Shown here one piece after another: positions 1 to 33,933 of a stretch of 33,933 bases of DNA; position 1 is the first letter of the stretch, and each line of letters begins with the position of its first letter. Source of the stretch: an uncultured Desulfosporosinus sp. (GTDB taxonomy: Bacteria > Bacillota > Desulfitobacteriia > Desulfitobacteriales > Desulfitobacteriaceae); NCBI GenBank assembly GCA_927405585.1, contig CAKMJS010000152.1, positions 1-33,933 on the forward strand, read 5' to 3'. Position numbers and translations under genes: made by a program. The notes beneath the pieces are model-generated. The model did no database searches. It saw only the letters and a program-made list of their open reading frames with translations, and was not told the DNA's origin.

Positions 1-873
1 CTTAACAAAGACGATTTGCTGGCGGTAACTACCTCCGTCAGGCCGGGGTGACATTTCATCCAATAGGTCACAGAGGGTATTCACCACATCTAGGTTACTT
101 TTTTCGTTGTTCCCGCCGATATTATACGTTTCACCGCTTTGCCCACATTCAATGACCTTCTTAAGGGCACTGCAGTGATCGAGAACATAGAGCCAGTCTC
201 GAATATTTAGTCCATTCCCATAAATAGGCAAGTCTTTGTCTTCTAAAGCGTTGAGAATGATTAAGGGAATGAGTTTCTCTGGAAATTGATGAGACCCATA
301 ATTATTAGAACAGTTCGTTGTTAAGGTGGGCAGCCCATAGGTATGAAAATACGCCCTCACCAGATGATTGGAAGAAGCTTTAGTGGCAGAGTAAGGTGAA
401 TTAGGAGCATACGGTGTAGTTTCCGTGAACAACCCCGTACTACCTAAAGAGCCGTAAACCTCATCTGTAGAAATATGCAAAAAGCGGAACTCGCCCTCGT
501 TGTTCTTTATTCCGTCGTTCCAGTAACTTCGTACTTCTTCCAGCAAATTGAAGGTTCCCACAATATTCGTCTGGATAAAATCCACCGGGCTTTCAATCGA
601 GCGATCAACATGCGATTCCGCCGCAAAATTGACCACCACCTGAGGGTGATATTGATGTAACAAGGCTTTAACCAAGACTTGGTCGGCAATGTCCCCTTGA
701 ATAAACGTGTATTGAGGATAGTTACTTACCTCAGCAAGGGATTCCAGATTGCCAGCATACGTCAGCTTATCTAAGTTGATCAGCTGGACATCACCCTGTT
801 GCAGCATGTACCTAATAAAATTACTTCCAATAAAACCCGCTCCCCCAGTCACCAACCAAGTTTTCAACGTCAC
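1..873 (-). CDS. rmlB: dTDP-glucose 4,6-dehydratase, 3' end outside window
   Basis: Converts dTDP-glucose to dTDP-4-keto-6-deoxyglucose, the second step of dTDP-L-rhamnose synthesis in the cytoplasm. Reading from the GTG at 873, 291 codons stay open to the window edge. The family is about 350 residues, so the C-terminal fifth is missing. Seen near the N-terminus is the NAD-binding loop TGGAGFIG, then [11 protein letters not shown], the STDEVYG motif (Thr-Asp-Glu triad) and YSATKA (YxxxK). These are the signature residues of the short-chain dehydrogenase subfamily of RmlB. The start is set by a GTGA overlap with the rmlD stop, preceded by a GGGGGAAA ribosome site. The overlap implies translational coupling. 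rmlA and rmlC are not in the window and may lie further left. Confidence 0.96.
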
Positions 874-1736
874 TTTCCCCCATCCTGTCTTCCTGTTAAT
901 TGACCTTCATGTTCCAGATAATCCTGAAGTGCTTCTTCCCAAGGTCGCATGACATCTAGCCCCCTAAGTCGCAATAGTTTATTATCCATCACAGAATACT
1001 GCGGGCGTATCGCTTTGACGGGGTATTCCGCAGTACTGACAGGTTCAACATACACAGATTTACCAGCCAAGGCGAATATTTTACAGGCAAATTCACACCA
1101 GGTACAACTTCCTTGGTTGGAGGCATTATAAAGACCATAAAACTCAGTCTGGATCAAGCGTTCAATGACCCAAACTAAATCTTTGGTGTAGGTTGGTGTA
1201 CCGTATTGATCAGCCACTACCTTTACATGATCCCTTTGCTCAGCTAATTTCAGCATGGTTCGCACAAAGTTAGGGCCATCCCCGTAAAGCCAGGATGTGC
1301 GTAGAATAAAGTATTCTCCTTCGACCTGCTCCACAAGCTTTTCCCCCCAAAGTTTACTCTTGCCATACACAGAAAGAGGATTGGGAGAATCAAAATCTTC
1401 ATAAGGTAGAGTTGCTGTGCCATCAAAGACATAGTCAGTGCTAATATGAAGAAATTTTGCCCGGTACTTTTTGCAAATGAGCGCTAAGTTATGTGCGCCA
1501 AGAGCATTTACTCGAAAGGCAGTATCCTCATCTTCCTCGGCCTTTTCAACATTGGTATAAGCTGCAGTGTTAATGACCACATCTGGTTTTGTATCCGAGA
1601 TTAGGCTTTCTATAGCCTGGTAGTTAGTAATATCTAAGGAAGGGATATCAACCAATAACAACTCATACCTTGACTTAAACTGTCTCGTGATTTCTTTGCC
1701 AAGCTGACCATTTGAACCGACAAGTAGTACTCTCAT
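870..1736 (-). CDS. rmlD: dTDP-4-dehydrorhamnose reductase
   Basis: NADPH-dependent reductase that makes dTDP-L-rhamnose from the 4-keto intermediate, the last step of the pathway. The 288-residue product starts [13 protein letters not shown], a Rossmann GxxGxxG loop. It carries [20 protein letters not shown] and the YGKSKLWGE (YxxxK) catalytic motif, and later RTSWLYG, all typical of RmlD. An upstream in-frame start would add 22 residues with no homology. The ATG at 1736 has AAGGAG seven bases before it and is preferred. It overlaps rmlB by four bases (GTGA). A gap of about 110 bases separates it from the flippase gene upstream. Rhamnose is therefore a likely component of the polymer. Confidence 0.96.
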
Positions 1737-1847
1737 AATGTTCTCCTTAAATTTTATCAATGCAACACAGAATGCTATTAGATTGTGGTGAATCAACCTC
1801 AATGTTAAAACTAACTGTTCTATTCATTTAAAAGATTGTGCTTTTCA

Positions 1848-3284
1848 TCATTCAGTGCCTCTCTCTTTTAAAAACATTCTTGTAGTTTGAACTATAAGAA
1901 TCAGCTTATTTCTTAACACTATTAGATATGTAGCATAAGCGATTAAGTAAACTACAAAGCCTCCTATTGGGCTAATAAACCATGTACAGGTCATGAAAAT
2001 AACCACAAGCACGAATTCCGAAATCAGGTTCTTGGCAACTGTGGCATCCATAAACTTAGCTAAATATATCTCTGAAACAACACTTCTAAATGCCACCGTC
2101 ACTACCATTGATATCACAACGGCGTAAATATTGTGCAAAAGATATCCTCCGATAAAGCTTAGCAATGAACCGCCAGCAAGTGAAACCAAATTGATTTTGA
2201 GCAGAAGCCTTTCCTTTCGCAAAACTTTAAGATATGTAGTACAAAGCATATTCATTTTTCCGTCATAAGTACATAACGGGAGCAGTAATGCTAAGTATTG
2301 TAAACTCTCATTGTACTGAGGTAACCACAAACCTAAAAGATACTTAAGTGGCAAATAAGCAAGCAAAACACCCGCTAAAAAAATTCCAAGTAAATCTCGA
2401 GAAAAATAATAGAATTTCTTCAAGTCTTGCTCATTGACCCGTCGTAATGTCGGAAATAATACTATGCTAATTTGGCTAATGAATAGCAAAAAAAATGATA
2501 CAAGTGATATCGAGAATGAAAATTTCCCAAAGACTGTAATTCCCCAAATATTATCTACAACAAACCTTCCAGTTCCAAGTATTAGCATACTAGCTATATT
2601 GGAAAACATAAGATTTATTCCAACTGAAATATTTATAATAATCTCCCATAATGTATTTTTTATAGGCAAAGCTTTAGCAAATACAATTTCTCGTCCATAC
2701 CAAATACCACAGGTTAACGCAATGAATTTTCCTGTTATGTACAAAACTATAAACCAAATAAATGTATCACATTTTAAAATCAGCAACGCACAAACTGCTA
2801 GAACAATGAAGAACCTCTCAACAGTAAAGATTAGTGAATAAAGTTTAATCTTATTTACCGCCTGGAACATATCTCCAATAAAAGCTGTAGCATTAAACAA
2901 TGGCAAATAAATTGCTGTCCCTATCCATACAAAACGTCGATTCCAATCATCTACAAATATGATGCTGATTAATATCATTGCAAATGCAAGTAAGAATTGA
3001 AAAACAAAAGACACGCGTAACTGTGAACCTATAAGACTGTAATTTAGATTCTTATATTCTGCGCCCCCTAATCGAAGATATATTCCGTCGTTCAGACCGA
3101 AATGAAAAAAACCTAGATATCCTGCGTAAAAAAGAAACAATTGCCAATAGCTAAATTCTTCAACCCCTAATAGTTTGGGTACAATCAAGGACATTATCAC
3201 GCTTAATAGCAATGAAACGCTCTGAGCTGCAAACGTATATACAATATTATTCAGTGCATCTCCTGTATTTCCGTTCTTCCTCAT
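1848..3284 (-). CDS. Wzx-like polysaccharide flippase (oligosaccharide/MATE-type)
   Basis: A 478-residue, very hydrophobic protein with about 12-14 predicted membrane helices and short basic loops. It matches the size and pattern of lipopolysaccharide/exopolysaccharide O-unit flippases (MVF/MATE fold). The N-terminus, with NIVYTFAAQSVSLLLSVI followed by VPKLLGVEEFSYWQLF, is the usual first helix pair and conserved loop of these proteins. It would move the undecaprenyl-diphosphate-linked repeat unit across the cytoplasmic membrane. The ATG overlaps the stop of the acetyltransferase gene by four bases (ATGA at 3281-3284), so it is translationally coupled. Codon use is AT-rich, like the polymerase and glycosyltransferases upstream. 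Flippases diverge quickly, so substrate cannot be read from sequence. Confidence 0.85.
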   Translation of the reverse strand: MRKNGNTGDALNNIVYTFAAQSVSLLLSVIMSLIVPKLLGVEEFSYWQLFLFYAGYLGFFHFGLNDGIYLRLGGAEYKNLNYSLIGSQLRVSFVFQFLLAFAMILISIIFVDDWNRRFVWIGTAIYLPLFNATAFIGDMFQAVNKIKLYSLIFTVERFFIVLAVCALLILKCDTFIWFIVLYITGKFIALTCGIWYGREIVFAKALPIKNTLWEIIINISVGINLMFSNIASMLILGTGRFVVDNIWGITVFGKFSFSISLVSFFLLFISQISIVLFPTLRRVNEQDLKKFYYFSRDLLGIFLAGVLLAYLPLKYLLGLWLPQYNESLQYLALLLPLCTYDGKMNMLCTTYLKVLRKERLLLKINLVSLAGGSLLSFIGGYLLHNIYAVVISMVVTVAFRSVVSEIYLAKFMDATVAKNLISEFVLVVIFMTCTWFISPIGGFVVYLIAYATYLIVLRNKLILIVQTTRMFLKERGTE

Positions 3285-4018
3285 TCAGATGATTCTCCTA
3301 CGTTTTGTGAACCGGGCTTTCCGCTATACCTCTTCCATAATTCATTATCGAAAAATGCGTCATCAATCTCAGAATACAATAAGTCCATATTTTCTTTTAT
3401 AACTATTTCATCCAGTTTTCCGAAATTTAAGGCTATAAGTCTATCTATTACCTCTTGTTTAAAACGGTATTTAATAACTTTTGTACCTACATATATTGCA
3501 TAGGGCGGTATATCCTTTGCGACAACACTTCCAGCTCCAATTACTACACCTTGACCTATTGTTACTCCTGACAATATGATAGTACCATATCCGATCCACA
3601 CATCATCACATACTATAATAGGCCCTTTTGTTGTAGCTTCGATAATATCAAGACGACCTATAAGTCGCTTGAACGGATAAGTAGACAAGTGAGTATAGGT
3701 GTGCCCCCCTCCTAATAAAAATTTAACATCATTTGCAATTGAGCAGAAATTCCCTATACTAATCCTTTCACTTGGATTACCGAAAAATTTAATATCAAGG
3801 TACCCATATGTATGCTTACCCACAAAAACTGAACCGAGTGGGAATAAGCACTTAGCAATAGTTTTGTTGTGCTTATTTAACTTCTTCCATTTAAATTTAT
3901 GTATCATCAGCTTTATTTGCTGGATAATTGGTAAATAGTAGTCAATAATAATACTTTTAATTAACAGGGGGATACCAAATGTTCTCCGTATTGCGGTTGG
4001 TTTGGTTGTATCGTTCAT
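3281..4018 (-). CDS. CatB/XAT-type hexapeptide acetyltransferase
   Basis: A left-handed beta-helix acyltransferase, probably O-acetylating a sugar of the repeat unit with acetyl-CoA. Hexapeptide turns are visible in ISIGNFCSIANDVKF and in the C-terminal run IVCDDVWIGYGTIILSGVTI. The segment GGGHTYTHLSTYPF contains the His of the xenobiotic acetyltransferase (CatB/Vat) subfamily. The N-terminal 60 or so residues are basic and hydrophobic and are not part of the helix. The longest reading frame begins with TTG at 4048 without a ribosome site. The ATG at 4018 (MNDTTKP) has AAAGGA about 12 bases upstream and is preferred, giving 245 residues, but this start is uncertain. The gene overlaps the flippase start by four bases. 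Substrate is unknown. Confidence 0.85.
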   Translation of the reverse strand: MNDTTKPTAIRRTFGIPLLIKSIIIDYYLPIIQQIKLMIHKFKWKKLNKHNKTIAKCLFPLGSVFVGKHTYGYLDIKFFGNPSERISIGNFCSIANDVKFLLGGGHTYTHLSTYPFKRLIGRLDIIEATTKGPIIVCDDVWIGYGTIILSGVTIGQGVVIGAGSVVAKDIPPYAIYVGTKVIKYRFKQEVIDRLIALNFGKLDEIVIKENMDLLYSEIDDAFFDNELWKRYSGKPGSQNVGESSE

Positions 4019-4295
4019 GTTAAGTACCATTCCTTTCGCTGTACTCAAGGCACAAATATTAATGAAAGTGCCCCCTTGGTGATATAATGCATTTAGATCA
4101 GCAGATACACTACAGCACGTGAAGCTATAATTATAAACATAGTGTGTTATTATCCATTGTGTTACCTTCGAAAGTAGCCAAAGCTAAAGTTTATCAACAT
4201 ATTTCAATTTCAGCGTCATTGGATCTTATAGTGCAATCGCATATCCTTTGATAGTCTCATCAACTTTCTATTGACTTCCACGTCTCCTGTTATTG

Positions 4296-5591
4296 TTAAG
4301 AAAGCGTGTCTAAATCTCTCTGGTGTACAGCTAACTTAGTATTTAAATTATTTAGAACCATTCTTCTTTTCATTAACTCTCCTATCGCTACACCAGCAAT
4401 CGTCCACCATAAAAAATCGAACGTTCTCGAAAAAAAGGTCGGTTCGACTAATCCATGTATCAACCCAACTGATAAAGCTAACCATTTAGCTTTATCAGTT
4501 GCACCTAATTTCCTATTTTGAATGACACAATAAAGCACAATTATTATTGCCAGCAAGTAAAAAATAAAGCCTACCGTACCATATGACACTAACGCCTCTA
4601 ATACCCAATTATGTGTACGTCCAACTTCATCATCTACAACAACTTGTGTACGCCCATACCCAAAGATAGGGTGTGCTTCGATGACACTAAAAGAATCTTT
4701 ATATACTATGTCTCGCCCAGCAAAAAAACTGCTATAATTTCCTTGGGACAATACCTCCAGCTTTTCTACCTGTTTGACAATAATCCCATAAAACATGTTA
4801 TCACTATCTACTTCTGTTAATAAAGTTCCGTCCGCAAATTTTATAGTTCCAACGACAATTACGCCTATTAATAATGTTAGTATTAATTTTCTCATTATGG
4901 GTATAGTCTTCCATCTTATAATCATAGAGATTAACAGAGTAATAAGTATTGCGATTATAGCCCCAAAAGAAACTGTTATAATAATAGCCAATGCATTTAA
5001 CAATAAGACAGGTAATCTCCACTTTTTAATGTGTTTCTTATTACAAAAAAACAAATATATAAAACACACCACCAAATGCCCGGCTATAAAGTTTGAAGCC
5101 CCAAACGAAATTAATATGTTATCTTTATGTAATATTCCAAATGATCTAAATGATTCAAGCGCAACTAATAAAATTTGTGCTGATACCCAAACTGAATAAA
5201 TAATCATAAATTTAGATAAAAAAGCATCTCCATTTATCTTGTAAGCCAGACTTATAGCATTCAAACAAGTTAAAGTGGGAATAAATAGCGAAATTATTGC
5301 GACTATTGAACCTATAACATCAAAGTTATTTACATTAAGTAATACCGAAATTATTCCACTAATTGCAAATAAAAACTGAACAATTAATAATTTTATATTA
5401 ATTACAATATTCTTTTCAAGAATATTGCCAAGTATGAGGGCTAGAAGCATTAGAAGTGATGAAACATATGGTACGGTAATAAACAATCCATGTATTTCTA
5501 TATTATTCCCATATCCAATTCCCAAAGATGCAACCATGGCCATAATTAGACCAATTTTATTCCATTTAGCGGCTTTCATAACTATTCCCAT
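4296..5591 (-). CDS. Wzy-like O-antigen/exopolysaccharide polymerase (O-antigen ligase family)
   Basis: A 431-residue integral membrane protein with about ten or eleven hydrophobic helices. It has one large extracytoplasmic loop containing SFFAGRDIVYKDSF and HPIFGYGRTQ, followed by GRTHNWVLEALVSYGTVGF. The Arg/His-containing loop ahead of a C-terminal helix pair is the hallmark of the Wzy_C (O-antigen ligase/polymerase) family. It would polymerise flipped repeat units on the outer face of the membrane. It sits in the same direction between the GT2 and acetyltransferase genes. Two close ATG starts exist (5591 and 5579) and neither has a strong ribosome site. Ligase versus polymerase cannot be told from sequence, but in a locus with a flippase polymerase is more likely. 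Confidence 0.83.
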   Translation of the reverse strand: MGIVMKAAKWNKIGLIMAMVASLGIGYGNNIEIHGLFITVPYVSSLLMLLALILGNILEKNIVINIKLLIVQFLFAISGIISVLLNVNNFDVIGSIVAIISLFIPTLTCLNAISLAYKINGDAFLSKFMIIYSVWVSAQILLVALESFRSFGILHKDNILISFGASNFIAGHLVVCFIYLFFCNKKHIKKWRLPVLLLNALAIIITVSFGAIIAILITLLISMIIRWKTIPIMRKLILTLLIGVIVVGTIKFADGTLLTEVDSDNMFYGIIVKQVEKLEVLSQGNYSSFFAGRDIVYKDSFSVIEAHPIFGYGRTQVVVDDEVGRTHNWVLEALVSYGTVGFIFYLLAIIIVLYCVIQNRKLGATDKAKWLALSVGLIHGLVEPTFFSRTFDFLWWTIAGVAIGELMKRRMVLNNLNTKLAVHQRDLDTLS

Positions 5592-5669
5592 TTGATATTC
5601 ACGTAGCCTTTCTCATTCTTTTTTTGAATAAGAGTTTGCAAAGTTTGCAAAGTAATACAACACTTATTT

Positions 5670-6629
5670 TTATGAGTTTTTAATTCTAAAAGCTTTTAAT
5701 TTAAGGCCGGGATGGAATTTTAGTAAATTCAAATTATCTCTTGTAAATTCTAATAACCGAACTCTATAGTGTTTATTTTGGAGTGACATCAAAAACCATG
5801 TAACAATATTGGCCAAAATCAGTAAGATCATCTTTATCCCTTTTACACCAGCATAAGCTCTCAACACATACAAGGCACTCCACCATTGATAGAATTTTGA
5901 AAATGAATTCCCATTTTTTGATATAGAACTATGATGGTTATGTAAAATCCTCGCATTTTTCTGTATGGCAGTCTTATAACCTAATACTTCAAGTTTATGA
6001 GCAAGAATATCTTCTTCATGATAAAGAAATATATTTTCGTCTAAAAGCCTACATTCTAGAAAGACCTTAGTATTTATTAAAAAGCAACACCCCGATACCA
6101 TTCCGCTAAAAACGAAAATATCATTATTTGATTCTTGCCAGTTATAAAACCTATTTGATTTTTGCTTTAATGTTTTTATATAAAGTAATGGTTTTTTAGA
6201 AAAAAGAAAATCAAAATAAGTTAATTTTGGTCTTGCAAATTGCGCCTCATTCTCAGAGGGAGATTTTATGGACGGTCCCACTACAGCGATATTTAAGTTC
6301 AAATTCATAGCATCGTACATTTTGCTTATTGCATCATTTATCAAAATAACATCAGGATTTATTATCAAAATTGCATCAGCTTCATCTTTAATAGCTTCTT
6401 TTATACCTAAATTATTCCCTGTGGAGTATCCTTTATTTACTCTTGCTAATATTAGTCTAATTTTATTTTCATTATTGAATTTTTCTTTTAATTTATAATA
6501 CGAATTATCGGGTGAAGCATTATCAATTAAGTAAATTTTATATGGCAACAATGTATGTTTCTTGATTGAGCTAATACATTTCATTGTGTCTTCATAATTG
6601 TTATAATTTAATAACACAATTCCTATCAC
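5670..6629 (-). CDS. Glycosyltransferase family 2 (rhamnosyltransferase-like)
   Basis: A 319-residue GT-A enzyme of family 2. It opens MIGIVLLNYNNYEDT, followed by YLIDNASPDNS, then NKGYSTGNNLGI and LIINPDVIL, which holds the NPD form of the metal-binding DxD. This pattern is typical of WbbL/RfbN-like rhamnosyltransferases, which fits the rml genes in the same locus. A C-terminal hydrophobic stretch (ILANIVTWFLMSL) may associate with the membrane. Start is GTG with AGGAAGG seven bases upstream. It would add a sugar, perhaps rhamnose, to the lipid-linked unit on the cytoplasmic face. The sugar assignment is inference. Confidence 0.88.
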   Translation of the reverse strand: MIGIVLLNYNNYEDTMKCISSIKKHTLLPYKIYLIDNASPDNSYYKLKEKFNNENKIRLILARVNKGYSTGNNLGIKEAIKDEADAILIINPDVILINDAISKMYDAMNLNLNIAVVGPSIKSPSENEAQFARPKLTYFDFLFSKKPLLYIKTLKQKSNRFYNWQESNNDIFVFSGMVSGCCFLINTKVFLECRLLDENIFLYHEEDILAHKLEVLGYKTAIQKNARILHNHHSSISKNGNSFSKFYQWWSALYVLRAYAGVKGIKMILLILANIVTWFLMSLQNKHYRVRLLEFTRDNLNLLKFHPGLKLKAFRIKNS

Positions 6630-7012
6630 ACTTGCACCTTCCTACCTTTATTAATAAGCCTAAATCTTAACACTCAATCCACGGGACCCCAAAGATAGAC
6701 TTTACATGGGGGCTTAGGATGCTACCCTGTACGAAGGGATGGGGCTTACCCAAGAGGAATACTTCCATATGAGCCACAGCCCTCGACCCATTGAAGCATC
6801 CAAAGCAGGGTCCCATGTCAAGTCTGCCCCAGAGTATCTCACCCTGCGAGGGGGTGGCTCTGGTCTAGCGTGAATTTATGGCTCTCACGGGGCATATTAT
6901 TCATATTACATCCCCATGCTCAGCAGCCTTAAATTCAACACGTCCTCTAAATTCTTTATTGTTTGAGTTTAAATAAATAGGCGTTTTTATTTTTGGAAAG
7001 ATTGCCACCATA
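6630..7012. other. Intergenic region with a GC-rich, highly structured non-coding island
   Basis: This 383-base gap between two AT-rich glycosyltransferase genes contains a markedly GC-rich block at about 6680-6900. Three nested or adjacent stem-loops are visible. The first is a long imperfect one, 6697-6723 paired with 6795-6825. In it AGACTTTACATGGG matches the reverse complement of CCCATGTCAAGTCT at 13 of 14 positions, and GCTTAGGATGCT pairs with AGCATCCAAAGC at 11 of 12. A hairpin at 6829-6863 has CCAGAG/CTCTGG arms with an inner ACCC/GGGT stem. A small one lies at 6869-6889. A short plus-strand frame of about 51 codons is open here after a stop, but I recognise no protein in it. It could be the end of a lost insertion sequence, a miniature element or a structured RNA. 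Confidence 0.6.
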
Positions 7013-8131
7013 TCATAATGGCTTACTTTCCATATCCATTACAGATAACATCTTAAATAATTGAAATTCTTTTCCAGACGTATTTTCCGCAAAATATCTT
7101 GAATCTTTCTTGAATGATAATTTGGTATACAATTTACTTAGAACCTCTTCTAAGTAAATGTTTTCATTGTTAGGAATTAATTCAACATTATCAAAATTTC
7201 CAAGAATTTCTCTGCAAACTGGAATATCTGATGAAATAAGTGGTATACCATAAGTCGCCAATTCGCAAGACATTACTCCCTGAGTATCCCTTCTAGTCGG
7301 CATTAACGCACATTTTGATTTATCTATCCATTTTTTAAGTTCATTATGATTTAGGTGCTGATTAATATGAAATAAGTTTTCAGGTTTCTTCTCATGATCG
7401 AAGTATTTTCCGACACCTATTACAAGAAATTTGCTATCTGGATATTTCCTTGCCAGTAACACTATTATATCTAGACAATAAACAGAGGAGTCAATGTTGC
7501 TTCTTATTGTTATAAAATCAAAGTGTTTTTCACTCTCAATATCATAATATTCTTCTTCAAACAATCGTCCAACTCCATTATGAATAATAGAATACCGTTC
7601 ATTCAGTAAGGCAGGTTTGATTTTTAAAAAGTATATAAACTCGTCATATAAGCAACGGCTAACAAAAATATAACGCGACTTGCTTGCTAATTCTTTGTGA
7701 AATTTTCTCCATAAACTGATTTTTAAGATATCATAGAAATTCTGAAATATGGTTCTTAATATTGGGATATGTTGATTCCATTCATATGGTTTTGGATATA
7801 CTTGTGAAATTTTCACTACTTCTTGCCCATGATAAATAAATACTATGGCTTTAAATTTCTTTTCATACATTTTCAAAAAAATATAATGATTTCGTATGTT
7901 TGCTGCATGACATACCAGAATATCAAAACTACTTTGTTCCAATATTTTTTTTATCGAATTTAACGTATATGTTTGAATATCATCAACCATATAGTTTTCC
8001 TTTGCAGAAAAATTCAATATAGAAACTATTGCTCCTTGTTTACGATAATAAATATTACGATTTCTTTCGTAAAAAGTTGAAGAGACCTTCTCCGTCGGAT
8101 AATAATTTGATACAGCAACTAATATTTTCAT
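7013..8131 (-). CDS. Glycosyltransferase family 4/1 (GT-B fold)
   Basis: A 372-residue GT-B glycosyltransferase. The N-terminal domain begins MKILVAVSNYYPTEK and has the HGQEV segment where family 4 enzymes have a nucleotide-domain His. The C-terminal domain contains FLVIGVGKYF and the donor-binding stretch MPTRRDTQGVMSCELATYG, which ends in the Glu-rich loop of the family (an E-x7-E-like region is only partly kept). It would add one sugar of the repeat unit in the cytoplasm. The ATG has only a weak GGAAAG site about 11 bases upstream. The gene lies 97 bases downstream of hisF2/wbuZ. Donor and acceptor are unknown. Confidence 0.85.
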   Translation of the reverse strand: MKILVAVSNYYPTEKVSSTFYERNRNIYYRKQGAIVSILNFSAKENYMVDDIQTYTLNSIKKILEQSSFDILVCHAANIRNHYIFLKMYEKKFKAIVFIYHGQEVVKISQVYPKPYEWNQHIPILRTIFQNFYDILKISLWRKFHKELASKSRYIFVSRCLYDEFIYFLKIKPALLNERYSIIHNGVGRLFEEEYYDIESEKHFDFITIRSNIDSSVYCLDIIVLLARKYPDSKFLVIGVGKYFDHEKKPENLFHINQHLNHNELKKWIDKSKCALMPTRRDTQGVMSCELATYGIPLISSDIPVCREILGNFDNVELIPNNENIYLEEVLSKLYTKLSFKKDSRYFAENTSGKEFQLFKMLSVMDMESKPL

Positions 8132-8228
8132 TAACTATCATTTCTTTCCATGTGCTCAATGCACAAAATATAATTACAGTAATTATTTCAAGGATAGCAT
8201 ATCTAATTTGGGTATAATTAAATTTCTA

Positions 8229-8987
8229 CTAATTAAACGCTTCCACCAGTTCATATTGAGAAGGATAGTTTATCAACACTCCACGAAGCGGACCATAATA
8301 TACAAACAGACTCCCTGCCGCCGCCGCTGATGCTCCGGCATTCACTGCTTTAACACAATCCGACAAATTACCTGCACCCCCACTAGCAATTACCGGGACG
8401 TTTACAGCAGAACTAACTCTTTGAATGAGATCTAAGTCATAGCCATCCATCATTCCATCGTGATTGATTGAAGTAAGCAATATTTCACCAACTCCTAATT
8501 CCTCAGCTCTCTTTGCATATTGGATCGGGTCAAACTTGATATCTTTTGAACCTGATGCAACACAAACCGAATATGAGCCAAATAACCCTTTCTTTACATC
8601 AATTGAAGCCACTACACTTTGAGAACCAAACTGTTTAGTTGCTTCGATTACTATGTTTGGATTTAAATATAGAGAAGTATTCAAAGCAACCTTCTCTACA
8701 CCAAGTCTAAAAAGTGTCTCGACCTGCTTAATTGACGATATACCACCACCGTAACATATGGGCATAAAACACTCTCTCGTAAAGCGCTTAATATATTCTA
8801 GGTTTGGCCCCGCGCCATTAGCAGATGCAGATATATCCAAAATTACAAGCTCATCAGCTTCTTTATCATTAAACAACTTCAAAGTATTTATTGGGTCACC
8901 TAAATACCTTGGATTTTTAAATCGAACGGTCTTATACAGTCCACTATTTTTAAACAGCAAACATGGAATGACTCTACTTCTGTACAT
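8229..8987 (-). CDS. wbuZ: HisF-like amidotransferase partner subunit (WbuZ/HisF2)
   Basis: A 252-residue (beta-alpha)8 barrel related to HisF, the cyclase subunit of imidazole glycerol-phosphate synthase. Barrel motifs include VILDISASANGAGP, CYGGGISSIKQVETLFRLGVEKVALNT and VVASIDVKKG. The N-terminal strand reads RVIPCLLFKNSG, with Leu11 where HisF has the catalytic Asp11, while the second acid (Asp in ASIDVKKG) remains. That pattern is known from WbuZ/HisF2 proteins of O-antigen loci. They work with HisH2 and WbuX/WbpG to turn an acetamido group of a sugar into an acetamidino group. The gene starts at a TAATG junction with the HisH2 stop, so the two are coupled. No other histidine gene is nearby, which argues against a role in histidine synthesis. 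Confidence 0.9.
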   Translation of the reverse strand: MYRSRVIPCLLFKNSGLYKTVRFKNPRYLGDPINTLKLFNDKEADELVILDISASANGAGPNLEYIKRFTRECFMPICYGGGISSIKQVETLFRLGVEKVALNTSLYLNPNIVIEATKQFGSQSVVASIDVKKGLFGSYSVCVASGSKDIKFDPIQYAKRAEELGVGEILLTSINHDGMMDGYDLDLIQRVSSAVNVPVIASGGAGNLSDCVKAVNAGASAAAAGSLFVYYGPLRGVLINYPSQYELVEAFN

Positions 8988-9604
8988 TACACCATCTCCG
9001 CAAAATTTTTCAATAAATTCATTCCGTATTTATGGCTTTTTTCCGGATGAAATTGTACTCCGAAAATTCTATCTCTTCCGATAGCACTTGTAAAGCAATC
9101 CCCATATTCTGTCGTACCTATTATGTCACTTTTATCTACACACTCAACGAAATATGAATGAACAAAGTAAAACCGCTTATCCTCCGAAGAATTCTTGAAT
9201 AGCTGTGCACCATTAGTTGCATGTACATAGTTCCATCCCATATGGGGTATATTCAGTTTTTGCCCAGACCAATGGGATGGAAACTTTTTCGTGTGTGCTT
9301 TGAAAAAACCCAGCCCTGGTAGTGTCCCTTCTTCGCTACCTTCAGTAAGTAGTTGCATACCTAAACATATTCCCAGTAATGGTGTTCCTAAATTAAGTAC
9401 CTTTTCTTTTAAAACATCTATTATACCAAGCTCCTGAAGATTTTTCATCCCGTAATCGAAAGACCCAACACCTGGCAAAATTAGTTTTTCTGCTTCTCGT
9501 AAAACCGAGAGTTCTGAAGTTACTACAACATCGCTACCAATTCTTTTTAGAATGTTTTCAATCGAGCCGACATTTCCCACATTATAATCTATTATTGCAA
9601 TCAT
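8987..9604 (-). CDS. wbuY: HisH-like glutamine amidotransferase (WbuY/HisH2)
   Basis: A 205-residue class I glutamine amidotransferase that hydrolyses glutamine and passes ammonia to its partner. The nucleophile Cys80 lies in LLGICLGMQLL, and the His186/Glu188 pair in GVQFHPEKS near the C-terminus completes the triad. The oxyanion strand PGVGSFDYG is also present. Length is normal for HisH (about 200). It starts with ATG after GGGAGTGAAAAA and ends in a one-base overlap with the HisF-like gene. Together with that barrel and the upstream PP-loop enzyme it forms the sugar-amidination trio known from E. coli wbuX-Y-Z and Pseudomonas wbpG-hisH2-hisF2. It probably acts as a cytoplasmic complex. 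Confidence 0.92.
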   Translation of the reverse strand: MIAIIDYNVGNVGSIENILKRIGSDVVVTSELSVLREAEKLILPGVGSFDYGMKNLQELGIIDVLKEKVLNLGTPLLGICLGMQLLTEGSEEGTLPGLGFFKAHTKKFPSHWSGQKLNIPHMGWNYVHATNGAQLFKNSSEDKRFYFVHSYFVECVDKSDIIGTTEYGDCFTSAIGRDRIFGVQFHPEKSHKYGMNLLKNFAEMV

Positions 9605-9643
9605 TTTTTCACTCCCAAACAGTAACTTTTGCTTATCCAGACC

Positions 9644-10780
9644 CTACCGAAAATTCCTCTTTTCCACACCGACCCTCATGGCAAATCTTATTGCTGATTT
9701 TAACAGCTTCTCACTGTTCCTATAATCTCTAAACGTCTTATTCTCGCTATTCATCAATTCTATGAATTCTTCTTTGGTAATATCAAGTTTGCTAGCTATA
9801 TATTCAAGATCTTGCATCGCAAGTGCCTCATCATAGGGAGGTTTTGCGAGAATATCAAGTGCTTCTTGTCTAGTCATTTGCTCCGTCAAAACCAAACTTG
9901 AAAGATAAGCTTTTCTCTTATCATATCCAAATTTTTTAGGCAGCCAATACCCCTCGTAAAAACGCGTTAAGATATTATCATAATGCTTATTTGCATACTG
10001 TTGCCATCCGAACTTCTGCTCCAATTCAGCAATTGCTTCGTCTTTATGATAAGGAACCATATTTAAAGGGCGAATAACTCTAACACCCTTGAAATATCTA
10101 TAATATAATTTATACTTAAACATACCGCACAAGGGAAAGGTCTTTAATGGATGTTTCCCGAATTTTCTATGAATATCCCTTATCAGTCGGATGTCATTCA
10201 GATATGTCCACTCTTGAGGCGGCTTAACGCCTTCAGTTGAGTAATTTCCGCCAGTTAAGACATATTTAATTCCGTTTTTGGCCGCGTAATTATATAGGCC
10301 TGCGAATATCGCATGGTCTTGCGGTGTATCTTGATAAGGAACTTGAGATTTAAAAAACGCAAGCTGTAAGTCTTTCATTTCCTCCCAATCGACAACTATT
10401 GTATACAAATCAAGATTAAGTGCTTTAATTATTTTATGAACATTTTCATTTGCAACATTCAGATTCCAGCCAGCATCCACCGAAACCATTAACGGTCTCA
10501 AACCTAGTTTTTCTTTAACAATATAGGCGAGATATGAACTGTCTACACCGCCACTTAAACCAATGATGCAATCATACGTCTTACCTTTGCCATCTTTTTT
10601 TATTTTCTCAGCGATAGTTTGCAATTCTTTCGCTCCAATTTCATCTGGATGCCAAGAAGGTAATATGCTGTTGTAATAGTTATCGCAAAAATCACATCTT
10701 CCACTTTCATCGAATTTAATCTCGGGATCGGTAGTATCCATCACGCAATTCGTACATACTTGATATATTGTTTCACTCAT
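9644..10780 (-). CDS. wbuX: N-acetyl sugar amidotransferase (WbuX/WbpG/PseA family)
   Basis: A 378-residue PP-loop ATP pyrophosphatase that activates the acetamido carbonyl of a sugar for attack by ammonia, giving an acetamidino (amidine) group. An N-terminal zinc-knuckle-like set of cysteines (Cys9, Cys12, Cys29, Cys32) is followed by the PP-loop SGGVDSS at 76-82 and by VSVDAGWN. Later motifs YVLTGGNYSTEG and RFYEGYW also fit this family, which includes WbpG of Pseudomonas, PseA of Campylobacter and WbuX of E. coli. The start codon overlaps the upstream oxidoreductase stop by four bases (ATGA). The next genes down are the HisH- and HisF-like partners, 39 bases on. The sugar that is amidinated is not identified. 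Confidence 0.92.
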   Translation of the reverse strand: MSETIYQVCTNCVMDTTDPEIKFDESGRCDFCDNYYNSILPSWHPDEIGAKELQTIAEKIKKDGKGKTYDCIIGLSGGVDSSYLAYIVKEKLGLRPLMVSVDAGWNLNVANENVHKIIKALNLDLYTIVVDWEEMKDLQLAFFKSQVPYQDTPQDHAIFAGLYNYAAKNGIKYVLTGGNYSTEGVKPPQEWTYLNDIRLIRDIHRKFGKHPLKTFPLCGMFKYKLYYRYFKGVRVIRPLNMVPYHKDEAIAELEQKFGWQQYANKHYDNILTRFYEGYWLPKKFGYDKRKAYLSSLVLTEQMTRQEALDILAKPPYDEALAMQDLEYIASKLDITKEEFIELMNSENKTFRDYRNSEKLLKSAIRFAMRVGVEKRNFR

Positions 10781-12933
10781 GGCTTTATCACATCCAATCC
10801 ATTATGCTGAACATTCAGACAGTATATTCCTATCCCCTCAATCAACATCCTATGATTAACAAAAGCATCCTCAATTGCAGTATTCTTCGCTTCACCCTTC
10901 ATCACTTTATAAATCTTCTCATACTCATTCTTAATACCCTTATCCTGCCTAAGCTTTGTCTTACTCTTCTTAACGCTCCCATATTGGTTCATCTTAATAT
11001 AATTATCCATCTCGCAAACTACCCCATTTGAAAACACCCTAAGTTGCTCTTTCGGATATTTCTTTGAACCCATCGAAGTATAAATGATATTACCTATTGC
11101 ACCCGACTTAAAGCGAAGGGTGATCAAACAGTTATCCTTCTTCGGATAGGCATCGTTCTGCGCAAATATTACGTTAAGAGAAAGAAGGTCACTGCCATCT
11201 AAGTACTGAATCACGTCAACAAAGTGACATGCCTCACCGATGATTCTACCCCCACCGACTTTTTCGTCCTGAGTCCAATGATCTTCAGGAAGAAACCCTG
11301 CATTCCCGATATAGTCGTAAACTGCAGGAATCTTATCCGTTGACAAGTTCTTCTTAATCTGATGAATAAGTGGTGCATGGCGACGATTCATTCCACAGAA
11401 GAGTTCCCCTTTAGACGCTCTATATGTTGCTTCAATCTTATCGAGTTCTTCAATTGTTAAACATAACGGCTTTTCGCAGTATACGCTCTTGCCTGCCTCT
11501 AATGCTTTCAACACAAAGTTAGCATGACTGTTATGCTGTGTAGAAATAACAACTAAATCAATTTCCAAATCCTGCAGCAGTTTTGTATAGTCATTGGTGA
11601 CATACTCAAATGGGAACACGTCTTTAGCTTGTGCCGCACCGACCCCACCAGTCGTTGCCAAAGCTTTAAAATGATAGAATCCTGTATCTTTCATAATTGG
11701 AAGCAGGGTGTTCTTAGCAAAATTACCTGCGCCAATTAATCCGACTGACACTTGCTTTTTGTCTATTGTAGTCTTCGCTTTGTTGTTATAAATAACATTC
11801 TCCCACTTAGCTTCATTGGCAGGATACTTTAACAGAATTCCAATATACCTTTCGGAATTCTTGTTAGTTGTAATCATCTCATAAGCTATATCCGCTTTTT
11901 CGAAGTCAATCTCATGGGTTATCAAATCCGCAAAGTCAGCACGTTTTTCTGCGATAAGACGTATGAATTCCTCCAAGTTTCTTCCTTCGGTGAAGCGGAC
12001 ATGACCAATTGGATAGTCGATACCTTTTTCTTCGTAATTTGCGTCATAACGTCCGGGGCCATAGGACCGAGCGATGGTGAATGTCAGTTCCTTTTCGTAA
12101 TAAGGACGACGGTCTATTTCCATATTGGTTACACCAATCATACAGATGATTGCGCGGTCACGAGCTATAGCAGCGGCCAAATCCATAGGTTCATTACTGT
12201 TTGCGGCTGCCGTTATGATGACTTTATCAACACCTCTACCTTTGGTCAGAGATTTGGTGATATCCGCAGCATTCTCATCATTTGAGAAAACAAATGCCTT
12301 GAGCCTTGTTCCCGACATAGATTTATCTTTAATGTCGTAGCCAATTACGTCGCAACCATAAGCACCTAAGATACGGGCTGTTACATGACCCAAAAGTCCC
12401 AGCCCAATTACCGCTACTGTTTCGCCAGAAACTACGTGCGCTTGGTGGATCCCCTGCAATGCAATTCCACCTAAAGCACACAATGAACCTTGGCGATAAT
12501 CTGTTAGTTCATTCGGAATCCTTGCAATCAGATTTTTATTTACACGGTTTACTTCGCTATGGTAGGCCTGTCCAGCCATAGCAACCAAGTCACCTATTTC
12601 AACCTCGGTAACTCCACGACCACATTCAACAACCTTACCCACTGCAGAGTAACCCATAGGCATTGGCTCATTTAAACGTGTAAAAGCACCCTCGATAGTT
12701 GTTACAACTCCATCTGTAGACATCTTCTCCAAGACTTTCTTGACCTGATCTGGCCTTTCCAAGGCTTTTTGAATAAGGTTCTTCCCGCCAAATGAGGTAA
12801 GTCCTCTCTCTGTTCCTGCGCTAACAACTGAATAGAGTGTTTCGACCAGAACATAATTGTCTTTTACCGTCGGCACTGGTGTCTCAATCAATTTTACTGA
12901 GCCGTTATTTACCATTAGAAATAATTGCTTCAT
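10777..12933 (-). CDS. Bi-domain oxidoreductase: MDR alcohol dehydrogenase fused to Gfo/Idh/MocA
   Basis: A 718-residue fusion of two NAD(P)-binding enzymes. The first half (about 1-365) is a medium-chain dehydrogenase-like unit: GroES-like start with VVSAGTERG in place of the usual zinc-ligand segment, and cofactor loop VAVIGLGLLGHVTARILGAYG near residue 170. The second half (from about 395) is a Gfo/Idh/MocA oxidoreductase: VGLIGAGNFAKN, VISTQHNSHANFV, the family's CEKPLCLT motif, and GGGRIIGEACHFVDV with the expected catalytic-region His. Such fusions are recurrent in surface polysaccharide loci beside WbuX and heparinase-like genes, but their reaction is not established to my knowledge. 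A sugar oxidation/reduction on a nucleotide sugar or lipid-linked glycan is likely. RBS GAGGATGG lies about 9 bases before ATG. Confidence 0.88.
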   Translation of the reverse strand: MKQLFLMVNNGSVKLIETPVPTVKDNYVLVETLYSVVSAGTERGLTSFGGKNLIQKALERPDQVKKVLEKMSTDGVVTTIEGAFTRLNEPMPMGYSAVGKVVECGRGVTEVEIGDLVAMAGQAYHSEVNRVNKNLIARIPNELTDYRQGSLCALGGIALQGIHQAHVVSGETVAVIGLGLLGHVTARILGAYGCDVIGYDIKDKSMSGTRLKAFVFSNDENAADITKSLTKGRGVDKVIITAAANSNEPMDLAAAIARDRAIICMIGVTNMEIDRRPYYEKELTFTIARSYGPGRYDANYEEKGIDYPIGHVRFTEGRNLEEFIRLIAEKRADFADLITHEIDFEKADIAYEMITTNKNSERYIGILLKYPANEAKWENVIYNNKAKTTIDKKQVSVGLIGAGNFAKNTLLPIMKDTGFYHFKALATTGGVGAAQAKDVFPFEYVTNDYTKLLQDLEIDLVVISTQHNSHANFVLKALEAGKSVYCEKPLCLTIEELDKIEATYRASKGELFCGMNRRHAPLIHQIKKNLSTDKIPAVYDYIGNAGFLPEDHWTQDEKVGGGRIIGEACHFVDVIQYLDGSDLLSLNVIFAQNDAYPKKDNCLITLRFKSGAIGNIIYTSMGSKKYPKEQLRVFSNGVVCEMDNYIKMNQYGSVKKSKTKLRQDKGIKNEYEKIYKVMKGEAKNTAIEDAFVNHRMLIEGIGIYCLNVQHNGLDVIKP

Positions 12934-12989
12934 GTTATTACCATCCTCGTTATTGCAAATTTATAATTAATCCCAGTCTGGATATTTTT

Positions 12990-14081
12990 TCAATCACATA
13001 AAACATCTGCGATCCGTTTACTCGCAAAGCCGTCACCATATGGATTGGAAGCCTGACTCATCTTATCATACTCGACTTTATTTTCTAACAACAATTTAAA
13101 TGTACTGTAAATCATTTCTTCACTAGTTCCTACCAACTTTAAGGTTCCTGCCGCAATTCCTTCAGGTCTTTCGGTTGTATCTCTCATTACCAAAACTGGC
13201 TTACCGAGGGACGGCGCTTCTTCTTGAATTCCACCACTATCCGTTAAGATAAAATAGGATCGTGATAAGAAGTTATGAAAATCAAGCACATCAAGGGGCT
13301 CAATGATACGTATCCTATCACACCCTCCTAGGAATTCACTCGCGGCTTCTCTTACCACTGGATTCATGTGGGCTGGATAGATGACCTTGATATCCGGAAT
13401 CTCATCGACCAAGCGTCTGATTGCTCTAAACATACAGTGTAGAGGTTCACCTAAGTTTTCTCTTCGATGGGCTGTTAGCATGATCAGTCGGCTGTCCTTT
13501 GTCCACTCTAATTCCGGATGTGTATATTCATTACTTACTGTTGTCTTCAAAGCATCAATTGCAGTATTGCCAGTCACTGTGATTGTATTAGGGTCCTTAC
13601 CTTCGCTGATGAGATTCTGCTTTGACAATTCAGTCGGTGCGAAGTTGTATTTTGCTATAATCCCCACCGCCTGACGGTTGAACTCTTCCGGATAGGGAGA
13701 ATGAATGTTATAAGTTCTAAGTCCCGCCTCAACATGTCCAACCGGTATCTGTAAATAGAAGCAGGCCAGAGCTGTTGCGAGAGTAGTTGAGGTGTCGCCG
13801 TGAACCAGAACCACATCTGGTTTTTCAGCTTCTAATACCTCTTTGATTCCATTTAATATGGAAATAGTAACATCAAATAACGTCTGCTTATCCTTCATAA
13901 TTGAAAGGTCGTAGTCTGGCACCACATTGAATGCCGCTAAAACTTGGTCAAGCATCTGACGGTGCTGACCGGTTACACAGACGATGGTGTTGATATTTTC
14001 TCGCGTCTTTAACTCTTTGACGAGTGGACACATTTTTATTGCTTCAGGCCTTGTACCGAAGACTAACATCACTTTTTTCAT
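12990..14081 (-). CDS. wecB: UDP-N-acetylglucosamine 2-epimerase (non-hydrolysing)
   Basis: Interconverts UDP-GlcNAc and UDP-ManNAc. The 363-residue protein has every signature of the family: VFGTRPEAIKMCPLV at the N-terminus, TGQHRQML, VHGDTSTTLATALA, GHVEAGLRT, YPEEFNRQ, TAHRRENLGEPL, and the UDP-binding SGGIQEEAPSLGKPVLVMRD followed by TTERPEG. Length is standard. With the dehydrogenase gene just upstream it makes UDP-ManNAcA from UDP-GlcNAc. A WbpI-like role on a 2,3-diacetamido uronic acid is an alternative, since the amidotransferase trio is nearby. The ATG has GAGGAG about 12 bases upstream. A hairpin lies in the 58-base gap from the dehydrogenase gene. Confidence 0.95.
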   Translation of the reverse strand: MKKVMLVFGTRPEAIKMCPLVKELKTRENINTIVCVTGQHRQMLDQVLAAFNVVPDYDLSIMKDKQTLFDVTISILNGIKEVLEAEKPDVVLVHGDTSTTLATALACFYLQIPVGHVEAGLRTYNIHSPYPEEFNRQAVGIIAKYNFAPTELSKQNLISEGKDPNTITVTGNTAIDALKTTVSNEYTHPELEWTKDSRLIMLTAHRRENLGEPLHCMFRAIRRLVDEIPDIKVIYPAHMNPVVREAASEFLGGCDRIRIIEPLDVLDFHNFLSRSYFILTDSGGIQEEAPSLGKPVLVMRDTTERPEGIAAGTLKLVGTSEEMIYSTFKLLLENKVEYDKMSQASNPYGDGFASKRIADVLCD

Positions 14082-14106
14082 AACAGCTTAGTTCTCCTCA
14101 TATTTC

Positions 14107-14131
14107 AGAGGAGAGCAACCAGCTTTCCTCT
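14107..14131. other. Short hairpin between the UDP-ManNAc dehydrogenase and epimerase genes
   Basis: AGAGGAGAGC and GCTTTCCTCT pair at 9 of 10 positions around a five-base loop. A T-rich run follows only on the plus strand, where no gene is transcribed, so it is not a convincing terminator for the operon. It lies just ahead of the epimerase ribosome site on the minus strand and could affect message stability or processing. Confidence 0.4.
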
Positions 14132-14139
14132 TTACTTTT

Positions 14140-15360
14140 TTACAATTTATAAGCACCCTCAAGGCCGCGGATGTTTTTAGTGTCCAGTACTACTTTGCCT
14201 TTTAGCTTGTCCATCTGTTCTTTAATTTCATTATGAGCTACCATAATCACAACCAAATCAACCTCAGCCAAAAAAGTATCAAAATCATAGTACTGGTTCT
14301 CAACTAATTCCCGCTTAACGAATGGATCGTATACTTTCAGTCCTGGAGCAAGATGTCTTTCCATGCTTTCCAGTAATTGTAATGTCGGGCTTTCTCTAAC
14401 ATCATCAACATCTTCTTTATAAGTCAGGCCATAAAGACCCACTCTTGTTAAATCAGTCATGCCCTTTTGTTTCATAATGTTGTGAACTCTCTCCAACACG
14501 AACTCAGGCATAGAATCGTTGATTTTTCTTGCTGCTAAGATGATATTGGCAAGTCCTGGATAGTCTCCTACCAAGAACCAGGGGTCAACAGAGATGCAAT
14601 GGCCTCCAACTCCCGGTCCTGGTTGAAGAATGTTTACACGGGGATGCATATTTGCAATCCTGATTATTTCATAAACATCCATATCATCTAAACGGCAGAT
14701 TTTTGTCAGCTCATTAGCAAATGCAATATTTATGTCTCTGAATGTATTTTCAACAACTTTAGTCATCTCGGCAGTTCTGATGTCCGTCACCGCGATATCT
14801 CCTTGGCAGAATGAGCCATAAAGCGCTTTAATTTTCTCCCCAACTGCCTTATCATCAACGCCGACGGTACGAGAGTTGTGTTTCAATTCATAAACCATAT
14901 CTCCTGGAATAATTCTTTCAGGAGCATGGACCAAATGGAGGTCTTGTCCGATTGTAAAGCCCATTTCTTCGACAACTGGACGCAAGAACTTATCGATTGT
15001 TCCCGGAGATATCGTGGATTCTATCACTACTGTTGCTCCTTTAGGACAAACTCTCATTACATTATTAACGGCAGCTAAAACATAGCTCGCATCAATCTTC
15101 TTACTAAATTTATCATAAGGAGTAGGTACTGCTATGATATAAACATCCGTTTCTATGTAGTCAGTTGAGAACTCAATACCTTTTGCAACTGCATCGTTGA
15201 AAAGGTCATCAAGGCCATCTTCTTCAAACGTCGTCTTGCCAGACTTTAATGTAGCTACTAACTCATTGTCATAATCTGTCCCTACTACATCCACTCCATG
15301 GGATGCAAACATTAATGCAGTTGGTAGGCCGATATATCCTAATCCGATTACGTTTATCAT
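14140..15360 (-). CDS. wecC: UDP-N-acetyl-D-mannosamine dehydrogenase
   Basis: NAD-dependent four-electron oxidation of UDP-ManNAc to UDP-ManNAcA. The 406-residue protein starts MINVIGLGYIGLPTALMFASHG (Rossmann loop GxGxxG). It has VPTPYDK, ESTISPGT, and the long family block from RTAEMTKVVENTFRDINIAF on. The catalytic Cys is in GPGVGGHCISVDPW, and the C-terminal UDP-binding domain has YGLTYKEDVDDVRESP. The NILQPGPGVGGHC and VDPWFLV forms resemble WecC more than UDP-glucose dehydrogenases. RBS AGAGG lies before ATG. It stands next to the epimerase in the natural order of use, so ManNAcA is a probable constituent, which would make the polymer acidic. Confidence 0.94.
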   Translation of the reverse strand: MINVIGLGYIGLPTALMFASHGVDVVGTDYDNELVATLKSGKTTFEEDGLDDLFNDAVAKGIEFSTDYIETDVYIIAVPTPYDKFSKKIDASYVLAAVNNVMRVCPKGATVVIESTISPGTIDKFLRPVVEEMGFTIGQDLHLVHAPERIIPGDMVYELKHNSRTVGVDDKAVGEKIKALYGSFCQGDIAVTDIRTAEMTKVVENTFRDINIAFANELTKICRLDDMDVYEIIRIANMHPRVNILQPGPGVGGHCISVDPWFLVGDYPGLANIILAARKINDSMPEFVLERVHNIMKQKGMTDLTRVGLYGLTYKEDVDDVRESPTLQLLESMERHLAPGLKVYDPFVKRELVENQYYDFDTFLAEVDLVVIMVAHNEIKEQMDKLKGKVVLDTKNIRGLEGAYKL

Positions 15361-15522
15361 TATATGTTAACCTCTTCAATCTTCACTTAAGTTTCGCACC
15401 CCAGTAACCGTGATTTCCCAGAGGGCTTATACGGTCAGGTTTATGCGATATCTTTACTTGCAAATTCATCCGGGTAGTTGCTGTTAGTACTTCAGTACCG
15501 GGAGGTGAGCGAATCGCAAATA
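15361..15522. other. Spacer with an insertion-sequence-like end motif
   Basis: AAGTTTCGCACCC at 15389-15401 reappears in inverted form at 19962-19974, and the match extends loosely to about 19 bases. On the minus strand the spacer is open in one frame for about 48 codons (ending at the TGA near 15383, with text such as SPLGNHGYWGAKLK). I do not recognise that peptide. It may be the tail of a decayed gene. Confidence 0.4.
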
Positions 15523-16284
15523 CTAAATTTTTTTTGCTATACAAAACAGATTAGCGCTATTAAAAATTTTTGAATCCAATTCAAAAATTTTACCAAATTT
15601 GATAGGCAAAAAATAATTAATTAATCCTAAAGGCCTATGGAAAAGTCCCATGCCATCGAACAATATTGTTTCAAATCCACACTTTTTTAGAATTGTTTCT
15701 ATCTCTTTACAGCTAAAATGTTGGTGCCACATTTTTGTATTATCTATATCCCCAAATAAACCATTTTTACATTTAGTATATCTTTGATTGTATTTTTCCA
15801 ATGAATGTTTTTTTATATAATACATACGATGTATTTTGGGAAAACGGAACTTGAAATTGCCCATATCCAAAAATGAAAAGAGATGCTTCTTAGGAACCGT
15901 CATTATTAATATTGCATTGGGTTTGATAACTCTTCTAAGTTCCTTTAATATGAATTCCTGATTTTGCACATGTTCAATTACATCTAGGATACTAGCAGAA
16001 TCGAATGTATTACAGTCAAAAGGCAACCGCTCATTTGCATTTATTGCTTGTAACTTAATATCATTACACATATCTTTAGAATGCTCAGCTATTATATCAT
16101 TGTTTATATCTACACCAATTCCCTTAGATATTACACCTGTTTCATTTAGCTTGTTAATTACCTTTCCATCATAACAACCGTAATCTAAATGTACTTTTGG
16201 AAAACCAATCATATTTAACGCCTCCCAGAGAAAACCGTATCTATTATATCCAAAAGGGTTTCCCTCTGATATTCTTGTCTTCAA
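15523..16284 (-). CDS. Class I SAM-dependent methyltransferase
   Basis: A 253-residue Rossmann-fold methyltransferase of the Methyltransf_11/ubiE-like type. Motif I is DYGCYDG at residues 34-40, motif II VGVD-like text is GIGVDINND, then FDSASILDVIEHV (motif IV region) and LRRVIKPNAILIMTVP (motif V-VI region). It probably methylates a sugar of the polymer or of the lipid-linked unit in the cytoplasm. Start is TTG with AGGAGG seven bases upstream. The gene is clearly more AT-rich than its neighbours on both sides and is bordered by insertion-sequence-like scars, so it may have arrived separately. O- versus N-methylation cannot be told. Confidence 0.86.
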   Translation of the reverse strand: MKTRISEGNPFGYNRYGFLWEALNMIGFPKVHLDYGCYDGKVINKLNETGVISKGIGVDINNDIIAEHSKDMCNDIKLQAINANERLPFDCNTFDSASILDVIEHVQNQEFILKELRRVIKPNAILIMTVPKKHLFSFLDMGNFKFRFPKIHRMYYIKKHSLEKYNQRYTKCKNGLFGDIDNTKMWHQHFSCKEIETILKKCGFETILFDGMGLFHRPLGLINYFLPIKFGKIFELDSKIFNSANLFCIAKKI

Positions 16285-16676
16285 AAAAATGCCTCCTATT
16301 ATTTTAATAATTCGTGAATATCGTTAGATGCTCCCAAATAGTGGGTTTACATATTGCCCATTCTACCAAATGAATTCAAATTATCCTAGAAATAGACGAT
16401 ATTTGAATTGTCGTTGGCAAATCGAGCGCTTATTCAAGTGCTTAAACAGCATGCTCAGTAAACATTTCTGTAGCACAAGTTTCACGGCAGTAAAGTGCAA
16501 GTGTTAGACGCTCTTTTACTGTGTACTAACCCTCATGCGGCTGCAATACAGTGGTTACTGATTGTTTGCAGGCACTTTTACATATGTCCATAAACTTAAC
16601 ACAAACAGAGAATCCGAGATCCAGACGGCAAATATTTGTTACACATTTGTAAATGTAATATTGAATGTATTTTCTA
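16285..16676. other. Gene-free stretch with a probable transposase scar
   Basis: This 392-base spacer has no intact gene. The only coding trace I see is the plus-strand transposase-like fragment listed separately. A nine-base inverted pair, AATTCAAAT (16373-16381) and ATTTGAATT (16401-16409), sits beside it. The rest, about 16510-16676, shows nothing I can name. Confidence 0.5.
16397..16504 (+). pseudogene. Decayed IS4-type transposase fragment
   Basis: One plus-strand frame reads about 36 codons with RWQIERLFKCLN followed by SMLSKHF. That resembles the C-terminal R-x3-E-x6-K core of IS4-group DDE transposases (commonly RWQIELLFKxLK). The frame ends at a TAG at 16505, and similar hydrophobic text continues only in a broken way. 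Here the last Lys of the motif is Asn and the Tyr lies one residue off, so the copy is non-functional. It is the only plus-strand coding trace in the window. The call rests on a short motif only. Confidence 0.4.
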
Positions 16677-18524
16677 CTACTCATTTCTAAGTTTAATCTT
16701 AAACTTTAAATTACATTTACTGTTCATGCTACAATTAACAATAACACAGTTTATGATTTCTTTTTTTAGATAATACAAACTCCTATAGGCTTTGCGAACT
16801 TCTACATTACCAGACTCAACCTTAACAGCACATAGCTTATCGCTTTCGTCATACACCTCAAACCCATCTGGAACTATCTTCACTTCATATGGCGTATGGA
16901 TAAGGAAGCTACAACTATCGCCACTACCTCTCACTTCATCAGCTATCTCATAGCCCTGTTTTGTCTTTACTATCTGTCGGGTATGCTTATAACCGTTCTT
17001 TGAAATCATCGTCCCAGTGAAGCTGCCTTTAGTGAATTCCACATCCTTACGGCTCGTCCAATCATATATCATGAAATTGCTATAGCTTACCATTTGCTCA
17101 GAGCCCTGCACCTTAACTGTGTTGTGAGCTGCTGTCTTAGCCATGTCCGTCCCAATCTCACTCGCATAAGAATATGTACCGCTGTCACAAAAGATGTTCT
17201 TCCCTTTATGCCACAAGTCTATATGCATACCATCCATGTGGGCGGGTCTGGATTTGAAGTCATGTAAACATATCATCAGAAAACCGTCGTCATGCCGCAT
17301 TGTGTATAAACCCGCATCCTTAAATGCCATTGACTTTTTTTCGATCCTTACAAACGGATAGTTACCCCCGCTTTCAAACCACAGTAACTCTTCATCACAA
17401 CTGCCCTTGTCAAACAACCTCTTGCCGGTTACAAGCGCATGGACTGTATTTATAACTGGCGAAAAGTCTCGATAACCACAAACAGTTACAGGAAATATTA
17501 GTGCCCCATCATTTGATCCGTAATTTGGAACATCACCAGTCGCATCTTGACATTGATACATTAGTAGTGCGCTATTCATTACTAGCTTCTTAGAATTATC
17601 TGAGATAGCTATACCTGTCTTTTCGCTTATCTTAAACACACACTCTATAATTTGAAGTGCAAATCTCTGGTAGTTGAATGAGTATTGAACGTAACCGCCA
17701 TCTGGCATGAACTGATTCTCAATCTCTTTATCAAGAAGTCTATAGGCTTTTCTCAACCTCCGTTTATCCTCGCAGCACCACGCACCAATAATCAAACCGC
17801 ATATCTCAGAAAGGGTATGATTATTCTTGATACACTTGTGCGCATAAAAGAAATTGGAAAGCACCTTCTTATAACACACCTCAACCAAACGATGCATATT
17901 ATTCTCATCTTCAGCTGTGGTAATCTGGTTAAATGCCGTATATGCCATCAGTGCATTTATCATACGAAGGGTGCATTCCTGTCCGCATTTATAATTTGCA
18001 CCGTATGGATATGGATTGTCCTTCAGCCATCGTCTAAGCTGATCCGAGAATGCTAGGTAATACTTCTCATCACCCGTAATCACATATGCTCTAGCGAAAT
18101 AGAAAAAGTGTGTAAACCGAGAGGCTTCCCATATGGCCTTTATATCACCCCGTTTAGCCTCAAAATCTGGTATTCTATACCACTTAACACTACTGCTGCT
18201 TTCTTGTTTTGTGATAGGGCTGTAATGCCAATTGATTGGATTACCATAGTCCATGTCTATTGATGAAAAACCGGTAATAATACCATTAATGGCTTTATCA
18301 GCAATAGCGACAATCTCATTCTGCTTTTCTGCCGGAAGGTTAATGAGAAAATCCTTAATAATATCGATATTGAAGCTAACTATGTCTACTCTCTTTACTA
18401 CGGCTTTTTTCTCAAAAAAATACTCGGTGGCTGGTATATTTGACACCATCTTCAGTTTTGCCGAATACAATGAGCGATTAATCGCCCAGCCTACGCCGTA
18501 TTCAGCTAAAATCGATTTAATCAT
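16677..18524 (-). CDS. Heparinase II/III-like polysaccharide lyase family protein
   Basis: A 615-residue protein with the two-part layout of heparinase II/III and alginate lyases. The N-terminal alpha/alpha toroid (about 60-370) includes the KNNHTLSEICG segment carrying the conserved Asn-His. The C-terminal beta-sheet domain (about 370-615) has RPAHMDGMHIDLWHKGKNIF and TAAHNTVKV, the conserved His-containing stretch of the Hepar_II_III family. Lyases of this fold cut uronic-acid-containing chains by beta-elimination. No signal peptide is visible at the N-terminus (MIKSILAEYGVGWAIN), so it appears cytoplasmic, unlike degradative lyases. Homologues are frequently encoded inside surface-polysaccharide loci. 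Start is the ATG at 18524 with GAGG six bases upstream. A GTG four codons earlier overlaps that site. Its real reaction is unknown. Confidence 0.87.
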   Translation of the reverse strand: MIKSILAEYGVGWAINRSLYSAKLKMVSNIPATEYFFEKKAVVKRVDIVSFNIDIIKDFLINLPAEKQNEIVAIADKAINGIITGFSSIDMDYGNPINWHYSPITKQESSSSVKWYRIPDFEAKRGDIKAIWEASRFTHFFYFARAYVITGDEKYYLAFSDQLRRWLKDNPYPYGANYKCGQECTLRMINALMAYTAFNQITTAEDENNMHRLVEVCYKKVLSNFFYAHKCIKNNHTLSEICGLIIGAWCCEDKRRLRKAYRLLDKEIENQFMPDGGYVQYSFNYQRFALQIIECVFKISEKTGIAISDNSKKLVMNSALLMYQCQDATGDVPNYGSNDGALIFPVTVCGYRDFSPVINTVHALVTGKRLFDKGSCDEELLWFESGGNYPFVRIEKKSMAFKDAGLYTMRHDDGFLMICLHDFKSRPAHMDGMHIDLWHKGKNIFCDSGTYSYASEIGTDMAKTAAHNTVKVQGSEQMVSYSNFMIYDWTSRKDVEFTKGSFTGTMISKNGYKHTRQIVKTKQGYEIADEVRGSGDSCSFLIHTPYEVKIVPDGFEVYDESDKLCAVKVESGNVEVRKAYRSLYYLKKEIINCVIVNCSMNSKCNLKFKIKLRNE

Positions 18525-18570
18525 TTGATACCTCACCTCAATTATAAGTTTCTTTATGATTTCGTGACTT

Positions 18571-19830
18571 CTAGCGGCTTACGTCCTCAATAACATCAAT
18601 TAATTTTGAAGTCAAAACCTTAAAGTCAAAGTCTGCAACCCCTATACGAGCATTAGCGCCCATTTCGCCATATTTTTCTTTCGGCATGTCATACATCTCC
18701 AGTATCTTCTTCGCCAATTCTTCTGGCGTTGCCTCCTCTAATGAAAGACCACATTTGTACATATCTAATATACAATAACCCATCTTAACCGTAGAAATGA
18801 CTGGTTTGCCAGAGGCCATATACTCGAACAGCTTGTTTGAACTATTACCCCTAGACCAGTTGTACTGCGATTGAGAGTAGTTCAGTATATTCACCGACGA
18901 TTTGTTCAAAATGTAGGGAATATATTGCTTATTGACATAACCCTTCATCTTTACATTGGTAAGGCCTTCATCTTTAACTCGTTGCTTCAATGCTTCTTGC
19001 TGATTTCCATCCCCATACACTAAAAACTGAATGTTAGTATGGTCTTTCAGCAGAGCGGCTGCATCAAGAATATTACCAACGTTATTGACCGGTCGGATTG
19101 CACCAGCATATACAACATTGAACTTATCATCAGCCAGATCCATATCCTCAACTACATTTTCTTCTGTCGATTTTAGGAAAGCTACTAAATCAACGCCATT
19201 GTTAATGTAGTGACATTTTTTCAAATCTACTTTTCCACCGTGGGCTGTATCCCATCCTTTTTCAATTATATAATCCCGATCTCCCTCTTTGGTGAAAATC
19301 AAAGCATCCGCTTTTTTGTAGATCCAATGTTCTCCAGCTGTCAGTATTTTACCTAAGATACTATTCTCTTTTGCTTTATTAAATGAGAATATTGCTTCAG
19401 GCCATAAATCTCGCACTTCACATATGCAAGGTACTTTTAGCTTCTTGGCTATCTGTATTCCTGCCACCATAGTCAGTGGATGGACACTTGAGGCAAGAAT
19501 AATATCTGGTTTACCATTGGCTTTAGTGTAGGCTTTTGCTACCGAAAACAGATTTTTGTAAAAAAGCAACATGTTCCTTACTCGATCTATTCCATTGCCC
19601 AGTGCAGAAGTCGTTTTTACAAATATAAATGGAATGCCATTTACCATATCGATTGAATACTTCTTACTTCCTGTATCTATATACTCCGTCTTATTGTGAT
19701 ATGTACTTGCACAAAACACCGTCGCGTTATACCCTTGCTTAATAAGATTTTCTGCAAACCAGTAATGCCTACCGCCACGGTTTTTATACATATCTGTTGC
19801 ATAATGATTCCATAACCATATGTTCTTCAC
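18571..19830 (-). CDS. WbuB-like glycosyltransferase family 4
   Basis: A 419-residue GT-B enzyme resembling WbuB, a presumed amino-sugar transferase of O-antigen clusters. The N-terminus KNIWLWNHYATDM plus GGRHYWFAENL is characteristic. The C-terminal donor domain has VVYAGAIRPVNNVGNIL, FLVYGDGNQ and SNKLFEYMASGKPVIS with the family Glu. The longest frame begins at a TTG (19863) with no ribosome site. The GTG at 19830 has AAGGAG eight bases before it and starts at the usual first residues, so it is chosen. It lies 46 bases upstream of the heparinase-like gene. It probably adds the second or third sugar to the lipid-linked intermediate. Donor is unknown. Confidence 0.9.
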   Translation of the reverse strand: MKNIWLWNHYATDMYKNRGGRHYWFAENLIKQGYNATVFCASTYHNKTEYIDTGSKKYSIDMVNGIPFIFVKTTSALGNGIDRVRNMLLFYKNLFSVAKAYTKANGKPDIILASSVHPLTMVAGIQIAKKLKVPCICEVRDLWPEAIFSFNKAKENSILGKILTAGEHWIYKKADALIFTKEGDRDYIIEKGWDTAHGGKVDLKKCHYINNGVDLVAFLKSTEENVVEDMDLADDKFNVVYAGAIRPVNNVGNILDAAALLKDHTNIQFLVYGDGNQQEALKQRVKDEGLTNVKMKGYVNKQYIPYILNKSSVNILNYSQSQYNWSRGNSSNKLFEYMASGKPVISTVKMGYCILDMYKCGLSLEEATPEELAKKILEMYDMPKEKYGEMGANARIGVADFDFKVLTSKLIDVIEDVSR

Positions 19831-19863
19831 TCTAAATTCTCCTTGATACCATAACAATTTCAA

Positions 19864-20086
19864 TCGTCAAGACAAAATAAGTCATATCAACAATACACTA
19901 CTGTGACGGCTAGTCCTTTTAATGACTGAAGTTTCGTAACCGATTAATTCACGCCTAACTCGGGTGCGAAACTTAGAATTTAAATAATCGTAATTTTTTA
20001 CAACAAATATACATCATTACTTATAATAAGTACTTTTTTCCCCTTATGACGGAAATATAATTCTGAAAATGCAATTCATGATTTAA
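19864..20086. other. AT-rich spacer with inverted AAGTTTCG repeats
   Basis: No gene is visible. AAGTTTCG at 19929-19936 and CGAAACTT at 19967-19974 form an inverted pair about 46 bases end to end, like the ends of a miniature element. The right copy, extended to GGGTGCGAAACTT, is the inverse of a motif at 15389-15401. Confidence 0.5.
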
Positions 20087-20761
20087 TTACTTTAATACAT
20101 CGATCAAATCAGTAAGTGACTCAATACGAAAATCAGCAGAATAATTTCCCGCTGGTACTTCAACATTACAATACTGGCCTCCTGTTCTTGAGACCTGAAC
20201 AGTGAGCCAACCTAGCTTCCTTGCACCGATAAAGTCTTTGCTCGGATTATCTCCTACATACACAATATCCTGGTGTGCACACCCGAGCTCTTGCTGAGCA
20301 ATAGAATACGGCAGAAGACTAGGCTTCCAATTCTTTCTACCATATACGTCAGTGAATACTATCGTATCAAAATAATCTTTAATGTTCAGAGCTATTACCT
20401 TATTCCTTTGACCGATTAAATATCCATCCGTTATAAGCCCCATCTTATATCGTCCCTGGAAGTGATCTAATGCCCATTTCGCATCTTCATAAGCAGAAAT
20501 ATAGGGGGAATGTTCTCGATATACTTGAACCATACTATGAATCAGCTCCGGGTCACATTTTGCACCTAAGCTCACTAATGTTTGGTCAAAGATATTCCCC
20601 CTAATTCCCCGTCCGTAAATTTGATTGGCATGCTCCTGAAATCCAACGATTTCAAATTTCGCCTTTAACCATGTATCTACAGAGTTGAATCCGCTATAAA
20701 CATATTGCTCTTCCGGGTAGATTGTATCATCTAAATCGAACACTATTGCTTCTATACTCAT
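20087..20761 (-). CDS. HAD-superfamily hydrolase
   Basis: A 224-residue haloacid dehalogenase-type phosphatase. Motif I is VFDLDDTIYPEE (nucleophile Asp and acid Asp), motif II is LITDGY, motif III Lys is in the RKNWKPSLLPY region, and motif IV is YVGDNPSKDF. A cap domain sits between motifs I and II. Phosphosugar or nucleotide phosphatases of this size are commonly found beside ATP-grasp genes in polysaccharide loci. Substrate is unknown. The ATG at 20761 (MSIEAIVFDLDD) follows AAGGGTGTG and is preferred over the GTG three codons upstream. It directly follows the ATP-grasp gene, 61 bases away, which suggests a joint task. Confidence 0.87.
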   Translation of the reverse strand: MSIEAIVFDLDDTIYPEEQYVYSGFNSVDTWLKAKFEIVGFQEHANQIYGRGIRGNIFDQTLVSLGAKCDPELIHSMVQVYREHSPYISAYEDAKWALDHFQGRYKMGLITDGYLIGQRNKVIALNIKDYFDTIVFTDVYGRKNWKPSLLPYSIAQQELGCAHQDIVYVGDNPSKDFIGARKLGWLTVQVSRTGGQYCNVEVPAGNYSADFRIESLTDLIDVLK

Positions 20762-20822
20762 AATACACACCCTTAAGCTACAAGGCTAATTTATTCAGTT
20801 CAGCAGAATAGGAAAAAATCTT

Positions 20823-21806
20823 CTATAGAATATCCTTTTTCCTAACAAAAATGGCATCATCATATCGAAGCATCACTACTCCGTCGTCCCATTTATCAAT
20901 TTCTATATTGGCCTGCGAGCCTCTTAACAGCTGGATAATCCATTTGGGAAAGTCAGCCCCGGCCTCTATCGCCAGTGGAAAACCACCACCGAACCTCGGG
21001 TTAATCTCAATGAATTTCAACTGATCATCCACTGTACGGATACACTGTAATGTGATACAGCCTAATGCCCCAGGAAGAGCACTGACAATCTTAATCGACT
21101 GTTCAATTATCTCTGGATCTTTGACAGTCATTCCCTTACTAACTTCTCCTGCCCTTGTCTCAATCCGCAGCCGTGGCACAACACATCGTACTTTTCCTTC
21201 AAAATCTGCCAAAACGTCAATAGTGTACTCTTTCCCTGATACATATTCTTGAACTATTGCCTCGGGAACATGCTTCATGTAGAATTCTAATTCTGATCTA
21301 TTCTTAACTTTATTTACACCAACGCTACCGCTTCCGCATGCAGGTTTTATAAAGTACGGATACGAACCTTCATTGTCCTCCAAAATCCTATTAGCATCAT
21401 ATATCTTTGGCGTTTCAATTCCGATTGATTGGAGAAAACGACTAGTATTCCTCTTGTCAACGCAAATATCGTTCACCTGAGTGGATGACACCAGCAAACG
21501 GACTCCCATTTTTCTAAATTGCTCCTCATTCTCCCCAAGCACCCCCAATTCAGTATCAATCAGAGGTATAACCATTTGGATATTATGATCCTCACAGAGC
21601 CTTAAAATGGTCTGGATATACAATGGATCAGCCACTGGCGGAACCAATACACTTTCATCAGCAATAAACCGTGTCGGGGCATTGGATTGTAGGTCCGCAA
21701 CAACTATCTTACCGAATAATCCAAGCTCGCTAAGAATCTTTTTAAAGTGCCGTACGAGTGCTACTCGTCTACCAGCACTCGTAAACAAAATGTTAAATTC
21801 CTCCAT
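20823..21806 (-). CDS. ATP-grasp ligase (carbamoyl-phosphate synthase/PylC-like)
   Basis: A 327-residue ATP-grasp protein that joins a carboxylate to an amine or other nucleophile with ATP. A pre-ATP-grasp Rossmann-like domain (NILFTSAGRRVALVRHFKK, then VADLQSNAP) leads into the ATP-binding core with YFIKPACGSGSVGV, and VQEYVSGKEYTIDVLAD. The metal-binding ILGCITLQCI and FIEINPRFGGGFPLA segment carries the family's Glu and Asn. Members of this type occur repeatedly in polysaccharide loci next to PGT, DegT and HAD genes. A reasonable but untested idea is amino-acylation of an amino sugar. The start ATG has only a weak GAGTG site, so the N-terminus may be a few residues off. Confidence 0.86.
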   Translation of the reverse strand: MEEFNILFTSAGRRVALVRHFKKILSELGLFGKIVVADLQSNAPTRFIADESVLVPPVADPLYIQTILRLCEDHNIQMVIPLIDTELGVLGENEEQFRKMGVRLLVSSTQVNDICVDKRNTSRFLQSIGIETPKIYDANRILEDNEGSYPYFIKPACGSGSVGVNKVKNRSELEFYMKHVPEAIVQEYVSGKEYTIDVLADFEGKVRCVVPRLRIETRAGEVSKGMTVKDPEIIEQSIKIVSALPGALGCITLQCIRTVDDQLKFIEINPRFGGGFPLAIEAGADFPKWIIQLLRGSQANIEIDKWDDGVVMLRYDDAIFVRKKDIL

Positions 21807-21876
21807 ATTTAAATAATCACTCGTTTCTTAGTAAGTAAGCATTAAGTTAAATCATGTTGTAAAAAATACCTTAATT

Positions 21877-22500
21877 TTAGCCATTAATGGTCTTTGCTGT
21901 CACATTAAACTCTTCCATCGTCTGACCCTTCGACTGATTTACCCCGCTCCTCATAAGCACAATAGCCAAAGTCTTCAAAAATATCCTCAAATCCACCCCA
22001 AACGAAATATTCTTAACATACCACACATCATACTCGAACCGTGTCTCCCAATCCACCCCATTGCGCCCATTGATCTGTGCCCACCCCGATATCCCTGGTA
22101 TTACAGCATGGCGCCGCATTTGTTCTGGAGTATAACGTTCCAAATACTGAACTAACAAAGGGCGGGGGCCAATAAAGCTCATTTCCCCTTTTAATATATT
22201 GAAAAGCTGAGGTAGTTCATCGACACTAAGCTTTCGCAAAAGCGTACCGACACGAGTCATACGTTCCATATCGGATAGGGTACGTCCGTTTTTCTCAGTC
22301 TCCAAACGCATGGTCCGAAACTTATAAATTGTAAATATTACTCCATCTTTACCTGGACGTTCTTGCTCAAAGAGCACGGGGCCCTGCGATCCTATCCTGA
22401 TGACAACTGCTGCGCAAAGCATGATCGCGGACGCCGGAATCAATATAATAATTGCAAATAATAAATCCATCACTCTCTTTATCTTAACGTAAGGTATCAT
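21877..22500 (-). CDS. Monotopic phosphoglycosyl transferase (PglC/WcaJ-type sugar transferase)
   Basis: Initiates repeat-unit assembly by moving a sugar 1-phosphate from a UDP-sugar to undecaprenyl phosphate. The 207-residue protein has one N-terminal re-entrant hydrophobic helix (about 10-35). It then has KFRTM, the catalytic Asp94-Glu95 dyad in SVDELPQL, and KGEMSFIGPRPL, with ISGWAQINGRN further on. The size matches the short PglC-like class, so it works without the extra N-terminal domain of WcaJ. It is the intact copy; a second, truncated one lies at 24.35 kb. The preceding aminotransferase is 15 bases away. The sugar is unknown, possibly an amino-dideoxysugar because of that neighbour. 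Confidence 0.95.
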   Translation of the reverse strand: MIPYVKIKRVMDLLFAIIILIPASAIMLCAAVVIRIGSQGPVLFEQERPGKDGVIFTIYKFRTMRLETEKNGRTLSDMERMTRVGTLLRKLSVDELPQLFNILKGEMSFIGPRPLLVQYLERYTPEQMRRHAVIPGISGWAQINGRNGVDWETRFEYDVWYVKNISFGVDLRIFLKTLAIVLMRSGVNQSKGQTMEEFNVTAKTING

Positions 22501-22515
22501 ATTGTTTCGACACTC

Positions 22516-23751
22516 CTAACCCACATCTTCCCACAATTTCTTCAGCCGTGCTTCAGGATCAGCTATCGAGGCATACCGAATAGCTCTCCTAACCTCATCT
22601 ACGACAATATCAATTTGTTCCTCAGTGATATTATTAAAGAATGGAATAGCCAACGTACCGGTTGCAACATGCTCTGTAACAGGGAAATCCCCTTCCTTAT
22701 ACCCAAACATTTCTCGATAAAAAGGCTGAAGATGGATCGACGTAAAGTACGGCCTACATCCAACTCCCCGGTCTAATAGTGTTTGCATAACTAAGTTCCG
22801 ATCAATCCGAGCCTCAAATCTTATTACAAACACAAACCAGCTCATCTTCACTCGCTCGTCAATCGTGGGAAGGATAACCCCTTCAACATCTTTGAATTTC
22901 TCCATATAGGAATCCGCAACTCGTTGACGAGCATCAATAATCTCATCGATCCGCTCAAGCTGTGCAAGACCTAGTGCAGCACTAATATCGCTCATTCTAT
23001 AGTTGTAGCCTAAACGAACATGGTTAAGCCACTGAGTGTCAATTCCACGTCCTTGGTTCCGAAGACTATAACACAACTTGGCAATCTTTTCGTCATTCGT
23101 AACGACGATTCCACCCTCACCCGTTGTCATTTGCTTATTCGGATAAAAAGCGAAAACCCCAGCATCAGACATTGTTCCGGCTTTCTTGCCATTCCACTCC
23201 GCTCCAATCGCCTCACAGGAGTCTTCAATAATTGCCAATCCGTGTTTAAGAGCAATTCGTCTTATTTCACGCATGTTCACAGGTTGCCCGAAAATATGGA
23301 CTGGTAAGATCGCTTTGGTTCTTTCTGTAATCTTGGCCTCGATTTGTGTAGTATCCATGTTATAGGTCTTTTCGTCGATATCGACAAATACAGGTTTAGC
23401 GCGTTCAAATAACATACAATTTGCAGAGGCTATAAAACTAAACGGCGTCGTAATGACTTCATCGCCATCTTTTATTCCTAAAGCGGCTACTATCATGTGC
23501 AAACCACTCGTCCCACTATTGCAGGCGACTGCATACTTTGTTCCCGCGAATGCAGCCATCTTTTCCTCAAACTCCTTGAGTTTTGGCCCTAAGGCCAAGT
23601 GGTTTGAATCTAGGACCTCCATTACAGCTTGTTTTTCTCTCTCTGTAATATCCGGGCTTGATAGCGGAATCATCTTTCTAACACTGTTTTCCTTTTCCGG
23701 TACCACTTGTTTTTTTCTTTCTATAATATCCTGTCTTGATTGCGAAATCAT
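22516..23751 (-). CDS. DegT/DnrJ/EryC1/StrS sugar aminotransferase
   Basis: PLP-dependent transfer of an amino group to a keto-sugar nucleotide. The 411-residue frame has PFSFIASANCMLFERAKPVF, VHIFGQPVNM, IIEDSCEAIGAEW, and the PLP lysine at about residue 206 in FAFYPNKQMTTGEGG. Homology begins at residue 27 (MIPLSSPDITEREKQAV). The 26 residues before it are an imperfect repeat of that start (MISQSRQDIIERKKQVV). The upstream ATG has AAAGGGG about 9 bases before it, while the second ATG (23673) has a poor site, so translation likely begins at 23751. No dehydratase or acetyltransferase partner of a bacillosamine pathway is in the window. Confidence 0.93.
   Translation of the reverse strand: MISQSRQDIIERKKQVVPEKENSVRKMIPLSSPDITEREKQAVMEVLDSNHLALGPKLKEFEEKMAAFAGTKYAVACNSGTSGLHMIVAALGIKDGDEVITTPFSFIASANCMLFERAKPVFVDIDEKTYNMDTTQIEAKITERTKAILPVHIFGQPVNMREIRRIALKHGLAIIEDSCEAIGAEWNGKKAGTMSDAGVFAFYPNKQMTTGEGGIVVTNDEKIAKLCYSLRNQGRGIDTQWLNHVRLGYNYRMSDISAALGLAQLERIDEIIDARQRVADSYMEKFKDVEGVILPTIDERVKMSWFVFVIRFEARIDRNLVMQTLLDRGVGCRPYFTSIHLQPFYREMFGYKEGDFPVTEHVATGTLAIPFFNNITEEQIDIVVDEVRRAIRYASIADPEARLKKLWEDVG
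23628..23751. repeat. Imperfect tandem duplication of the aminotransferase gene start
   Basis: About 46 bases at 23706-23751 and 23628-23673 align with 78 bases offset. Both begin ATGATT and share the runs ATCAAG, GGATATTA and AAACAAG with scattered substitutions. The first copy forms a new in-frame 26-residue extension. The divergence suggests an old duplication. Confidence 0.75.
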
Positions 23752-24352
23752 TCTGCATTACCCCTTTTCACTTTGAAAATTATTAACATATATTCTTATT
23801 AATCCATTAGAATAGCATGAGGACTATTAATTCTCGTTTTCAAGTTAATCATTAATGGTCTAATGTCACCTTGGTGATTTAAAAGGGACAATCAAGAAAC
23901 AAAATCCATTACATTGCCCGTTGTATTTCTCGCCTTCACAATTCACGCTTAAAAACCTCCAAGATTAACCCAATCAAGCGCAAACCCCACCAATACAGGC
24001 TTTCTTGAGCATCCCTTTGTGATCCCCAGTCGTCACATTTACCTTACATATCCCATTTTTACCATTATTTATGTGAAATAGTGCATTAATGTCGCACTAC
24101 TATATATAGTATTAATTATTCAATTAGACACTACATATAGCTCTTTGCCATAAACGGTCGTTATTTAACCTAAATATTCCTCAATGCGTACATTTTAGGT
24201 AATATACTATATGTAGTATGTCTTTTATTTACACATACTACATGTTGTGTTTTAACCCCTTTGAGATCCCCAGTCGTTTTATATCCTTTTAGCATCTCCA
24301 CCATATAATTACAGTACTTACATTTTCCATTTTATCCACTATTTTCTTACAT
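23752..24352. other. Gene-free repeat-rich scar after the truncated PGT
   Basis: This 601-base gap holds no recognisable gene. It contains two of the three direct copies of ATCCCCAGTCGT (24022-24033 and 24266-24277). It also has a cluster of AT-rich palindromes at 24098-24244. The remaining 3' part of the truncated PGT is not found here in any frame I read. Confidence 0.6.
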
Positions 24353-24382
24353 TTATGTAATCCATTTGCAATCCCCAGTCGT
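24022..24382. repeat. Three direct copies of ATCCCCAGTCGT
   Basis: Exact 12-mers occur at 24022-24033, 24266-24277 and 24371-24382, each preceded by TTTG plus two or three variable bases. On the minus strand they read ACGACTGGGGAT followed by two bases and CAAA. In one frame all three translate to TTGD followed by one residue and Lys. The third copy touches the point where PGT homology stops. Confidence 0.85.
24098..24244. repeat. Cluster of AT-rich palindromes (ACTACATATAG type)
   Basis: TACTATATATAGTA (24098-24111), ACTACATATAG (24130-24140), ATACTATATGTAGTAT (24204-24219) and ATACTACATG (24235-24244) are variants of one dyad. The second and third are exact inverses over 11 bases. They may be regulator binding sites or parts of a mobile element end. 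Confidence 0.55.
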
Positions 24383-24691
24383 CATATCCCCTTTAATAAT
24401 ATTCAATAATTGCGGCAGTTCATCCAAACTACTCTTCCTCAAAAACTTCCCAAACGGCGTAATAAAACTATCCGCATCCTTTAGTAAATGCGTCGCTACA
24501 TTAGGAGCCTCAGTTCGCATAGTTCGAAACTTATAAAAAACGAATTCTTTGTTATTTCTTCCGATTCTCCGTTGACTAAATAAGGCTGGTCCCTTAGAAT
24601 CAACTTTTATGACTAGGCTAATTATGAGCAAAAAAGGACTTAAAATACTAAGTAATATAAGGCCAAAAAAAACATCTGTGAATCTTTTCAA
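24353..24691 (-). pseudogene. Truncated phosphoglycosyl transferase
   Basis: The first 103 or so residues are a clear sugar transferase: KRFTDVFFGLILLS with the membrane segment, GPALFSQRRIG, YKFRTMRTEAP, and the Asp-Glu dyad in SLDELPQLLNIIKGDM. The next expected stretch (a GPRP motif and the C-terminal half) is absent. Translation instead goes into TTGDCKWIT and stops, giving 112 residues against about 200 normally. The break falls at 24383, beside a repeat copy. The TTG at 24691 with GGAGGAG eight bases before it is the likely start. It is probably non-functional and its role has passed to the intact copy at 22 kb. Confidence 0.82.
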
Positions 24692-25115
24692 ACTATCTCC
24701 TCCATCGTAATTGTGTTGACAACACAAACCCCATCCTACAAGACAAAACCCACCATCTCAAGAATTTCATGCCTCAGAAATAAACAACGAGTACTCCTCT
24801 ACTCGTTCCGACCTTTAACAAAAAAATAAAAATAAGTTCCCTGATCCTTGGCACACTGCCAAACTCAATCGCACAAACCTTAACTGTCCCTACCCCACTT
24901 ACTATATTACCCCCCACATCTTTCTAGACCACACCACTCCTCAATAGGTCTTATGTCCTACATCCTAGCCCATTAGTACTATTCTCGTAATATTCTAGAT
25001 ATAAACAATAACTCCTCTGTCGCAATTAGAAATAATTATGACAACATTTATTCTATTCTGCATAATTCCCTCAAATTATGTCGATTTAATTGCATTAATT
25101 CTACTAAACCCATCT
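24692..25115. other. Non-coding leader between phosphatase and truncated PGT
   Basis: No gene is visible in these 424 bases. They hold a 17-base perfect palindrome, TTGTGTTGACAACACAA (24711-24727), just ahead of the PGT ribosome site. A hairpin with AACGAGTA/TACTCGTT arms lies at 24786-24807. On the minus strand it is followed by GTTGTTTATTT, a weak terminator or attenuator shape. The rest is AT-rich without recognisable motifs. Confidence 0.5.
24711..24727. promoter_or_regulatory. Perfect palindrome, possible operator
   Basis: TTGTGTTG and CAACACAA arms around one central base, 20 bases upstream of the truncated PGT start. The symmetry is what dimeric repressors use. No regulator is identified. 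Confidence 0.35.
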
Positions 25116-25913
25116 CTATCGCCTAAACCAATCCCAAAATCGACTCCCACTTTTCCTACCACTTAACCCCTTCAGCAAATAATCCCTCTCACCCTGGAGG
25201 AACTCTCCCTCAAGAATCAATTGCGGATTCCTCCTCGTCAATTCCCGGTACCTATCCCCACCCACAATTTCCTCAATTCTCCGCAGTCCTTCTAAATAAC
25301 TCGACTCGCTCCTCGACACCCGATGAGCATCTGACCCCACAACATGAATCAAATCACTCCTAAGCAGGGTCTCAGCGAGTTGCCTCGCCTGGGGACCATA
25401 ATGCCCACTTATACTTCTGAGATTCAACTGAAAGAGAATTCCCTTCTTGGCCCACTCCAGGATACGCTCCGGCTGATCAGCTAAACCTTTATTACGTTCT
25501 GGGTGAGCAAGCACCGGGGTTATCCCTAGGACTTGGAGCTCAAAAAACACTTGCTCCGTATAGTGAGGTATTTCTAGCATCGGCAATTCGACGAGGATAC
25601 ACTTGCCTGTGTTTCCCAAGGTCAATAGCTTTCCAGCGCTCACCCACTTAGCCAGGTCCGGGAAGATATAGTTCTCCGCACCGGGTAGAATCTCCACGGG
25701 AATACCAGCCTCAACAACACGCTCGCGCACTTGGTCTGTTGTCGCCAGAATTTCGCCTGCACTTAAGTAATCCCTTCCCTCGAGGACGTGCGGAGTAGCA
25801 ATCAGCGTCTTAAAGCCTGCCTCGTGTAACTGACGTACCATTCCCAATGTTTCTTCCATGTTTTTCGACCCGTCATCCAACCCGGGCAAAATGTGGCTGT
25901 GAATATCGATCAT
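25116..25913 (-). CDS. CpsB/YwqE-type tyrosine-protein phosphatase (PHP family)
   Basis: Manganese-dependent phosphatase that removes phosphate from the tyrosine tail of the CpsD kinase and so controls polymer synthesis. The 265-residue protein has the PHP metal motifs MIDIHSHILPGLDDG at the N-terminus, ATPHV, AHPERN, and VGSDAHR near residue 195. It starts at ATG after GAGGAG. It is separated from the kinase gene by a terminator and about 400 bases, and has its own promoter-like sequence. In many Firmicutes the phosphatase is in the same operon as the kinase, so this split is a small variation. Cytoplasmic. Confidence 0.93.
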   Translation of the reverse strand: MIDIHSHILPGLDDGSKNMEETLGMVRQLHEAGFKTLIATPHVLEGRDYLSAGEILATTDQVRERVVEAGIPVEILPGAENYIFPDLAKWVSAGKLLTLGNTGKCILVELPMLEIPHYTEQVFFELQVLGITPVLAHPERNKGLADQPERILEWAKKGILFQLNLRSISGHYGPQARQLAETLLRSDLIHVVGSDAHRVSRSESSYLEGLRRIEEIVGGDRYRELTRRNPQLILEGEFLQGERDYLLKGLSGRKSGSRFWDWFRR

Positions 25914-25977
25914 ATTAACTCCTCAATATCTTAACATACTTATAAGCCTTCGCGTGTTTAAGGATAGTATCTTATTA

Positions 25978-26007
25978 ATTATGTGTGTTATAATATATTT
26001 TCGTCAA
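25978..26007 (-). promoter_or_regulatory. Sigma-A-type promoter for the phosphatase gene
   Basis: On the minus strand TTGACG (26007-26002) and CATAAT (25983-25978) are 18 bases apart, near the TTGACA/TATAAT consensus. They lie about 65 bases upstream of the ATG at 25913, in an AT-rich stretch. Confidence 0.55.
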
Positions 26008-26278
26008 AAGTTGGACATTATCCTGCTTTAAAATAACTTTCACAACAAGTGGTCAATGCCATCTTAACTAAATTATCCCTTAAATTCGATGAACTTAAAT
26101 CACCCCTAAAGGGTGATTTATTCGAAATAGTCGGTGAGAGTTAAGAAAACTTGGCTGGCGCCCGAAGACACTGTCTTCGCACGAATTAGCCTTCTTGCAG
26201 CCTTGCGAAGGCGGCCGCCTTAGTTGCACTTATGCTTAGAAAGTATATAACAAAAGTTAATACTTTCTGATAGTATAA

Positions 26279-26311
26279 GACAAAGCAGCTCCTAACGGAA
26301 GCTGCTTTGTC
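26279..26311 (-). terminator. Terminator-like hairpin after the tyrosine kinase gene
   Basis: GACAAAGCAGCT and AGCTGCTTTGTC form a perfect 12-bp stem with a nine-base loop, six bases beyond the kinase stop. On the minus strand the following TTATACTATC is only a weak U-tract, so efficiency is uncertain. Confidence 0.75.
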
Positions 26312-26316
26312 TGGTC

Positions 26317-27027
26317 TTAGCGATGTTTGTGGCCTTTGCGCTTCTTCTTCGGATCATCCGAGCCGTGATAGTAATAGTAGTAATAATATTCACTGGTTTT
26401 CATGTCCGCTTTATTGAGTACCGCCCCGAGGATCTTAGCCCCGACTTTATCTAGAAGCTCCTTGGCTCTTTGCGCATAATCTTTATTCACTTCGCCTGAG
26501 GCTAAGACCAAGATAACTCCATCAACCTCCTGGGCGAGAATCGCAGCATCCGTCACCGCCACGATGGGAGGGGTATCGATCAGGACTACGTCATATTGCC
26601 CACTGACTTCCTCGATCAGACGCTTCATCCGTTTCGACCCGACCAGCTCAGCCGGATTCGGAGGGATGGGTCCTCCAGTGAGAACACTGACACCAGGTAC
26701 CGCTGTATCCTTAATGTAAGCCTGATATCCTTGGTCCTCGACTAAGGAAACCGACAGGCCTTCCGCATTACTTAACCCAAAGAGTTTGTGCTGGGTTGGA
26801 TTACGCATATCAGCATCGATTACCAGCACAGACTTCCCCGCCTGAGCGATACTCACGGCGAGATTGGCAACCGTCGAGGATTTCCCCTCTCGAGGACCTG
26901 CGCTGGTTACCAGTATTTTTTTGGTCTGTGAATCCACACTCGTGAACTGGACGTTCGTCCGAAGTGTCCGAAAGGCTTCTGAGATGGGTGATTTTGATTG
27001 TTCTAAGGTGATTAACGAATATGCCAA
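26317..27027 (-). CDS. CpsD/CapB-type bacterial tyrosine kinase
   Basis: A 236-residue BY-kinase that autophosphorylates on tyrosines and regulates chain length and export together with the membrane modulator. Walker A SAGPREGKSS is at 42-51, Walker A' VLVIDADMRNP at 67-77, and Walker B VVLIDTPP near 147. The C-terminus has seven tyrosines in a row (EYYYYYYYHG) followed by a Lys/Arg/His-rich tail, the usual phosphorylation cluster. Start is TTG with GAGGGG about nine bases upstream. It follows the modulator gene by 15 bases and is followed by a terminator. It acts at the inner membrane face. Confidence 0.95.
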   Translation of the reverse strand: MAYSLITLEQSKSPISEAFRTLRTNVQFTSVDSQTKKILVTSAGPREGKSSTVANLAVSIAQAGKSVLVIDADMRNPTQHKLFGLSNAEGLSVSLVEDQGYQAYIKDTAVPGVSVLTGGPIPPNPAELVGSKRMKRLIEEVSGQYDVVLIDTPPIVAVTDAAILAQEVDGVILVLASGEVNKDYAQRAKELLDKVGAKILGAVLNKADMKTSEYYYYYYYHGSDDPKKKRKGHKHR

Positions 27028-27042
27028 TGGAATCGTCCCCTC

Positions 27043-27741
27043 TTATCCTTGTTTACCGACCTCATAGTTCGGAATAACGCCTAGTACCGGAATCCCCAAA
27101 AGCTTCTCGACATCGTTCGAGGTCTTGATCGTGTTATCCAGATATTCTAATAAGAAGACCAGTCCGACCGACGCCATTAATCCCACCACAAAGGCAATCA
27201 TTACATTGAGCTTTTTATTGGGTTTAACAGGCTTATCGGGAGTCACTGCGACATCGACAATACTCACACTATCGACTTTTTTAATTTCTATCACGGCTTT
27301 AGAAAACTCATGAGCCATGGAATTGGCAATGTCCGCTGCCAATTCGGGGTTTGTATTTTGCACTTGAATCTCAAGTATCTCAGTGGTCTTGACAGGATTT
27401 ATAGAGATCATACTGTCAAGTTGGCCTACTGTCAGCGCTAAATCTAAGTCTTTAATCACATTTTGTTCAACCGTCCGGCTCTGGGCAATCGTTGCATAGG
27501 TCTTTGCCAGTTGTAAATTCGCTTGTAAGACACTATTATCCAGCATTTGTACGGCAGCTAGGCCCGACTCCGAAGCCTTTTTGCCGACGATCATGGTCGT
27601 GGAGGCTTGAAAAACCGGTTTCATCACGAAAAAACTGATGATCCCGCTGGTGAGTGCCGCAATGAGCGGTATAATAATAACGATTAACCAACGTTTGCGC
27701 AGTACTTCCCAATACTCTCTTAATTCGATTTCTTCTTCCAT
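27043..27741 (-). CDS. CpsC/YveK-type polysaccharide chain-length modulator (Wzz family)
   Basis: A 232-residue membrane protein with an N-terminal helix (WLIVIIIPLIAALTSGIISF, about 18-38), an extracytoplasmic domain, and a second helix near 180 (VMIAFVVGLMASVGLVFLLE) preceded by PDKPVKPNKK. This is the Wzz pattern, with Pro-rich text before the second helix. It activates the tyrosine kinase and helps set polymer length. The short cytoplasmic tail (TSNDVEKLLGIPVLGVIP) is the kinase-contact region of Gram-positive homologues. Start is ATG after GGGAGG. It opens the regulatory module, after a strong terminator from the surface-protein gene. Confidence 0.93.
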   Translation of the reverse strand: MEEEIELREYWEVLRKRWLIVIIIPLIAALTSGIISFFVMKPVFQASTTMIVGKKASESGLAAVQMLDNSVLQANLQLAKTYATIAQSRTVEQNVIKDLDLALTVGQLDSMISINPVKTTEILEIQVQNTNPELAADIANSMAHEFSKAVIEIKKVDSVSIVDVAVTPDKPVKPNKKLNVMIAFVVGLMASVGLVFLLEYLDNTIKTSNDVEKLLGIPVLGVIPNYEVGKQG

Positions 27742-27865
27742 ATTGACCTCCCGAATCGTTGTGCAAAAAAACTGTTCGACATTTTACTATTCGCGATAAT
27801 TTCGGTTTTTCCTTCAAATTTAATAAAATAATCATTCAGTACCAGTCGTATACTCTCATAACTTG

Positions 27866-27901
27866 AAGGAAGGACCCGCTCGGTCTAGCGGGTCCTTCCT
27901 T
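27866..27901. terminator. Strong intrinsic terminator after the CWB2/beta-repeat protein
   Basis: AAGGAAGGACCCGCT and AGCGGGTCCTTCCTT form a perfect 15-bp stem with a six-base loop, 70 bases beyond the stop at 27971. It separates this gene from the CpsC gene and could act on both strands. A clean U-run is lacking. Confidence 0.8.
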
Positions 27902-27970
27902 GAGGGAAACACTCCCTCCTATTCAGAGTTAAAGCAAGTTTCCTACAATGTTCTCAGAATTATTAATTTA

Positions 27971-30763
27971 CTATTGAAAAATCACGGTAAAGGTGGGAGA
28001 GGTGCCGAAACTAATGGTTTTACCCTGGAGTTTGGAGAGTGGAATATCAGCGAAGATGTATCCAAGTGCCTGCGCAGAAATTTTGTCTTTCAGTTGGGTT
28101 GCTGTGAGGCCACTCGTTGTGTAATTAACATTACTTACTAGCATGGAGGCAACAACATTCACAAAGTTAAAGTTACTACCGTCGGTCAGATCACCCATTG
28201 TTTTACTCTCTTGCCCAGGTTTAATCTCGACTGTCACTGTATTAACACTTGTACTAGACTTAGTGATCGTCATCCATTCATTCGAAATGGTCGTAATAGG
28301 GGTAGTCGAGGTTCCTAAATTAATCGTCACAGTCACGGTCGCGCTGTTATTATAACCACTTTGGGACAGATAACCTGTTAAGACGACTGGACCAGTGCCG
28401 AAGATGAGGCGGAGATTAGCTAGGGAGACCCCATTACTACTTGAATCCAATGCGCCCAATAACGCTGACGTTCCCACCGTGCCGTTGACCGGCACAGCCG
28501 TAATGGAGCTAGACAACCAATTATCGACGCCTCTAGCCTGAATCGAAGTGATCACCAAACTAGGGCTCGTTCCGTTGGATGCAAGCTGCAACCCCGTGAA
28601 GCGATCGGTATCAGCTAAGCTTGACAAACTAAAAGTATAGCTTCCGGTCGACGCAACAGACACATTGGGGTTTGTAGCCGTTGTGATATTTGCCGTTAAG
28701 GACGTGATTGAAAGTGTCGTCATAGGCGGTACTCCACCACCACCGCCACCTGGGGGAGGTGTTACGGGTGGTATAACTGGTGGAGGCGTTACGGGTGGTA
28801 TGATTGGGGTGGTCTGACCATTAACCGGACCGCCACCACCCAGTGCTGGAGGGGTGCCTGTCGAGGTAAGGTTCGTAACACTAGAACCCGGTGGAACGAT
28901 CACTGTACCACCATTCGTAGTCGTCATATTAGTTACAGTCGTTCCCGTCTCTAAAGTCGTGTTTCCTTGAGTCTGGGTTAGATTCGTTATAGTTCCTGCT
29001 AAGGTTACGGTCTCGGTAGAACTCGTCGTGTTCACGGTAACGGAGGGAAGCGTTGTCCCAGTTGCCGCAGTCAGAGAACCCGATTCCACAACCACAGAAC
29101 TAAAGGTTCCTGCTCCATCTAAGGTTAAGCTATCGGTATCCGACGTAATACTGGAAACAACGGTGCCAGCGGCTGCCGTAATGGTTGTCTCGCCCTGACC
29201 CTCAACGGTAATGGGCTGATTAAATTGCCCACTTAAATTAACGTCGGTTTCCTGTCCAGGATCACTCGTGATGGTCATTTCACCCAGATCATTTCCAGCT
29301 CCACTAGTAATCGTAATCGTACCTGTTTTAACCTGCACACCATTAACTGTTTCATAAACAACATAGGTTTGAACAGAAACACCATCGGTGGTTACTGCGG
29401 TAAGCACGACGTTGGTATTACCATCCGAACTAACGGTGATCTGTCCTGAGCTTGAATTCGTAATGATCACACTGTGTGGAGCTCCAGAGAGGATCACAAT
29501 ATTCCCTGCGGTAACACCGTCTAAGGTTGCTGATCCCGTTTCGCCCGGATCCACAAAGACTGTTCCTTTTACTGTGATATTTTTCAAAGTGACGTTATTT
29601 CCCTTAATATAAACACTGTAATTCGTTGTGGTATTTTTAAGAGTTACGCTATCTCCGGTAATTTTAGCGTTATCCGTTAGTACTAGCGGGTGAGTAGCGT
29701 CTGCTCCGCCCACAGTGGCACTGTCGGTGTCATAAGTAACGACAGACGTTAAAGCGCTCATGCCCGCGGCCGAGACAGCTCCCTCGCCACCTAAAACAAC
29801 CATGTCATCGGTTGACATACTCAGCTTCACGAACTCGTTAGTATCACTATCAATGGGTTGACTGACGAGAACAACGGCCGAGCGGTCTGCTGCGGCAAGA
29901 GGTACACCTGCTACGGCATCGACAAAGGATATACCGTTAGCGACATATACTTTGTCATTCTTATATTCTTTAGCAAAGTTCTTAAGCACTTGAACGTTGG
30001 TGTCATACCGATCAAGACCGGAGTATCGGCTTACCTTACCTGGCAACTCCCCTTTGACGGCGTCCGCGATCACACCCGTTCCGCCAATCACATAAGAATC
30101 TGTGACGTTGGCTTTGATCGTGTCAAGGTACGCTTTCACAGTGGCTGGGAGCTGATTCATAGATGTTGCTAAGATTGGCATTTCCTGGGTCGCTGCGATC
30201 GAAGAAATCGACAGAGCATCGGCTGGGGTTACCCAAGCTCCCGCCAAGACCACTCGTGTGACATTGGCACCCTGAAGTGCTAATTCCTGAGCAATCTTGA
30301 CCGATGTCTCGTATCGATCCAGACCACCTAGGGGTACCGGAGTTATGCCCAAGGCTTTAAGTTCTTCTATAACCGAAGGCTTAATCACGCCTAAGCCGCT
30401 CGTTATGTAGGCCTTTTTAGGCTTGAGACGCTGTAACTCGATTTTTGCAAAGGCGTTAAGGGTTTGACCCTCTGTTAAAAGAATTGGGGCCTTAAGTTTA
30501 AAGGCTAAGGGACCTGCTGCGAGGGCGTCGACAAGATTGTCATTCATCCCAGCAGAAAGAACGACATTATCACTCGTACCCGACCACCCTTTTTGGGCCA
30601 TTAGAGCAGCTGTCTCATAGCGGTCGACTCCACCGATTCTCGTTACAGAACTCACTCCAGTTAACATTTCCGCATTAGCAACAATCGGGGAAAGGGTTGA
30701 TGAAAACACTAAAGCAGCTGCCACAAAACAGCCGATCAGCTTTCGGTTGATGTTTTTACTCAT
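27971..30763 (-). CDS. CWB2-repeat surface protein with beta-repeat and sandwich domains
   Basis: A secreted 930-residue protein. Signal peptide: MSKNINRKLIG then a hydrophobic core ending at VANAEM. Three cell-wall-binding type 2 repeats (about 30-340) carry the RIGGVDRYETA, PLGGLDRYETS and RYSGLDRYDTN motifs. They form the trimeric anchor that binds secondary wall polymers in C. difficile S-layer proteins. Then a Thr/Ser/Val-rich region (about 345-630) has many short beta-strands, probably a solenoid. A proline/glycine linker (about 650-700) and a C-terminal beta-sandwich with a TISNEWMTITKSS segment follow. The ATG at 30763 has GAGGAGG eight bases upstream; an earlier in-frame start adds 19 residues and is not used. 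A terminator follows. It should sit on the outer wall surface. Confidence 0.93.
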   Translation of the reverse strand: MSKNINRKLIGCFVAAALVFSSTLSPIVANAEMLTGVSSVTRIGGVDRYETAALMAQKGWSGTSDNVVLSAGMNDNLVDALAAGPLAFKLKAPILLTEGQTLNAFAKIELQRLKPKKAYITSGLGVIKPSVIEELKALGITPVPLGGLDRYETSVKIAQELALQGANVTRVVLAGAWVTPADALSISSIAATQEMPILATSMNQLPATVKAYLDTIKANVTDSYVIGGTGVIADAVKGELPGKVSRYSGLDRYDTNVQVLKNFAKEYKNDKVYVANGISFVDAVAGVPLAAADRSAVVLVSQPIDSDTNEFVKLSMSTDDMVVLGGEGAVSAAGMSALTSVVTYDTDSATVGGADATHPLVLTDNAKITGDSVTLKNTTTNYSVYIKGNNVTLKNITVKGTVFVDPGETGSATLDGVTAGNIVILSGAPHSVIITNSSSGQITVSSDGNTNVVLTAVTTDGVSVQTYVVYETVNGVQVKTGTITITSGAGNDLGEMTITSDPGQETDVNLSGQFNQPITVEGQGETTITAAAGTVVSSITSDTDSLTLDGAGTFSSVVVESGSLTAATGTTLPSVTVNTTSSTETVTLAGTITNLTQTQGNTTLETGTTVTNMTTTNGGTVIVPPGSSVTNLTSTGTPPALGGGGPVNGQTTPIIPPVTPPPVIPPVTPPPGGGGGGVPPMTTLSITSLTANITTATNPNVSVASTGSYTFSLSSLADTDRFTGLQLASNGTSPSLVITSIQARGVDNWLSSSITAVPVNGTVGTSALLGALDSSSNGVSLANLRLIFGTGPVVLTGYLSQSGYNNSATVTVTINLGTSTTPITTISNEWMTITKSSTSVNTVTVEIKPGQESKTMGDLTDGSNFNFVNVVASMLVSNVNYTTSGLTATQLKDKISAQALGYIFADIPLSKLQGKTISFGTSPTFTVIFQ

Positions 30764-30991
30764 AGTTGGGCCTCCTCTTTTTATTTGACCTTTATAATGA
30801 TTGGAACCTTCTTTGATCATTAAAAGTTTTTCCCTCCCTTGAACACGTACCTTTTATTGTCTGTTCGCCATTTCAAAGGATAATTCCTGCAAGAAAATAT
30901 CCTTTTTTTGCTTATTATCTACGTGCTAATATGAATGGTTATTCTTCCTTTAAAATTATCTCCAATTGTGAAACGTCCCCTGTCAGAGGCT

Positions 30992-32788
30992 TTACTGATC
31001 CCAGGAAATGCTTTGGGCGATGACACCTGAGCTGCCGAAAATTTGACTCGGGACTTGCCCTATCTTTCGCAAAAACTCCGACTGCGAAACGCTAAATTCA
31101 CGCTTATTGTGGACCAGTATGATCGGTATTCCTAAGGCTGCTCCGGCTAAGGCATCAATCACATCGTTCGCATCGCCATTGGCAAAGGCAATGTGTGCTC
31201 CTCCTTCTTTCGTAAATCGTTCGGGGTGTTGGTTCTTTGCCCAATTCAGAACTTGCGAATTGGTTTCAAAACGGTCGGTTCCTCCGAGACGGGTCACTGC
31301 AGTTGGGTTAGTTTTAGCTTGTAAGGCTAGCTTTGTTTTTTCACTAACCACCCCTGTACTCCCGATAATCAGAATGGAACTTGGTTTTTCCTGATCTAGA
31401 TAGGCTGCTGTTTCCGGGCTTAATTGGTCCCCTTGGGTTAAGAGAATGGGCCACCCTTCTCGTGCTGCGAATGGAGCCACACTAATAGCATCCACAAAAG
31501 CATTTTCGTTGACGATCACGACGGGCGTACCCGTGGTATCTCCTACCAACATTTTAGCAATCTGGATGGCTGTCTCTCGTCGATTGGCTCCTCCTAAGCG
31601 TTGCTGCTGCATCGCAGGGTAGGCGCTGTGATAGGAGGAGTCTAGAACTCCCGTGCTGCCTAATAAGACGACCTGTCCTCCGGTCCCTTGAGTCACGCTG
31701 AGAAAATCATGGACAGTATTCACACCTGACGACTGGAGTGTACTCAGCAGGATGGGGGCTTTCAATTTATAGGCCAGTGTTGCACCCGCCAAAGCATCAG
31801 CCGGCGCATAGCCATTCGCTATGAGGACATTTTTGGGTCCTAGTTGAGCGAAGTGGGCCAGAGCTATCGTGTAGGCCGTCTGATAGCGGTCCACTCCCGC
31901 GCGAACCACCTGCGCTGGATTCGTCGTTGGTAACGTCGGAACTGGCACTATGGCTGGTATAGAACCTGTTGTAGTGGTTTTAACCTCCAGCACAAGTTGA
32001 GCGGTGACGGTTTGCCTCGGATTGCTATTATCGCTTACTGAGGCCTCAACAAAATTTGATACAGCGTTCGCGGTAGGAATTCCTGTGATTTGGCCTGTTT
32101 CTGCATTAGCGTGCAAACCCTCTGGCAAACCACTGGCTGACCAACTATAGGGAGGATTTCCATCATTGGCCGTTAAGGTATGCTGATACGCTTGACCTAT
32201 GATGGCCATCGGGAGAGTACCTATATTAATGGATAGAGGGCGTGCTTGCTGCTGTTGACCTGTTCCTGGTGAAGTAATGACCACTTGCCCATTCTTTGCT
32301 TGCGCAGAAAGTGGTAACAGATTTTTCAAGGACAACTCCTTGATTTCAAGCTTAAGATTGGCAGTCCCTGTGGCTGTAGCCTTGACCTTGACACGCAGGC
32401 GTGTTAACACCATCACCCCTTTCACACCGGAGGGTTGTATCCCTGCAATGACCGCCGTGCCAAGATTATCAAAGTTCGGTACTTGAATGGCAAACGGGTC
32501 ACTCGAAGTCATTCCGAGTCCGAGAACCTCAAGCTTTGTGGGATCGTATACCACATTCAGTCGATAACCCGCCAACCCAGGATCGGGAATGTTCCTTCCT
32601 GTGATGGTTACAACTCCCGTTGCACCTGGACTTAACTCAGACTCACTCACTTCAATGGATGCCAGACTGTCAGCAGCCTGAAGTATTTGGGGCTGGACTG
32701 CTATGAATGATGAACTAACTAATAGGGTAATTAAGAGCAGAGCCAGGTATCGCTGCAGCTTGCCAAAATATCCATTGTTAATATTCAA
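30992..32788 (-). CDS. Surface protein: cohesin-like domain, Ig-like domain, three CWB2 repeats
   Basis: A secreted 598-residue protein. A signal peptide (LALLLITLLVSSSFIAV, cut near ILQAA) leads to a cohesin-like domain (about 40-170: SLASIEVSESELSPGATGVV, LNVVYDPTKLEVLG, LRVKVKATATGTANL). A putative-Ig (He_PIG) domain follows (about 185-270: PPYSWSASGLPEGLHAN). Three CWB2 repeats end the protein (about 290-598), with RAGVDRYQTA, RLGGANRRETA and RLGGTDRFETN. Order is reversed relative to its neighbour, with the anchor at the C-terminus. Start is TTG with GAGGGAG seven bases upstream. No dockerin partner is visible in the window, so the cohesin-like fold may serve another binding role. Confidence 0.92.
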   Translation of the reverse strand: MNINNGYFGKLQRYLALLLITLLVSSSFIAVQPQILQAADSLASIEVSESELSPGATGVVTITGRNIPDPGLAGYRLNVVYDPTKLEVLGLGMTSSDPFAIQVPNFDNLGTAVIAGIQPSGVKGVMVLTRLRVKVKATATGTANLKLEIKELSLKNLLPLSAQAKNGQVVITSPGTGQQQQARPLSINIGTLPMAIIGQAYQHTLTANDGNPPYSWSASGLPEGLHANAETGQITGIPTANAVSNFVEASVSDNSNPRQTVTAQLVLEVKTTTTGSIPAIVPVPTLPTTNPAQVVRAGVDRYQTAYTIALAHFAQLGPKNVLIANGYAPADALAGATLAYKLKAPILLSTLQSSGVNTVHDFLSVTQGTGGQVVLLGSTGVLDSSYHSAYPAMQQQRLGGANRRETAIQIAKMLVGDTTGTPVVIVNENAFVDAISVAPFAAREGWPILLTQGDQLSPETAAYLDQEKPSSILIIGSTGVVSEKTKLALQAKTNPTAVTRLGGTDRFETNSQVLNWAKNQHPERFTKEGGAHIAFANGDANDVIDALAGAALGIPIILVHNKREFSVSQSEFLRKIGQVPSQIFGSSGVIAQSISWDQ

Positions 32789-32999
32789 CTTATCACTCCC
32801 TCGGAATTTAATTGGATCTGGCCTGCCTGCCGTCTATTTTATTCACCAAATGCCCGTTCCAAAGTTCACTGGCGGTTCACCGGTAGAAAATGATCATTCC
32901 TAAAGATTCACTGTGTATTGCAGGTACCTTAGTTCTAACCTCACAATACCTTTATAAAAGACCAATGCAGTATGTGGAATTAAGAGCTTGGCAGGAATT

Positions 33000-33040
33000 T
33001 AACGCGCTACTATCCCCTAACTGGGCGTAGTAGCGCGTTA
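33000..33040 (-). terminator. Terminator-like hairpin after the CFI-box protein
   Basis: TAACGCGCTACTA and TAGTAGCGCGTTA form a perfect 13-bp stem with a 15-base loop, about 37 bases beyond the stop of the CFI-box gene. A long U-run is absent on the minus strand. Confidence 0.7.
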
Positions 33041-33076
33041 TTCATTTGATGGTTGGTATTGGTATTATAGTTACAG

Positions 33077-33933
33077 TTACTTAACCTGCAAGACTCTGTT
33101 TCTGCGTCGTTGTAGAATCATAAAGGTTAGTCCTGCAAGTATTCCAACAAGTAAGACAGGCTGGAATAACAGGTAGACAATAACAACAAACGGTAATAAC
33201 ACCACTCGTGTCAAGAATTTCAGTACTACGCTACCCGCAATAGTCTGGGCAATTGGCGGGGAGTAATGGTAATAGGTCTCTACAAATGCCTGGCCTACTG
33301 GGTTTGTGAGTAAGAATTGATCGCGGAATTGACGTAATAAGACAACGTCTGTCTGATTCTTGGAGCCGAAGGCGGCTGTAGCAATGAAGCATTCGTCGAT
33401 TAGAACTGAAACGTTAAAGGCAAGCGTCGCGTCACTTAAAACTGTTAGCGCGGTATCAAATTGTGCTTGGGTTGCACTTGTGTTGTCTCTCACTGCTGTC
33501 GCATTGTTTATCGCTGTATTATAAGCATCATAGGCTGTTTGTGGGACATTCCCGACTGCTGTCCCAACGGTCTTACTTCCCAATAAAGCGCTGGCATTGG
33601 TGATGGCTGTTGCGAACGCCGTATTATCGCCTGCTCCAAGAACCTCATTGTTAAAGGCTGTTGTTGCTGTACTTAGGGCTGATACTGCGGCGTCAACGTC
33701 CGCTTGGGTTGCACTTGCGTTGTTTTTCACGGCTGTTGCTGTGGTTATTGCGGTCGTATAAGCGTCTTTCGCTGCAGACGATACGTTCCCTAAAGCAATC
33801 CCTACTGTCTTACTGTCTCGTAAGGTGATTGCATCGGTAATTGCTTGTGTTAATACCGTTTTATTACCTACTACAAGAACCGCGCTATTAAAGGCCGTCG
33901 TTGCTAAACCTAAGGCAGTTACAGCGGCATCGA
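33077..33933 (-). CDS. Repeat protein with C-terminal CFI-box/membrane tail, 5' end outside window
   Basis: The frame is open to the right edge (284 residues seen), so the listed part is only the C-terminus. It consists of 79-residue repeats: one unit cut by the edge, one complete (33467-33703) and one partial. All are Ala/Thr-rich and helical-looking with ADVDAAVSAL, SKTVG and YNTAI motifs, like surface FIVAR-type bundles. A tail then begins CFIATAAFGS (Cys codon at 33389-33391), with LRQFRDQFL, YYHYSPPIA, hydrophobic membrane segments and an RRRNR end. That tail is the CFI-box C-terminal domain, thought to be a sorting or processing signal. It is probably a surface protein. The true start is not visible. 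Confidence 0.85.
   Translation of the reverse strand, partial: DAAVTALGLATTAFNSAVLVVGNKTVLTQAITDAITLRDSKTVGIALGNVSSAAKDAYTTAITTATAVKNNASATQADVDAAVSALSTATTAFNNEVLGAGDNTAFATAITNASALLGSKTVGTAVGNVPQTAYDAYNTAINNATAVRDNTSATQAQFDTALTVLSDATLAFNVSVLIDECFIATAAFGSKNQTDVVLLRQFRDQFLLTNPVGQAFVETYYHYSPPIAQTIAGSVVLKFLTRVVLLPFVVIVYLLFQPVLLVGILAGLTFMILQRRRNRVLQVK
33401..33933 (-). repeat. 237-bp in-frame tandem repeats in the CFI-box gene
   Basis: Two consecutive units have exactly 79 codons each (33704-33931, cut by the edge, and 33467-33703) and a shorter third precedes the tail. Protein identity between units is clear (ADVDAAV, KTVG, SATQ). Such units expand and contract easily. Confidence 0.85.

Follow-up and report, generated by a model that had tools for sequence, protein, structure and literature searches.

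The DNA analysed here, referred to as the window, is a 33,933-nucleotide stretch (contig CAKMJS010000152.1) from an uncultured Desulfosporosinus sp. It carries three sugar-amidination genes next to a gene for a two-domain dehydrogenase, which raises two questions: which sugar is amidinated, and does the dehydrogenase act on that sugar? The window belongs to a bacterial capsule gene cluster that most likely makes a rare L-type sugar acid and fits it with an unusual amidine group, so that the amidination genes would act on the acid that their neighbors are predicted to make. As judged from sequence, the genes may direct the synthesis of a 2-amino-uronic acid of L configuration, most likely L-GalNAcA, amidinated to L-GalNAmA; we give this reading close to an even chance. 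L-GalNAmA, 2-acetamidino-2-deoxy-L-galacturonic acid, is an already known sugar.

Amidination genes and the fusion protein

All genes of the window described here lie on the minus strand. The amidination trio consists of a HisF2/AglZ-type subunit of the acetamidino-forming system (8229-8987, 252 aa; NF038364, 348 bits against a cut-off of 310), a HisH2 glutaminase subunit (8987-9604, 205 aa; TIGR01855, 233 bits against 105) and the N-acetyl sugar amidotransferase WbuX (9644-10780, 378 aa; TIGR03573, 308 bits against 203). HisH2 contains GICLGMQ and HPEKS stretches, and WbuX has both the SGGVDS PP-loop and the tetracysteine motif, as defined in PMC10607449. A whole-genome profile search found no other WbuX above the cut-off, and both partners, each above its curated cut-off, adjoin this one. 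The same three families make up the known WbpG/WbuX-HisH2-HisF2 systems. The named substrates of those systems lead to L-FucNAm and ManNAc3NAmA (PMC10607449), the latter in P. aeruginosa O5, where WbpG is responsible for the acetamidino group at C-3; an L-GalNAcA-type residue is proposed here.

The fourth gene (10777-12933) encodes a 718-residue MDR + Gfo/Idh/MocA fusion, a candidate C3 epimerase working by oxidation and re-reduction. The initial annotation had described these four genes at 8229-12933 and their junctions correctly: an ATGA overlap between the fusion and WbuX genes, 39 bases between WbuX and HisH2, and TAATG between HisH2 and HisF2. Overlapping start and stop codons alone are little evidence for a shared substrate.

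The fusion scores above no NCBIfam cut-off. Pfam and an AF2 model (pLDDT 85) give an MDR fold at about residues 1-370 (11824-12933) and a Gfo/Idh/MocA fold at about residues 394-700 (10834-11754). The MDR half has an SYGPGRYD signature but not the GHE-motif His that binds the catalytic zinc in zinc-dependent MDR enzymes. Tyr95, which aligns to the GHE of 6ie0, replaces this zinc ligand in all 50 aligned fusions. E487-K488-P489, E567, H570 and D573 of the Gfo/Idh/MocA half are invariant in the same 50. Structurally this half resembles sugar dehydrogenases; among the matches are levoglucosan dehydrogenase, KanD2 and GenD2, which we take to act at C3.

Distribution of the fusion and its partners

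The fusion belongs to the bi-domain-containing oxidoreductases (ZbdP family), a name carried by five of its seven plasmid matches. Both domains occur in one chain with near full-length alignment, and relatives are found in many phyla; the genomes scanned contain 578 or more related stretches. Neighborhoods were counted for 89 relatives, 44 of which have 7.5 kb on both sides of the fusion. The closest relative (locus L014) is 78% identical to the window fusion; the other 48 aligned relatives are 36-42% identical, and in the tree a long stem (1.88 changes per column) leads to the fusion of the window.

The initial annotation took the fusion to act on the amidinated sugar, making or reshaping the amidinated position. 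At least one amidination gene is present in the examined stretch of 14 of the 89 relatives, with all three in 12 of these, and nine relatives have a same-strand HisF2 less than 400 bases from the fusion. Mapped on the fusion tree, the amidination label must change 10 times, with at least nine of the changes forced by well-supported branches, and the number stays at 10 when only labelled rows or rows with 7.5 kb on both sides are counted. Among 398 sampled Pseudomonadota, WbuX occurs in 7 of the 20 fusion genomes, against 2.06 expected; in four of the seven, 1.50-1.52 kb separate the two genes, a space that fits HisH2 and HisF2. Because trio and fusion are repeatedly neighbors in unrelated bacteria, and WbuX is enriched in this sample, action on the same sugar is plausible. 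Because the amidination genes were gained or lost beside the fusion so many times, the link is real but optional.

A fusion dedicated to the amidinated position is a different matter, and we now consider it very improbable, even though trio and fusion adjoin recurrently. The fusion is widespread without wbuX, an outcome that the initial annotation itself had named as refuting its view. Amidination genes are absent from the examined stretch of 75 of the 89 relatives (among them 37 of the 44 with flanks of 7.5 kb) and from the 20 kb around the closest relative, and 13 of the 20 Pseudomonadota fusion genomes have no WbuX match at E <= 1e-40. The L-GalNAcA of P. aeruginosa PA14, which has a related fusion, is not amidinated (PMC2997053). 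This distribution refutes the dedicated role; a facultative one is kept within the L-GalNAcA reading.

The main partner of the fusion is not WbuX but a heparinase II/III-fold protein (HEP), found in 67 of the 89 relatives and in 39 of the 44 with full flanks. In 62 relatives the two genes share a strand and are no more than about 1.7 kb apart; no HEP was found at 22 of the 89 loci. HEP is adjacent to a GT4 glycosyltransferase gene in 54 relatives. WecB occurs in 37 and WecC in 28, and 14 relatives have the WecB gene between those for the fusion and HEP; neither WecB nor WecC was found at 15 of the 39 HEP loci with full flanks.

Other genes of the window

Directly upstream of the fusion lie two genes on which the initial annotation was silent: a WecB-type UDP-GlcNAc 2-epimerase (12990-14081; TIGR00236, 507 bits against a cut-off of 210) and a nucleotide-sugar 6-dehydrogenase (14140-15360; TIGR03026, 430 bits against 190). 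The dehydrogenase is nearest WecC, the UDP-ManNAc dehydrogenase, but its 354 bits against the WecC profile PRK11064 fall under the cut-off of 459. The cluster thus holds source genes for UDP-ManNAcA, and a ManNAcA-derived sugar, one of two options in the initial annotation, is favored. HEP (16677-18536; PF16889/PF07940) and the GT4 glycosyltransferase paired with it (18571-19863; PF00534), a putative amino-uronic acid transferase, were also missing from that annotation.

A probable initiating-sugar cassette (20087-23751) comprises HAD and ATP-grasp proteins, a phosphoglycosyl transferase (21877-22500) and a DegT aminotransferase (22516-23751); the same four families occur in locus L015. The aminotransferase is PseC/LegC-like (357 bits against the PseC cut-off of 423.5). 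The earlier statement that the window lacks enzymes for FucNAc, legionaminate or pseudaminate therefore stands for complete sets, none being found among the scanned ORFs, but not for every single enzyme.

The heparinase-fold protein and its classes

The AF2 model of HEP (pLDDT 88.7) gave Foldseek matches to heparinase III, PL17, PL33 and human dermatan sulfate epimerase 1. N239, H240, Y289 and H471, conserved in all 59 aligned proteins, overlie the Asn-His, Tyr and His of the lyases, so the window protein has both the fold and these residues of a heparinase II/III lyase. It lacks the His of the HxQPDN stretch, which we take to be catalytic in those lyases. Position 431 is His in 38 of the 59 and another residue in 21; the window protein has Pro431, with His433 two places on, and belongs to this second subclass (class II). 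ORF sizes are 518-922 aa (median 557) for class I and 606-770 aa for class II. Dermatan sulfate epimerase 1 (6hzn) shares the overall fold (rank 27, E 4e-15, TM 0.58) at 10% identity, but heparinase III lyases score better. The human enzyme inverts C5 of a uronic acid within a glycan; its substrate is a polymer.

HEP class changes 10 times on the fusion tree. An aminotransferase lies downstream of 12 of 20 class II but only 1 of 31 class I proteins. Independent pairs linked class to the 4-amino-sugar initiation cassette by about 6 to 0 (median p 0.03, range 0.016-0.063), in a test devised after the classes were seen. Such tracking would follow if the acceptor is recognized by HEP but not by the fusion. 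HEP could be classed at 14 loci that bear amidination genes, and 13 of these have class I; the window, with class II, is thus the only sampled locus pairing the trio with the subclass lacking the lyase-type His.

A proposed route to L-GalNAmA

We infer the chemistry of the route from the families, gene order and conserved residues described above. UDP-GlcNAc would be converted to UDP-ManNAc by WecB and oxidized at C6 to UDP-ManNAcA by the WecC-like enzyme. The fusion would then invert C3, with one dehydrogenase half, whichever it may be, making a ketone and the other reducing it from the opposite face at zero net cofactor use. The sugar would next be moved by the GT4 enzyme onto an undecaprenyl-PP-linked first sugar. 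There, presumably inside the cell, HEP may remove the C5 proton beside the carboxylate, like its lyase relatives, and return it on the other face, so that the two inversions would lead from D-manno through D-altro to L-galacto. Probably last in this order, WbuX with HisH2 and HisF2 would convert the 2-N-acetyl group to 2-N-acetamidino. A D-manno to L-galacto change by C3 and C5 inversion has been stated for the 2,3-diamino analogue (PMC2279256).

The route to L-galacto amino-uronic acids may be a new one. It would combine a self-contained, redox-neutral C3 epimerase of two unrelated dehydrogenase folds with a C5 epimerase of heparinase fold that works in the cytoplasm on an undecaprenyl-linked disaccharide and has subclasses matched to the first sugar, the window joining the subclass lacking one lyase-type His to amidination. 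We advance this fuller version tentatively, as possible rather than probable.

Comparison with known systems

The product is hinted at by P. aeruginosa PA14, where zbdP and hepP (PA14_23420/23430) form an operon encoding an MDR (aa 9-373) + Gfo/Idh (aa 402-714) fusion and a heparinase (PMC5732420); the likeness is drawn solely from published domain maps. The pair was published as a virulence heparinase and zinc-binding dehydrogenase, in a main text that names neither O-antigen nor LPS, and is listed elsewhere among O-antigen biosynthesis genes (PMC1794565). The PA14 O-antigen contains L-GalNAcA, QuiNAc and Rha (PMC2997053), and L-GalNAcA is its only amino-uronic acid. This is the plain N-acetyl form, whereas the window has the amidination trio. 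The assignment transfers only indirectly, since HepP (1653-bp gene) is class I by size and the window protein is class II. Locus L014 fits these three sugar types as well: beside its fusion, HEP, GT4 and dehydrogenase genes are CapD-type dehydratase and SDR genes (by Pfam), a phosphoglycosyl transferase gene (by local profile), and RmlD-, GDP-mannose-dehydratase- and nucleotidyltransferase-family genes.

Some PA14 data disagree with the L-GalNAcA reading. Biofilm formation and worm killing are clearly impaired in the hepP mutant but mostly not in the zbdP mutant (PMC5732420), which would not be expected of two genes for a single O-antigen sugar. The two PA14 nucleotide-sugar genes nearby are both annotated as dehydrogenases, so that a 2-epimerase there is hypothetical. 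Also counting against this reading are the loci without HEP or without both WecB and WecC, the exceptional class II pairing of the window, and the long stem and 36-42% identities of its fusion.

Proteins homologous to a HepP domain have been reported from V. vulnificus and Acinetobacter, and V. vulnificus YJ016 LPS contains L-GalNAmA (PMC3210612). The adjacent Acinetobacter RAG-1 pair gnlA/gnlB (WeeE/WeeF) is postulated to make UDP-L-GalNAcA and is assigned to the UDP-sugar level (PMC9676051); we predict that it is a fusion and a HEP.

Alternative explanations

Both epimerizations could instead take place at the UDP-sugar stage, with the fusion forming and then reducing a 4-ketone and with HEP acting as a lyase that trims or recycles glycan. 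Bordetella WbmF/WbmG/WbmH set a precedent, being proposed to reach UDP-L-GalNAc3NAcA from D-manno by 3,5-epimerization via a C4 ketone (PMC2279256), but they are three SDR-family proteins, not an MDR/Gfo fusion and a heparinase fold, and this route would require a proton-transfer epimerase. A lyase is favored by the heparin degradation seen on plates with HepP (PMC5732420) and by the heparinase III lyases being the nearest folds. It fits poorly with the ties of HEP to the fusion and GT4, with the missing His in the window protein and 20 others, and with PSORTb finding no export signal in HepP, for which the authors settled on no location (PMC5732420). We regard this alternative as unlikely.

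Less likely still is an L-GulNAcA product, with HEP inverting only C5 of ManNAcA and the fusion acting elsewhere, for example making a 3-ketone for another branch. For V. cholerae VPS, L-GulNAcA has been proposed to arise from ManNAcA by C5 inversion (PMC3901696). Fusion and HEP travel together, and PA14, which has the pair, makes L-GalNAcA, a product of both C3 and C5 inversion. Of barely higher probability is an incidental position of the trio, which would then act on another sugar, such as a 2,3-diacetamido uronic acid. A second cluster on contig C20 has WbpA/WbpB/WbpD/WbpE-like genes (nucleotide-sugar dehydrogenase, Gfo/Idh enzyme, DegT aminotransferase and hexapeptide transferase, along with 4,6-dehydratase-like and Wzy-like genes), and WbpG, as noted above, forms a C-3 acetamidino group in ManNAc3NAmA. 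C20 is, however, a separate contig with its own polymerase-like gene, the only WbuX above the cut-off lies in the window, and trio and fusion are neighbors again and again across many phyla.

The L-GalNAcA reading assigns enzymes, in a form open to testing, to the L-GalNAcA and L-GalNAmA of surface polysaccharides and offers a likely function for a fusion family of at least 578 related stretches; the partnership of fusion and HEP makes a poorly understood sugar pathway directly accessible to tests. If true, the two PA14 proteins studied as a virulence heparinase and a zinc-binding dehydrogenase would instead be enzymes of sugar biosynthesis. Should the heparinase-fold step hold, chemistry like that of dermatan sulfate epimerase would take place in bacteria, inside the cell and on a lipid-linked intermediate.

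Gene arrangement around the fusion

The four genes of this cluster lie on the minus strand where the initial annotation had placed them: HisF2 at 8229-8987, HisH2 at 8987-9604, WbuX at 9644-10780 and the 718-residue fusion, an MDR half joined to a Gfo/Idh/MocA half, at 10777-12933. The junctions described there (ATGA, 39 bases, TAATG) were also borne out. The gene calls for HisF2 and WbuX passed their curated cut-offs and HisH2 passed that of HisH. The fusion falls below every NCBIfam cut-off in the NCBIfam profile comparison, and five of its seven plasmid matches are annotated as "bi-domain-containing oxidoreductase". Its own genome holds one full copy, together with three further matches that span 20-28% of the query, and a single copy of WbuX over the cut-off. 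A WecB-type epimerase gene lies 56 bases from the fusion on its transcriptionally upstream side, accompanied there by genes for a WecC-like dehydrogenase, a methyltransferase, HEP (a heparinase II/III-fold protein; 16677-18536, minus strand) and a GT4 glycosyltransferase. Elsewhere in the window, at 27971-32788 on the minus strand, two large CWB2 cell-wall-binding proteins adjoin Wzz/Wzc/Wzb-like capsule genes, and one of the two combines a cohesin-like domain with a putative Ig domain.

Distribution of the fusion and its partners

Relatives of the fusion were collected with a genome_contigs scan, which gave at least 578 confirmed stretches from many phyla. The best 80 of these were retained and combined with nine Bacillota loci into 89 neighbourhoods, where genes were called with local profiles seeded from the window proteins (E < 1e-8). 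Flanks of 7.5 kb on both sides were present in 44 of the 89; a gene missing from any of the remaining 45 carries little weight.

Within these 89 neighbourhoods (best 80 of at least 578, plus nine), the most frequent companions were GT4, found in 76, and HEP, found in 67 (39 of the 44 with full flanks). A same-strand HEP was located within about 1.7 kb of the fusion in 62 loci, by approximate stop-to-stop distances, and adjoined a GT4 in 54; no HEP was found near the fusion in 22. WecB was present in 37 and WecC in 28, and neither was found in 15 of the 39 full-flank HEP loci among the matches listed. WbuX occurred in only 13 of the 89 (7 of the 44 with full flanks) and any amidination gene in 14, with none in any of the nine Bacillota loci. 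The closest relative among the matches listed, L014, has a fusion that is 78% identical and a HEP that is 64% identical. In this locus a glycosyltransferase directly follows the fusion, at the point where the window has WbuX-HisH2-HisF2 inserted. At E <= 1e-60, the fusion was detected in 10 of 398 same-phylum genomes, its own genome counted. A distant-mode search of E. coli genomes gave no DNA match to a Vibrio fusion gene or a Pseudomonas HEP gene.

The amidination trio as a recurrent partner

Among the matches listed, HisF2 lies less than 400 bases from the fusion in nine relatives, most of which have the order WbuX-HisH2-HisF2-fusion; the window differs in having fusion-WbuX-HisH2-HisF2. 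In one further locus (L083), HisH2-HisF2-WbuX stands about 4.8 kb before the fusion. Two trios, WbuX HisF2 HisH2 and WbuX HisH2 HisF2, share the locus L082, and the second directly adjoins the fusion. The locus L063 has the fusion and a GT4 with the trio about 2 kb downstream, and a HEP gene was not found in the stretch covered.

For the tree analysis, 14 relatives were labelled as amidination-bearing, including one with WbuX only (L078) and one with HisH2/HisF2 only, at a contig end (L090). On a tree of 90 fusions (15 labelled rows, window included), the label requires 10 changes, at least nine of which are forced by supported branches, and none of 500 shuffles reached so low a count. With only the 52 labelled or full-flank rows there were still 10 changes, a value that 8 of 300 shuffles reached. 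The label "HisF2 directly beside the fusion", scored on 71 rows (at least 3 kb on both sides, or labelled; 10 labelled), required 8 changes where the shuffles averaged 9.5, with 23 of 300 at or below that value, and is scattered rather than clustered. The trio has thus been gained or lost many times beside the fusion.

Across 398 Pseudomonadota genomes, WbuX was found in 41, at 51 copies in total, and 20 had the fusion. Both were present in 7, compared to 2.06 expected (hypergeometric p 0.002, or 0.007 once the centre genome is removed). A WbuX-fusion gap of 1501-1518 bases recurs in four of these seven genomes (three of six without the centre genome), the genes inside it being seen in the centre genome (L071) only. 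Since 47 of the 51 WbuX copies lie outside that arrangement, WbuX also serves other sugars.

The initial annotation had linked the trio to the fusion through their coupling and suggested that the fusion acts on the sugar that is amidinated. The link holds as a recurrent partnership, with nine adjoining relatives and 10 changes on the tree. In itself, however, the fusion is no amidination enzyme, since it mostly occurs without amidination genes in the stretches covered, and L014 and the Bacillota loci show none there. A fusion dedicated to amidination was rejected on its distribution among relatives and genomes.

Candidate sugar

According to passages of PMC5732420, Pseudomonas aeruginosa PA14 has an operon encoding ZbdP (MDR, aa 9-373; Gfo/Idh/MviM, aa 402-714) and the heparinase HepP; by these published domain coordinates, ZbdP has the same two-domain architecture as the window fusion. 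In the parts of the reports consulted, the two genes are classed as O-antigen biosynthesis genes (PMC1794565), two genes nearby are annotated as nucleotide-sugar dehydrogenases (PMC12654532) and the PA14 O-antigen sugars are alpha-L-GalNAcA, alpha-D-QuiNAc and alpha-L-Rha (PMC2997053). Given this composition, the ZbdP/HepP pair would by elimination belong to L-GalNAcA. L014 resembles the PA14 set in a Gram-positive phylum: at the Pfam level, its CapD-type dehydratase, SDR and PGT would suit a QuiNAc-type first sugar, and it also has rhamnose-type families plus a dehydrogenase, the fusion, HEP and GT4. Next to an intact dehydrogenase, the same locus has a 182-residue ORF (L014:13594-14142, minus strand) that matches the nucleotide-sugar dehydrogenase N-terminal profile only over positions 18-73 (of 187).

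Passages of other reports state that a role in making UDP-L-GalNAcA is postulated for WeeE/WeeF (gnlA/gnlB) of Acinetobacter (PMC9676051), that Vibrio vulnificus YJ016 LPS carries L-GalNAmA, which is amidinated L-GalNAcA (PMC3210612), and that HepP-domain homologues occur in V. vulnificus, Acinetobacter, P. fluorescens, Shigella boydii and Edwardsiella tarda (PMC5732420). We predict that WeeE/WeeF of Acinetobacter RAG-1 (AJ243431) will correspond to the fusion and HEP, and that the YJ016 LPS cluster will carry the trio, the fusion and HEP. A link of the fusion or HepP to L-GalNAcA was not found in the titles, abstract openings and passages of the open-licence PMC literature searched. We favour an L-GalNAcA pathway in which the fusion would invert C3 and HEP C5, with the trio amidinating the product to L-GalNAmA. 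Clearing of heparin plates by HepP is reported in PMC5732420, where the hepP mutant differed from wild type and the zbdP mutant mostly did not. Neither observation addresses LPS composition, which is unnamed in the passages of PMC5732420, but both argue against a simple shared pathway. Also against this reading are the 22 fusions with no HEP found nearby, the 15 full-flank HEP loci showing neither WecB nor WecC, the class I size of PA14 HepP, the SDR enzymes proposed for a related Bordetella sugar, and a second cluster in the genome.

Another amidination substrate could come from a second polysaccharide cluster in the same genome (contig C20:10000-26000), which has a Wzy-like gene. Its PseB/WbpM-like dehydratase, nucleotide-sugar dehydrogenase, Gfo/Idh enzyme, DegT aminotransferase and hexapeptide transferase likely form a 2,3-diamino uronic acid pathway. 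Legionaminate and pseudaminate were tentatively set aside as the sugar that carries the amidine: of four NeuB-family matches in the genome, two are DAHP synthases and the remaining two score 30-31 bits. L-FucNAc was also set aside, though not fully. An RmlD-like gene occurs on contig C84 together with a PseB/FnlA-type dehydratase, which scores 311 bits against PseB and 275 bits against FnlA, below the respective cut-offs of 408 and 730.

Possible mechanism of the fusion

Passages of PMC2279256 state a D-manno to L-galacto conversion by C3 and C5 inversion for the 2,3-diamino analogue, and propose that Bordetella makes a related sugar via SDR enzymes. In the L-GalNAcA pathway, D-ManNAcA would likewise reach the L-galacto form by inversion at C3 and C5, and the two dehydrogenase halves may oxidise and then reduce one carbon from opposite faces. 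Residue conservation was scored on 50 (window included) of the 90 main copies. The Gfo/Idh half keeps EKP, Glu567, His570 and Asp573 in all 50, and its model resembles levoglucosan dehydrogenase, KanD2 and GenD2 in structure comparison. These three enzymes carry out C3 oxidation. The MDR half is without the zinc-binding His, Tyr95 being there in 50 of 50, and contains the stretch SYGPGRYD, with its residues 291-297 invariant.

Two classes of HEP

The HEP model (pLDDT 88.7) matches heparinase III and other lyases, with human dermatan sulfate epimerase 1 ranking lower; a lyase and an epimerase cannot be separated by fold comparison alone. An alignment of 59 (window included) of 70 matches, with 11 partial or extra ones omitted, keeps Asn239-His240, Tyr289 and His471 throughout. 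At the position of the His in the lyases' HxQPDN motif, 38 of the 59 have His (class I) and 21 have another residue (class II), including the window (Pro431). PA14 HepP is class I by size, in contrast to the window HEP.

Where the downstream flank spans 5 kb or more, an aminotransferase of the 4-amino-sugar initiation type was found on that side in 12 of 20 class II loci compared to 1 of 31 class I loci (Fisher p 8e-6). The window was scored as without one in this main test, its copy sitting upstream of GT4-HEP. The aminotransferase tracks HEP class by about 6 to 0 in independent pairs (median p 0.03), and class requires 10 changes on the fusion tree (200 shuffles: mean 17.3, least 13). HEP class goes with the aminotransferase, but this is suggestive only because the class was defined after looking and is itself inherited. 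A class that follows the initiation cassette fits HEP acting on a lipid-linked disaccharide and the fusion earlier, on a UDP-sugar, as the pathway would have it. A set of HAD, ATP-grasp, PGT and aminotransferase genes is common to the window (20087-23751) and the locus L015; we would guess that its ATP-grasp enzyme attaches an amino acid onto a 4-amino sugar. At 24353-24727 (minus strand), beside a full-length copy at 21877-22500, a 124-residue ORF matches the bacterial sugar transferase profile (PF02397) only over positions 1-103 (of 179) and is probably a truncated relic.

Of the amidination-bearing loci whose HEP could be classed, 13 of 14 are class I, the window being the only class II case among the matches listed. 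In independent pairs, class against trio split about 0.1 to 3.5, with a median p of 0.25, which is not significant.

The finding is real, and the fusion-heparinase-GT4 module is more interesting than the amidination link. The amidination trio is the known element and the fusion family is widespread. Among the loci sampled, the combination of the trio and the fusion with a class II HEP is seen only in the window.
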